Below, piece after piece: positions 1 to 64,000 of a stretch of DNA of 64,000 nucleotides. Origin of the DNA: Laburnicola sp. R22_1 (Eukaryota > Ascomycota > Dothideomycetes > Pleosporales > Didymosphaeriaceae); NCBI GenBank assembly GCA_014281115.1, contig JACONQ010000001.1:4712001-4776000 (forward strand), read 5' to 3'. Within the stretch, counting starts at the first letter, position 1. The number at the start of each line of letters is the position of its first letter. The position numbers and the translations under genes were made by a program. Under the pieces are notes generated by a model. It saw only the letters and a list, made by a program, of their open reading frames with translations, was not told the origin of the DNA and searched no databases.

Positions 1-811
1 GGAGGCCGGAGCGGGCGTGCGATCAAACGTCGTACGGGCTGCTGCTGCTGCTGCTGCCTGGCGGAACGAGCCTTGCGAACGGCGCCGGCTGCGTCCACGG
101 TGCGGGGTGGTGAAAGAGAGCACAAGCTCGCGCGGGGCACAGTGAAGATTGCGGATCGCGGGATTCCATGGCGCTGGGTGGTTTGGGTGAAGCAGGGCCC
201 ATGGCTCGGGGTTTATAGTGCGGTGAATGTCGGGAGGGGGGGTGAGTCGGCGAGACGCTCCTGCCGCCACACAGCAGCCTTATCGGCAGGTGGTGAGGCT
301 CACATGTTGCTCTTGAAAGGACGTCCATCTGATGCAGACGAGCGAGATCTATATGGCGCCCATAATGTTGTCTGCATCCTTGTGGAACTCGGAGCTCCTT
401 GGGTGGCCCAAGCTCCTGGTTTCACGTGTTAGCGCCGCGCCACGACGCGTCACTTGCTCAGGTCGCGTTTTTGTTGAACAGCTCGCAGTCCCCGTCTATA
501 CCATATAGATGAAGCATTCAGGTTGTAAGTGTTAACAAGGAGAAACAACACATTGTGCTACCTCTCACTCTGGTCTCTCACCAGCCGGTGATGCTGCCTT
601 TGGACGATGACCAAGGACGCCAGGTCTGACTCAAAACGATGTACGAGCAGCCGCCTAATGTACGAATAACACTTACACCCACCATATACCAACAGCACCC
701 GTACAATATCTATCCTCTAGCCCACCCCAAAGCCGCATCACCAAACGCTTCCTTCCATCTCATCCAACCCTCTCTTCTCCCCACAGCCTCCCACCCCCAA
801 CCACTCCCACC
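1..811. other. No supported gene
   Basis: Short overlapping frames exist on both strands but none shows a recognisable domain or a codon pattern I can defend. A short CTG/CAG triplet run lies near 40-57. The stretch from about 640 to 811 is C-rich on the plus strand, like the pyrimidine-rich leaders seen before other genes in this window, and is probably the promoter and 5' leader of the GST-like gene that follows. Confidence 0.5.
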
Positions 812-1615
812 ATGGACCCCACACCCACCCCCCAACCCACCCTAACCCTCTACCGCGGCTGGGACACCCCGACCGCCCACGTCTGGTCCCCCTTCGTCAC
901 CAAAGTCGAATTCCGCCTCCGCTTCTCCAACACGCCCTACACCCCCGCCCACGGCTCCCCGCGCTCCAGCCCGACCGGCAAAATCCCCTACCTAGCCATC
1001 ACTTTCCCCAACGCGCCCACCCAAACCCTCGCCGACTCGACGCTTATTCTAAAAACGCTGACCGAACGCGGCAACATCGCCGATCTGAACGCGCGACTGA
1101 GTCCCGCGGACCAGGGCCGCGATCTCGCCGTGCGCGCGCTGCTGGAGGATAAGCTGTACTTTTACCACACGCGTGAACGGTGGGTCGGGAATTACTATAC
1201 CATGCGGGATCATGTGCTCGGCGCTGTGCCGTATCCAATGCGGGTTTTCGTCGGCGTGCTTGCGTATCGGGCGAATGTGCGGAAGCTGCGTGATCAAGGT
1301 ACGGGGCGGTTCTCTGATGCTGAGATTCGGGGGTTTATCAAGGAGGTGTGGACGGGTGTGAGCGGGATGTTGGAGGAGAGTAGGCGGAAGGCGAGTAGGC
1401 GGAAGGCGAGTAGTGGGAACGAGTGTTTTTGGGTTCTGGGGGGCGATGAGCCATCCGAGGCGGATGCGACGGTGTTTGGGTTCGTGCTTAGCGTGTTGGT
1501 GTGTGAGGCGGGGCCTGAGAGTAGGGAGCTGGTGAGGGGGGAGTTTCCAGTTGTGGTGGAGTATGCGGAGAGGATTCATAGGAGGTGGTTTCCGGATTAT
1601 GAGATGTGGCTGTGA
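812..1615 (+). CDS. GST-like protein of the FAXC/metaxin-related group
   Basis: This intronless gene encodes 267 residues. The N-terminal part reads as a thioredoxin-fold GST N-domain: an aromatic/acidic strand around residues 10-20, then SPFVTKVEFRLR, then a SPTGKIPYL block (about residues 51-59) and an ADST...LKTL helix start. This order is typical of 'failed axon connections' (FAXC)-like GST relatives. The C-terminal half is predicted helical and has the GGDEPSEADATVFG segment that GST C-domains use for core packing. Fungal members are annotated as glutathione S-transferase-like but their substrates are mostly unknown. A direct duplication SRRKASRRKAS sits near residue 190, encoded by a small tandem DNA repeat at about 1378-1410. 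The first ATG in frame follows a C-rich leader. Family is fairly sure; catalytic activity is not. Confidence 0.75.
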   Translation: MDPTPTPQPTLTLYRGWDTPTAHVWSPFVTKVEFRLRFSNTPYTPAHGSPRSSPTGKIPYLAITFPNAPTQTLADSTLILKTLTERGNIADLNARLSPADQGRDLAVRALLEDKLYFYHTRERWVGNYYTMRDHVLGAVPYPMRVFVGVLAYRANVRKLRDQGTGRFSDAEIRGFIKEVWTGVSGMLEESRRKASRRKASSGNECFWVLGGDEPSEADATVFGFVLSVLVCEAGPESRELVRGEFPVVVEYAERIHRRWFPDYEMWL

Positions 1616-1897
1616 GTGTTTCCTGTGAGGGGGAGGCCGATTTCAGGAATTTTGACTACGGTCAAGTGGCAATTGTTTGAACACTCTATTGTTGTGTGAA
1701 AGAATGGCTGCAACCTTTCCATCGCCGCCCATAGTGAAAGCCACCCATCGCGCCTTCCTTATCTCACACCCTCCCCCGATCCGCCCCGCTCACCCACAGT
1801 GCCTCTTCTCGCCCTCAAATAGCACCTCACCTCGCACCCGCCCACACGCTCAACCGTCTTCGACACATTGTCCCGCGCCGCCCGCCAAACCAGCACC

Positions 1898-2385
1898 ATG
1901 AAGCCGACGCTCCTCCTCGCTCTCGCCGCCACCGGCACACCCTCCTTCCTCTCGCCGCTCAAAAACGCACTCGACCGGCCAGACAGCGTAGACGCGACCT
2001 CCCCCTCCGCGACCTCCGCCCCACCCAGCGCCTCCACGCCCTCCTCCCCCGCTGCCCAAAAGCGCGACTTCCCCGCCTTCCAAGAAAAGCTCCGCGGTAC
2101 GCCCCAATCTTACTATATTTTGTCAAAGAGAAGCCAGACTAACACGCAGTGCGCACCTCAGGACCATGCCGCCCCATCCAGTGCGCAGACCAGTACAAGT
2201 GGTGCAAGATGCACTTGTGTCCTGTGAACCAGTGGGGGTGCTCCAAGGTGTGCTATATGACTATTTGTCATAATTATCAGTGGGTGAGTGGGTGGTGTTT
2301 GGAATGGATGAGAGGGCGAGGGAGAGGGAAGGGGAGGTTAGGAGCTGACTTTTTACAGGAATGCCAGGGGTGCCATTATTGCTAG
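1898..2385 (+). CDS. Small secreted cysteine-rich protein, candidate effector (3 exons)
   Basis: I build this gene from three exons, 1898-2096, 2162-2283 and 2359-2385, joined by introns of 65 and 75 nt with GT-AG ends and CTAAC and CTGAC branch sites. The product is 115 residues. Residues 1-19 form a signal peptide (MKPTLLLALAATG then a short polar end). Residues 20-54 are a Ser/Pro/Ala-rich pro-region ending in a Lys-Arg pair at 55-56, a plausible Kex2 site. The mature part of about 59 residues holds ten cysteines, at 69, 74, 81, 86, 93, 97, 102, 109, 112 and 115, the last of these the C-terminal residue. Ten cysteines could form five disulphides. I recognise no named family. An alternative 3' splice site at 2149 is also in frame and would add four residues. 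Being small, secreted, Cys-rich and beside a transposon-rich region fits the usual profile of fungal effectors, but that role is inference. Confidence 0.72.
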
Positions 2386-2697
2386 GGGAGTGGGTTTGGT
2401 GGCGCTCTTGGGGTGGCATTACTGGGGTGTAAAGGTTCGGCGCGATGGGATTGGCTGAGCGGGATGTCGGGTCGCATTTGGTTCATGTGTTATGGACGAA
2501 CGGGGTTGGAGATCGATCTTGAGCGAAGGTGCTTTGGTTACGGATACGCTGCAAGATGCGTAGGCGTTCATGTATGCGGAATGCGGTCTACCCACAAAGT
2601 CATTGCCTGCTAGCAACTACCTGATTTCCCAAGGCCTATGAACCTTCAGGCTCCAAAGCAGAGACCAGCCCGCTACAATCCGAAAATACAACCTATC
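2386..2697. other. No supported gene
   Basis: This is the 3' flank of the cysteine-rich gene and the downstream side of the transporter relic that lies on the other strand. I see no conserved motif. Confidence 0.4.
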
Positions 2698-4049
2698 TCA
2701 AACCTTACTCTCCTCTCCCGCAACAACAACAACAACAACACCAGCCCGACTCCCCGAATCCTCCGATGCAAATTCAACCTCCAAAATCCTATCAACATCG
2801 CGCTGCACCCTCGCACTAACATCCTCCCCCTCGAACAGAAACGAAACTTCTTCCAGCGTGCGATTCTGCGTCTCAGGAAAAGCAAAATACACAATAAGCG
2901 CCTCCACAATCAGCCAAACGCAGTAAAAAAAATATGTAGCACTTCCACCCAATACAATACCATCAAGCGCAATAGGATCAACATAAGCGTTGAAGAAGTT
3001 TTGCCAAGACAGCCAATAAGCTGTTTGAATGCCAGGCCTTGAGATCGTTGCGTGGAGGGGAAGAGTTCGACAATGGATGTATGTGTATGTTTGGGAGTTG
3101 CGGCCGACGTTTAGGAAACTTGTTAAAGTTGGTTCATGTGGAGCTCTTTGGGGTGGGGCGTGTGAGGGTGTGGCTTACGGGTTTGTACAGGAAGAGGAAG
3201 ACGATGCTAGCAATAGCGGCTGCAGACGAGCCATCGATGCCTGTACCGCGCCGAGGCGATCGTCCACGCCGTAACGCAAGCTGCCATCCCAAGGGCGCCT
3301 AAGATGAACATGTTGAAGATCTTCGTCGTGTGGAGATTCTAACCAAGGTCGAGTCCGCACCATACACAGAGAGGAGTAGAACAGGAGGCACTAATACCCA
3401 GTACCTAGCACACAGTGGCCTAAGATGAACATGTGGCGTCGCGGGTACCGGGGGGCAAGGAGGGATGAAGGTGTGGAGGTTACGAGACCCCAGCAGTTGT
3501 GCGAGAGGATGATCGGCTGTATTGTGCGGTTGTTGTTGTTGACGCCGACGATTCGCAGCACTTTGGCGAAATAGTACGTTATTAGCCTATTGAACTGATG
3601 AGATACTATTCCATCCTACGCACTCTACCTGCTTATATGCTTGACTGCTAACCAAGACCCTTTCGTCTTTACTTCGGCGAGGTGGCTGAGTCGCATGACC
3701 AACGTAGCCCGTTTCCTGGGACTGGGCCAAAAATGCCGGTGAGGCCTGATACTGCGAAGCGGTGGGACGTGGCTCTGTCGCGGAAGACATCTGCCCAGAG
3801 GAACGTTTTCGCCGCCTCTTTCTCTAGTGCGATAGACGATAGTATCTGCGCGGACTCGCGACGAACGTACTCGTCGCCTTGATTCCCCTCGCTGTGGTAT
3901 TTGCAAAGGATTTGGGAAGCCTCGTCGCCGCCGTCATGGGAGATCAGCCATCTGGGAGATTCCGGGCAAAAGGGCAGGAAGACGGCCTGGATGGCGCGGA
4001 AGACGGATTGAAGCAGACTTGGAATCCTCCATCCCCGCGTGGAGTCCAT
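2698..4049 (-). pseudogene. MFS sugar transporter relic, 5'-truncated and frameshifted
   Basis: On the minus strand, pieces of a lactose-permease/hexose-transporter-like MFS protein appear in the right order but different frames. They are WRIPSLLQ...FLPFCPESPRWLIS near 4030-3940 (the loop after TM6), a GNGL...YYFAKVL block near 3700-3560, a conserved TM segment with IASIVFLFLYKP near 3220-3180, then NAYVDPIALD and YFAFPETQNRTLEEV near 2830-2960, the family C-terminal signature PETxxRTLEE. Frame breaks fall near 3245 and around 3600-3670, and stop codons separate the pieces. The first five or so membrane helices are missing; the neighbouring gene begins its 3' end only about 28 bp away. Fusing the pieces with unusual introns would not restore the missing N-terminal half. 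I read this as a dead, truncated gene. Confidence 0.75.
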
Positions 4050-4076
4050 TAGCTGGCTATCTAGTACCCCATCCTC

Positions 4077-5492
4077 TTAGTCTAGCCCAGAGCCTTCAAG
4101 GCCTTGCGATAGTCCTGAGCGTTCGGAGGCCAATTCGGCATCTTGATCGGAAATATCAAAATTCATTTCCGGTGGCAGCATATCGATGACTTCGCAGATT
4201 CGTTGAAAGTGCTTTGGAAGCCACAAATCATAGATGTTTCGCACGAATGTATACGCCGTCCACCTCTCCTTCCCATTCAACTCGGTGAAAACGAAATTGC
4301 GGATTGGATGGCGGTAATACTTCACGTCGTTTCCATCAATGACAGCATAATGACCCCAGATCCTCACATCTGCATCGCTGTGAGATATTGAAAACCCATT
4401 GATTTGTCGATGGAGCTCCTTCTCTCTGCCAACCAAGCGGAAGAGTGTGTACAGACCACGTAAGCTGACAGATTGAGTATGAGCGTTTTGTCGGTCGGCA
4501 ATGTCAAGTGCCGCAGCGCCACATTTGACTTCGGCTGAGAAGAACGGAAGGTACATGTTGTACGTGGCCGCAATAAACGTGGCATCAATAAGTAGGTTGC
4601 CGATGAAGGGCTGCAACTTCTCAAGCTGTTCTCGACTGAAAGCATCTCTTTTGAATCCGAGACCAAAATCTGGCTGCGGGCGAGGACCAGAACGTGAACC
4701 TGGGGGTTTTATGAAAGTGATGGAATTAGTCCAGCATGCGTTGACGGTCTCTCTGAGAATTTCTAGGTGTTTGGCTCCCCTATCGGCCAGTAGCTCGGCT
4801 GACGGGACAATGAGCTGCGCGATATCGCGGACCACCTTGGCTTCGTTCTCGCCTCGGAGCCTTGCGCACGTCTTCTGGAACAAGACATCGTCAGAGAAGA
4901 GGGTGTGCTCGGGAAGCAGCTGCTTTGCGTCGAGGAGTTTTTGGCAAATCTCTTCACTTTCGGCTGTGATGCCTTCTGCATCCTGGTCCATGAAACTGCC
5001 GCAGTCTTTTAATTGTTCTTCAAACAACGGATGCCTGTATGGGGCACTCTTCTGATCCCGAGGTTGCTGGCTGCTTGAAGTCTGTGTCTGGGCTGCTTCC
5101 GAAGTCAGGCTGCTGTGTGAGCGTTTACGGCTCAGCGATCGTTTCCTCGCACGGGCATCGTCAACAAGTTCTCGAAAACGGTGCATCGTTCTCTCTTGTT
5201 TTTCTGTTGGCCAGGTTCCAAAGTCTCTCCAAAACTCAATCCGAGCCTCACGGAGTGACTTCTGGCTTGTGGAAGCAGATGTTCGCCGCCTTTTGGGAGA
5301 GGACTGGAGTTCGTTCTCGGCCTGCTTCGTGCAGAGAGGGCTGTGGGTTTGTAGACGCTTGCTTGGGTGTTCGGGCGATGCGTGGTTCGCGGTTTCTCGA
5401 CTGCGCTTCTTTGCGTTGTTGGGACTGCTACCTTGCTGGGTCTGGACGGGCGTACGCCTCCCAGCGGCTACAGGTGCTACATCATTGGCCAT
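4077..5492 (-). CDS. DUF7924-type fungal protein of unknown function
   Basis: A single-exon gene for 471 residues. The first 170 residues are polar and low-complexity, with basic stretches (NAKKRSRE, KRRR, RKRSLSRKRSH) that could serve as nuclear localisation signals. The conserved part, about residues 265-440, carries RPQPDFGLGFKRDAF, FFSAEVKCGAAALDIADRQN and RIWGHYAVIDG. This order is that of a large fungal-specific family known to me as DUF7924. The fold has been compared with restriction-endonuclease-like cores because of its E-x-K pair (here AEVKCG), but no function is established. Codon use and reading frame are intact, so the gene looks alive despite lying between two relics. Start chosen at the first in-frame ATG (MANDVAP). 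Confidence 0.75.
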   Translation of the reverse strand: MANDVAPVAAGRRTPVQTQQGSSPNNAKKRSRETANHASPEHPSKRLQTHSPLCTKQAENELQSSPKRRRTSASTSQKSLREARIEFWRDFGTWPTEKQERTMHRFRELVDDARARKRSLSRKRSHSSLTSEAAQTQTSSSQQPRDQKSAPYRHPLFEEQLKDCGSFMDQDAEGITAESEEICQKLLDAKQLLPEHTLFSDDVLFQKTCARLRGENEAKVVRDIAQLIVPSAELLADRGAKHLEILRETVNACWTNSITFIKPPGSRSGPRPQPDFGLGFKRDAFSREQLEKLQPFIGNLLIDATFIAATYNMYLPFFSAEVKCGAAALDIADRQNAHTQSVSLRGLYTLFRLVGREKELHRQINGFSISHSDADVRIWGHYAVIDGNDVKYYRHPIRNFVFTELNGKERWTAYTFVRNIYDLWLPKHFQRICEVIDMLPPEMNFDISDQDAELASERSGLSQGLEGSGLD

Positions 5493-6074
5493 GAATTGTT
5501 AGACCGCGTGTCGAAGCGCTTATATGTGTTGCGTGTTGCCGCCGAAGTGGAGGTTGAATGTCGGGAGTTGTGAGTGGCGGGGAAGCTAAGAAAACGCCAA
5601 GGAAAACGCGCCGGCCATGTACGCAACGATCGAATTTTAGTGCACTTAGTAGTATGGCATACTTAGGAGTGGAATACGTTATATAAAAAGCTATTAAATT
5701 AGTTACTAAAGTTAAATTTTAGTTAAGTTCTAGGGTTAAGAGGAAAGCTAAGCAACAAATTCTTTCCAAGGTTGCACGAGTGTCACGTGACATGGTCTGC
5801 GCATCGGCGAAGCCTTACCCAATTGGGCCTAGCACTTTCTGGTGTCTACAAGCCTGCCGAACGCATCTTCATAATACTGATTCCTTGATAGTAGAATAGC
5901 AATACCTAGAGATACTTGTAGACATCCCACAACACAGCACACTATCCACCCAAACAATGGATCACTTTTTGGTCCGCGCTAGGTAAATTGAGACCTCCAG
6001 GCAGCAGTGCACCACAAAACCCAACCACTACACCACCCCCACCTCTCACATCTCAACCACCCAACCAACCCAAA
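5493..6074. other. Intergenic with AT-rich patch
   Basis: Bases 5630-5740 are markedly AT-rich and full of TTAGTTA/TATAAAA-like words, unlike the GC-balanced flanks. This may be an old RIP-mutated repeat remnant. A C-rich plus-strand leader (about 6005-6074) precedes the ARF-like relic. No gene seen. Confidence 0.4.
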
Positions 6075-6647
6075 ATGTCTTTCTCCGAAAAAGCCCTCTC
6101 ATCCCTCCTCCCTTCCTCCCAGCCCTAGAAAATCATCCTCGCCGGCCTCTTCGACGCCACCACCAGCCACGCCACCCTCCTCACCTCTCTAGCCCCCACC
6201 CCCACAAAAATAACCACAACCCGTCTCCATACCGGCTTAGACATCTACAAGCTCATCCACAAAAACGTAACGTTGCACGCTATGGATATAGGCGGGTGTC
6301 AGCCTGAACACTATCGCAGGGCCGAGATGACGTATATGGCGGATGCAGCGGCGCTGGTGTGGTTTATTGATACTGCGGATCGGGATCGGAGGGTGGAGGC
6401 GCGGGAGGAGATATTTCAGGCGCTTTTGGACAGTGTAGATGATGTGCGGGTTATGCTTGATCGGCCGGAGATGCGGTGGGGAAGTGGCAGTAGGGCGTGG
6501 AAGTGTTTCGAGGTTGACATCAAGAGTGGGAGAGGCGTGGATGAGGCGTTTACATGGTTGGAGGTGGAATTGAAAGGGCAGGGAGTTAAGGTGGAGCTTC
6601 CGAGGATGAGGAAGGGGATTTCGAAGTTGTGGGTTTGGTGGATGTGA
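6075..6647 (+). pseudogene. ARF-family small GTPase relic with damaged nucleotide-binding site
   Basis: Reading from the ATG at 6075 gives MSFSEKALSSLLPSS, then an in-frame TAG at 6126, then KIILAGLFDATTSHATLL and PTPTKITTTRL, then MDIGGCQPEHYRRAEM and ALVWFIDTADRDRR, ending at a TGA at 6645. The order matches ARF/ARL GTPases: P-loop, switch I threonine region, DxGG switch II, and the VD(S/T)xDR strand. However, the P-loop that should read GLxxAGKT(T) has lost its GKT, the NKxD guanine-specificity motif is not recognisable, and the stop at 6126 is most simply a CAG-to-TAG change. The rest of the frame stays open for 172 codons. It cannot bind GTP in the usual way, so I call it a pseudogene. 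Initiation downstream of the stop cannot be excluded. Confidence 0.72.
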
Positions 6648-6897
6648 ATAGTGGTGCAGGTGTCACTATAGGCTGTTGAATCTACACGGAAGTATTTCTG
6701 TTTAGTGTATTGCTTGTGTTTAGTCCGAGAAAACGCTGCGCTTAGCTCGGACATGCAGGTCTGTTGGAAGTGTCGTCGCGCTACTAATGCCAGGCGCTAC
6801 TATTGAGAGATGGGGTACACCCCACCCCCGCAGGGTGACAGCTCCGGCACCCGGCTACAGGCATTGCAAATCTTGGAAATAAATGTGCAAGAAAATC

Positions 6898-8352
6898 TTA
6901 TAGGTCCTTCGCAACAGCCTCCAAAGACTCCTTGAATATGCTGCATGCCCGGCTCAGTTCTTCCTCGGTAATGTTCAGTGACGGAATGAAACGAATGACG
7001 TCGAACACCGAGGTACTGAGAAGAAGCATGTCCCGCTTGACACTTTCCTGAACAACCTTGGGCGCGATCTGCGGCTGAGGTTTTGCCTCTCTAGAAGCGA
7101 TGTTGGACGAGTCGCGATCGAGTTGTGGATTCCGGAATTGCACACCAACCATAAGACCACGCCCGCGGATATCTTCGATCAGATTGCCAGACTTTGAACC
7201 TGACGATTTCAGCTCGTGAAGGAAAGAGAAAAGCTGTTTCGAACGCGCTGCGACGTTGTCCAGAATTTTCTCCTCGCGAAACGTCTCAATCACGGCTTTT
7301 GCGGCGGCGCATGCAACCGCGTTGCCACCGTACGTACCGCCCATCGACCCGGGCTTCTGGAGATCCATAAGCTTCTTTGAACTTGCAATCCCAGAGAGCG
7401 GGAAGCCGTTGGCGATGCCCTTGGCGAAGACGAGTATGTCCGGTCGCACCCCAGACTCCTCAATGGACCACATGTAACCCGTGCGGCCCATACCAGATTG
7501 AACCTCGTCAGCAATGAGAAGGATGTTGTTCTCATCGCAGATTTTCCTGATACCATGCAGGAATGCTGGGGGCGCAGGAACGTAACCTCCTTCTCCAAGG
7601 ACGGGTTCTAGAATGATGGCGGCGGTGTCTTCGGGCGACGTCTGCTGTTGCAACGTGAGCTTCAGCTGGAGGAGCGACTGGTTAACAAGCTCCTCGGTCG
7701 GCGTGTCGGGCGTAGCGCCTCCAAACTGACTATAGTACGGAAAGGCGGTCGCGAAAACGCCGCCCATCAGCGGTCCGTGGCCCTCGCCATAGATGGTCTT
7801 GGACCGTGTCATTGAAGCTGTTGCATTTGTGCGACCGTGGTAGCCGCCTTGCATGACGATCATGTTGGGCTTCTTGGTAGCAGCGCGGGACAGCTTTACA
7901 GCTGCCTCGACTGCCTCGGCGCCAGAGTTCCAAAGGAAGACGGAGTCGAGGGATTCATGCGGTAGGATGGGCAGTAGCTCTCTGAGAAGAGAAATCTGTG
8001 CCGAGCTGAAGGCAATATTGGCCTGTGGGTGTGTGATCTTGCTGCATTGGGCGGCAGCGGCAGCGCTGACTTTGGGATGGCAGTGGCCAAGATTCACGAC
8101 GCCGATGCCAGACGTGAGATCCAGCAGCTTCACACCCTTGTCGGTGGTTATGAAGCTACCCTTGGCTTCCTCGAAGACATGGTTAGTGAGGCGACCGATG
8201 CCCTTCGCAATGTGTCGCTTGCCAAACGCCGCCGTGTCGATGTCGGTGCATGTCGGTTGTGTGGTGGAGAAACACCGTAGGGGCACTCGGACCGAGCGTG
8301 AACCGGCAGGGGAGAGAGCGCGCAACGCTGCAGACGAGATTCTGTACAGCAT
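6898..8352 (-). CDS. Class III PLP-dependent aminotransferase, GABA-transaminase-like, mitochondrial-type
   Basis: This intronless gene encodes 484 residues. The first 30 or so residues are rich in Arg, Ser and Leu without acidic residues and end near RCFSTTQ, as in mitochondrial presequences. The fold-type I aminotransferase order is complete: NSGAEAVEAAV (142-152, phosphate/cofactor site), GGYHGRTNATASMT (169-182), LIADEVQSGMGRTG with Asp282 for the pyridine nitrogen, and VFAKGIANGFPL with the Schiff-base lysine at 311, followed by GGTYGGNAVACAA. Such enzymes move the amino group of GABA, ornithine or related omega-amino acids to 2-oxoglutarate. The exact donor cannot be read from sequence alone; class-III GABA-type is the best guess. 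The frame and motifs are intact. It sits between two pseudogenes and shows no shared promoter with them. Confidence 0.85.
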   Translation of the reverse strand: MLYRISSAALRALSPAGSRSVRVPLRCFSTTQPTCTDIDTAAFGKRHIAKGIGRLTNHVFEEAKGSFITTDKGVKLLDLTSGIGVVNLGHCHPKVSAAAAAQCSKITHPQANIAFSSAQISLLRELLPILPHESLDSVFLWNSGAEAVEAAVKLSRAATKKPNMIVMQGGYHGRTNATASMTRSKTIYGEGHGPLMGGVFATAFPYYSQFGGATPDTPTEELVNQSLLQLKLTLQQQTSPEDTAAIILEPVLGEGGYVPAPPAFLHGIRKICDENNILLIADEVQSGMGRTGYMWSIEESGVRPDILVFAKGIANGFPLSGIASSKKLMDLQKPGSMGGTYGGNAVACAAAKAVIETFREEKILDNVAARSKQLFSFLHELKSSGSKSGNLIEDIRGRGLMVGVQFRNPQLDRDSSNIASREAKPQPQIAPKVVQESVKRDMLLLSTSVFDVIRFIPSLNITEEELSRACSIFKESLEAVAKDL

Positions 8353-8972
8353 GACGGTCGTGTGGGAGTGGTGTTGCTGGAGATGAATTTATAGTGCGTA
8401 CTGTTTACTTCGTCAAGTCAGCTGACGTAGGATGCTTATCGATAGCAGTTCTATGCGCCGACCTCGGCTTATGTTGACGCCCTAGACGCCCTTGACGCCG
8501 CCACGGTGCACCATCCGGACTATGAATCGCCAACGTTTCCGTCGCGGACTCGAATCTGCCGAATGCCACAAATATTGAAGAGCACAAGGCCACTCATTTA
8601 GAAAAAGCTGGATTTGGTGGGGAAATCGGAAGGCTGATAGAGAATTACCTATCCCGCACACTGCACTCGCCATAGGTAGCCATGCCGCTCCGCATCATCC
8701 AAAGGGAAAAACTCACATTTACCTGGTGATGACCCTCCTATCTTTTCTGTATACAGTACGATACCCCGAACGCCCTCAAAAAGGCTGGGTTGCACCAGCC
8801 CATCGCGTGCGCCGCCACACTGATCACATCATCCGCTAGCGTCTTCACGGGACGGAAGATTACGACTTGTCTATAGAACGACCTCAAAAGAGTCACCCGT
8901 CCCAATAATGACTTCGATCTGTTCCTCACTTTCAATTTGCGCTGGCCGCTGCACATGGCGCATCACGACTAC
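8353..8972. other. Intergenic, no supported gene
   Basis: This region separates the aminotransferase (transcribed leftward) from the permease relic (transcribed rightward), so it probably held both promoters. I see no conserved motif. Confidence 0.4.
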
Positions 8973-10123
8973 ATGAAGACCTTGCCTGACCAGGCGTCAC
9001 CAGCTAGCGACCACCATGAAGACTTCCAGCGCATCGACCCCGAAACCGGCGTAAAGCGAGGCCTCAAAACTCACACCTCAGTATGCTGGCCCTTGCAGGA
9101 ACCATTGGACCTGGGCTTTTGGTTGGATCAGGAGGCGCATTGGCGAACGGCGGACCAGCCTCTCTTCTTGTCGGTTTCGGCGTCATCGGCATCATCGCAT
9201 TCAGCGTCATGCAGTCCATGGGCGAACTTACCACCCTTTATCCCACCGGATGCGCTTTCGCGCAGCTATCTGACCGCTTCGTCGATAAGGCTTTCGGGGT
9301 TGCTGTGGGCTGGAATTACTGGCTTATATGGGGGTGCGTACTTGCCAACGAGTACAATGTCGTTTCTTCCATCTTGGTTTTCTGGTCCGACAAAGTGCCT
9401 TTATGGGGCTACTTCCTCATTTTCTGGTTCTTCTTCCTGGGCTTCCAGATGCTCGGCGTGGAGAGCTTTGGCGAAGCCGAATTTTGGCTCGCATTATCCA
9501 TCTTGCCGGGCTGTGTGCCTACTTCGTCTTTGCAATAATCTACGCAAGTGGAGGATTGATTGGACAGGGGGAAGCTTTGGGCTTTAGATATTGGCACGAT
9601 CCAGGACCGTTTGTGTCGGGGTTTCGCGGTGTCGCAACCGTGTTTGTGTTCTGCTCAACTTTTTACGCTGGCGTGGAAAGTGTCGCTGTCGCGGCCACCG
9701 AGATAAAGAATCCTAGTGTTGCAGTACCTTTAGCTGTGAGGTTGTCGATCTTGGCTGTTTCGATCACATTGCTGATTTTCGTGACAGATCCTGCAAGTTT
9801 TTTGGCGCATCATCTTCATCTACATGGGATCGGCGTTCTTCTTCGGCCTTACATGCCCATCAAATGCCGACGGACTCATCAATGGCCCAAGCCGCGCGTT
9901 CAAGAGCCTGATGACTATAGCCATGCAGAACGCTGGCTGGGAAGGCGGTGTGCATCTCACCAACGCTTTCATATTTATCACCGTGCTCTCCGCGGCGAAC
10001 AGTTCCATCTACATAGGCTCTCGCACCTTTCTCTTCATGGCTAAGAATATGTTTTTGGCCGGAACAAGGACCCCAGATTACCGGGGCTGGACCACTGATC
10101 TACAACATGTAGTTTACGGGTAA
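8973..10123 (+). pseudogene. Amino-acid permease relic (APC family, fungal YAT type), three frame breaks
   Basis: The N-terminal tail (MKTLPDQAS... DPETGVKRGLK) runs into a frame change near 9075, after which HLSMLALAGTIGPGLLVGSG, the first helix signature of fungal amino-acid permeases, is read. The frame carries TM1-TM4 with MGELTTLYPTG and WNYWLIWG up to about 9490, then shifts again to LGLCAYFVFAIIYASGG-like and YAGVESVAVAATEIKNPSVAVP. A third shift near 9795 leads into IIFIYMGSAFFFGL and FIFITVLSAANSSIYIGSR, both typical of later helices. The product stops at 10123 with the last third of the transporter missing. Each shift is single-base-scale and no splice signals explain it, so this is a decayed gene (or, less likely, several assembly errors). 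Confidence 0.8.
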
Positions 10124-11179
10124 CGCGCAAGCAACCATATTTACCATTTGCGCTGTAAGCAGAGCTTCCGAGACGCGACCTCGCCCTATATAAAGAGCAG
10201 AATAGACCAAGGCAAGTTACACATAGCCCTCGTTCATTAGATTTATCAAACTGATAATATTTACAATTACAAGCATGGAGCAGCCAGCACTTTTGTAAGG
10301 GCCTGCTGTTACTTGGGTCCATGATTTCTAGCTCATGAAGGAGATATTTGACGCCGTTGGCAATTATAAGATCCTTTATTCGTCATACGAGTTGCAGGTC
10401 ACTGGAACTATTAATTGTGGCAGTGCCGCCTGTTCGTAGCCACCTATCCTTAGTAGATGCTGTTCTCGTCGCTTCAGAATCGTTGAAATAGCTTTAGAAA
10501 ACGATAGGGCCCCGGACTTCGAGACTGCCTTTGTGGACTCGCATTTCGGTGCCAGACGCACAAGTCCCGAGAGCTGTGAACTCGGTTCTGCTCTACGCGT
10601 CGATTTCAGGACGGTTTCTTCCGAAACAATGTCCACGCCGCACAGGTCTTTGGTGGCGAGGTGCTTATATTTTTGGGGCTTACTACAGTACGGCCCCCGT
10701 CGGGGACTATGATCTTCGCTCCAATAGCATTGATGTGACTTGATTAACATGGAAACAGCGGCAGCATGCATATGAGCTCGTCCCTACGCCCCGCGTAAGC
10801 TCACAGATAAGGGTGCATTTGCCCGCTGTTTAGAGAACTATTAATCTATTTGGCTTTTTTCGCGTTGTTCTGCCTCGTCAAGTGCAACTACGTCGCTTTT
10901 CGCGGACTCCGAAGCTAGGATTGTGAGGCGGGGTTCGAGGCACTGAGATCTACGTCGCATTGGCTGAAGGACTCGTCAGTACACCCCAGGTGGTGCGGCA
11001 GTGTAGCATGGATCTTTTGCAGGTAATATTGCTGAAGTGCTTTACATTGCATAACCCAGTACGCTCCTGCACCACCTAGGAGGGTATAGATACAAAGATT
11101 CCGCACCTTGAAAGGATCTCTCCATACAACTCTTTGTTTGTTTCTGGTATCCAGAGCTTCACTTGCTTTTCCTCTTTCA
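10124..11179. other. No supported gene
   Basis: Several frames of 60-130 codons occur but none has a recognisable domain. The missing C-terminal part of the permease is not found here in any frame I read. A modest AT-rich patch sits near 10225-10275. Confidence 0.4.
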
Positions 11180-12497
11180 ATGGCCGCAGCCAGCCACCTC
11201 GCGACCACGACTGCCCAGGTGCGGTTGGTATGATAGCCTCCGACCAGAGTCATCAAGACGAGGGGATTCTCGGAGTCGATGCATTGCAGGTTCAAAAGCG
11301 CTATGGCGAAGAGTGTGCGAAGCGACTTCGGGACGACGGCAATGACCAATTCGTGGACATCTCTCTGAACGACAAATTCCAATCCTTGCTAAGGTGATCC
11401 CTGGGTTGATCCGAAGGATATCAAAGACCCTCTTACGGTGTTTCCAAATAATCGATGTCAATTTCTCATCCTCGGTGCTGGTTGGGGCGGCTTGTTATAC
11501 GCGGTGCGCATGGTCGAGGCATGCATTTGTCCCGAAGACATTCGTATCTTCGACAACGCGGGAAGTTTCGGGGGCACTTGGTACTGGAACAGATATCCAG
11601 GACTGTCGTGCGATATTGAGAGCTATAGCTACCTGCCATTGCTCGAGGAAACGGGATACGTGCCACACCACCACTCCAGTGGAGAAGAAATCCGCACCTA
11701 TGCCAATCACATCGCTAAAAACTAGGGGGTGGCCAACAGCGCCGTCTTCCAGACGAAAGCGACAAAATTGGTGTGGGATAAAGAATCAAAAGAGTGGCTC
11801 GTTAATCTGGTACAACAGCTCAAAGGGGAGGAACCGCAAACCATAAACATCCATGCACAGTTCGTCGCAGCAGCCAACGGCGTGCTCCACTAGCCAAAGT
11901 TGCCTGCTTTGCCTGGGATTCTCAACTATCAAGGCGATATCTTCCATTCTTCGCGCTGGAATTATGCGCTCACAGGCGGATCGCCTACAGACTCACCACT
12001 TACAAAGCTGCAAGAAAAACAGGTGGCTATCATAGGGACTGGGGTCACAGCTGCACAGATTGTCCCACATCTTGCTCACTGGGCGAAGCATCTGTATGTT
12101 ATTCAGCGCACTCCTTCTTCGGTGGATCGCCGGGTTTAGCAGGAGACAGAGCTAGAGTAGTTTCACAAAAATATGGCTACATCAGGAGGATGGCAGCGCG
12201 AGCGCATAAGAAATTTTCACCAGCACTTTACGACCAAAGAACCGCCTGCCATCAACATAGTAGATGACGAGTGGACGCGCGCTCTTGGCTTAGTTGGACT
12301 TACTGGTAATACTGCTGGCCCTAAGACGGTGGACGAGCTTCCGGCTTACATGGAAGAGCTCCATGCCATCGACCTGCCACGACAAGAGCGCATTCGTGCA
12401 CACGTGAATAGGGTAGTCAAAGATCCGACTGTCGCTAAGAAACTCCAGGCATGGTACCCTTCGTGGTGCAAGCGCCCTGTCTTCCATACCGTAATTA
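11180..12497 (+). pseudogene. Baeyer-Villiger monooxygenase, segment 1 (N-terminal two thirds), interrupted by transposons
   Basis: The likely start at 11180 gives MAAASHLATTTAQ, followed by a frame change before QVQKRYGEECAKRLRDDG and another at about 11395 before DPWVDPKDIKDPLT. From there one frame carries the flavin-binding Rossmann motif GAGWGG, GGTWYWNRYPGLSCD, the BVMO fingerprint [11 protein letters not shown] (consensus FxGxxxHxxxW), and the NADPH-binding GTGVTAAQ. Four in-frame stops occur, at 11723, 11891, 12137 and 12158, all TAG. Three follow from single C:G-to-T:A changes at expected Trp or Gln codons. The segment ends inside ...CKRPVFH... at the TA where transposon A begins. 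Intact enzymes of this type use FAD and NADPH to insert oxygen next to a ketone. This copy is dead; the rest of the gene lies at 16745-16762, 18888-19038 and 21138-21645. Confidence 0.88.
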
Positions 12498-12545
12498 CCG
12501 TGCCCGTGCGCGTAACGACCCACGTCGCGTAACGACCCAGGAACA
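12498..12545 (+). repeat. Left TIR of transposon A
   Basis: Begins CCGTGCCCGTG and matches the reverse complement of 14577-14624 at every base. It contains two copies of CGCGTAACGACCCA at offsets 12 and 29. Confidence 0.95.
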
Positions 12546-12649
12546 ACGCGCTCACTACTTCAAAAATGAGGGTATTGCAACAGCTATAATAGCTATTATT
12601 ACGAGATTTTGTAGTAGAGTAGTAAACAAAGGCATGCGATTAATTTGTA

Positions 12650-14527
12650 CTATCTAAATTTACTTGGAAGGTTAACGTTGCGGCCACGGCGGGTGGTGAA
12701 AGCTGGGGCAGCTAATGCAGCCTGTAATGCCTCCTTAGCAGCTGCACCAGCACTACGTTGTTTCTGACGCTTATTGGCTTAAGTAGAGGCTTTTAAGGCC
12801 TTGCGCTTGCCCTTTTAGGATAGTTGTATAGCTTTTTCAGCGTTGCGAGCTGCCTTCTAGCGCTCGCGTTCAGCTGCCTTGTCAGCCTTCTCCTTCTCCC
12901 TCACCACCTTAGCTGCCTCTCTCGCCACACGCCTCTCCTCTGCCTCCTGCTCTCGGAGTAGCTTAGCAGCAGCTTGAAGCTCCTTCCTGTTAGCCTTTGC
13001 AAGCTGCCCGTTATGCTCTTCCCTCTGCTTCACTGTCTCTCGTGCACGTGCCTCTCTGATCTTGCGCGGAGACCAGAAGACGGCACCACTGTAGTACTCC
13101 TGGCGCTGCTGCAAGTCAAGAGGTTTGCCGCGCTTCTTATGCTTCTTCTTAGCAGTGAGAGCCTCTCTTAGGCCATCGTTCTTATGGTGTAGCAGTTCGT
13201 TTTGTACTTGGAGTCCGTGGAGCGTTTGGGAGAGCGACTTTGACTCTTCTGCGGTAGTATCCTTCACTGCAGAGCGTACGAGACGCTCCATCTGACGCCA
13301 GTCGCTCTCCTTAAGCGCTGAGGGGCCTGCTTCGCCTTCATCTTGCTTCCTAGAGCTCTCTCTCTTGAAGCGTTTGAGTATAACCTCTGGGTCCATAGGC
13401 CATATACCAGTAGCTTCAAAGGACTTAAGGATAGTCTCTGTCTTAAATGAGGACTCCCACGCTCTCCAGAACAGTGGGAAAAAGTCCCCCTTCTTGACTG
13501 GTACTAGCCCTTGGCTCCTCTGGAGGTGGGTGGAGAGCTCCTTAGAGTAGGCGGTGGAGAGAGGTTTAAACATGACGACGTCGAGAGGTTGAAGCGTATA
13601 GGTAGAGTGAGGGGGAAATACAGCTAGGAGTATGCGATAGGATTCGCAGTAGTCGATAAACTCCTTCGTGAGGTGACTGCCATGGCCGTCAAGTATAAGG
13701 AGACGCCAGTCTCTCCCACAACGCGCTTTCTGCTTCGTGCAGCGATCAAATACCTGCTCTAGCCACGCTAAACCGATGTCGTTATTCGTCCATCCAGATG
13801 GAGATGAAGCTACAAAGACGTCGTGTTGCCCAGCTTTAATGGCGTCCACCCAAGCTGCCTACAGTAAGCTGTTTGCCAACTGATAGATAAGACCTGGCGG
13901 CAGAGCCTCCCCATCAGCGCAGACAGCTGCTAAGAGGGTGATCCATTCACGAGAGCCATCTTAGAGTGCCGCCTGCACCTCTTTTCGCTCCCACATCCGA
14001 CGGCTGAACACTCGTTTTGAGCGTCCTGTTATACCTATCATGAAGCCCTTCTCGTCCATATTGTAGGAATGGCGCGGCTGTATGTCGTACTGCTTTATCT
14101 TCTGATGTAGCAAGTCAAAGTATAGCTTATACTTAACGTTTGAATCAGCGTTGTGGCGGAGAGAGTCAATTCCAGATGTCCATTTGGAGATGAGATGGTG
14201 GCCGTGTCGGTCAAGAAAGCGGGTAACCCAAGCGTCGCTCACGGGCTCTGTGGCTGTCAAGGATGCGAAATTTTGTATCATCTCTCTTATAGGAGGCAGC
14301 CCTCTCTTTGTAAGGTCTTCAATATAGCTCACGAGCCCTAACTCTTGTTGTGGGCTGAGTACTTGTTGATCGCGATGCTTAGCTTCCCGTGGGCGCTGAC
14401 AGCCTTGGTGTCTTCGGCGCAGCGTACTGTGCGGTACACCAAACTGGCGAGCAATTTTCCGGTATATAAGTTGTTCTCCTGGTTTAAGCGATTCGATTGC
14501 TGCGAGCGCATCGTCAATTGGTGCCAT
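12650..14527 (-). pseudogene. Transposase of transposon A, inactivated by stop codons
   Basis: From ATG at 14527 the product starts MAPIDDALAAIESLKPG, a Psq-type helix-turn-helix. It is followed by the CENP-B/Tc5 type HTH (ERGLPP-like block IRE.MIQNFASL, then WVTRFLDRHG) and the DDE_1 core with YNMDEKGFMIGI and LILDGHGSHLTKEF, ending in a long charged coiled coil and a GRNV...PSKFR tail with a TAG at 12650-12652. Stops interrupt it near 13960 (CTC TAA GAT, expected CAA) and 13860 (expected CAG), and several more lie after 12857. All these are explained by C-to-T changes. The catalytic aspartates are still readable, so decay is mainly by stops. Confidence 0.9.
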
Positions 14528-14576
14528 GGTGGTGGAGTTATGACGCGTTGAAGTTTGGAGCTTGTCTGGTGTTTTG

Positions 14577-14624
14577 GTGTTCCTGGGTCGTTACGCGACG
14601 TGGGTCGTTACGCGCACGGGCACG
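14577..14624 (-). repeat. Right TIR of transposon A
   Basis: Perfect inverted copy of 12498-12545, followed at once by the TA shared with transposon B. Confidence 0.95.
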
Positions 14625-14626
14625 GT

Positions 14627-14663
14627 AGTCATCTGGCGCTCGGGCTCATCTGACGCCCACTTT
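14627..14663 (+). repeat. Left TIR of transposon B
   Basis: Starts GTCATCTGGCGCTCGGG and is the exact reverse complement of 16708-16744. Confidence 0.95.
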
Positions 14664-14708
14664 TCCATCGCCCACACCAAAATTTCAAAAATCTCTACAA
14701 CCACCAAT

Positions 14709-16592
14709 ATGGACCCGATTGACGCAGCTCTTGAAGCGTTAAAGTCGCTCGATATAGGCGAAAAGCCTAATTATTCTCAAATTGCGAAAAAGTACGGCGT
14801 TGATCGCAACAAGCTATCGAGGCGGTTTCGCGGGGTGCAGGGCAGCCGTGCAGCCCAATACAAAAATCAGCAACTTCTCAACAACGCGCAAGAATTAGAG
14901 CTTTTAAAATATATTGATAAGCTCTGCGGCCGTGGCCTACTTCCTACGAAGCAGATAATACGAAATTTCGCGCAAGAAATATCAGGAAAACAGCCTGGAA
15001 GAAGCTGGGTTGATCGATATATCGCACGGCATAACATCGAGCTCATATCGCGATGGACTACCGGTATTGACGCCCAGCGCCACAAAGCCGATTCCGCATA
15101 CAAATACAGCTTATATTTCAAGCTTCTAGAATCTAAAATTGAGCAGTACGACGTCGAGCCGGCAAATATATACAATATGGACAAGAAGGGCTTCTTAATC
15201 GGGGTGCTGAGCAAAATGAAGCGTATATTCTCCCGCAGGCGATATGAAGAAGCAGGGATCAAGCAAATGCTTCAAGACGGCAATAGGGAGTGGATTACGA
15301 CGATTGCTTGTATTTGCGCCAACAGCAGTACTCTTACGCCTTCCTTGATATACCAAGCGCTCTCCGGCAATATACAGGACAGCTAGTTACAAGATCTCAA
15401 TCCTACAGAGCACAAGTGCTTCATAACCTCATCACCTTCAGGATGGACGAATAATACAGTAGGCATAGCATGGCTGCAGCAAGTATTCAATCAGGAGACT
15501 AAGAGCAAGGCAGGGCGCTCAAGAAGGCTTCTAATACTTAATAGGCATAGTTCACATGTTACAAAGGCCTTTATCGAGTACTATAATCGAAATAGGATCC
15601 TCCTTGCTATATACCCACCTCATTCGACGCATACGCTGCAGCCGCTCAATGTCTGCCTCTTCAAGCCTCTCTCCGCCGCATATACTCAAGAGCTCACTCA
15701 ATTCATGTATAACTGCCAAGGGCTCAGCTCTATCACCAAGCGCGACTTCTTCCGGCTTTTCTATAGTGCCTGGCATACAGCGTTTCAAGAAAATACAGTA
15801 CTCAAAGCTTTTAAAGCTACTGGGCTATCACCATTTGATCCAGAGGTGATCCTCAAGAGATTCAAGCATAAGGAGATGGAGAGGCCCTCATCGAGCGAGA
15901 GTAGTACGTCAATACTCTCTGCAAGCGATTGGCGGAAGATTGAGCGCTTACTGAGGCAGACGGTGGAGGATATCTACGATAAACGCTCTCAGCAGCTTAG
16001 CCATACGATCCACGCCCTCGCTGTACGCGAACAACTACTAGAGCATGAAAATAAGTGCCTACGAGACGCTCTATACAACGAGAAGAAGCGCCGGCAGCGT
16101 GGCAAGCCTCTACCCTTGATAGCGCCACCAGAATATCATGGTGGTGCCGTATTCTGGTCCCCATCCAAAGTTCAAGACGCTCGCGATAGGCAGGCTCAAA
16201 AGGAAGCTGAAGAACAACAACTACAACACCAAAAGGACCAGGAAAAGCTCGCTAAGGAACAAGCAAAGGCAGACAAAGCTGCTATAATAGAGGAGAGAAA
16301 GCGTATGAAGCTTGTGGCTAAGGAGCTTAAGTTACAAGAGCAGCGCTTGAAGGCTGCAGCGCGTGAGGAAGAGCAGATCGCGAAGGCAGCTGAAAAACAA
16401 CTTAGGGCCGATATACAATTGTCTAAAAAGGGTAAGGCGCGTAGCCTTAAGGCTCCTGCACATCCTGCTCGTGTTATTAAGGAGCCAGAGGTTGATGTTG
16501 AGGATCCATCGGTCATTGAAGGGGTGGTGGAGGCATCCGGCCCATCAACGCGCACTCGCAAGGTACGCCTCCCACAGAGGTATCGCACGTAA
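14709..16592 (+). pseudogene. Transposase of transposon B, RIP-like damage
   Basis: The start MDPIDAALEALKSLDIG (Psq HTH), GRGLLPTKQIIRNFAQE and WVDRYIARHN (CENP-B-type HTH) lead to the DDE_1 domain. A TAG at about 15385 replaces the Trp codon seen at the same place in transposon D (GACAGC TAG versus GACACC TGG). After it the second catalytic motif reads ILNRHSSH where D has LLDGHGSH, so the catalytic Asp has become Asn. The third reads LQPLNV instead of LQPLDV. All are G-to-A type changes. The C-terminal coiled coil and final LPQRYRT are intact up to TAA at 16590. Confidence 0.9.
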
Positions 16593-16707
16593 TTTATCGT
16601 TGCCAATCAATCAAACAAACCTTCAAGAATGCTCCTCTAAAAAATCTCGTGATAATTAGATTTATATAGGACTATACAACTTCAAAAGTAGTGGTGGTTG
16701 ACATGTC

Positions 16708-16744
16708 AAAAGTGGGCGTCAGATGAGCCCGAGCGCCAGATGAC
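16708..16744 (-). repeat. Right TIR of transposon B
   Basis: Exact inverted copy of 14627-14663. Confidence 0.95.
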
Positions 16745-16762
16745 TAATTACAGTAATAAGTA
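16745..16762 (+). pseudogene. BVMO micro-segment between transposons B and C
   Basis: Eighteen bases, TA-N14-TA, separate transposon B from C. When A+B and C are removed with one TA each, these bases read in frame with the BVMO on both sides (FHT VINYSNK YLQTFN), so they are host coding sequence and not transposon. Confidence 0.75.
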
Positions 16763-16807
16763 CCGTAGCTTGGCAGTCAGTGCACAGCGTCAGTCAATGC
16801 ACACCCC
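16763..16807 (+). repeat. Left TIR of transposon C
   Basis: Starts CCGTAGCTTGGCAGTCAG and matches the reverse complement of 18843-18887 exactly. Confidence 0.95.
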
Positions 16808-17085
16808 CAACACGATCGCTCGGCCAGCAACATGAGGCTACTGAGCCACCCACAATCAATATTATCACGAGATTTTCTGGAGTTGAGGTCTCCTAGGCCT
16901 GTAGATGATTGCTAGCTACTCAGATTATAGATATCTACTTGGTGTTCTGATGATTCGGCCACTGCGCGATGAGGGCGTTGGTAGAGCAGATGCAGCTTCA
17001 TCAACGCGTACAGGTGCCGACGCAGGCTTTTTTTTCTTGATAGGTAGAACAGTAGACTCTGAAGCCTTTTTGTTACCCTTTTTGG

Positions 17086-18798
17086 CTAATTTGATGCGAT
17101 TTTGAAGTTGTTGATTGGCCCTACGAGCCTGTTGATTGAGGCGTCGCTCAGCAGCCTTACCGGCCCTCTGCTTTGCGCGCGCATCTCTAGCAGCTGCTCG
17201 AGCAACACGCTTCTCCTGGAGTAGTCTTGCTTTGAGCTGCTGGCTAGCTCGACGGGCCTCTGCTTGCTCACTTTTTGAAGCTGTAGTTGCTGCGCTTCAG
17301 CATCTTTTTCGTGTTGACGATCACGTGCCCGCTGTACGCTATGAGGTGACCAGAAAATAGCTCCACCATAATACTCATCTGGCCGATCAAGAGGTAGAGG
17401 CCTGCCTCGCTTTGAGCGTTTCTTCTGCCTTGCTAGAGCCTCCCGCAGGCCTTTGTTTTCATGCTCTAGGAGTTGCTTTTGTACAGAGATTGAGTGTACA
17501 GTTCGACTCAGCTTCTTGGCCTTATTACTACCCCCTGCATCAACAACAGCCTTCAGAAGCCTATCAATCTTTCTCCAATCTGAAGCACTGAGTACTGAGG
17601 TTGAGCTCTCTCGTGATTGTTGATCGGGAGGCACAGCCTGATCAAATCGCTTGAGGATAGTCGTCGGATCCAGCGGGGAGATGCCTGTAGCTTCAAAGGC
17701 CCGGAGTATTAATGGCTGCCTCATAGTGTTGACCCAGGCCTTCCAGAATAGGCTGAAGAAGTCTCTCTTAGCAATAGAGGCTAGCCCCTGGCTGTTCTGT
17801 AGGAAGGCTGACAGCTCATTTGAATACGCAGTTGATAGAGGCTTGAACACGCAGACATCTAGAGGCTGCAACGTATGGGTCGAATGGGGTGGATAGATGG
17901 CCAACAGGATCCTATTACGATCACAATAGTCAATAAAATCCATAGTGGTATGAGATCCATGGCCATCAAGGATCAATAGTCGATATGATCGTCCAGCTTT
18001 TGACTTTGTGAGGCGATTAAACACCTGTTGAAGCCATGCTAGGCCTATCTGATTATTCGTCCAGCCAGATTCTGATGCCGTGATAAAGGCCTGATGGTGT
18101 TGAGGATTGAGGTCCTCTATCCAACTTGATTGTATATCCGTAGAGGTGGCCTGATAGATCAGAGCTGGATCTAGGGCAGATCCGTCGGCGCATATACAGG
18201 CTATGAGCGATATCCACTCGCGGCTGCCATCCTGGATAGCTTGCCTTACAGCCTTGCTCTCGTACAGAGGCCTATCAAAGATGCTCTTTGAGCGGGAGGT
18301 GATGCCGAGTAGGAAGCCTTTCTCGTCCATATTGTAGATATCTCGAGCCTCGATCTAATATTGCTCAATCTTTTGCTGTAGGAGGTCAAAGTAGAGCTTA
18401 TATTTGGCCGAGGAATCAGCTTTGTGGCGATTACTGTCGATGCCGGCCGTCCATCGTGATATTAAGGATTCAGCGTTGCGCCTGACGAAGCGATCAACCC
18501 ATGATAAGCTAACCTCCTTTTTGGCTATAGTAGAGGCAAAGCTTTGTATCATGAGCCGTGTAGGAGGAAGGCCACGTTTAGTAAGGCGTTTGATATAGCG
18601 TAGAAGCTCCTGTTCTTGTTTTTCGCTGAGATTTCGACGCGCAGAGTTGGTAGTTGCACGCGCCTGTGTGAGGCGTTGATGCCTTCGCATCAACGTAGTC
18701 CGCACAACACCATAGTCCTTCGCAATTTGATTGTATGAAAAATATTCTCCTGGTTCTCGCGATTCGATTGCTGCAATTGCGGCCTCGATTGGATCCAT
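17086..18798 (-). pseudogene. Transposase of transposon C, broken
   Basis: By alignment with its relatives the start is the ATG at 18798 (MDPIEAAIAAIESREPG), not an earlier in-frame ATG. The two HTH domains end in WVDRFVRRN, and a TAG near 18353 interrupts just before the DDE_1 core. The core itself (18330 leftward) is whole, with NMDEKGFLLGI, LILDGHGSHTTMDF and LQPLDVCVFKPL giving the three catalytic aspartates. A frame change near 17290 scrambles the C-terminal coiled coil. The true coding end probably lay near 16930. Confidence 0.88.
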
Positions 18799-18842
18799 AT
18801 TGGTGGATATGCGGCGTGTCAAAGTTGGGCTATCGCATTAGT

Positions 18843-18887
18843 GGGGTGTGCATTGACTGACGCTGTGCACTGACTGCCAAGCTACGG
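18843..18887 (-). repeat. Right TIR of transposon C
   Basis: Exact inverted copy of 16763-16807. Confidence 0.95.
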
Positions 18888-19038
18888 TACCTACAGACAT
18901 TTAATCGCGAAAACGTAACTCTTGTTAATACAGAGGGAAAAGGCCTTAATCGCCTTAGCGTCGGCTCCATCATCTCAGGCGAGGAATCTTACGCCATTAA
19001 TGTCGTAATCTTTGCCACTGGCTTTCGTGCACCCTTTA
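18888..19038 (+). pseudogene. Baeyer-Villiger monooxygenase, segment 2
   Basis: Stranded between transposons C and D, this 151-base piece reads YLQTFNRENVTLVNTEGKG and then SYAINVVIFATGFRAPF in one frame. The (I/V)FATGF block is the conserved second dinucleotide-fold signature of flavin monooxygenases and follows directly on segment 1 in intact family members. There is no stop in this piece. Its ends are the TA sites of C and D. Confidence 0.88.
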
Positions 19039-19083
19039 CCGTGTTTCATCACCTGACGATCGGCCCCACCGGACGATCGATTT
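19039..19083 (+). repeat. Left TIR of transposon D
   Basis: Starts CCGTGTTTCATCACC; 43 of 45 bases match the reverse complement of 21093-21137. Confidence 0.93.
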
Positions 19084-19136
19084 TCCGCCTCAACAGCCCA
19101 ACTTCGGCACCTTTTGCAACGCTCTATACAACGAAT

Positions 19137-20977
19137 ATGGCCGAATTAAGTGCTGCTCTTGACTATTTGAGCTCGCTGAGCATCTCTGAGAAGCCTAATT
19201 ACACCAAAGTCGCTCAAAAATATGGCTGCGATCGCAATACGTTGTCGCGCCGGCATCGCAGGGTGCAGGGCACGCGCGACGCGCTGGCCGACAGCCAGCG
19301 CCTCCTCAACACCCAACAGGAAACTGAGCTTCTACAATATATTAATGGCCTTTGCGAACGAGGATTACCCCTACAAAGGAGATGATACGAAATTTCGCAT
19401 CAGAAATAGCTGGGAAGCCTGCTGGCAAAAACTGGGTTGACCGATTTATACGACGCCACAAAGTCGACCTACTTTCCCACTGGACCTCTGGTATAGACGC
19501 CTCACGTAAACGCGCCGACTCTGCCTTCAAGTACGCCCTATATTTCGAGCTCCTACGTAAAAAGATTGAGCAGTATAACGTCGACAAGCGCCACATGTAC
19601 AATATGGATGAGAAGGGTTTCCTAATTGGGGTGCTGTCAAAAATGAAGCGTGTCTTCTCCCGACAGCGCTATGAGAGCGGCGGCATTAAACAAATGCTCC
19701 AGGACGGCAATCGCGAGTGGATTACAACGCTAGCATGTATTTGCGCTGATGGAAGCTCTCTTACGCCTTGCTTGATTTATCAAGCGCAGTCAAACAATAT
19801 ACAAGACACCTGGTTACAAGATTTTGACGATTCCTTACACAAAGCTTTCTTTGCGGTATCACCAAGTGGATGGACGAACAACGATTTAGGCCTAGCATGG
19901 GTCAAACAGGTGTTTGACAGGGAGACTAAGGCAAAGGCGCGCCGCGATTATCGTCTACTACTCCTTGACGGCCATGGATCGCATGTTACAATGGAGTTTA
20001 TTGACTACTGCGATCAAAATAAGATCCTCCTGGCTATCTATCCACCTCATTCAACCCATACGCTCCAGCCGCTCGACGTCGCGCTATTCAAGCCTCTCAG
20101 CACTGCCTACTCCGCTGAACTTACTGAGTACTTAGATAAGTGCCAGGGCCTCTCAAGAGTCACAAAGCGCGACTTCTTCGCTATGTTTGAGAGGGCCTGG
20201 CAGTGCTCCTTTCAAGAAAACACGATCTGCAGCGCCTTTAAGGCCACTGGCGTAGTGCCTTTCAACCCCCAAGTAATCCTTCAGCGCTTTAATAATATAG
20301 ACCTAGAGCGGCCATCCTCAAGCGACAGCAGCTCTTCTGTACTTAGCGCTTCAGATTGGCGTAAAATTGAGAGACTCTTGCGCCAGGTTGTCTCTGATAC
20401 TTACGCTGAGGGGTCCCGGCAGCTCTCCCGCACTATGCACTCAATTTCAGTGCGCAACACCCTCCTGAACCATGAAAATACGCGTTTACGAGAAGCGCTA
20501 GCCCAGAAGAAGCGCCCTACGCAAGGAAAGCCTCTACTGCTTGAACCACCTGCAGATTACGCTGGCGGCGCAATATTTTGGTCCCCCGCAAAGGTCAAGG
20601 AAGCTCGCCAACGCCAGGCACAAAAAGATCAGGAGGCAAAGGCTAAGGAGCAAGAGAAGGAGCAGAGGAAGGCTATCCAGGAGGAGCAGAGGCGTACAAA
20701 GGCTATACAAGAGGAGGAGCGCGCCCAGGGCCCTGGCGTCAACCCAGGCGCTTCGGGCACCAAAAGCAAGGCCCCCAAAGGCATCCAAGAAGCTCCTCTC
20801 CCACTCCAAAACACCTCCAAGGTGACGCGCAAGGGCAAGGAGAAGGTTATTACGCCTCCTTTAATTGATGAGGAGGATGTAGAGTACAACTTTTCATCTG
20901 TTGTAGATGTGGCGCCTACGCCAGCGCGTACACGCCGGGGTCGCTCTTTACGGCTCCCTGAGCGTTATCGCACCTAA
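19137..20977 (+). pseudogene. Transposase of transposon D, one single-base frameshift
   Basis: The ATG at 19137 opens MAELSAALDYLSSLSISEK (Psq HTH). In CGAGGATTACCCCTACAAAGG (19358 on) one base is missing relative to the expected RGLPPTKEMIRNF, so the frame ends at 19385 and the rest is read from an overlapping frame that is open for 541 codons. That part has WVDRFIRRH, the DDE_1 aspartates in YNMDEKGF, LLLLDGHGSH and LQPLDVALFKPL (35 residues between the last two, a DD35D arrangement), a Glu/Lys/Gln-rich coiled coil and a final RGRSLRLPERYRT. Apart from the one indel nothing essential seems lost. Ribosomal frameshifting is conceivable but the site is not a classical slippery heptamer. Confidence 0.88.
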
Positions 20978-21092
20978 TAAAGTATCGCGATCGTCTCCTA
21001 TGCCTCTCAAAAGCTCTCCACCAAAAAATCTGGCCTGTATACAATTTGTATTGCGTTGTACAGCTTCAAAAGTTGTACGCACGGACCCTGCC

Positions 21093-21137
21093 AAATCGAT
21101 CGTCAGGTGGGGCCGATCGTCGGGTGATGAAACACGG
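21093..21137 (-). repeat. Right TIR of transposon D
   Basis: Inverted copy of 19039-19083 with two mismatches. Confidence 0.93.
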
Positions 21138-21645
21138 TACCAGGTCGCCAGCCGACAAGACCAACGTAGGTATTGTCGGCCGCAACAGCGTCTCTATGAG
21201 CGAAGAGCGATCGCGCAACGGGCCTTTGACGCAGCATAGTGTGCTAAACCGGAACTTTCCCAATCTCTTCCTTTCAGGGCCGTGGCAGGCCTCAAACAGC
21301 CCGAACTACTTGTTCAACTTGGATGCTCTCGCGAAGGAGTCAGCCTACATCCTAGCAGAAGCGAAACGCAAAGCCGACGGAAACCCTTTTGCCGTGACGG
21401 TAACCCCCAAAGCAGCCGAGAATTGGGGCATGCAAGTGCTGATGCATTCGGTCCCAGGGGCTGCCATAGCCGGTTGTACGCCAAGTTATTTCAATGTTGA
21501 AGGAGAAATCGACCGCGCACCACCAGAGAGGCAAATGATGATGGCGCGCTCGGGTGTTTGGGGCCATGGCATTGAAGACTTTGTTCGGATCATAGAGGCA
21601 TGGCGTGAAGAGGGTAGTATGCAAGGCATTGAAGCGCAGACATAG
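21138..21645 (+). pseudogene. Baeyer-Villiger monooxygenase, segment 3 (C-terminus)
   Basis: After transposon D the BVMO frame resumes as TRSPADKTNVGIVGRNSVSM and runs without a stop through NFPNLFLSGPWQASNSPNY, a conserved block near the end of these enzymes, and on to TAG at 21643-21645. Joining 19038 to 21140 with a single TA keeps the frame exactly. This confirms that the three large segments are one former gene of roughly 600 codons. Confidence 0.88.
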
Positions 21646-21761
21646 ATTTGATGTACCGTAGAGGGCACTTCGCGATTGGGGCAATCTTCTTCTTGATACA
21701 TGCTTAGTAGGCAAGATACACCGCGTACGGGATACTTTGCACCATAGGATGACGTCTCTCA

Positions 21762-23810
21762 TCACAACCACATCATTTTCGCTTTCGTGGGCGCATTGGG
21801 CGCCCTTGCGACCACAAGCACCATCAAAGGTCGCGGCTTCAGCGGTCTTGAATCCCAACCCAAAACCTCCGGTCTTTGATGCTTGTGCGTGTCAATGTCT
21901 TGGATGTCAATTTTCCATGCTTCCCCATTACGCACTTCGCGATCCGCCATTCTCGTCCCGTCTAACCATACCTCTATCGCTACTGTTTCCGTTATATCTT
22001 TACATTTGACAGTTCCTTGCACTTGTGCGGCCTTTGCCTCACCAGCATTTGTAGCCATAGATGTCGTGAGTTCCGCCTCTCTAAATTCACGATTTAACGT
22101 AACACTCGTCCTCGTCACTGTATCGGTCGCCAAGGTCGGTGTCAACGGTGGTGGGACACGTGCCTTGCTTTTCTGCTCATAAGCATACGCATACTTCAAC
22201 AAAGTGGCATCCTCGTAGGCTTTCCCCGCAAATGTCAGATTGACAGGCATATTCTTCTCCTTCATGGTCCCCATCGGCACGCTCACAGTCGGTACACCCA
22301 GATGCCGGATCGCTCGGTTGCCATTAGAGTACTTGACTCCGTTCTGCAAACTACATTGCGCGCTTTCGCGATCGAATTCCAGATCCGCGAGCCCGACGTC
22401 GCCCTGAGAGGGAAACGCCATGCAGTCCAACCTCAGATCGTCCATCCAGTCCTCAAGGTCGCGCTTTCGTTGTGCTTTGAGCGCGGGCAGGACCTGCTCT
22501 AAGCCCGGAAATTCGTGAATTGAAATATCCTTGAGTTGCGCTTCGAGAGCTGGAAGTCCGGCGTAGTCAATCCAGTTACGCACCTCGAGCCACGTATTTG
22601 GTAAGTAGCCCTTGGGTTTCGGAACAGTGAAAATGGGTCGAGGTCTACGAGGCTCTTCTTTTCTGGGTCATTATTCTGGAACAGAAAGGTTGACCAGGCT
22701 TTTGCTATGAGCGTACTGCGTTCCACGAGGTTCCAGTCTGATGGTGCGCCTAAGACATTGTTCGCTTCGCCAGATGTAGAGTCATTCTCGTAGTTGGTCA
22801 CTAGAGGGAAGTCTGTGTATGCGACCTCCGTACCAAGGGATTCAAGGACGGATGCCGCGTTTTTCCAAAGCTCAACAACTTCGGGGCTGACCACTGGGGG
22901 TTTGGCGTGCGGGTCTGAATCCTCTCCACCGACATACATTTTGGGCACACCGATTCGTTTGCCACGTAAAGAATCGGGCTGCGCCAGTCCGTAATAGTCA
23001 GGCTTTTCTCGTACATGCGACTTCACATGCGTTTGCTCCCTCCAAAAATCCCCTTTGGTCTGTTGATCCGGCGTGCCAATCACGTGCAGGATTGTAAGCA
23101 TATCTTCTACTGACCTCGCAAGCGGAACGGAGACATCGCATGTCACATAGAGCGGCCACAGCCAGCGGCACGAAAGTACGCCTTTGCTGGGCGTATAGGC
23201 TACTAGTGCATTATTGCTCGCTGGCGACCGTCCCGAGGAAACAGTCTCCGAACCCATGCCGAACACTGCCATACTAGCCGCCGTCGACGTCGCCGCACCG
23301 CTTGAAGATCCTGATGAAAAGGCTGCTGGTAGGTACTTTCTGTTGTAGGGACTCTCTGGGCGGCCGTACATGCCGCGTTGCATGCCCCCAGCAGCCATGG
23401 GAGGCATGTTGGTCTTGCCAATCAGGACGGCACCGGCATCTCTCAACTGCTTCGCGATTGCGGAATCCTCACTCGAGCGGAGTCCTTCCAGTGCAGGCGA
23501 GCCATTAGTTACAGTGAGTCCTTCGACTTTGTAGCTATCTTTGATTGTATATGGGATGCCCTCTAGAGGTCTTAGGAATAGCCCTGCTGCGCGTCGTGCA
23601 TCTGATGCGGCCGCGTCTTCGAAGACATTGGAAAATGGTGAAACCATTGAAGCCACCACAAATATCGTAGGTAGCTATCCGAAGAAGATAACTAATCACT
23701 ATGTCGACGCTTGTCACTTGACCGGCTTCAAGGGCTTCCTTGTGTTGGGCGATGCTTACTTCGATGATGTTGAACTCGGTGTTGGAAGACTGAGCGAACA
23801 GTTAGCACAG
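21762..23810 (-). pseudogene. Amidase-signature hydrolase, frameshifted; follows the BVMO tail-to-tail
   Basis: On the minus strand the N-terminal part FNIIEVSIAQHKEALEAGQ (from about 23795, just after a possible intron end GCTAAC...CTCAG) shifts frame near 23670 into PLEGIPYTIKDSYKVEGLT, which holds the catalytic lysine. The same frame has VLIGKTNMPPMAAGG, FSSGSSSGAAT and GSETVSSGRSPAS, matching the Ser-cisSer-Lys amidase signature. A one-base loss near 22640 then separates it from PKPKGYLPNTWLEVRNWID and GVPTVSVPMGTM, read up to 21762. Enzymes of this family hydrolyse amides or carbamates. Two frame breaks make it a pseudogene, unless they are assembly errors; no stop lies inside the main blocks. 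Its end is only about 120 bp from the BVMO end. Confidence 0.78.
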
Positions 23811-24804
23811 AACTGGTGCTGGACAAGGATAGTGTTCACCATGATGTTTCACCAGCTGTTCAGCATCCAGAAAGGCGTATTATACGTTTTACTAGAACAC
23901 GAAGTTATGTTGCACTGTGGCTTATCGTGATACTTCACACTAAAAATCACACCTCAACGTTTAAAGTTCCGTCCAAGACTACAATGCAACACGACAGAGT
24001 ACGTCTTGTCAACATTATTTCTCGATACAGTTTCCGTCAACAGCCACTTCCGATGGCGAATTTGACTCATGTGTCTATTTGCGATCAAATTTTTGTGCCA
24101 ACAAAAGTTAGCACATAGTTAGCCCCTTGCGGTTGTTAATTTTTGTGTAAGAGGCTGTGCGTAGCACAGCCCACCTAGCTTAACAATAATCTATACTTAA
24201 TAATAGTATATTAATATACAGCTACCACGGAAATCATTAATAATTCAAAAGCGGCAATGTGGCGAGGCATCCCACGGCCACTCATGTACGGCGCTGTTCC
24301 ACCCTCAGACGTCAATCCGAAACCCAAAACGCCCCTGACACCTCCACCTCCAGCCCGACTCGTCCATCACGCGACCAGTTCCACATATTACGCGCCCTCT
24401 CACCGCATCGCGTACAGTGCTTTCGAAACCGCGCGCATGAACATGGCGCCTTTCCAGCAGCGGCTGAACAGCAAAAGAGAGCATCGCATGACGCGCACCT
24501 ACCAGAGGGGGGTTGCAGACCAAGCTCGCGTGCTCTCACGCCTGCGCCGCTTTAACCGGTTTCATCATGACAGCGCGCAACATATATTTAAAAGAACGAC
24601 CATACAAAAATACTAGAAAGAAAAGCAAGAGACAAGAAAAAAGAGAGTGAACTACCGTTCTGTCAATTACGCCCGCGAGGCGCCTACGAGTCAGCAAGAG
24701 TCGCAAAGAGAACCAGGACCAAAACGCGACACCTGAAACGAAACACACAAGAGCTAGACCTACTTCTTTCCAGGACCAGTACGAATATTTGAACGCAAAA
24801 AAAA
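23811..24804. other. No supported gene; AT-rich patch
   Basis: Bases 24170-24250 are strongly AT-rich. A plus-strand frame from 24257 to 24616 codes for 119 Pro/Arg-rich residues with no family I know; I leave it unannotated. A/G-rich sequence at 24590-24640 and the C-poor leader before 24805 look like the promoter side of the SDR gene. Confidence 0.4.
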
Positions 24805-25518
24805 ATGCCCACCTACTTCCTCACAGGCGCCAATCGAGACATCGGCCTCGAATTCGTGCGCCAACTCTCCACCTTCCCCAACAACACCATCATCGCCGCC
24901 GTGCGCTCCAAAAAATCCGACCTCTCCGACCTAAAAGCCCTCGCCAGAACCAACAACAACGTCCACATCATCGAATGCGACGTCTCCTCGACCGACTCCA
25001 TCGCAAGTCTCGAATTCCGCGTCGCATACATACTCTCCAAAACGGGCGAAAACTTGAACTACCTCTTCAACATAGCCGGTATCAACGCGAGCTCGTCGGA
25101 TACGTCGCTATCGATAGACGCGGCATCGCTACAGCGCCACATGGATGTGAATGTGTTGGGGCCGGCGAAGATCGTGGAGACGCTGCGGCAGTATTTAGCG
25201 AGGGGAGCGGTGGTGATGAATTTGACTAGTGCGATGGCGACTATGGCTGTTGCGAGGGATGGGCCAAAGTGCTGCACGTATTCTATCAGTAAAGCGGCGC
25301 AGAACATGCTGAGTCTGCATCAGGCGAGGGATCTGAGGCGGAATCATGCTATTGTGATAGGCATGGATCCTGGGTGGGTGAAGACGATGATGGGTGGGAA
25401 GGGCGCCATGGTCGAGCCTGAGGTCAGCATTGCGGGTATGCTGGATGTGGTTTCTAGTCTGGGGAAAGAGGATAGTGGGAAGTTTTTTCGGTTTGATGGG
25501 GGCAGGATTCCGTGGTAG
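24805..25518 (+). CDS. Short-chain dehydrogenase/reductase (SDR, C-factor-like)
   Basis: This intronless gene encodes 237 residues. A Rossmann start FLTGANRDIG occupies residues 5-14. The acidic ECDVSS at 57-62 binds the cofactor's adenine end, and FNIAG at 88-92 stands where most SDRs have NNAG. The catalytic set is Ser142 (NLTSAMA), Tyr159 and Lys163 (YSISKAA). PGWVKT follows the active site as usual. In the glycine motif TGxxxGIG the middle glycine is Asp (NRDIG), a mild variant. The size fits the small single-domain SDRs related to bacterial C-factor. It probably reduces or oxidises a carbonyl/alcohol with NADP(H), but the substrate is unknown. The frame is intact, in contrast to its left neighbours. 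Confidence 0.82.
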   Translation: MPTYFLTGANRDIGLEFVRQLSTFPNNTIIAAVRSKKSDLSDLKALARTNNNVHIIECDVSSTDSIASLEFRVAYILSKTGENLNYLFNIAGINASSSDTSLSIDAASLQRHMDVNVLGPAKIVETLRQYLARGAVVMNLTSAMATMAVARDGPKCCTYSISKAAQNMLSLHQARDLRRNHAIVIGMDPGWVKTMMGGKGAMVEPEVSIAGMLDVVSSLGKEDSGKFFRFDGGRIPW

Positions 25519-26134
25519 TAATTCTTCATCGGTTTTTGAATGCCCGTTTCGTCCGGCTTGGATAGGAGTGACAGCTTGCTCACAGTTGTTAGCCCCCGGA
25601 ACATCACATGCAAATCAACCCAAAGCTCAAGGCAGAAGGCATTGAAGCAAATTGACGAGGCAGTACTCGGCCCCTCGCGGTCTTTCGATTTTTCTCCAGT
25701 CTTTTTCGGAGAACAACTAACTGAGTACTGTATCAGCTACAAGGGGCCAAGTACGAGTTCCTAAAATACAAAGCTTAGAGCCTACCACCTGGGTAGGTAC
25801 CGCTTAAGAGTAACCCTAGCTAGTGCTAACTATATCTTTTAAGGCTGTGATTAGCAGATCAGCGCTTCTAGCTACAAAGGGTACAGCCTTAAACATGAGG
25901 CACACAACACAGCAAACGTACGCCACACACACCCAGAACATCCCATCTCAGATCGACCAGCCGTCTTTCCCCGCAATGCGCCACAGTAACGTTGAGATTG
26001 TAATCTGTAAAAAGTTAGGTCGACTATAAACAGATATGAATTAATGAATTAATAAATGATGCTATAAGTAGAGTCTCGTGTCAAAACGTCGTCCAAGCAC
26101 GCGAAATGACGTGACGCGTACCTCGGCTCCGCTA
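25519..26134. other. Intergenic up to transposon E
   Basis: No gene seen. A short AT-rich piece lies near 26030-26070. The left TA of transposon E is at 26133-26134. Confidence 0.4.
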
Positions 26135-26179
26135 CCGAGGCTCACCGTCCGACCAGCCCCACCACCCAACAGAGCCACC
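26135..26179 (+). repeat. Left TIR of transposon E
   Basis: Starts CCGAGGCTCACCGTCCG; exact reverse complement of 28161-28205. Confidence 0.94.
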
Positions 26180-26224
26180 CACCACGACAACACCTTAACT
26201 TCAACACGCGATAACTCCACCAGT

Positions 26225-28052
26225 ATGAGCCCAATCTAGCTATAGACAGATGGCGAGAGAGTATGGTTGTAACCGTGCAGCGCTCGCACAAAGACATAAG
26301 GGCGTCTCAACCTCACGCGCTACCCAGGCTCAAAACCAGCAAGCTCTCCACCCACAACAGGAGCAGGAGCTCCTACTCTATATTAAACAGCTCACTAGCC
26401 GAGGCCTCCCACCTACACAAGCTATGATTGGAAATTTCGCCTCACAAATCGCGAGGAGAGAGCTTGGAGTAAACTGGGTTAATCGCTTTGTCCACCGGTA
26501 TCCTGACAAGCTCATCTCAAAATGGACGACGGGCATTGACAACAGTCGCCACAAGGCTGATTCAGGGAGGAAGTACAGCCTCTACTTCGACCTCCTACGC
26601 GAGAAGATTGAGCAGTATCACGTTGAGCCTCGTCACACATACAATATGGATGAGAAGGGCTTTATGCTTGGTGTTATAGGTCGCTCAAAGAGGATCTTTA
26701 GCAGAGCCTCGTACGAGGAGGGGAAGAGGAGGAGTACTATCCAGGATGGCTCGCGAGAGTGGATAACGCTGCTAGCCTGTATCTGCGCTGATGGATCTTA
26801 CCTTGAGCTCGCTCTCATCTATCAGTCAGCCTCAGGATCGATACAGGACTCCTGGCTACAGGCCCTCGATCATGCGACTCATCAGGTTCGAATCTCCTCA
26901 TCGCCCTCTAGCTGGACGAACAACGATATCGGCCTCGCGTGGCTTAAACAGGTGTTTGATCGCGGTACAAAGGCGAAGGCTCGATCTTCCTATCAATTGC
27001 TTATCCTAGATGGCCATGGATCTTACCTCACAATGGATTTTATTAAGTACTGCAATTAGAACAAGATCCTCCTCGCTGTATATCCTCCTTATTCAACCCA
27101 TACGCTGCAGCCGCTCGATGTAGCTATGTTTAAGCCTCTGTCCACAGCCTACTTAAAGGAGATCTCAGCCTTTATAGAAAGGAGCCAGGGCCTTTGCTCA
27201 ATAAGCAAGAGGGATTTCTTCCCCCTCTTCTACCGAGCCTGGCAGGCCTCCTTTAAGGAAACGTCAATCCTAAAGGCCTTCGAGGCTACAGGCCTCTCAC
27301 CCTTCCATCCTAAGGTTATACTACAGAGATTCAACACTAGCCCAAGCTCCTTAAGCGATAGCGAGTCCTCAGCCTTGAGTGCCTCAAACTGGAGGAAGAC
27401 TGAAGGCCTACTGCGTCAGGTAGTCAAGGATCGAGGTGATAAACGAGCTCAAAAGCTAAGCCAGGCCTTCCACCAAATCTCAACTCAAAAGACCCTCCTT
27501 GAGTATAAGGTCAAGGGCCTACGCAAGGCTCTAATCAACAAGAGAACGCGTAGGAAGCGAGGCAAGCCTCTCCTACTTAAGGAGCCTAAGGAGTATTAAG
27601 GTGGAGCTATATTTTGGTCTCCAAGGAAGGTGAAGGAGGCACGTGATCGCCGGCAGCTCTAGGAGCGCGAGGAGGAGCAGGTACAACACTAAAAAGCTGA
27701 GACAAATAGGCTTTGTAAAGAGACAAGACAGGCAAAGGCGAAGGAGAAGGAAATAAGGCGTTAGGCGAGGGCTGTAGCCAATCTGGTAAAGGAGAAGGAG
27801 AAGGCGGAGAAGGCTGCTGAACAGGCCTCTAGGGCAGCTGCTCGCAGGACTGCAAAACGACTCTAACAAGCTCTCAAAACGTCTCAAAAGGGTAAGAAGC
27901 GCAACCTTAAGGCTCCTATAAAAGCTACTCCTAGAAAGAGATCTATCGCGAGACCTGCAGCTGGTGGGGAGGCTTATAAGGCTGTTATAGCTCAACCAGC
28001 TTCTACCTCGCGCAAAGGGCGCGCGATTAAAACTCCAACACGATTTCTATAG
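26225..28052 (+). pseudogene. Transposase of transposon E, deleted near start and with stops
   Basis: The expected ATG at 26225 is followed after four codons by TAG and by a shortened Psq domain, so an internal deletion of some 30 bases is likely. From REYGCNRAAL the frame is open through LTSRGLPPTQAMIGNF, WVNRFVHRY and YNMDEKGFMLGV to LILDGHGSYLTMDF. A TAG at 27057 (expected Gln) breaks it. It resumes with LQPLDVAMFKPL (27100 on), and further stops occur from 27597. The last catalytic aspartate survives. The former end is the TAG at 28050. Confidence 0.88.
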
Positions 28053-28160
28053 CTATATATATTAATCAATACCTATAGATATTACCACTAAAAAATATCG
28101 CGATAATAACTATTATGTGAGGCTCTACAGCCTCAAGTTGCAGAGCTGTTTTGGTGTTCA

Positions 28161-28205
28161 GGTGGCTCTGTTGGGTGGTGGGGCTGGTCGGACGGTGAGC
28201 CTCGG
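28161..28205 (-). repeat. Right TIR of transposon E
   Basis: Exact inverted copy of 26135-26179; the TA that follows is also the left TA of transposon F. Confidence 0.94.
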
Positions 28206-28207
28206 TA

Positions 28208-28255
28208 CTGTGTCCGTGCACTCAACGCCCGGATTCAGTCAACGCCCCGCTGAAC
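28208..28255 (+). repeat. Left TIR of transposon F
   Basis: Starts CTGTGTCCGTGCACTC; 47 of 48 bases match the reverse complement of 30273-30320. Confidence 0.94.
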
Positions 28256-28296
28256 GCAAACCACCCCAAATTTCAACACGCCATAACGCCACCAAT

Positions 28297-30168
28297 ATGA
28301 GCTCAATTGAGGCTGCAATTAAAGAAATAGAATCGCTAAGGTCAGAAGAATCTTTCTCTTATACTAAGATCGCTAGCAAGCATGGCGTTGATCGAAGTAC
28401 GCTGTCGCGAAGGCACCAAGCGATTCAAACGACGCGTGCAACTGCGGGGTTTAACCAACGGAAACTCAGTCCCCAACAAGAGCAGGAGCTTGTACAATAC
28501 ATTGAAGGGCTTACAGCGCGTCACTTGCCACCCACAAGAGAGATGATACGAAATTTCGCGTCAACAATAGCCAAGGAGCCAGTGAGCGAGAGCTGGGTTA
28601 CTCGCTTCATCAACCGACACAACATCCATCTGATCTCTCAATAGGCAGCTGGTATGGACAGCAATCGCCACCAAGCCGACTCAGGGGATAAATACAGCCT
28701 GTATTTTGATCTCCTAGGTGCCAAAATCAAGGAATATAACATCGAGCCTCGTCACACGTATAATATGGATAAAAAAGGCTTCTTAATTAGTATCACTAGC
28801 CAATCAAAACGAGTGTTCAGCAGACGAATGTGGGAGAATAAGGAGGTTATAGCATCTCTCCAAGATGGCTCTCATAAATAGATTACCCTCCTAGCGTGTG
28901 TTTTCGCTAATAGATTAGCCTTGCCGCCAAGCCTCATCTATTAGGCTACTAACAAGGCTATACAATCAAGCTGGGTAGAGGATATTAAGGCAGGAGAGCA
29001 CTCAGTACACATTTCCTCGTCGCCTTCAGGCTAGACAAATAACAATATCGGCCTTGCCTGGCTTAAACAGGTATTTAATCGCTACACCAAGGCAAAAGCT
29101 TAACAGTCTTACTAGTTACTCATCCTTAATAGCTATAGATCTCACGTTACTATGGATTTTATCAACTATTGCAACCGTAACAGGATACTCCTAGCCATCT
29201 TCCCCCCTTATTCAACCCACACGCTTCAGCCACTTAATGTGGTTCTATTTAAGCCTCTATCAACTGCGTACTTAAAGGAGCTATCAGATCACCTCCACCA
29301 GAGCCAGGGACTCCTCCCTATTAAGAAAGGGGACTTCTTCCCTCTATTCTGGGAGGCCTGGACGAGCTCTTTTAAGGAGGAGACGATACTTAAGTCTTTT
29401 AAAGCAACAGGCATATCACTATTCAACCCAGAGGTTATACTTAAAAGGTTCACTAACACTACCCTAGATAAGCAGGAATCGCAAGAGAGCTCTACGTTAG
29501 TACTTAGCAGATCTAACTGGCGTAAACTAGACCGCCTTGTACGATCCGCAGTAGAAGATCAGAGTAGTAAGGACGCGCAGAAGCTTAGCCGCTCACTCCA
29601 CCACATCTCAGTTCAAAATGAGTTACTTCACCATAAGATTGCTAGGTTAAGAGAGGCTCTTACTACGAAAAAGAAGCACAAGAAGAAGGGAAAACCTCTA
29701 GATCTGCAACAACGTTAAGAGTACTATAGGGGGGCGGTTTTCTAGTCACTAAGGAAGGTTAGGGAGGCTCGCGTACGTCAGTCTGTAAAGGAACAAGAGG
29801 AGAAGGAGCAGAAGCTTTAAAAAGCTGAGAAGGCTAAGTTAAAGAAGGCAGCTAAGCTATGCAAGGAGAAAATTGCAGAGGAGAAGCGTGTAGCGAGGGA
29901 GGCAGCCAAGGTAGCTAAGGAGAAGGAGAAGGCTAAGAAGGCAGCAGAGCGTGCTCGCTAGAGAGAAGCTCGCAACGATGCAAAAGCTCTACAATCTACC
30001 TAAAAGGGTAAGAGGAAGGCCTCGCAGCCATCTATATAGAGCAATAAGCGTCAGAAACGCGTAGTTAATACTATAACTACTCAGGAGGCTTCAGGTGCTG
30101 TATTAGCAGCTCCACCCAAGACCACGCGGCACGGCCGCAACGTTAAGCTTCTAAGTAAATATGAGTAG
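28297..30168 (+). pseudogene. Transposase of transposon F, many C-to-T type stops
   Basis: It starts MSSIEAAIKEIESLRSEE with both HTH regions readable (LTARHLPPTREMIRNF, WVTRFINRHN). The first stop (28642, TAG) replaces the Trp of the usual KWT/RWT. Many more follow, nearly all TAG. They include TAA for Gln in LQQR(Q)EYY at 29716 and TAG for Trp in AVFW at 29743. Catalytic regions show D-to-N replacements (YNMDKKGF is kept, but LQPLNV and ILNSYRSH appear). This is the most decayed transposase in the window. The former stop is at 30166-30168. Confidence 0.9.
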
Positions 30169-30272
30169 CACAGGTGAATCGCAAGCATCAAAATAGTACT
30201 CTACTACAAAATCTCGTAATAATAGCGATTTTGTGTGGCTCTGCAGCCTTATTTTAGTTAAGCTGCTATGGT

Positions 30273-30320
30273 GTTTAGCGGGGCGTTGACTGAATCCGGG
30301 CGTTGAGTGCACGGACACAG
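30273..30320 (-). repeat. Right TIR of transposon F
   Basis: Inverted copy of 28208-28255 with one mismatch. Confidence 0.94.
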
Positions 30321-30416
30321 TACCTGACAACCATCCCGTCCCATCCCATCCCATATCCTCCCCATCCACAAACTTCAAACCCACCCTCCCAACATACCCC
30401 CCAAGCCCCAAACCCA

Positions 30417-30985
30417 ATGCCTCAAACCCGCGGTCAAAACCACTCCGCAGCCATGCAAACCGCCCTAAAAACCTTCTTCTCCTCGCCCCGCTTCGCCGTC
30501 GCAGGCGCATCTTCCGACCCCTCAAAATACGGCCACAAAGGTACATCCCCCCCCTTTACTATCCCCTTCCTTCAAACCTAAACTAGTACTTCCTACCTAA
30601 CTACCACCCAGTATTCGCATGGTACCTCTCCCACTCCCTCCCCACCACCCCGCTCAACCCCCGCACCCCAACTATAACCCTCAACTCCACCTCGTACCCC
30701 ACCACCCCCTCGCCCACCCACCTCGACGACCCATCCTCGTACGCGCTGTCCGTCATCACGCCGCCAGCGGTGACAAAGTGCGTGTTGGAAGAGGCTAAGG
30801 ACGCGGGTATACGCGCTGTGTGGTTGCAGCCGGGCTCGTTCGATGAGGAGGTCTTGGCGTTTGCGAGGAGGGAGTTTGAGAGTGCGATTGCGGGGGAGGG
30901 AGGCAGGGGGGGCGAGGGCTGGTGTGTGCTTGTTGATGGGGAGGAGGGATTAAGGGCGGCAGGGAGGGAGGCGGGGAGGTTGTAG
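30417..30985 (+). CDS. CoA-binding-domain (YccU-like Rossmann) protein, 2 exons
   Basis: Exon 1 is 30417-30540 and exon 2 is 30612-30985, with a 71 nt intron from GTACAT to CCCAG, giving 165 residues. The start block FAVAGASSDPSKYGHKVFAWYL spans the splice junction and is the glycine-rich nucleotide loop of the CoA_binding family. ALSVITPPAVTKCVLEEA, then GIRAVWLQPGSFDEEVL, complete the small Rossmann fold. Members bind CoA or a dinucleotide; no reaction is established for the fungal single-domain proteins. Transposon F ends 96 bp upstream of the ATG, so the native promoter has been pushed at least 4.2 kb away by E+F. Whether the gene is still expressed is an open question. Confidence 0.85.
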
Positions 30986-32094
30986 GGCGGAGGGAATATG
31001 TTGTTGTGGATTTTGTGTGTGGTGTGTGTATGGTGGGCTTGGAGGGGGGGTATGTTGCGTGGGAGCTGTGGTGTATGCATGTGTGGTTTCTGGATACACG
31101 TGCCGCGCTGTATTAGGTGGATCGGAGGGCCAGTACCTACCGCTGGTACTGAACACGCACCGTGCGAGCGACAACGAACTTCCAATCAATCAGAGCGACT
31201 CCATACGCAAGAGCTGCATGCTCCCGGGTCGGCACGAAAAAAACCAACAATGACACAAGGCTGCAAGCCATGCATGCCTACCCAGGCCCAAGGCTATATT
31301 GGCTGCCCAAGGCCAGCCCCATTTCCCTTTATTTTCGTGGCCAAAAAAAGCCATCTAAGCGTATCAGAACAACAAACAACAAAAACCAATCCCAACCACA
31401 GACATCAAAGCGTCCTGCAGGCACGACGCACTCTACAAAACCGAAAAATCAATTCCCTCTATAAAAAAAAACTACGAAACGCCCCTCCATCCCGCACCCC
31501 CCAGACGCAAAGGAGCCCAACCGACAAACAAACAAACACACCAGCAACCCCGCCCCCTCAATCCCCATCGACCCAGAAAACAACACAAAAACGAGATCCC
31601 GCAAGATGGGTACGAGCGCGCCATGCGACACGACACAGTCGTGGCCTCCTACGATTGGCCTCCCAAATACAGCCCAGCACTAAACATAGGAAACGATCAT
31701 GGAGTAGGGACAGCGTGGTTGATAGCGGTGGTTCCAAGGGAGCGGGCAAGCCGATAGTTAGAGATGGGAAGGAGGCGCAGTCGTTGGTTGGATGCATGCA
31801 TGCATGCGTTTTTGCTGCATGTTGTACGACATGCGCTGGACTCTGTGGATTGACTGTAGCGGTGGCGTGATTGGCTGCGGTGTGCAATTTCAATATGGTG
31901 TTGAGAGTGTCGACATAGTGGTCGACGTAGTTGGATGCATAGCTCGACTCTGAAGTCTGCAAATAGATCGTGGGCGCTAACAAGGGGGAGATAGTTTCGA
32001 GCATCCAGGTAGACCGTAAGGAGTGTCCGATGCTCAGAAGATGCAAGGGTGCGTTGCGTTGTACCATGTCGTCTTCACATCGTAACCCATTGTC
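30986..32094. other. No supported gene
   Basis: A 290-codon plus-strand frame (30998-31870) and a 169-codon minus frame (31558-32067) exist, but both are low-complexity and match no family. The sequence is A/C-rich in 31180-31600. I see no splice-supported gene. Confidence 0.4.
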
Positions 32095-33637
32095 CTAGAA
32101 GAAGACCCTCGCAGTCTCGTCGTCTTCCTCTTCTTCGCTCAACATCCACAAATCATCCACTCGCTTCATCTTCCCTTGTCCGTCCTCAAAGGCCTCGTCA
32201 GCCCTCATCACGCACGAGAAGACCACACTCCATCCATTGACGCCAGCTGCGTAAAATACTTCAGCGGCCGCTGCATCGCGGCTACCGCATCTTATAAGCT
32301 TGTAGATATGTCGTCCGTTGAAATGAGCCCCGTGTACGAAGGGCTCGCTCGCCTGACACGTCGAAAGAACGACGTAATACACGAGCGGTGTCGCATCCAG
32401 AGCTTCACTCTTTTCATCCGTGCAGCTTGGACACGCACCTGTGAACGTCTCATCCAAGCTATGACCCGCTCCACAGTCGTAGATATCGTCGTCGGTGGGT
32501 GTAGTAAGCGCCGCCGAAGCCCACACTCTTGGTGTCTCGAGACTGACTGGCCTCGCGTTCTCGAGGGCGAGCAGTTCCTCGGTGTCGCATCCAGATGCCT
32601 CGAGTGTGTCTTGATGCCGAAGCCATGACCGCTTGGGCTTCTCGTACCACGTTTCTGTGCAGCCGTGTTGCAGTATCCATTTGAACTCTTCAAAGTCTGC
32701 GATGTAGGCTCGGTGGAGGCTTATGAAGAGGTTGCGTTTGAATGGTGTGACGCGGACGACATGACCGGTATCGAGGAGAGATTCACCTGAGTAACGGACT
32801 GGTATCAGATCCGCAGGTGTTGACACGTTGTGCTCATCGGGGAAAGCATCCGGGTGCATCAGACGAGATCCTGGTATCTTGAAAGGCGGCGGAGGAGGCG
32901 GGGGTGGTGGGGGAGGTGAGATTGCTGGTGGAGGAGGAGCAGTCTATTGCCTGTTAGCTAATCGAAACTTGGACAGAAACGCTGTGGCTGCTTACTTGAG
33001 GCAATGAAAATGGTGGCGGCGGCGGTGGTGGTGGTGGAGGAGGAGGCGGTGGAATGGCCATAGGTGGAGGAGGAGGTGGTGGAGGGAGCGGCTGACAGGT
33101 TAGTGAATGTCCTGCACATGAGTCTTCTAGGCCTTACCAGAGGAACCGAAGGCTTGCAAAAATCAGCTTTGCATTTTCCACAGGACGAGGATAACTCACA
33201 GCACACATTTGAGATATGTTCAATGTCTTCTTAGAATTCGATTGTACGGCTGGCTTCGACCATGGCACCGGCACGTCGAAGGGGGGAGGCGGTGGGATAT
33301 CATCCCACTTGGGCGGCATTTTGAAACCTTCGTTCTTCACTGGTGTGTTACCCTTTTGCTGACAGCTTCCGTGACAACAGTGCTGCACATCCGTTGAACT
33401 TCCCGGAACCGGAGGGTAAGGGGCAACTTCAGATTTGGGCCTGAACGCGAGCCCGCAAGGGCTACAGCCAAGATGAGTACCTTGAACAGGTGGTGAAGGT
33501 GATTTGTAGGTACGGCGGTCTTCCTTCGAGCTGGCTGAATCGTCTGTCTTCGTGGAATGGAGTGACTCAATTGGAGATGAAGATATCAACCTCATCGACG
33601 GCTCATCGCCCACGAACACGATGTCTTCAAAACACAT
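32095..33637 (-). CDS. Proline-rich protein of unknown function, 3 exons
   Basis: On the minus strand, exons 33637-33200, 33091-32996 and 32943-32095 join in phase 0 at every junction. The introns are 108 and 52 nt, with GTGAGT...CTAAC...CAG and GTAAGC...GCTAAC...TAG signals. The product is 460 residues. Residues 1-146 are Ser/Lys/Pro-rich with a Cys cluster (CSPCG, then QHCCHGSC). Exon 2 encodes almost only proline, two runs of eight or more around MAI. Exon 3 adds another proline run and then a globular part of about 250 residues with TRP/CYS-rich segments (WILQHGCTETWYE, FTGACPSCTDEK, YYVVLSTCQ) and an acidic tail SEEEEDDETARVFF. The proline runs could bind profilin, SH3 or WW domains. I do not recognise the globular domain. 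Confidence 0.72.
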
Positions 33638-35823
33638 GACAGGTGATAAATAATAGAAGTGCGTTGAAATTGCGGTATTTCACTTGATTTGAAGTTGAAG
33701 ATGTCGAACTATCTGTCGCAAGAGGATGTCCCAGATATATGCTTTTCGTAGAGAGAACAGGGCTTCGCATATGCCACCTCCCATAACGGGGCTGGAGATG
33801 CTGGCCTAATAGAAGGGCGTATTTCCTGCAATGCCGAAAATGAGGCCGTACAGGTGCCTGGCCAGCTTGCTGCAGACGCAACCTGCGCGCTCTTTCATCG
33901 GTGATCGGCAATTTGAACCGTGGCGCCTCTTGAAGAGGATACCACGCACACTGCAAATTCGACCCAATCGTGCGTTACACGGTATAACGAGGCGTATGCG
34001 GTGATTAGCAGATACCAATCGACACCAGTCAAACTCGATGCCACCGGTGATACCGAGTCGTGTTGGGCGCACCAGGCCAACGTGGCCTCCGCACTTTGGC
34101 TGATCCCCTGGTCATGACCCGCTACGATGGGCGAAGACAAGGCTATGGATATAGACAACTGTGGTAAGCCAGGCTCTGGCGTGTCGTCTGCGATAGCAAC
34201 AGGTTAATGCTGGAAGCGTACAGAAAAGGAAAGATGAAGCCTCACTTTATGATCATGTCTGGATCCGTGGCGAAGTCGGCGAGATGGACTCGACAAGGTA
34301 GTGAACGTAGTCACAGCAGATTCCGGTGAGGGATCCAAATACAGGGCTTCTGTTCAATGTAGCAAACGATCCAGTTCACGGACCTCACTGTGACTGATAA
34401 GGTTTGGTGGGTGGGAGGCACTGGCGGGACCGGGACAGACAGGGATTAGCCTGCCAGTGCTAGGTGCAGAGCAAGAACAGCCCATCAAGGCAGCCTTCAA
34501 AACGCTGGGTTGGGATATCCAGCACCTCGAGCCCAGTCATCCCACAAGATAGCATGTAGAAGAGGCAAACCCTGAGATCGAATCCTTTGGTGTTCCAGTC
34601 CTAGATCCAGGCTCAGCTTGGTAGCTATTGGGCGCCAGTGGGTACACTAGTGTAGCAGCAGTCCATGATGCCGTATCCACCCAACCACAGTACTTTCCTC
34701 CAGAATGTAAGGATTATCGTGGGTTGACACAAGCGAGCCGCTGCAAGTCAATGGGCGGTGAAGGTATATGCATGATAGCGGCAAGTAGATAGCGGGACCT
34801 CGCCTGGTATATCCTCTTGTCACAGCAGGTAATTACCCATGATAAAACCGCCCCACAGTATAATGATATGAAAATCCATTGGATAAAAGTTTTCGGAAAT
34901 GTGCAGTTGCTTTTGTGTGATCCAGGTACCCGCATTTAGCGAACGCAAGGCTGACAAGCTCGGATAGAAAAACGACTGGAATTCCAATCTGCAAACAGAA
35001 CAACAAAATTGAAAGTAAACCTCCATATTTTCCATTCAAACTCGCGCTCGGTCGGGTCCTGGGCAATGATGGGCCTGCCATTCGAGGTTGCTCAGCGTGC
35101 CTCTATGGAATCGTGCAGCCGGAATACTCGTCCGAACATGAATTTAACCCCGTCAGGGGAACATGATAGTAGCGAGAGATCGCCGGCTCATACTCCGTTG
35201 AGCTGGAACATGATGAGGCGGATGGACATGGTTGGTTCCGTAGGTGCAGGGAAAACCGGCCAGAGTACGCGTGAACCGGGCATCCAGCATGCATGAACAT
35301 GTGATTGCTTCACAAGTTCCACGAAGCCAAGCCGTCGGGGAGCGTCGATACCAAAACAAAACACACGCAGGGGAGAGAGTGATCACCGCGAAGGCTTGGA
35401 AGTGAGGCAACGGGCTAGGTTAAAAGGGAAAATGATCTTCATCTCGTAGACTCACGTAGATGCCGGGTGGCACAAGAGACAAGAACCGGAAACTGTAGGG
35501 CTGTTAGAGGGACAAGAATGGGCAACCATATACGGCCAGTGAGTAGAACAGGCAGAGAGGAATCTGAAGTCGAGATAAACATGTAGAGTTGCTTCCGGTC
35601 CATTGAGATGACCAACCAGGCTAGCCCCTTTAAGCCTAGCCCACCGCAAGCGCAAGCGTCATCCCCATGTGAACTGCGAGCTCCGACGCAAGCTCCGCAT
35701 CCCCAACATCGCCTGCTCGCCGCTCCAACGTCTCCCCGAAGCCATCCTCGAAGATCCTCGCGTCCGTCGCCGCCTCCGCATACCCTCACCGCACCTCACC
35801 GCCCAACGACCAATACTCAAACC
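33638..35823. other. No intact gene; possible decayed coding remnant
   Basis: Around 34435-34720 a plus-strand frame reads like real protein (LPVLGAEQEQPIKAAFKTLG, then PEIESFGVPVLDPGSAW, LLGASGYTSVAAVHDAVS) but is cut by TAG codons; I cannot name the family. On the minus strand, 34830-35790 holds hydrophobic stretches that could be helices of a decayed membrane protein, again unnamed. The rest shows nothing definite. Confidence 0.35.
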
Positions 35824-36281
35824 ATGGCCAACGGGTACGCTTCCCCTACCGCGCGTCTTCCTCGCTGGGCATCGAGCTAAGAAACACCCACAGATGGGCG
35901 CCCTTCATCGGCCTCGTAGTCGTCGCAATCTTCTGCGGCGCAGTCTGGTTCCTCAGTCCCAAGGGGGAGAATCAAACGTACGTCCACGTCTACGTCTACC
36001 CACCCCCCGTCCTGCCTGCGCAAGCGCCTGTCACATCTATCCTTGAGGGGACATGGAAGCATAAGCACCGCACTGCAGATACAACGACTAGCTCGATCTG
36101 AATAGCGGGACTGACTGACTGACTGACTGACGTGTTTCCCACTAGCATCTGGCGCTCCACACTCATCCTCTCCGCCGCAGCCATGTACCTCATGTGGGCG
36201 ATAACCTTCCTCGCGCAGTTGAACCCGCTCATTACGCCGACGAGAAATAACCTACGAGGTCCCGACGAGCTGCGCCGCTAG
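35824..36281 (+). CDS. VMA9: V-type proton ATPase subunit e (Vma9-like), 3 exons
   Basis: Exons 35824-35834, 35894-35977 and 36146-36281 give a 76-residue protein. The first exon is only 11 bases (ATGGCCAACGG) and joins to give MANGWAPFIGLVVVAIF. Introns are 59 and 168 nt with GTACGC...GCTAAG...CAG and GTACGT...TAG. The protein has two membrane helices (residues about 6-25 and 36-56) with FLSPKGENQTIWRST between them and a MWAITFLAQLNPLITP end. This matches the short e subunit of the V0 sector, which helps assemble the proton pump in vacuole and Golgi membranes. Reading straight through intron 1 gives only an 18-residue peptide, so splicing is required. Family is sure; the tiny first exon is the least certain part. 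Confidence 0.88.
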
Positions 36282-36619
36282 CGGTAGAACGATGACAAAA
36301 AGCGCGTATGTGTGTGTGTGTCAAGCGAGAGAGTAGGATGAGGACAATTGGGCATGGAAAGGGCCGCGCACGGGGTGGAAAGCGCAAGAGAACCCGGCTC
36401 GCTCTCGTTGGGTTGCTGCGGTGGACGGAGGGGATAGTGGTTCGTCGGGATATAGAGAGATATCCTGCGCGTGGCGATTTGTCGGACATGGATGTTGGGG
36501 GATTCGACTTGGATTTGGACTTGGTGTTGGTGTTGGACATGGATACGATAGCGGTGTACAGATACTTCTAATCGAGCATGCTTTATTCACATATACATAT
36601 GCAATCATACAAGCTTCAT
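36282..36619. other. Intergenic between convergent genes
   Basis: This is the 3' side of both the V-ATPase subunit and ARV1 genes. It contains a GT run near 36310-36322 and a TTGGACTTGG-type imperfect repeat near 36505-36540. No gene seen. Confidence 0.4.
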
Positions 36620-37591
36620 TCAGCGCATCACTTCCATGCCATAGGCAAGCCCCGTCCCCAACCCCACCCCCCTCAACATCCCCTCTACAATCCCTGCCCT
36701 ACACGCCGCCCCCAACCCCACCAACACCCCCGCCCTCACATACCCACACCCAATCAGAATCTCCAACGCCGCCACATTATTGACAATGACCGCCCAACTC
36801 ACCGCCGTCGCACTGCTCTTCAAATCATACTCCCAGATAATGAGCACAATAGGGAACAGCTTCGTGCAGCTGGAGACCAGCAGCGCCGTGGAAAGCGGGA
36901 TCGGGTGCGGGTAGTATGGTACTAGGTGGTGGAGGAAAGGGGGGAGACGGTTTGGCGGGAGAGCGCAGAGGAGGCGGATGGGGAGGTGGAAAGCGAGGGT
37001 GGAGAGGGTGACGAGGGCGAGGAAGAAGAGGTATTGGAGAATGAGGGGGTGGGTTTGGAGGAGGGCGGCGTTGGTCGGTGGAGAGGTGGTGTCGGTGGCA
37101 TGGGAAGAGGAAGATGAGGATGAGGGGGAGCGGAGAGGCAGTTTCTCGATGCGCGCCCAGGTGAGGTAGACGTCGAAGAGGAGGAGGAGCACGCCTAGTC
37201 GGAGGATAGATCTCTGTTTTGTTTCTCCGTTAGCATGCATGCTGTACCGTCTCAATGTATAATACGCACGTCGAAAACACCCTCCTCCCTGCCCAGTCGG
37301 TTGAACAGCAAATGCCGATACACCTACGCATACGTATCCGCGTCAGCCAGCCCAAACCCAATCACACCCACCGACGACCCCGCCCCGCGAAAACAAACCT
37401 ACCTGCGGCTTCACAAGCACCAAGTCGATAAACAAGATGACAAAGTCATGCTCGACGTATTTATCGGCAAAGCGCCCGCAGCGCGGACACTGCGTGAGGC
37501 GGACGCCTTTGCCCAGCGCGCGGTCGTCCGCTTTGCTGTAGGATGTGTAGAGCGTTTTGACGCCGGCTCCGCACTCGATGCAGATGGGCAT
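36620..37591 (-). CDS. ARV1: ARV1-family ER lipid-transport protein, 3 exons
   Basis: Minus-strand exons 37591-37403, 37323-37270 and 37213-36620 are all joined in phase 0 by introns of 79 and 56 nt (GTAGGT...TAG, GTGCGT...CAG). The 278-residue product opens with the ARV1 homology domain: MPICIECGAGVKTLY, then VRLTQCPRCGRFADKYVEHD, with paired cysteines at 4/7 and 35/38 that should hold zinc. VILFIDLVLVKPQVYRHLLFNR continues across exon 1/2. Three or more hydrophobic helices fill the C-terminal half. In yeast, Arv1 sits in the ER and Golgi membrane and supports sterol distribution and GPI-anchor synthesis. A Ser run ([10 protein letters not shown]) near residue 127 lies in a loop. The identification is strong. 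Confidence 0.9.
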
Positions 37592-38203
37592 TACATTGGT
37601 GCGCGGGGGAGGCGAGCCGCGAGAAGGGTAGAGGCTTGGTGTGTGTGTGCTGGCGATGTTCGTGGAGCTGTGACGTAGCGGAGTTAGGCGCGGTGGTTAA
37701 CGCCGTGTCATGCGGTGACAGGGCCTCTACATTTTGGGCTTCTACGCCCCTAATCGTTATTCCTCATCACAATCACTCTTGGCCATCCATTTGATTTCAA
37801 GGGTAGCAATATACAGTTTTTCGATTATGGTTACTCATTGTCTCGTTTAGAATATTATGGGCATACAAATGCACGCCCAAACAACAAGACCGATAGGAAA
37901 GGAAAATCCCCGTGTACGCCTGCGCCAAGACCAGCATCCCACACTGTACAGCTACCAGAGCATATGAGAAGCAACCCAGAGTCGACCTCAACGGCCGAAT
38001 CTCACCAGGAGAATCAGAACGGAGACAAGAAAAATTAACTAGATACCCAACATGCAACCTCGACCTGAGCCAAAAATCGAAAAAAAAATTCCAACGAGAT
38101 ATGCAGTCCTTCGCAGGAAAATATCTCTAGGAAAGGGTAGCCAGCATCGCAGCGACGAGCTTGGGATTCGGCTCCTTGTGGCCTATCCGGAATCAACGCC
38201 ATC
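37592..38203. other. Intergenic, no supported gene
   Basis: It covers the ARV1 promoter side and the 3' flank of the next minus-strand gene. No motif of note. Confidence 0.4.
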
Positions 38204-39658
38204 CTAATGAGCCGAACGGACAAGGGCCATCCTACCTTTCCGGTCCTTTTCGACGCGGATGACTTCTCTACGAGGCTCGCGTCGCTCAATGATCTCGTAG
38301 TCGCCATCGCGCTCGTACTTGAGCATGCGCCTCTCCGTCTCTAGCGCGCGGATCTCGTCTCTGATCTCTCGCTCTGAGCGCCAGTCTCGCTCTTGGCCAA
38401 CTACGCGTCGCTCTTCAGGGACGAGAACGGTCAGAGGTCCTCCGATGTGGTTGGACTCTTCGATGCGCTCCTCATAGCGCTCGTGGGTGTGGCGTGGAGG
38501 CGACGCCGAGCGGACCGACTTCTCGTACACGGTTCCACCATGAACAGAGGCAGGCGGTGGTGGAGGTTGCTCAATCACCGACCTCTGGTCTTCGTATACG
38601 TAGGTCGTTTTCGCTGACAATACGTTAGAAGGCTTGAACTGAGGGTGACAGTATAACCTACTCTCTTTGTAACTCTCGCTAACCTTGATAATCTCATCGA
38701 TGTGATCTTTCTCCAAGGCTCGGGTAACAATGATAAAGTCATCCTAGGCGGGTCAGCAAACTCCAAGTAGGCAGTTCAGAGCACGTACATCTTCCTCGTA
38801 CGGGTAGCCGAGCTCTACTACGGCTTGGACTTTACACAAGCGCTTGGGCAGCCTTGTCTTGCCCTTCTTGCCCCACTCCGCCCTGGCCAGCTTGACTTCT
38901 TCGAAACTGGATGTCGAGGAGCTGCGTGCGACGGATTGCGCAACCGCGCTGCGCGAAGGGCTACGTCGGCGACGGCTCTTGGCCCGATGGACTTCGACTT
39001 CGCGGTACTCTTCCACTCTCTCCGGTTTTCTCGGCTGGCGGTCCCGCTCGAACCTTTCCTCTTCATACTCGTTTTCATGATAATATGGAGGCGAGCGACG
39101 ACGCTGTCGAATGGGCAGGGGAATGTCGACGTTCGCTGGAGGTCGCCATTCGTCTCTCTCCAGGTCGCCATAGCGGGGAAGGGGTCTGCGGTCGAAAGTA
39201 TCGAGCGAAGACTGTCTGCGCATGAGCTGGGGACGGGCAGGCCTTCTCCTCTCCAACTGGACATCGATATCGATATCTCTGTCTACGATAGACTTCCGTC
39301 GGTATGGAGCAAGTGCTCGGTTGGCTACTTCGGACGGCGCCGGCTCGTCGAAGAGATCCTGGTGACGTCTTCCTCCGAAACGCTGCTCTTCGCGGAAGGG
39401 CTCGCGCTCCATTACACGAGGAGGCGGGCCTCGGCGCTCATACTCGTCGCGGATATCAATGTCGCGGCGGCCTCCCCCGCCAAACCTGTCGTGCTCTGAG
39501 AAGTGGAAGTCATCCCTACCCTCGCGAGGAGGGCCAGCACTACCGCCGCCGCCGCCGCGTCGGCTCATGCGCTCGAACCTGTCGCGGTCCCATCGCTCGC
39601 CGCCACCACGAGGCGGGTCATCGAAGTGGTCTAGAGCGCCAGTCGAGGAGCGATACAT
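38204..39658 (-). CDS. Disordered RE/RD-rich fungal protein (DUF8035-like), 3 exons
   Basis: Exons 39658-38789, 38743-38662 and 38613-38204 give 453 residues. The introns are 45 and 48 nt, the second a multiple of three that could be retained without breaking the frame. The first 250 residues are low-complexity and full of Arg, Asp, Glu and Gly (DRDIDIDVQLERRR, RQRRRSP, RAKSRRRRSPSRS), like splicing- or RNA-linked disordered proteins. The conserved part begins at FEEVKLARAEWGKKGKT and continues ELGYPYEEDDDFIIVTRALEK and IDEIIKVSESYKE, then a proline/glutamate linker and a coiled coil REIRDEIRALETERRMLK. This order recalls the fungal DUF8035 family; I hold the name loosely. Function unknown. 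Confidence 0.7.
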
Positions 39659-40445
39659 GTCGACGAACTTGGTAGCGGAAATGTCACGCTGATGTCAGTG
39701 AGGGTTGAGCTGCAGGACACGGGAACGTTATCAACAAGCAGTGGAAGGCCGGAAGACGACTAAACAGACAGACGTTGGCCGCAGAGTAGAAAGAGAGGGG
39801 CTAGGGAAGATAAGAAGAAGTTGCAAATGCTCCGTGATGTGATCGGGCCGCATCCTTAATAGGTCCTTGGCTTGGTGGTGGGATGTAATAATCCGATGTA
39901 TAGTGCGTCACCGCCAACTTTGGTGCGGCAACAGGGCTTCGTCATGGGCCGTCGTCCTTGAGACGCCTAACCGGATTGTGCGCGATGACTAGCCGACTTT
40001 GCTATGAAACCTCGCCATGTCTTCAGGCACAGTGGCACTGACAACGGCCTCTGCTACCGTTGGGCAGCATAGGCGTCCCATCTTGTCGCGGGTGCTCGCG
40101 CTGGCAACTCTGGCGCTGGGAACATCCCTTTCTCGATTCCAGCCTGGGCGAAACAGACGAGGTTGCGAAGTGTGTCTCTGCGTTGACGTCAGTGGCCGCG
40201 CTTGCCGTGCGGGATGCTACACCAGGGCCCCGGCCTCGATCATGTCACGTGCGCAGACCTTGGGCCGGCCCCGCGCCTCATTTTGCAACACCAACATCGA
40301 ATGACTGTCCGCCTCATTACTCTCGTGAGTGCATGTTCAGCGGCGGAATTTGGAGGCCACGAATATGCGCCTTTCTATTTCCCTCCGAACTAACAGAGAG
40401 CACTGAGCATCAGTTGCGGTACTGAGTGTATTCCAGGGCGATGTA
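39659..40445. other. Intergenic up to transposon G
   Basis: An open plus-strand stretch at 40060-40425 reads rather protein-like (VSALTSVAALAVRDATP) but I cannot name it. It may be the left part of a host gene interrupted by element G. The left TA of G is 40444-40445. Confidence 0.35.
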
Positions 40446-40496
40446 CGGAGGTGCCTTTCAAAAGTCTTTTCCTGGACCGTGCACGGTGGCGTAAGC
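40446..40496 (+). repeat. Left TIR of transposon G
   Basis: Starts CGGAGGTGCCTTTCAAAAG and pairs with 41923-41973 apart from two mismatches. Confidence 0.93.
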
Positions 40497-40574
40497 CACT
40501 GCTCTTGGCGCTAGCACCCCTCATAGCAAAAATCCCTCAATCTTCATCATTGCTACTCTTCTATCTACCTGATA

Positions 40575-41885
40575 ATGCCTTCGTACGACATTGCCACCCG
40601 AGCTCAAGCCTTGACTCTAAAGCTGGCTGGCTTTTCAAATACTGAGATCGAGTCTATAACTGGAATCCAGCCGCGCACGGTTAATGCTATCTATCGCAAG
40701 GCTATCACCCGAGGACTAAACCCCGCTAAGAGCAAGACGATCCTTGACAAATACGTTGAAGATAGCAATCGATCCGGCCGCCCAAAGAAGCAAACTAAGG
40801 AGCTAGTTGAAGATGTACTGTTAAAGGTCTGTCGAGATCAATATGCTCGCGAGAAGACCTGCGCTTAAATCGCAGCAGAGATTGGAGGAGTGTTAGATAT
40901 CACAGTCTAGCGAATCCTTAGAGCATCTGGATATCAAAAGACAAAGCCCACCCGCAAACCAGGGCTAACAGATAAGATGAAGCGAGCCCGTTATCAATTT
41001 GCTCTTAATTATAAGGACTGGACAATTAAAGACTAGAAAAAGGTTATCTGGTCTAATAAGACATCTATTGTCTATAGTCTTCGAAGAGGGGGATACCGCG
41101 TTTAGCGTCTACCTTCTGAGCGTTTTGTTAAGTCCTGCATTCGGCCGCGGTGGAAGGGGTTCTCTGAGTTTATGTTTTGGGGTTGCTTTTCGTACGACTT
41201 AAAAGGCCCATATTATATCTGGAAGGCAGAGACAAAGAGCGAAAGAAAGATTGCAGATCAAGAACTAGAAGCTATAAATAGAGAACTCGAGCCTATTCTT
41301 AAGGCAGAGTGGGAGCTAAATACGCCTTTGGCTCGAATGGGCCTTCGAAATCAGCCAGGACGAAAACCACAATGGAAGTGGGATAGAAAGCATGGTAAGC
41401 TTGAAAGAGGGAGCGGAACTGGGATTAATTGGTGGAGATACTGCCGTCAGGTTGTTATTCCTAAACTAATTCCCTTCGTACGAGAATGTGAGAAGACTCA
41501 ACCTGGGGTAATAGTTCAAGAGGATGGTGCAAGCCCACATAAGTCTTTCTATAAAGACAGGCTCTATAGCTTGGCTAGGGTCGTACAATTACTATGGCCT
41601 GGAAACTCCCCTGACTTGAATATGATTGAGCCAGCCTGGCCTCATATAAAAAGAGTAACAACAAAGAAAGGGTCTCCTCGGTCAAGAGCTGAGGCAGAGC
41701 GTGTATGGCAAGAGGCATAGGGGGAGTTAGAACAGTGGCGGATTCAGGCTTGGATTGAGAGGATTGAGCGGCATATTCAGGAGATTCTTCGTCTTGAAGG
41801 TGGTAATGAGTATAGAGAGGGTAAGACTGAGAAGGTACGACGGTTTGAAGCTCCTATAGTAGATGATTGGGTTGATATTGAATAG
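40575..41885 (+). pseudogene. Tc1-type transposase of element G, inactivated
   Basis: It starts MPSYDIATRAQALTLKLAG with a homeodomain-like HTH (FSNTEIESITGIQPRTV) and a second HTH. Stops follow: TAA at 40866, and TAGs near 40908, 41034 and 41103. The DDE_3 core reads VIWSNKTSIV where Tc1 transposases have WSDE, so the first catalytic Asp is Asn. QEDGASPHKS and SPDLNMIEPAW keep the second Asp and the Glu, with 34 residues between them (DD34E). A last TAG at 41718 precedes the C-terminal tail ending at 41885. Stops and Asp-to-Asn changes are all C:G-to-T:A, as expected after RIP. Confidence 0.9.
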
Positions 41886-41922
41886 AGATGTCTCTCGTAC
41901 GAAGAATTTGGTGGCGTTTTTA

Positions 41923-41973
41923 GCTTGCGCCACTGTGCACGGTCCAGGAAAAGACTTTTGAAAGGCACCTCCG
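41923..41973 (-). repeat. Right TIR of transposon G
   Basis: Inverted copy of 40446-40496 with two mismatches. Confidence 0.93.
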
Positions 41974-42405
41974 TACCACGCAGAACCAACAACCCGCCGC
42001 TAGAGAGAATCCCATCATCATCGACCAGCCATCTGTGCGTCTGGTTCCGTTCGAGTATTTGGCGAGTGTTGAGCACTATTGCTGAGCGTGTCCACGGACT
42101 GCTTCGCTATAATACAGCGCCGCCAATGAATAGCACATCATGTCCAATAGACAATATCCACGGATTTCCTCACCGCTGAGAAATGGAACGAAGAAAAGGT
42201 ACTAAAACTACTAACGAGTAGTAGATTATTCTTGTCGATGGGTATCTATCAAAGTGTCGTTGCTATCTTACAACATCAATAATACATAGTCTACAAAAGT
42301 ACATCACCTCCAAGCAGTGTCAGTTAACACTCTGACATCTTACAGCTCATCCCGACGACCTCAGCAGATTGTCTCCGTCCCATTGCCAGCTCCACGTGAC
42401 CGGCC
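41974..42405. other. Intergenic after transposon G
   Basis: After the right TA a plus-strand frame (PRRTNNPPLERIPSSSTS to 42179) continues in frame from the sequence left of the element if G is removed with one TA, but neither side is a family I know. No other feature seen. Confidence 0.35.
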
Positions 42406-43023
42406 TCAAGCCTTAGATTCTTGCACTACTCTCCCCACAGCCTTTGCATCCACCGGCCTACCCCCAAACTTGCCCATGACCTTCCCCATTACTTCGCCAG
42501 CCTTCCAGTCACCCTGCATCTCGGCAACGACCTCCCCAACCGTTTTCCGAATTTCCTCCTCCCCCACCTTGTCGATTCCCCCTAACAACTCCTCCAACAC
42601 ATTCAATTGGGTCTTTTCCTTCTCGACCAAATCTTCCCTATTCGCCTTCTCGAACTCCTCGACAGCGTCCTGCGCCGCTTTTATCTGCTTGTTGAGAAGG
42701 CTGTAGAGTGCGGCGTCGGTATCGATGGGCCTTGCTGTTTTGGAGGCGTTTGTTATTTCGGCAAGGAGGGAGCGCAGGACGCTGAGGCGGGGTTTGTCTT
42801 TGGCGCGGAGGGCGATTTTGAGTGCGGGTTGGAGGGTGGAGAGGACGGTCGGTTGGGTGGTTTCGGAGAGGAGACGGGACGTGGTGAGGAAGGTACGAGG
42901 GTTGGCTGGGATTGTGAAGCGGGTGATTGGTACGGCGCCAGAGGTTATGGCACGGGAAGGTGACTGCGGTCGACGTAGGAGGCGGGCGCCTGATGATGCG
43001 CGGAAGAGTAGTCGTAGCACCAT
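42406..43023 (-). CDS. AIM41: AIM41-like mitochondrial GatB/YqeY-domain protein
   Basis: A single exon for 205 residues. The first 55 or so residues are rich in Arg, Ser, Thr and Leu with almost no acidic residues (MVLRLLFRASSGARLLRR), a mitochondrial presequence. From about residue 60 the YqeY-type domain follows: LQPALKIALRAKDKPRLSVL, LLAEITNASKTARPIDTD, LLNKQIKAAQDAVEEFEKAN, and the terminal KVMGKFGGRPVDAKAVGRVV. The last block is the conserved end of GatB/YqeY tail domains, which bind tRNA in the amidotransferase GatB; the free-standing protein's role is unclear. Yeast Aim41 is the named relative. It is divergent from the nucleoporin gene, with starts about 450 bp apart. Confidence 0.85.
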   Translation of the reverse strand: MVLRLLFRASSGARLLRRPQSPSRAITSGAVPITRFTIPANPRTFLTTSRLLSETTQPTVLSTLQPALKIALRAKDKPRLSVLRSLLAEITNASKTARPIDTDAALYSLLNKQIKAAQDAVEEFEKANREDLVEKEKTQLNVLEELLGGIDKVGEEEIRKTVGEVVAEMQGDWKAGEVMGKVMGKFGGRPVDAKAVGRVVQESKA

Positions 43024-43469
43024 TTTGAGCTCAAAGGCGAGGTCGGCGGATGTGATGGCAGATGTGGTGGCGAGTCTGAATTGCTAGTAGAAGTGACTCT
43101 CACGACGACAGCGGCAGCAGAAACGATTGACGGGGACGAGAGACAAAGTCCAAACGCCGTTGCATCGCGACTGGCGAGCTCTCAACGTTTGTTACGATGA
43201 CTAAGGCAACGCGCTAGGAGCTGTGTTTAATCCATGCATGTTTTCTCGGACACCCCAGCTCGCAGTCGAGCTCCCTTCACGCCGCAATTGCCCTGCGCGC
43301 TTTTTTCTTCCATAGCTGGCGCGCACTTCTTTCAACCCGTCGGCTGCCTGTGTGCGGAGCTAATGTTTACATTTCCCCGCGGCGCGTAATCTCAACCTCC
43401 GCCTGCACCTCCATCACCGACTCGACTGCCGCTGCAACTGCGACCGCTCCGAGCTCCCCACCGCACAGC
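43024..43469. other. Shared upstream region of AIM41-like and nucleoporin genes
   Basis: This divergent promoter region has no coding potential that I can support. Its right half is C-rich on the plus strand, typical of 5' leaders here. Confidence 0.45.
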
Positions 43470-46400
43470 ATGGCGCACAACATGCCTCCCGCAACGCCCC
43501 AGCGGCCGACGCCCGGCGCCTTCATCAATACCCCCGCCCGCCCGGGGCCCTATTCTTCGACGCCTATGCAGCAGCAGCCGCCCGCGCCCGTCGAGACGCC
43601 CATACAGCGCGCCGGGCGCACCATCAACAGCATGCTCCAGCGAGACGAACACTACCGGTCGCTGGAGGGATATGTCTTGCGTAAGCTGCCCTGTGCCGAG
43701 AGCGAGCTGTCGTTCTGTGCTGACCTACCGCAGAGGGCACCTCGGGCGAGTACGAGCTTCCCACCAACCCAGCATGGGAGCCTTTCCAGAAACTGCACAC
43801 CTACCAACACCCCGAGGACATGTACGACCAGGTCAACGCCATGCAGATGAGCACGCGCATGGGCCTGTTTGCCGAGATCAACCACGCCTACGTTGCCATC
43901 GATAATCAGCTATATCTGTGGGACTACACGCGTGCCCACCCCGAGCTGGTCGGCTTCGAGGAGCTGCGGGACAACATCACCTGCGTGAAGCTGGTCAAAC
44001 CGCGCGCCAAGGTCTTCGTGGACAACATTTCGTGGCTCTTGGTCATCGCGACGACGGCAGAAATCGTGCTCATCGCCGTGGAATGCGAGACGGGGCCCGA
44101 GGGCGTGTACGGCATAAACCTATATCGCACCGGCATGTCGACAACAGTCAAGGGCTTGAATGTTACCGCCATCGCGAGCTCGGCCAAAACAGGGCGCATA
44201 TTCTTTGGCGAAGGCGCATCCGAGGATGTCTGGGAGCTGATGTACCAGCAGGAGGAACGGTGGTTCCAGAATCGCTGCAGCAAGAAGAACCACGTCTCTT
44301 CGACTCTTCCGATCACGCTACCGACCATATCTTTCACCCGCCCTTCAGCTCCAGTTGGCACTCGGCAGATGGTCGTTGACGACAGCCGGAACCTGCTCTA
44401 CACGCTGTCAACGAACAGCGCCATCAAGGTCTACCACATGCGCACTACGGCATTACTGGAAAACGTGATCAAACGGGACATAGCCTTTCTACGGGGCCAG
44501 ATTAGCCACTTTGCCATGGGGAGCCACACAACCACTTTGGACAACATCAAAGTCGTCGGCATAGATCCAATATCCGCCTTGGAAGCTGACCACCTATCTC
44601 TAATGATCACATTGGCTACTGGCGTACGTTTGTATATGAGTGCTACGACTGGCGGCTGGATGCAAGATAGCTACAGCGCACCGAGCAACATGCAAATACG
44701 GCATATCCGTTTCCCTCCGGCGTCGCCTGAGTCGCAGGCAGCTGTTACACCCACTGCTACTGGTACCCAAATGCAACCTTACCAAGGCGGCATATCTCCC
44801 GGTGTCGATTCGAGATTCTTGACACACACTGTCGCAAGCTTCCGATATGCTCCAGGGACATTCCTCTGCGTGGTCGAAGGTAGCCCAACTCAGCCAAACC
44901 ATGAGCTTTTCATCTCCTCTCCGCACACAGGCCAATTACTCCACAGGCGCGAACAGCCTCGATTTACAGAGGCTGGCCAGACTATGACACTCACGGGCAA
45001 AGTGCAGGATATTGGCCTGATCACCGCACCTTTCGCAGCAAACAACCAACCGAGCGGGTTTGGGAACGAGTTTGCGGTGCAGTTCGACAGGCCCGCCTCT
45101 GAGTATGCCGTTATGACGCACTACGGAGTCGAGATCGTGCGACGACGGAGACTGGTAGATACCTTCGCCGCTATCATCAAGTATGGAGGAGGCGTGGAGG
45201 GCCTCGATGGGGATATGCGCCGATTTGCGCGACAGTATGGTCTAGTAGAAACCGCGTCTACGGCATTGGCGGTGGCATGTGGGCAGGGCTCTGACGTTGG
45301 CCCCGATTCTCGCATCGCCAAAGTGACCGACCCAGAAGTGATGGAGTTCGCGCGAAAGGTATTCATCGAATATGGCGGCAAGGCCCAACTCTCAGAAAGC
45401 GCGACCGTTGAAGGCATGGGCGTGGATAATGTCGAACCCTCACCTCGCCACGATGGCATTGCGCTCTATGTCTCACGGCTTGTCCGTTCAATCTGGGATA
45501 CGCCCATTATCAAACAGGTGACAACGCCGACGGGTCCCATATTACAACCTACCCACAAGATCGCCACGCTGCAGGAGATACAGCGCTCTCTCATCCAACT
45601 ACAGAGTTTTCTTGAAGACAACAAGACTTTTATCGATGGACTAGCGGGTCCGGAAGCTCTAGGTCGAGTGAGCTCCAGGCGAGAAGAGGTGGAACTTCAG
45701 GGAGAGAATCGGGCTTTGACAAGCTTGCTGCTGATGATCAACAACATCGTGGAAGGCATTGCCTTTAGCTTGGTGCTCTTTGAAGAGCGATTAGAAGAGA
45801 TCCTGCTTTTGTTGCCAGAAGACTCACGCCTGAACGTGCGAAAGCTCACGTACCACGGGCTCTTTGCGATCAGTGAAGGCAAAGCGCTAGCGAGAGAACT
45901 GGTTAAGGCGATCGTCAACCACAACATTGTCAAGGGCTCAAATGTTGAAACCGTTGCGGAAGCTTTGAGGAGAAAATGTGGTAGCTTCTGCAGCTCGGAC
46001 GATGTGGTCATCTTCAAAGCCCAAGAAAACTTGCAGAAGGCGGCTGACATGGGGCCAAATGCTGAACGAGGACGTATCCAGTTGAATGATAGCTTGAGGC
46101 TGTTTGAGCAGGTTGCTAAAAGCTTGAGCACGGAACACTTGACTGCTGCAGTGGACAAGTACATTGAACTCGAGTTTTACGCAGGTAGGTCGATATGCAT
46201 TGATTGTTCGTGACTTTTGCTAACGAACTTATAGGAGCCATTCGTCTTTCACTCAAGGTCGCACAAGAGCTTGATCGCGGTAACAAAGCTCTTTCCTGGA
46301 TCAAAGATGGTCGACCCGCGGGCGATGCGCGACAAGAACCGTATGAGCAGCGCACCGCGTGTTACAAGCTCGTATTTAAGGTCATAGAGGCAGCGGATCT

Positions 46401-47728
46401 TGCTTTCGGTGCCCAAGGCAACGTGCAACACGATGGTGCCATTCCACAAATTACACGCCGCAAGCAAGAGGCTTACGAAGAGATCAACAACTCGGACGAC
46501 GAAGTTTTCCAAACTTATCTCTACGACTGGTACATGTCGAAAGGATGGGCGGAGCGTCTCCTGGACATAAATAGCCCGTACGTTGTGGAATACCTCAAGC
46601 GCAGTTCCGAGGTCGATATCGCCCATGCGGACCTTTTGTGGAAATATTTTGCGCATTATAATGACTATCTAGGTGCTGCAGAAGTGCAGTTCCAGCTAGC
46701 CAAGAGTCCCTTTGACTTGTCGCTTGAGAAACGCATAGAGTATCTCTCAAGGGCAAAAGCGAATGCGTCTACGCGGGTAGCTGGCTTCTCGGAAAATGGC
46801 GTCCGGAATAGACAGTCACGGCAAGAACTACTTCGAAATATCAGCGATCTGCTCGACATTGCCAATATACAAGATGACGTTCTACAGAAGATCAAGGGTG
46901 AACCTCGACTCACAGGTGAACGCAGAGTAACCGTTCTCCGGACATTGAACGGCACGGTGCTGACCCTGGACGAGGTAAGTCTGCTATCTCTTCTACCTTA
47001 TCTAACTTGAGCTGACACATACGTAGCTCTTCAATCATTACGCCGACCAAGCTGGCTACTACGACATCTGCCTCTTCATCTTCCACCAAGCCGACTACCG
47101 CCAACTCCCCGTCATCCGCAGCACATGGCAAAACCTAGTCGAGCAAGTGCACGAAGAAGCCGTCCAAACCGGGCAGAACCACCCGTGGGAACTCGTCGCG
47201 TTGAAAACGGAAGAAGTCGGCCGCCGCGTCGGCACCAACCAGAACGTCTTCCCCGTCCCCGACGTGCTCCAAATCCTCATCGAATACGACGTCACCTTTT
47301 ACACGCACGAAGCGAATGGAAACAATAATAATAACAACAACAACAATGCAGCGAACCTCCTCCCCCTCCCGGACACCAACACAAGCTGGCCCATCGACGT
47401 CTTCATCCGGCTCAACGCGCCGTACGAAAATATTGTGAGCACGCTCGAGAGCATCTGGTACAGCCAGATGGCGCCGTTTAATACGCGCAGCGGGCGCAAG
47501 TTGCTGGCGAAATGGCTCATTCACACGGTCGAGAAGTGGTATGCGGATAGTCGACGGTCGGGGGGCGTCCTTTTTGGCGGCGGGGATAACGCGGTGGGGT
47601 TGGCGGAGTTGTTGAGGGTGGTTATGGATAGTGGGGATCTGGTGGGGGTGGGGTGCTCGAGGGAGGATGCCGAGTGGGCGGAGAGGGGGAGGGGGGTGAG
47701 GGAGAGGGTCGAGGTGGTGGTTAGGTGA
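43470..47728 (+). CDS. NUP170: Nucleoporin of the Nup155/Nup170 family, 4 exons
   Basis: Exons 43470-43680, 43734-46184, 46235-46974 and 47027-47728 join in phase into 1367 codons. Introns are 53, 50 and 52 nt, two of them with a clear CTAAC branch site. The N-terminus is Pro/Gln-rich, then TPIQRAGRTINSMLQRDEHY and EYELPTNPAWEPF...LPxW-type start of the beta-propeller (residues about 90-560, with LYLWDYTRAHPELVG and IVLIAVECETGPEGVYG). The rest is an alpha-solenoid with EILLLLPEDSRLNVRKLTYHG and ELEFYAGAIRLSLKVAQELDRG. A poly-Asn run lies near residue 1238, encoded by AAT/AAC repeats at 47323-47346. Nup155/Nup170 anchors the nuclear pore inner ring to the membrane. Length and domain order fit the family well. 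The first exon start is the second of two candidate contexts but the only ATG in frame with exon 2. Confidence 0.93.
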
Positions 47729-48352
47729 TGTGATGGATCTTTCTGCGTGTGGGGGGTTGTGCAGGGGGGAGGGGAAGGTGTAGTCTTGGTATTGTCGTTG
47801 GCGGGGTGTTTGTCTTTGTTGATGTGTGTTTGGAGCGTGGGCGTTTGATTAGGGCTGGGTAGCTGGGCTGGAGGGGCGTTGGTATGGGTGGTGTATATGT
47901 ATTTTGGACTTTTTTTCTTTCTTTATTTTTTTTTGAAAGCGAGATTTAGAGGGTGGGGAGGAGGAGGGGAGGAGATGGATGGGATGGTATGGATGCGTAT
48001 GGGCTAGCTAGCGTGGAAAGAAAGGTGTGTGAGTTGGAATGAGATGAGATGAGATGAGGTGAAGTAGAGTGGAGTGGAATTGGAAAATGTGGAATGGATG
48101 TGGTAGTGATTGCAGAGGTTACATGAAGTAGAGTGAATGAATGAATGGTCTGCTGTCCATTCGGTGTGGTGGGTAGAGGTGTGGTGGTTGAATGGTGCGT
48201 GCAGCGTGTGTGCGTGTTCAGTTCAGTAATCGTTTCCTTCAGTCCAGTTCAGTTCAGTCCAGTCCAGTTGGTAGCATGCATGCACGCATCATGAGTTGCG
48301 CTCGCCATCCATGGATCTATATACGATGCACGTACGCTACGCGCCTCCTCTA
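47729..48352. other. Intergenic with GT/GA-rich simple sequence
   Basis: The plus strand is G/T-rich with GAGAT runs (48037-48065) and a CAGTCCAGTTCAGTT imperfect repeat (48220-48270). It lies between the 3' ends of two convergent genes. No gene seen. Confidence 0.45.
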
Positions 48353-49626
48353 CTACTCCCCTAACATTTCCAACAAACTAGCCTGAAAAGCAGCTTGATC
48401 GATCCCTTTCCCAATGAAGACGACTTTTCCCTCTTCGTCTGCAGCGGCGGCGTCGCCTTCCGCCCTCGCCGGCCCCTCACTCACATCATACACATTCCTC
48501 ACGCCCTGCACAACCAACACCCGACCCCCCTCAACCGGAACCCTCCCCTTCAACCGATGGATCTCAAACCCCCTCCCTCCCAACCGCACCGCCACCCCCT
48601 CCCCCTCCCCTTTCCCCCCCGGCAACTCCTCCTCCCACAACACGGCCCTCAAAAACCCATCCAACCGCGCAACCTGATCCTCCCTCAGCACGCGAAACGT
48701 CAGCGTCGCCGTCCCAATCGCGGGATCCATGTGGCTATGTCCCTTGGCGGCAAACGGGAGCGCAGAAGCAGGGACAGCGTCGTAAGCGTGCAAGTCGAGA
48801 ATGTAGCCCGAGAGCGTGGGGACGTGAGCTTTTGTCGTGTGGACGAGGCGCGCGAGACGGTTCATGGAGCGGAGGCGGGCAGTTAGGGCGTCGAGGGTCG
48901 GGGGCGTCACGAGGTCGGTTTTGTTGACGAGGAGGACGTCGGCGTGGGAGATTTGGAGGTGCGCCGTTGTGAGGAGGGGGCCTTTGTGCGCGTAGTCATG
49001 GTCATGGTCATGGTCATGGTCCCGGTCGTGGGCGTCGTCGTCGTCGTCGTCGTCGTCGTTGTGGCCCGCGTTTTTTGCGTCGACATTCGCGTCTGCATTT
49101 GCGTCGCCATACCCCTCATCCAAACACCTCACCACATTCCCCGCATCCACAATCGTCACAATCCCATCCAAATAAATCGCACTCCCCAGCCCGTCATCCA
49201 ACCAGAACAACGGCGCGATCCCCCCCGGATCCGCCAGCCCCGTCGTCTCGAGCAAAATATAGTCAAACAGGCCGCGCTGCTGCATCAGGTTCTCGATGGC
49301 GGCGACGCCGACGTCTTTGACGGAGCAGCAGATGCAGCCGTTGGCGAGCGGGACGAACGGGATGGGCCGCGCGGTGCTGCTGTTGGCGTCGGCGATGCTG
49401 AGCTGCGCTTCGAGGTCGATGGTGTCGCCGAATTCGTTGAGGATCACGGCGATTTTTTTCGAGTGCTGCGCCGTTAGGATGTAGTTTAGGAGCGTGGTTT
49501 TGCCCGCGCCGAGGTAGCCGGTTATTATTGTTAGGGGGACTTTGGTGGGCGGCGGGGAGGGGGAGGGGGTGTGGCGGGGGCGAGGAGGGGTGGGGGCGAG
49601 GAGGAGTCGGAGGTGTCGCTGTCCAT
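48353..49626 (-). CDS. CobW/ZNG1-type GTPase metallochaperone, possible frameshift in a C-run near the start
   Basis: All COG0523 (CobW/P47K) motifs are present in order on the minus strand. They are [16 protein letters not shown] (P-loop), [19 protein letters not shown] (the metal-binding CxCC), [10 protein letters not shown] and [12 protein letters not shown], then a C-terminal CobW domain. These GTPases hand zinc or cobalt to target proteins; the eukaryotic ZNG1 activates methionine aminopeptidase. A loop of about 35 residues made of Asp and His (eight Asp in a row, then [12 protein letters not shown]) lies between the switch region and NKxD and could bind metal. The only sensible ATG, at 49626 ([10 protein letters not shown]), is one base out of frame with the P-loop. 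One extra C in the run near 49590 would join them. Either the start is elsewhere, or this is a homopolymer error or a real frameshift. Confidence 0.82.
48994..49057. repeat. Hexa- and trinucleotide repeats coding for the His/Asp loop
   Basis: GTCATG repeated four times (48994-49020) and GTC repeated about eight times (49031-49057) encode, on the minus strand, the HD and poly-D tracts of the CobW-type protein. Slippage in these repeats would change the loop length without breaking the frame. Confidence 0.85.
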
Positions 49627-50244
49627 GGTGGGGGTGTGGTGAGGTTGGGCGTTGGGGGCGATGGGTTGGTGTGGGGAGGGGACTTTGAGGTGTTAGTTGT
49701 GGAGTTGGTGCAATGTGTGCGAGAGAAAGGAACGCGGGGGTAGAAAAAATGTGGCTTTGATGCTGAAGTTGGCGTGTGAAAAAGGGAAAGGGATGGGGAA
49801 TACAACCACCAGCTTTTACTTGGAGCAGAGCTGTCTACCGCACCATTCTCTCTCTGTAGCCGCAACGAAGATGCTCCAGGTGTGGTACCGGTATCCGAGG
49901 ATATGCAAGGAAAGGTATTTTGAATAGAGGTTTGACTTGGACTTAGACGGTAGAAATTCTCATGCGGCTCTTATACAACATAGGTTGGTACTTACGCTCC
50001 GGGATACAATGGTATTGTATTATTGGTCATGCCACTCAAAAAGCAGGGTGCATGTTACCCCAGACGAGGTTTACATGCGACATGGAAGCAGGCTCCCGCG
50101 CACCTGGCCGTTTTGGGCCTAGCGCGCCGAGGACCGAACGTGTCGCACCTGCAGTGTGAGCTCACAGGTCGGAGTCGGCTTCAGTTCCGCCCACGGCCGA
50201 CAACAAACAATAAATAAACACGGCCTTGCTCGCGCCCAGCTGCA
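49627..50244. other. Divergent promoter region
   Basis: It lies between the CobW-type gene and the MOB4-like gene, which are transcribed apart. Minus-strand frames over 49627-49865 are C-rich leader, not protein. No other feature. Confidence 0.45.
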
Positions 50245-51902
50245 ATGGCTTCTGTGCCCTCTCCGTCGAGCTCCCCGCGTCTTCCCAGCCCGCCACCCAT
50301 TGCAGAAGTCCAGCTAGGCCCCCCGTCTCCGCTGCCCGCGAGCGAGGAGCAGCAGCAGAAGCTGCTCAGCACACTCGACCATGGCGCCTCGAGGCGGATA
50401 CGGCCCGGCACGAAGGCGCACGACATGGCCGAGGGGCCGCCGCTCATAGACCTGTCAGAGGTACGCGGTCCAGCCGAGCGCATTGCGACACGGTAGCCAG
50501 CGTAAAGATGCAGTACTGACATCAACTTGGGCAGATCGACTCCGCATTCCAGCTGACCGAGCACCTCAAAGCCCTCCACAACTCGCTCACACACCCCGCC
50601 GGCTCGGACAGCACCACGGCGGTGGATAGAGACATGGCACACAAGCTGGCGACGCCGCCCGACACGGTAGACCGCACGCTGTGGCTGTACGAGCTGTGTC
50701 GCTTCCTCACGCAGAAAGTAAACGCTATCATAATCGCCCTCTTCTCTGACGCCCCGCCCTGCTCGTCGGGAACATGCCCCGAGATGCGCGCCTCGGAATG
50801 GCAGTACCTCTGCGCGGTCCACGATCCCCCCAAGTCCTGTTGCGCCATCGACTACTGCTGCCACACGTTGGACTGGGCCGCGAACACGCTCACCTCGCCG
50901 AAAAACTTCCCCTCGCGCCTGGCCATGGGCACCGACCAGTCGACCCAACACCAGCAGGTACGCAATCTCACCAACATCTTCCGACGCGTCTATCGCATCT
51001 TTGCGCATGCGTGGTTCCAGCACCGAGAGATGTTTTGGAAAGTGGAGGGCAGGACGGGATTATATATCCTCTTCAAGACGGTGTGCGACGTCTACGGTCT
51101 AATACCAGAGGACAATTACACGATACCGCCCGAGGCCGAGGGCGAGGAGCTCTCCGAAGAGCCGTCAAAAGCCCTGCCAATGATACTGAAGCGCGAGCCG
51201 TCTGGACCCGGGCCCTTGGATGCGGAGAACGCGTCCGTCATCGAAGGCGGAGACCACGTCCTCTCGACGGCCGGGACGACCAAGCGGCACCGCCACTCGC
51301 CGTCGGTGGGCGTGACGTCGGTGACGACCGTCGTGGAGGAAAGCGAGGAAGAGGAACCAGCGGAGAAAACCTCGCCCGCGCAGGAAGAAGAAAACGCTGC
51401 TGCTTCCGACGATGAGTCGATCGCAGAGACGGTGGTGGATACACCCGAGGGCACGGAGCCCGACGTCGAGCACGATGCCAGCGTTAAAACTGAACCCGCG
51501 GAGGAGACCGAGGCTGCTACTGCGGCTGACAGCTCCTCCCACGCTACTGGGGAGGGGGCGGAAAAGCAAGTTCCTAGCGGGGCGGATGGCGAGCTGCAGG
51601 CCAATGAGAGCGCGGCGGGTGTGGAAGCTACTGCTGGTGACGAGAGCGCGCGTGCGGAAGCAGAGGCAGAACGAGAAGCGGAAGCGGAATCGGAAGCAGA
51701 ATCAGCGCCAGCGCCAGCGCCAGCTCCTGGGGAGAGCACGGAAGAGGCCATGTTAGGGCAGGAAGATCCGGAAGGTGGGCACGCGAGTGCGGCACAGGCG
51801 GAGGTGGAGCCGGGGCCGGAGAAGGCGGAAAAGGAAGAGGATGAGGCGGGTGGAGATGGGCGGGATCCTGCAGCTGCAGCTGCAGCAACGGCAGGTGTTT
51901 GA
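50245..51902 (+). CDS. MOB4/phocein-like MOB-domain protein with long acidic tail, 2 exons
   Basis: Exons 50245-50460 and 50535-51902 (74 nt intron, GTACGC...GCAG, phase 0) give 527 residues. After a Pro/Ser-rich start the MOB domain runs from about residue 70 to 260. CSSGTCPEM gives the Cys-x4-Cys and FAHAWFQH the His-x4-His zinc ligands. EWQYLCAVHDPPKSCCAIDYCCHTLD and FPSRLAMG resemble phocein (MOB4, fungal Mob3), a subunit of the STRIPAK phosphatase-kinase complex that controls hyphal fusion and development. The last 250 residues are low-complexity Glu/Ala/Asp/Pro (AEAEREAEAESEAES, then APAPAPAPGES) and have no counterpart in animal phocein, which is about 225 residues. Subfamily assignment is by motif similarity. 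Confidence 0.85.
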
Positions 51903-52385
51903 TGGCATGCATGAATAATGTGCAAGTCTCTAGTTAGTTTCCTTGTGCGCTGTCGTTGGGCGGTGGTTCTGTGTAATTTTCATGCTTTGCGAGCGGATGA
52001 GAGCGGGTGCATGGGTAGGCATGTATGGTAGTGATTGATGGCGGCGCTGAAATGCAAGGCTCCTGCGTACTGTATGTACTACAGTGTAAGAGGCGGAATT
52101 GTTTTGCAATTGTGGTAGGTAGGTAGGTTGGTTGGTTGGTTGCAGAGTAGTCGATGGATGATTGTGGGAGAGCGTAGGGGATTATGTGATTACGTATATG
52201 TACTGTATTAAATCAATTCCTCCTCTCCTGCCTGCTATGTACATGTATTCAATTAGCTCACGAGCTGTAGTTGTAGGTAGTAGGTAGCAGCGTGGTTTAT
52301 GCCGTATATATTGTTTCACAGTCACACGGTGGAGGGAGGAGGGAAAGGGAGATGTGGTTGGTGGGTGGGTCTGGGATGGGGAGCT

Positions 52386-52435
52386 GGGTTAAGTGGGGTT
52401 AAGTGGGGTTAAGTGGGATTAAGTGGGATTGAGGT
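52386..52435 (+). repeat. Minisatellite, 10 bp unit GGGTTAAGTG, five copies
   Basis: Three identical units are followed by GGATTAAGTG and a diverged fifth unit. It is non-coding. Confidence 0.9.
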
Positions 52436-53496
52436 GTGGGTAAGAGGGTGAGGGATTGGGGGCGAAATGGAATGGGATGGAGTGTATAGCGGCAGGCGGC
52501 AGACGGAAGGTGGAAGGTGGAAAGCGAAAAGGTTGAGTGGTGGATACCTTGGGCATATTGACAAGGGATGTTATGTGTCTATGAAGGGCTAGGCTAGGTA
52601 GAGGTAGAGATGGAGTCAGTCTTTGGGTAGCTGGTTCTAGACGAAGAGGTTAGGTAGGTACCGTAGGTGGGGCGTAGAGCTAGTACTAGTATTGGAGGTA
52701 TGCCATGCCATGCATATCATCAACGCTTCGCTTCCCCAATCCGACGCACGTATGACACAACAAACCAACAAGGGAGGACTGCGCCGCGCTCCTTCCTTGC
52801 ATGCCATGCGACGCTCGCGAGACCAGCACAATGTGGCGTCCCGCCCGCGCGCACCCCCCCACTTGGCTTCGCTTCCCGCCTCAGCACCGAGTAACATGCA
52901 AAGTTTACCCAAGAACACTAATGCAGCAAACAAAAAACAAAACGGTAATTCATCGCGGCTGGTTCCTCTACTGGTCGACGGTCGACGGTCGGACTTGGAA
53001 AGCATTGCTGGGCAGCTTGGGCTCCGAGCGGGTTCGCGTTGTATAAAATTAGTTCCTACAGTATACGAGGTGGGTTGGGCTTGGCGGGTGGGCTTTTTCT
53101 GTGGGTCGCGGCCCTGGGGATGGCGCGGCGGGACCAATGGGTGTTGGGCTGGGGGGATGGATGGGGACGTGCGCGGTGCGATGGATGAGCGATGGAATTA
53201 GGTAGGCGGTTGGTTGTGAGAGCCTCAGGGAATGCTGACGTCGTCGAAGTTGCGTGTGTTTGCGCTACAGGCACAGGGTACGGGGTTGTTTAGCTCGGGA
53301 TGATGAGATGGGGTGGGGAGGTTGGATGGCTGGATGGTTGGTTGGTTGGTTGGTGGAGGAGGCGGTGGATGGGAAGACTGCTGCTGCCGCGGTAGAGTGC
53401 GCTGCCTTGGGTTGCGTGCTTGCCTGTGCAGAAACATCACTGGGCTCTTGGTGTTGCTTCCCCCGCGCAGGCCTCGACATGATCCTGACGCTGATG

Positions 53497-53528
53497 GGAT
53501 GGATGGATGGATGGATGGATGGATGGAT
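53497..53528 (+). repeat. GGAT tetranucleotide microsatellite
   Basis: About eight uninterrupted GGAT units. A related GGTT tract lies at 53333-53351. Confidence 0.9.
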
Positions 53529-54202
53529 CCATGCCCCCACGCCACCGCTGGCATCCCGCGCTGCCTGCTGCGCCAGGGCTGCGCTTCTCCACACGTTGGC
53601 TGCAGGTGCTCGAGTGCTTTGGCTCGAGTCGCATATCGGCGGCGCTTTTTGGAGGCGACCAGAGATGGCCTTGCTGACACGGAGCTAGATGATGTCTACC
53701 CCTCTTTGCGCCCCCCCTCTTCACTTGCAGCGCGCGCTGCAGCCTGCATGGCGCCCTGGGGGCTTGTGTCGCGGCTACTGCGGAAGCTCTCTTGGGCGCA
53801 CACACGGGAAGACTGCGATTCCAAGTGGCGGCGAGTGGCCACACGGCAGCAGGCCATTCCTCGCGCCGCTTACATACCAGAGTAGCTTTCCCGCTCAAGC
53901 GCCCTCTAGGCTCTGGTGCTGATATCCACCCCCAACCCCCATCCTCCTCCTCCCGCACCCCGTCTGCCTCTTCCCCACGCCGTCCCAAATTGGTGTCATC
54001 GCACCAGCATCAAGCACCCACCAAGCACCCTCTAGCCACGCCCACCAGCGAGGGCCCTCCCTAGCCAGCCGCCCCCAGCAGCCCGTCTCGTCTCGTCTCG
54101 TCCCAAGCACCACCAGCGGCCCGCCGCAGCCCCAGTCCCGTGATCGCCTATCTGGCGCCCATCTGGCGCCCAGGTCGGGTCTGCGCAGTGCAGTGTGGTC
54201 GG

Positions 54203-54227
54203 CCTGATCCTGATCCTGATCCTGATC
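54203..54227 (+). repeat. CTGATC hexanucleotide repeat, four copies
   Basis: Four perfect units lie in the C-rich leader upstream of the transcription-factor gene. Confidence 0.9.
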
Positions 54228-54429
54228 GGCCATCCTGATCGCCCTCGCCGCACCGTGCTTTTGCGTGCTCCGGGCTGGTGCAACCGTCGAGGGCATCCCG
54301 ACCACGGCCAGCCAAACAGCCAAACCCCAGCCGCCCACGCGACACCGGCCGCCCTAGCACCCAGCACCCAGCGCCGCTCCGAGACGCTGTGCGCGTCTCT
54401 GCTCCATCAAGCTGTCCAGCGCGCCCCCG

Positions 54430-57400
54430 ATGACCGCGCAAATCCTGCCAATGCATGCAGGCCAGGCCGCGACCTTTGGCAAGCTCCAGACCTTCCCCCA
54501 GCAAATGGACTCCGCCAGCGCCCACGTCGACAGCCCCGCTTCCCCAGACCACGACGACGCCAGAGGCCGCAGGCGCGACAGAGAGGACACCGACGGCGAC
54601 CAGCTCGACAGCACCGACGGCCCCGAGGGCACCGGCTCGTCGCGCAAGAGACGGCGGAGCAGGAAGGGGCTCGACAAGAAGTTCGAGTGTCCGCACGAAG
54701 GCTGCGGGAAGAGCTACTCGCGCGCCGAGCACCTGTACAGGCACCAGTTGAACCGTACGTCGCCCCTTCGCGCTATAGCACACGTGTGCGCTCGTCGCTG
54801 CCTCGGACAGCAGCGTGTCCATGGTGGAGAAGCGTGAATGCTGACCAGCGCAGACAACCCCAAGCAGATCTACCACTGCGACTTCCCCGACTGCCACCGA
54901 TCCTTCGTCCGACAAGACTTGTGCGCGCGGCACAAGGAGAGACACACGGCGCGGGGCTCGCAATTGCTGCGCAAGGACACGTTCATGCAGAATCTCAATC
55001 CCATCGTGGCTGCCGCCATGGCGAACAAGAACGCTCCCGCCAACCCGGCGAGCACGCTGGGCCCCATGAAGCATTCGCCTACGGTACACATGCGTCGATG
55101 CACTTTTGCGATGCTTGCTGACTCGCCATAGATGCCCCAGGGAGGACCCGAGCGGTTTGGCCTGCAATCACCCGGATCGGCCGTGGCAGCCCCCTCGTCT
55201 GCCACAACACAAATGTCGCCGCCCACTTTTCACTCGCCAGCACCCAGCGTGGGACGACGGCAGTCGCTGCATCGGGCAGGGAGCGACGAATCATATCGGG
55301 GCGGCCCTGATGTCAAGCCTCAGCCCTACGAGATGCAGACCCAAGCCGCTGGGAGCTATGTACCCCCACCGCGCCCCTCCCGGTTTGGGAACTACGCAGG
55401 TGGACGATCATCACACCACAATTCCCCTCACATAGGTAACGGCACCTTTCAGCGGCCCGAGTTACGCGCCCAGACGTCCAACTTGTCCTCATATGGGCCC
55501 AGCTCGCCGTATACCTCTGCGGCTACCCCCACGCAGTCGTATACACCCTCAGCGGCATCGACTCCCTATCCTAGCATGTCAGCAGGTGGTTATCAGTCGC
55601 AGCCGCCGCCGTCTCAGCAGCAACAGCAACAGCAGCAGCAGCAGAGCTTTCCACCGTTCCAGTCGTTGCCGCCTCCCGAGTATCCCCAGCAAACTGCCAC
55701 TCCCGTCGTTCCCAAAACAGAAGATAACCAGTACTACAACGGCAGTGCCGGCCAGACACCCACGAACGGCGTGGAAGCGACCTCTCAAATCGATACGAGG
55801 ATGAATGGGGTATCCGAGGCCATCATGGACCAAGCGCCCTCGTACGCTATTCCGATGTTTGGAGGGGAAGGCTACAGCCGATCTCCATTTGCCATGGCAG
55901 ACGACTTTGCGGCTTGGCTGTTCAACGATTCACAATTCGGCCCCGGTGCCTCGCCGATGGGGTACCAAGCCGGCCAAGGCCCGAATTCTGGCGCGGGCGC
56001 ATCTTCGCAAATCGGCCTCCAAGCACCATACTTCAACTACGACCCCTCTGTGGCAGGTTCTTTTTACAATCCGGCGCCTCCCGCTCATCCCATGGCCGTC
56101 AAGAGCATCCTCGACACCAGCCTCCCAGAGTCGGCCTTGTCAGAGGATAAGAGGCAAGGCCTGCTCGAATTGATCATCAACCGTTTCAACGAGACGGATC
56201 ATGCTCCGGTCGATAGGCATAAGCGAATTCTTCTCGAAGGCGACAAGGAGCACCACACACACGTTCTGAGTCTGTATATGATGCAGCAGTACATTAGTGC
56301 CTACTGGGTGCATTTCCACCCGCAGCTCCCCATCCTGCATAAACCGACCTTCAATGCCTCCTCCTGTCCGGATCTCTTGCTCTTGTGTGTCATGTGTCTC
56401 GGCGCCTCGTGCTTGGACAAGAGCTACGGCGAGCAGCGGAGGGATGATTGCGCCGACTTGTCCAGCTTCCTGGCGTGGCATTTGCGCTGGGAGATTTTCA
56501 TGGATATGGATTTCCGTCCGCCAGCGAAGCTGTGGGTATTCCAAGGTCTGTTGCTGCTTGAAGTGTTCGAGAAAATGTACTCGACACGGCCTCTGCACGA
56601 ACGAGCGCATATTCATCATGCGACAACACTCACGCTGATGAGGCGAGGTAGCTCACTCATTGGGAGATCCGCCATGGATTCTCCCCCTAGCCAGAGCGCA
56701 AGTTCAAGCAGCAAGAGTGGCGCTGTCAACACGCCTGATGAGTGGTGGAATCATTGGATCACCAACGAGGCCACGAGGAGGGCTGCTTTTGCAGCCTTTG
56801 TCATGGACAGCATTCACGCCACCATGTTCGGGCACAGCGCAGTCATGGTGGCCCACGAAATGCGCCTTCCGCTGCCCTGTGACGAGACTCTTTGGTCCGC
56901 GACAAGCAGCTCAGAGGTAGGACGGGTAGAGGCGAGCCTGCACACGAGGGGCATCAAACCCACGACTTTCCTCGACGGGTTGAAGAAGACGCTCAACGGC
57001 CAATCCGTGCGGACGAACTCGTTCGGTAGGACCATCCTTATGGCAGGGCTACTCAGCGTGTCGTGGCATATGAACCAGCGAGACCTACAAGTGAGCTCAC
57101 TTGGCGTATCGACAGTACTTGGAGGGCGAGACAAGTGGCGTGGCTCATTGACCCGGGCTTTCGATTTCTGGAAGCAAGATTTCGACAAGTCGCTTACGAA
57201 GCCAGCCGATTCCGCTGCACCGACTGCATACGCCTCTGCTAGCAAGACGACTGACGACAAGTCATTCGAGTCGCGCTCCGTCCTTCACCATCTAGCGCAC
57301 ATGGCGATGCACGTCGATATTGTGGACTGTCAAATATACGCCGGTGCCACTCGGTTGCTGGGCCGTTCCATCACGCAGCAGGACTCGAATGGCGCTCGAA

Positions 57401-57888
57401 AGCGGATGCAGGAGCAGTGGGCACCGACCGCTCGGGCGCGAGACGCGACCTTTTACGCTCTCCGGTTCCTGTCCAACGTCATGATCACCGAAGAGCCCAT
57501 CATTGCCGGGTCCAGCCAAGCCCTCACGGCGCGCTTCAAGTACTCTGCTCGCGACGACATGCTGCTCAACCGGTCGTGGGTTCTCTATTTCGCGACGCTC
57601 ATCGTGTGGTCGTATGGGTTTGCGCTGGACGGATCAGTCAAGTCGCCGTATGTGCTGACGACGTATGAGGACAAGGAGACGGACATGATTCGCTTCTTGC
57701 AGCGTGTGGGCGGGGTGCGTGCGCCGGATGATCTGGTCAAGATGCCAGATCGGAATGCCTGTTTGGGACTGTTGATTTTGATGCGCGATATGTTTAGGAC
57801 GACGAGGTGGGAGCTGCTGCATGAGGCGGGGAAGTTGTTGGATAAGTGTATACGCATGCTTGTACCGGGTTATGCGGGGAATGTGTGA
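54430..57888 (+). CDS. C2H2 zinc-finger transcription factor with fungal_trans domain, 3 exons
   Basis: Exons 54430-54754, 54854-55083 and 55132-57888 give 1103 residues; introns are 99 and 48 nt. Two adjacent C2H2 fingers, FECPHEGCGKSYSRAEHLYRH and YHCDFPDCHRSFVRQDLCARH (residues about 90-145), are split by intron 1 between finger one and its linker. A basic patch RKRRRSRKG precedes them. Then comes a long Ser/Pro/Gln region with a run of Gln (CAG/CAA repeat at 55612-55645). The fungal-specific regulatory domain follows from about residue 480 (ILLEGDKEHHTHVLSLYMMQ, YWVHFHPQLPILHKPTF, FAAFVMDSIHATMFGHSA). This makes it a DNA-binding regulator of the mixed C2H2/fungal_trans class. Its targets cannot be read here, and I do not give a gene name. 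Confidence 0.9.
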
Positions 57889-59214
57889 GGGGGGGTGTGG
57901 GGCTTGGTTGTGTGGGGGAGAGGAGTGGAGGATTTGCAAATTGGGGTGGTTGCTTGCCTGGTGGCTTGGTGGTATCTGCTGCTGTCGTCTATGCGATGAG
58001 CCTTGATGCTTACTAGCGAGTGGGTGCATTTTACGATTGATGGCATTTATTTTATCTCCTTTGTTTTTTTCTTTTTTCCTTTTCTTTTCTTTCTTTTCCT
58101 GGTGTCGGCGAGCTTGATGGTTGATCTTCTTCTTCTTCTTCTTTTTTCCATTGCTTGATTTTGTTTGCTTGCTTGATGGTGCTTTTTTTTTCCCTCTCCT
58201 GCGATGTTAGCGGGTTGCGTTGGTTTGCGTTGATGGGCGGGCGGGCTACTGGAAAGGGAAATGTGTGTTTTTTTTGGTTATGTTATGATAATGTGTATGT
58301 AACATATGGGATAGGGGAGGGGCTGGAGGGTAGCTGGTGGGCTGTACCCTCTTTCTTTCTTTCTTTGCGACTGAGGTGCGCGAGAATGCATGGTGCGGCT
58401 GTTGATGGGGTGTGCTGGTGGGCGCTGGTGGTGGTGCTTAGCTTAAGCGGGATGGGGACGGGAAGGTTATACCCTGGGGGGTTGTGGTGTTGGTGTTGGT
58501 ACTTTTTGTTGTTTGTTGTTGGGGGGGAGGGCTTGTCTGTGGGCGGCATACGTAGGGTAGGCGAAAAGTTGCTGTGGTACAGGTTTTTTTTTAATTGTGA
58601 TGGAAAAATTGCATTGCGTGGGTGGTGATATGGGTGCCTTAGGGGGGGATAGTTTACTATGCACTATGACCTATGACTATGGAAGATGATTAGGTTAGGT
58701 TAGGTTGGACTGGTAGAGTCTAGACTCCTGGAATGACATGATGTGTGTGGGCAACAACTGGTATGTTTTCTTTAACATGTTGCTTGTTTATGTAAGGTGG
58801 GTGGGTAGTGGTATGGTGTTCATGATCCTGTCTTATGGTTAGGTGGATGGAGGTAAGGTATCTGTATTTGAGGAGGTCGCCATGTCCCCCACATGTGCAG
58901 GAACCGCGCCTGCGCGTGAACACGCACGTGCACCCCACGCACGTGCACTAGCTAGAACCTTTTCGTTACCCCACCTCCCTACGCCATCCCATCCCGGATT
59001 TTACGCTAGCGTCGGTCGCACGGTGCTAAACCCCTGTGGACGGGAGGCCCTAACCAGCACCTCGCAAGCAATTGGCAACCTCACACTACTTTTAAATCCC
59101 GCACTATAACACAACACAACATAGACACGTGCGCGATAACACCCCAGGCCAATACCAACACCACAGCAAAGCAAGGCCAAGCGAAGCCGGGAAAGAACAG
59201 GACCTAGAGAAACC
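57889..59214. other. Intergenic with pyrimidine and GT tracts
   Basis: T-rich tracts (58050-58150, with a TTC run at 58125-58142), TTTCTTTC near 58350, and three TTAGGT units at 58690-58708 occur. The region 58880-58960 has an ACGTGCAC palindromic stretch. No gene seen; the right part is the promoter side of the EXPERA gene. Confidence 0.45.
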
Positions 59215-60254
59215 ATGGCAGAGACGCAGCATCGGCATCCGAGTATCTGGACAAGGAAGCGCGATCTCGTCTATCTCGTGTTTTTTGTTGTGCATTTGGT
59301 GGTTATGCTTGGTGAGTCGGTCTGAGATTGAGTTGAGATGCGAATGCGTGATTGAATCGCCGGGGGGGGTGCATGTTGTGGATGGAATTGTGGATGTGGG
59401 CGCTGGCTGGTTATTTTCAGAGACGCGTCATGCGGTTCTTCGGAAATCGCTCACACCTCTTTCTACTCTCTCGCCTTACCCTTATAGCCTTGGACATCAC
59501 ATTATCCATTCATTGTACTACCCCACTCCCCTCCCCTCCCCTAAAAAACCCAAACCGCTAACCAACCAACCCCCCACACAGCATTCGACCTAACCACCTT
59601 CTACCCCCGCTCTCTCACCCCAACCTGGATGTCCGCCCTCCGCACCTGGTATATTTCCACCTACGCAGACCGCTTCTTCTATGCACCGCCGTACGTCTCC
59701 CTCCTCCCCTTCCTTCCCCTAGATTTACTAACCCCCACCCCCCACCCTCAGACCCTACTTCCCCCTCTACACCCACCTCGAACTCCTAACCCACCTCCCC
59801 CTAACCCTCTGGCTGATCCCCGCCCTCCTCCGGCACGACCCCCGCACCCCGCTCGTGCTCCTCGTCTTCGCCCTCGAGACCACCATCACCACGCTAACGT
59901 GTCTGGCCGACGTGCTGAGCTGGGAGGAATTGAGTGCTGCGCAAAGGGGGTGGCGCGGGCTCGGGGGCATGTATGGCGCTTATGCGGCCGTTGGTGAGTC
60001 TGAGAATTTAATTTTTTTGGCGCTTAGTTTTGTTTGCTTTCTGCGTGGCAGGGGTTGGGTGGGGGAGTTGGGAGCCGGGGGAATAGGCTTTCTTGGTGCG
60101 TGGGAATGCGGATGTGGGGAGGTTGAATGGGGACTGCGCTAACTGCTGTGTGTGTGTGATAGGTGTCTTCATGGCGGCGGATAGCTATACGCGCTTGAAT
60201 CGCGTTTTAAGCCGGGCGAAGGGGATTGAGCCGGCGAGGAAGAAGGAGGCGTAG
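59215..60254 (+). CDS. EXPERA/TMEM97-like membrane protein, 4 exons
   Basis: Exons 59215-59311, 59582-59690, 59752-59993 and 60163-60254 join in phase to 179 residues. Introns are 270, 61 and 169 nt with GTGAGT, GTACGT and GTGAGT donors. Four hydrophobic helices are seen: DLVYLVFFVVHLVVML (19-34), a second around YFPLYTHLELLTHLPLTLW, a third LVLLVFALETTITTLTCLA, and a last over YGAYAAVGVFMAADSY. The helices plus TWMSALRTWYISTYADRFF in the first loop match the EXPERA domain of the sigma-2 receptor TMEM97 and relatives. Fungal members lie in the ER and are linked to sterol handling. The C-terminus ends in a Lys-rich KKEA, which resembles an ER-retrieval tail (the KKxx pattern is shifted by none: K-K-E-A). 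Assignment is good; function is inferred from the family. Confidence 0.85.
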
Positions 60255-60607
60255 GGGAGGATTGGATTGGCTGGGTGGCTGGCTGGGCGGCTGGTGGGAA
60301 TGGAAAAGGTTGGAAGAGTAGGAGTGCGGTAGATGGTGCGGAAATGTGGGAAGGATGCGACGCTGTGTAGATTGTACTTATTGGGAGGACTTTAAGGAAA
60401 GAGTCGGACAGACATGCATGTATGGATGGATTGGATGCAAGGGAAAAAGACGTTCACTCGACGCCGAACATTTCAGCGAAAAGAGTCGGTCATTCTACGC
60501 GTTCTTGTGACACGCCACAACGACGACGACGACGACGACGACGACAACAACAACAACAACAGTACTCTCAGCATCCATCTTCCCATCTCCACCCTCCCCT
60601 CCCCTCC
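60255..60607. other. Intergenic with CGA/CAA triplet repeat
   Basis: It lies between convergent genes. A CGA run of about eight units passes into five CAA units at about 60520-60562. No gene seen. Confidence 0.5.
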
Positions 60608-62456
60608 TCACGGCACACTCACACGAAACCGCCACCTCCTCTTCCCCCTCCTACTCCTACTCATCAAAGCCAAAACCTCCCCCTCCTGCCACTCCCCACT
60701 CCCATCCACAGCCGACCCCTTCCTCCTCTCCTCCTGCCTATCCTCCCTCACACCCCCTCTCTTCCCCCTCTGCCCATTCCCCGCCCTCACCTTCCCCTCC
60801 ACCAAACTCTTCCTTCTACCGTGATACGGACACAGCCCCGGACTGGGCCCCGTATACTTCTCATACAGCGGACACAGCGGGCTACTAGGCAGATGTTCAG
60901 GAACCAGCCATTCCAGCTTAGCCCTCTCTTCCGCAGCGCGAGCCGTCAATTCACTCGGATCCATCGGATCGGCATAGACGTGCGACCAGTCGGCTGCTTC
61001 AGAGTAATGCGGCGGCGTAGTCGCCATGTACGCTCCGCTCGTGGGTGTTATTGTAGTGGGGAGGAGAGGATGGGTAGGCGCGTCTGAAGGGGAGGCAGCA
61101 GGGACGGGGTCTTCTGGGGATTCCGAATCTGATTTGCGGGGTAAAACATCGCTGTCTTGGGACATGAGGAGGGCGTCCGAGTCCCAGATGCCGCCTGCGC
61201 CTGGGGAGCGTGCAGGCTTGTGCGTGCGGACGCCTTGCAGGTCGAAGTGGAAGTCGGCGAGCTTGTCTTTGACTTCGTCGCTTGCATTCAGCGTTGGAGG
61301 TGTGGGCACGCGGTTCAGTCCGGGAGGGATGAAGGAGGGTGGTAGGGGCATCTTGTCGATTGTTTCTAGGCTGGGGACGGTGATGGGTTGTTTCTGGCGC
61401 CAGTAGGATTTATCGCTCTTGGTGAAGAGAGAAGGCGCCGGTGTTTGCGGTCCACCGCGTTTCGATGTTCTGAAACGGAAGAAGGCAAAAGGGGATTGGG
61501 GCCGGTCTGGACGTTGACTTTCGTTGAGGTCGTTGGATGATGTCCCGGTGCCACTCCAGCGGAAGCGGCGAGATCGCGAACGTAACCCCAGTTCGTCGAG
61601 CTCTTGCTTCGTATGTCCTTGTTGTCCAGGTATCCCTGGAGATCGAAGTTCGGGAGTCGAGTTGTTCAGCCCGGGGGATGTGGGATCACTTCTGCTTTGC
61701 TTCCTGCTTCTTCTGGCATTGATAAACCGCATACCGCCGAGCGCGCGACCATCACTTCTATTCCTTTCTGTATTTCCTAACGGAGGAGTCTGAGAGGAGA
61801 CGATGGGACCCTTCTTGGCTGTGCTAGGACTAGAGGCAGAGTCGAAGAGCTCCTCGAGGGTTGGTGGAGTACGGGCACGAGGCGTAGATGGTGTAGGACG
61901 GCGTAGCTCCTCACCGATACCCACGTCCCAGCTAAAACCTTCGCGTCTGTTACCGGCTCGTGGAGACGAATCTGGATCTGCGAAATTCATGCGCGATAAG
62001 CCTTCATCCAACATGCATGCCAATTCCGGAACACTCACCGTCAGCCCCTGTTCGAGAGGATTTTTGCACGATCTCGGCATGTTCCATCAGCGAAGTGTAG
62101 TAGTGTCTTGCGATGCGCGGGTTGGGTGAAGCGGCTGAGTCGACGTCGTGGTCGTCAAGACCTGACTTTGCCGTGCTTGGGTCCAGAAGGTGAGATGCAA
62201 GGCCAGGACGGCGCGAGTCATGCCCTACAGATTTCGCGGACGAGTTTGCCGACATACGAGCCTGTGGGCCAAAAGGGCTCCGCAAACGCTGCTGTGCTCG
62301 CTCGCTTGAGTTCGGATGACCAGGAAGGGGGACGACGGGTGAGCGGAAGAAAGAGGTGTCATAGGAAGGTCGAGAACAAGGCAAAGAAATGTTTTTCGTA
62401 GAGATGAAGAATGAATGCATTGTTGTTGTAGGACGACAAGAATGATGCTGCGCCAA
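60608..62456 (-). CDS. Ser/Pro-rich fungal protein of unknown function, 2 exons
   Basis: Exons 62456-62039 and 61977-60608 are joined by a 61 nt intron (GTGAGT...TTTCGCAG, phase 1) into 595 residues. The start is the first in-frame ATG; later ones such as MSANSSAK (residue 68) are possible. Most of the chain is Ser/Pro/Arg-rich and probably disordered. More ordered patches are IARHYYTSLMEHAEIVQKSS before the intron, SWDVGIGEELRRP, and a C-terminal part DPSELTARAAEERAKLEWLVPEHLPSSPLCPLYEKYTGPSPGLCPYHG with paired CPLY/CPYH elements. The last resembles conserved C-termini of fungal hypothetical proteins, but I cannot name a domain. Confidence 0.68.
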
Positions 62457-62696
62457 AGTTTGGGGAAGCTGCGATCACCGAATGAAATAGGAAAGAGGCA
62501 CCGAGGGCAAACGCCACTCACGCCGCATGTAGACAAATAGAGTCGACTTTCCTAACCAACCCAACCAAGCCCGGTATGCAAGGGAATATCGACAACACCG
62601 CATTATGCAATCCACGTACCCAAACCTCATCCCGTAAACCCAACCCATATATACCCCACAAAACACCCATCCTTCGTAACACATTATACAACTTTA

Positions 62697-64000
62697 CTAT
62701 CTATGTTGAGCGGGAGTTGTCGCTTGAACAACACTGGTGCCATCAACAAACTTCGTACGGAACAAACGATTTGCGTGTTCAAACATGCCGTCTTTAAGAC
62801 TAACGATGATGAATTGCGAGCCTTTGAAGCGCGTCTTGATCAGGCGACCGATGTTTTGGGTATGCGAAAGATCAAGTGCCGAGTCGACTTCGTCCAGGAT
62901 GTACATAGGCGCCGGCTTGTACTGTAGCAATGCCATGATAAGTGCAAGTGCCACCAAAGAGCTACGTATTGTTAGTTGTGGCATCAAAAAAAGTGGAGCT
63001 CGACATACCGTTGGCCACCGCTCAACTCGGTTAAAGACTGTTTCCAGACCTTGCCCAACATTACCTTGACTTCCAGTCCATCCGAGATGGTCTTGCCCTC
63101 CGGCGGATCCAGCTTCGCAAAGCTCCCGGGTAGAAGCTCATTGAATATGTTGCCGAAAAAGCCGTTGACCTTGGACCATGTTTCGTGCAACTTTTCCTGC
63201 TTGTACTCGTCGAGCTTGATGATTGTCTCCTCGATCTTCTTCTTGTCCTTGATGACGATTGACATGTTTTTCTGCAAGCTGGCCTCCTTCTTTTCAACAC
63301 TGTCGATCATCGCCATGACCTTGGGATTGATCTTGTTCTTCATGCCACGCAAACGTTCGTCCATGGTTTTGCGCCGGACTTTGCAGTCGGACATGTTCTG
63401 ACCTATGAAGTCGTAGGGAGTACCCGAGCGCCCGAAAAGCTCGCTTTCGTCAGCGATCCATTCATGCTCCTTTTCAAGCGCCTGAAGATTGCCTGATGCA
63501 GCGTCTCGTTCCTTGTGGAAGCGTTCAATCTCGTGACCGAGCTTTTGCTGTTCAAGACCGGCTTCTGTGATCGACGTGGTTTTGGTTCTAATTGCGTCAT
63601 CTAAAGCGCGCAGCTCCTCGTCGAAACTTGTAAGTTTCTTCTGCTCGTCGGCAAGATTTGCTTGGGCCATGTCATGGGCATTCTTGAACAACATTAGTTA
63701 CAGCTGATATATCGGCGGCAATCACTAACCTTGACTTGAGCCTGCTCAGCGACAAGAGCGTCAATCTCTTCTTGTGAATTCTGCAGCGTAGTCTGGGCGT
63801 CTTCTAACTGCTCTTGTGCCGCTGCAAGATCGGTCGCGCATTGCTCAGACTCAACTTTGGCCTCCCGTGTCTCGATTTGAAGCGGTTTGATAGAAGCGCT
63901 GTTCTTCGCCAAAGCCTTCTTGAGCTTTTCAAGAGAAGACTGTAGTTCCGCGAGCTTGCTGCCCCTGTTGTTGTTGAACTCCTTCATATCCTTTTCAATC
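62697..64000 (-). CDS. SMC2: Condensin subunit SMC2, C-terminal part (runs off the right edge)
   Basis: Exons visible on the minus strand are 64000-63730 (partial), 63682-63009 and 62961-62697, with introns of 47 nt each (GTTAGT...TTCAAG, GTATGT...CGTAG). The first two carry the distal coiled coil ([20 protein letters not shown], then [10 protein letters not shown]) and the SMC2 block [13 protein letters not shown]. The ATPase C-lobe follows with [37 protein letters not shown] (the C-motif signature) and [20 protein letters not shown] (Walker B, D-loop). The intron falls inside the signature's arginine codon. SMC2 pairs with SMC4 in condensin to compact chromosomes. The N-terminal head and hinge lie beyond this window. 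Confidence 0.93.

Follow-up and report, generated by a model that had tools for sequence, protein, structure and literature searches.

Tandem 17-bp sites are already known from the terminal inverted repeats (TIRs) of fungal transposons of the kind considered here. As far as the accessible parts of the report by Marini et al. 2010 (PMC2836289) go, the Trem elements of Paracoccidioides, described with Aft1 and Tan1, are mostly TA-flanked and have TIRs of 42-49 bp reported as two 17-bp direct repeats. These elements carry helix-turn-helix (HTH, psq), CENPB and DDE domains, and the HTH and CENPB domains were suggested to bind the repeat; the name HTH_psq derives from Pipsqueak, a protein of Drosophila (as cited in PMC2836289). 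For Verticillium dahliae, the accessible text of PMC3441728 gives DAHLIAE1 direct repeats of 15-17 bp and DAHLIAE2 three 17-bp repeats at its 5' end and two at its 3' end, names these repeats transposase binding sites, and has DAHLIAE3 without them. The Tc1-Mariner elements of Sclerotinia are similar, with HTH_psq, HTH_Tnp_Tc5 and DDE motifs and 36-70-bp TIRs in the portion of PMC4188875 available. In view of the first two reports, the claim in a preliminary description of the present DNA that the rule was undescribed for fungal elements was wrong. Unlike the present analysis, the accessible parts of these two reports neither compare the repeated words with transposase residues (Trem, Aft1 and Tan1, PMC2836289) nor describe covariation between word and residue (DAHLIAE, PMC3441728), and we found no description of a residue-to-base code for such transposases in the open-licence literature.

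Six elements lie in the window, by which we mean the whole 64,000-nucleotide stretch analysed.

12496..14627, minus strand: element A, 2,132 bp from TA to TA, 50-bp TIRs
13964-14527, minus strand: contains HTH_psq and HTH_Tnp_Tc5 of A
12860-13849: contains DDE_1 of A
14626..16746, plus strand: element B, 2,121 bp, 39-bp TIRs, leader shortened
14709-15383: contains HTH_Tnp_Tc5 of B
16761..18889, minus strand: element C, 2,129 bp, 47-bp TIRs, with HTH_Tnp_Tc5 and DDE_1
19037..21139, plus strand: element D, 2,103 bp, 47-bp TIRs
19352-20974: contains HTH_Tnp_Tc5 and DDE_1 of D
26133..28207, plus strand: element E, 2,075 bp, 47-bp TIRs, with HTH_Tnp_Tc5 and DDE_1; lag-17 word not significant
28206..30322, plus strand: element F, 2,117 bp, 50-bp TIRs
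28297-28641: contains HTH_Tnp_Tc5 of F
29152-29715: contains DDE_1 of F

Judged by their sequences, these are Fot-type transposons, a type carrying a psq-like HTH, a Tc5 HTH and DDE_1. HTH_Tnp_Tc5 scores above cut-off in all six. HTH_psq does so in A and falls below cut-off in C (the scanned pieces of D and E begin after or inside the domain), with no match reported in the scanned pieces of B and F; elsewhere in the genome it is above cut-off in L014, L017 and L052. DDE_1 is matched in A, C, D, E and F and unmatched in the two scanned pieces of B; 14937-16589 of B, however, has 59% identity to the transposase of D. All six elements have TIRs of 39-50 bp with TA at either end, where about 40-60 bp is expected of the Fot type. 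No HTH_ABP1_N match was reported among the window pieces scanned; that architecture, found in pogo elements with 25-bp CAGTC ends, occurs in L003, whose TIR family is without the lag-17 repeat. A protein search with the domain of A gave 395 matches, and the named organisms among the 120 listed are fungi (Ophiobolus, Pyrenophora, Bimuria and Alternaria). The transposase of D had no relatives in viral_contigs or genome_contigs.

The preliminary description placed all six TIR pairs correctly. Its view of them as mutually unlike holds only in part, as A, C, D, E and F share the start TAC(C/T)G, and to speak of unlike families was too strong, since 17 further DNA-binding domains from the TACC clade share 44-76% identity with the one in A. 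Counting the TA, the first 17-bp unit starts 14 bases in for A, C, D and F, and 4 bases in for B.

12509..12525, plus strand: A left unit 1, CGCGTAACGACCCACGT, mirrored in the right TIR at 14598-14614
12526..12542, plus strand: A left unit 2, CGCGTAACGACCCAGGA, mirrored at 14581-14597
14629..14645, plus strand: B left unit 1, TCATCTGGCGCTCGGGC, mirrored at 16727-16743
14646..14662, plus strand: B left unit 2, TCATCTGACGCCCACTT, mirrored at 16710-16726
16774..16790, plus strand: C left unit 1, CAGTCAGTGCACAGCGT, mirrored at 18860-18876
16791..16807, plus strand: C left unit 2, CAGTCAATGCACACCCC, mirrored at 18843-18859
19050..19066, plus strand: D left unit 1, CACCTGACGATCGGCCC; its counterpart in the right TIR, 21110-21126, has one base different
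19067..19083, plus strand: D left unit 2, CACCGGACGATCGATTT; its counterpart in the right TIR, 21093-21109, has one base different
28219..28235, plus strand: F left unit 1, CACTCAACGCCCGGATT, mirrored at 30293-30309
28236..28252, plus strand: F left unit 2, CAGTCAACGCCCCGCTG; its counterpart in the right TIR, 30276-30292, has a different last base

The 17-bp internal direct repeats that are a Fot-type trait, as in Trem and DAHLIAE2, are present in A, B, C, D and F, at a lag of exactly 17 in both TIRs of each; E shows none at significance. The preliminary description, whose observation is confirmed, named the same five. For each of the five, none of 2,000 letter shuffles of the 55-base left end reached the observed lag-17 score, and the p for any lag was 0 to 0.02. 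In E the same shuffles give a non-significant lag 17 (p 0.13) with 20 as the best lag, and a second copy of this element (L028 4051-6172) is likewise without the repeat. The TIRs of E are conserved and contain no clear repeat. Lag 17 in five of six elements has a p of 3e-7 if the 28 lags from 8 to 35 are taken as equally likely.

All the DNA analysed comes from one genome. Of the 77 pairs returned by the TIR finder we removed seven, L009 2155, L019 2176, L022 907, L024 5827 and L028 6338 because they were internal or due to chance, and L026 3822 and L030 218 because they were inner versions. Five others were added by hand (window B, window E, L026 3795, L030 201 and L040 291), and the resulting 75 elements form 32 clusters. 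The domain queries have no match in twelve of these elements, namely L024 584 and eleven with CAGTC ends; the two clusters of CAGTC elements are a single family offset by three bases, and two CAGTC elements are present in duplicate (L001 = L009 3369 and L003 = L024 3841). The 63 elements used below are those whose DNA-binding domain resembles the one in A, C or D, and are a non-random sample in that loci were taken from search matches and two recognisable TIRs were required. L017 414 is among them through the domain match of an element nested inside it; L045, L051 and a damaged L023 element (22-1863), whose right end has no leader, were excluded.

Autocorrelation over many TIRs, which the preliminary description had called for, shows clear enrichment of 17. 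It is the best lag in 112 of the 126 ends of the 63 elements, with a score of at least 8 in 104. Among 1,829 interior 55-base windows of the same elements 17 is best in 76, about the 1-in-28 expectation, and none of these lag-17 windows reaches a score of 8; among 126 subterminal windows it is best in three, and the five that reach a score of 8 do so at lags 9, 13, 15, 18 and 26. Grouped by TIR family, lag 17 is found in at least one end of 26 of 29 families, the others comprising one at 16, one at 18 and one (E) with none. The 17-bp spacing is not absolute: 16 is seen at both ends of L026 5709-7584 and at a single end of L015 1818 and of L029, and 18 in L017 2051-4190 and its L011 copy. One complete 182-bp MITE (L051 62-243) keeps leader and units, with the leader and two units at one end and the leader and one unit at the other. 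At L034 2335 there is a MITE-like end whose word is new and which has no adjoining protein. The original observation of a fixed spacing with a changing word is correct and was understated.

The words change together with the DNA-binding domain, as had been anticipated. We compared 22 hand-picked families, one per word variant in the TACC clade (several share one 80% cluster of the TIR families, and E is represented by its L028 copy), skipping a position where a family's two copies disagree (base 8 in L053; base 13 in L042, F and B). Two residues, both in or just behind the first HTH, stand out, and are located in A as follows.

14396..14398, minus strand: residue 44 (Gln) of A, in the DNA-binding domain starting at 14527; co-varies with unit base 8
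14459..14461, minus strand: residue 23 (Arg) of A; co-varies with unit base 13

Gln at residue 44 goes with C at base 8 in 11 of 11 families, and Thr with T in eight of eight. This pair was spotted by eye and the scan run later; in it, residue 44 accounts for all of base 8 across 21 families (z 13.4, against 4.0 for the runner-up column), with a family-wise p of 0.0008 over the variable columns among 122. The link between residue 23 and base 13 is weaker (Arg with C in 8/8, Asn with A in 3/3): the residue accounts for 93% of the base (z 6.95), at a p of 0.025 that does not withstand correction, 13 positions of the unit having been scanned (0.025 x 13 = 0.32). A link between residue 103 and base 1 reached p 0.032 in the same scan, with a single family behind it. 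Bases 8 and 13 at both ends match the unit set used in 22/22 families (three units in L047). Exceptions are Ser44, found with T/C (L053) and with C (E), Ser23, found with G, with A and with a mix, and L058/L051 (Thr44), whose second unit has C and lies off register. In the TAACG and TAAGC clades, where the word register is ambiguous, no clean rule was apparent by eye. We consider it likely that fungal Fot-type transposases have a code in which residue 44, which lies directly after the first recognition helix, would pick the letter at base 8 (C if Gln, T if Thr) and residue 23 the letter at base 13 (C if Arg, A if Asn, G if Thr). Words would then be partly predictable from the protein, and new families would arise by paired changes in the protein and in both copies at both ends of the element. 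Decay of C to T as the origin of the base 8 split is ruled out, because the Gln and Thr codons are two changes apart.

Close relatives have most of word and domain in common, and the association between residue 46 and bases 2 and 4 proves phylogenetically confounded in this way (family-wise p above 0.3), so the residue 44 link might likewise reflect nothing more than relatives inheriting both partners. This is very improbable, since the null for that link, traits simulated on the catalytic-domain tree, allows for shared history and still gives p 0.0008 (0.008 at a slower simulation rate). The base 8 switch also recurs in separate lineages, between F and L038 (support 0.97), between D/B/L017 and L048 (support 0.99), and between L042/L037 and L044/L046, where the inner order is unsupported.

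The repeats could instead be functionless products of slippage, a micro-minisatellite of period 17. Perfect 17-mers do occur in one, two or three copies: the ends of L017 414-4404 have two and three units, those of L018 4942-6760 one and two, and one end is a unit short in L014 403, L022 3763, L026 3795 and L047 287. However, the same period is found in 26/29 families despite different words, and, of 21 families, the number whose copies agree with each other is 14-21 at bases 1-13 and 13 at base 14, falling to 9, 6 and 4 at bases 15, 16 and 17 (chance 6.2). A shared period with differing words, together with the retention of bases 1-13, requires selection on both word and pitch. Slippage probably accounts for the gain and loss of units and not for the period, and as a full explanation we regard it as very improbable.

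Very improbable as well is the proposal in the preliminary description that a single transposase molecule reads both copies, with its psq HTH on one and its Tc5 HTH on the second, some 17 bp away. The protein does have two HTH regions, but these belong by their matches to different Pfam families, although both copies hold the same word at bases 1-13. In both copies base 8 follows residue 44, and base 13 follows residue 23, both residues being on the side of the first HTH. CENP-B, moreover, has two HTHs for one 17-bp box.

The dimer alternative, also raised there, fits these data. With one word in both copies and the tracking residues at the first HTH, two molecules lying head to tail fit best, and each end is very probably a pair of head-to-tail predicted sites for the element's own transposase, one molecule per 17-bp unit. 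A predicted site would consist of a word of about 13 bp followed by about four free bases, and one molecule would cover one unit through a CENP-B-like bipartite domain. A second molecule would sit directly behind the first, so that the size of the domain on the DNA would determine the pitch; we infer that 17 bp corresponds to its footprint. CENP-B is alike in that both HTHs match by profile and its box is 17 bp (PMC7475651, in its accessible part), and differs in being a domesticated protein and not a transposon; the match, between a profile of 22 domains of this type and CENP-B of 1hlv, is weak (E 0.002) and spans both HTHs, and CENP-B was not found when the domain of A alone was the query. 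The word would evolve in small steps, each with a matching change among residues in the first HTH or just behind it that may contact the word directly; residue 44 would be paired to base 8, probably residue 23 to base 13, and perhaps residue 46 to bases 2 and 4. At either end of the element, both copies would be kept to the word read by the current transposase.

Single transposase residues changing with single letters of the word look like a readable DNA-recognition code. If this code holds, these elements would form a natural data set on recognition by HTH_psq-type domains and would help to predict the ends of orphan DDE_1 proteins, and how families of transposases and ends split without losing activity would become testable.

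The TIRs of the six Fot-type DDE_1 transposons in the window are 39-50 bp long and have TA at their start and end.

12496-14627, element A
14626-16746, element B
16761-18889, element C
19037-21139, element D
26133-28207, element E
28206-30322, element F

A word repeated at a start-to-start spacing (lag) of 17 bp is present in both TIRs of A, B, C, D and F, as the preliminary description had it for these five; it is absent from the TIRs of E and of a second E copy at another locus in the genome (L028 4051-6172; numbers after such handles are positions within the locus). By Pfam, all six elements have HTH_Tnp_Tc5 and all but B have DDE_1; for HTH_psq, A scores above the cut-off and C falls short of it. 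No DDE_1 match was found in the pieces of B scanned, and B (14937-16589) is 59% identical to the D transposase. B is without most of the leader preceding the first 17-bp repeat copy (unit), which begins 4 bases from the element end as against 14, and the unit-to-end distance is therefore not constant across all families. The window also holds a 1.5-kb inverted-repeat element (40443-41976) with 54-bp TIRs opening GTACGGAGGTGCC, which lacks both a listed ORF of 200 aa and a lag-17 repeat.

The source genome (63.9 Mb, 26 contigs) gave 2,759 DDE_1 candidates at first look, of which 150 were scored, and ~300 kb was sampled at loci picked from search hits. Of the 75 two-TIR elements retained, 63 have a domain matched by that of A, C or D (phmmer). 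The best lag (range 8-35) in the 126 ends of these 63 elements was 17 in 112, 16 in 4, 18 in 3 and another value in 7, against 17 in 76 of 1,829 interior windows, bearing out, within this genome, the enrichment that had been proposed as a check. A score of at least 8 at lag 17 was reached by 104 of the 126 ends and by none of the 1,829 interior windows. Clustering TIRs at 80% gave 29 families, 26 of which have lag 17 in at least one end (modal lag in 23; chance ~8e-35 if 28 lags are equally likely, a rough figure in which either end may count). The lag is confined to one end in families L014 403, L015 1818 and L047 287, and the deviating families are L026 5709 (lag 16), L017 2051 (lag 18, likewise in L011) and E (none).

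Among the TIR clusters, no lag-17 repeat was found in elements with CAGTC termini, one of which (L003) was Pfam-scanned and has HTH_ABP1_N in place of HTH_psq, or in L024 584-2711; here, then, the ruler accompanies the psq-like architecture. L003, with HTH_ABP1_N and Tc5, represents a separate DDE_1 lineage (L001-L008) with 25-bp TACAGTCAACTCTCGTTATAACGAT ends, TATAACGA-like words farther in and no 17-bp repeat. Genome searches also matched many copies with several TAG/TAA stops next to copies with none; the stop-bearing copies look like products of C-to-T repeat-induced mutation.

The two copies of the unit were compared in 21 families of the TACC terminal group, B being excluded because of its register. 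They agree in 14-21 families at bases 1-13 and in 13 at base 14, falling to 9, 6 and 4 at bases 15, 16 and 17 (chance 6.2), which indicates a word of ~13 bp followed by spacer bases. A pitch of 16 or 18 bp could be taken up in the spacer. In some families of the TAACG terminal group all 17 unit bases are identical and unit number is variable: L017 414-4404 ends in a pair of perfect 17-mers on one side and in three on the other. This element hosts a second, lag-18 element inserted at 2051-4190. L018 4942-6760 has one unit at one end and two at the other, and one 17-bp unit is likewise missing at one end in L014 403, L022 3763, L026 3795 and L047 287; among these four and L018 the missing unit is on the 5' side of the transposase in three and the 3' side in two.

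The strongest association between protein and word links residue 44 of the transposase DNA-binding domain to base 8 of the unit. Of 22 families, 11 have Q44 and invariably C at base 8 of both copies, and the 8 with T44 invariably have T there; the other states are C44 with T (L016) and S44 with T/C (L053) or C (E). We spotted this pair by eye and recorded it before scanning all variable columns, and in that scan residue 44 contains the full information on base 8 (z 13.4, family-wise p 0.0008 over columns with base 8 simulated on the catalytic-region tree; 0.008 and 0.0007 under slower and faster rates). The proposal that words co-vary with the transposase is thereby supported. Letters at bases 8 and 13 recur at the opposite end of each element. 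In 120 aligned domains (A and the database relatives listed) Q44 was counted 51 times and T44 44 times, nearly a two-state switch among them.

Base 13 follows residue 23 more weakly: R23 occurs with C (8/8), N23 with A (3/3), T23 with G (both copies in 5/7 families, one copy in 2/7), Q23 with G (one family) and S23 with G, A and a mix (three families). The p of 0.025 is over columns only, with 13 unit positions scanned (bases 1-14). The same scan gave p 0.032 for base 1 and residue 103, carried by the single family L049; a lone p of such size thus counts for little, and we weight the base 13 link lower accordingly. Ten of the 11 families with P46 have G at bases 2 and 4, and the eleventh (L016) has it in one copy; this link cannot be told from shared descent.

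Four families beyond the 22 all fit the base 13 rule: L057 and L023 (minus-strand 5' end) have T23 with G in both copies, L045 (3' end) has R23 with C in both, and L058/L051 has R23 with C in unit 1. At base 8, L057, L023 and L045 pair T with I44, N44 and R44, states previously unseen, so that L058 is the only outside test of the Q-C/T-T rule; T44 meets T in its unit 1 and C in unit 2, whose register is off by one, a partial miss. L057 and L058 were obtained after the base 8 rule was noted and L023 and L045 beforehand, and the base 13 rule postdates all sampling; L059 came from the same sampling as L057 and L058 and belongs to the already represented L035 family. L045 carries a transposase with an open domain (1936-2301, minus strand) and a clear two-unit 3' end (249-306). 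No 5' TIR matching that end was detected, and L045 is perhaps a damaged or co-opted copy.

The domain profile matches CENP-B (1hlv) with E 0.002. Aligning the two, with the 1HLV recognition helix at 38-48 in the available text of PMC4653904, places the first-HTH recognition helix at approximately residues 32-42, with an insertion there; on this approximate placement residue 23 lies inside the first HTH and residue 44 just past its recognition helix. The preliminary description had allowed either tandem HTH domains, one per copy, or a dimer. Since both copies hold the same word and the tracking residues lie in or behind the first HTH, the one-HTH-per-copy version is a poor fit and the dimer version a good one: the simplest account has a pair of identical transposase molecules reading the two copies, and the covariation favours this as the probable arrangement. 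The CENP-B box is 17 bp in the part of PMC7475651 available, an analogy suggesting that 17 bp may be the footprint of one such domain; one transposase domain would cover each unit, and two would pack head to tail at every element end. Leader and units are kept in a complete 182-bp MITE (L051 62-243, with two units at one end and a single unit at the opposite end), and MITE-like single ends (L046 near 150-192, L014 near 2683, L034 near 2335) have similar inner flanks with partly different words, consistent with a need for such parts.

The ruler is strong and real, yet it is the known part of these results. For pogo itself, a 12-bp site was reportedly described by Wang et al. in 1999. The preliminary description knew of no account of such a rule, but 17-bp repeats as transposase sites are already in print (PMC3441728; Marini et al. 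2010, PMC2836289): Marini et al. report TIRs made up of two 17-bp direct repeats in Trem elements of Paracoccidioides and suggest that the HTH and CENPB domains bind them, and the available text of PMC3441728 calls Verticillium repeats of 15-17 bp, in two or three copies, transposase binding sites. Counter to generality, the portion of PMC4188875 available reports no such repeats in Sclerotinia elements. The covariation is the new part, no report of residue-to-base covariation having been found in the open-licence papers searched. On these sequence comparisons we think it fairly likely that residue 44 chooses C or T at base 8 and residue 23 chooses base 13, in which case words would be partly predictable from the protein and new families would arise by paired changes in protein and TIR.
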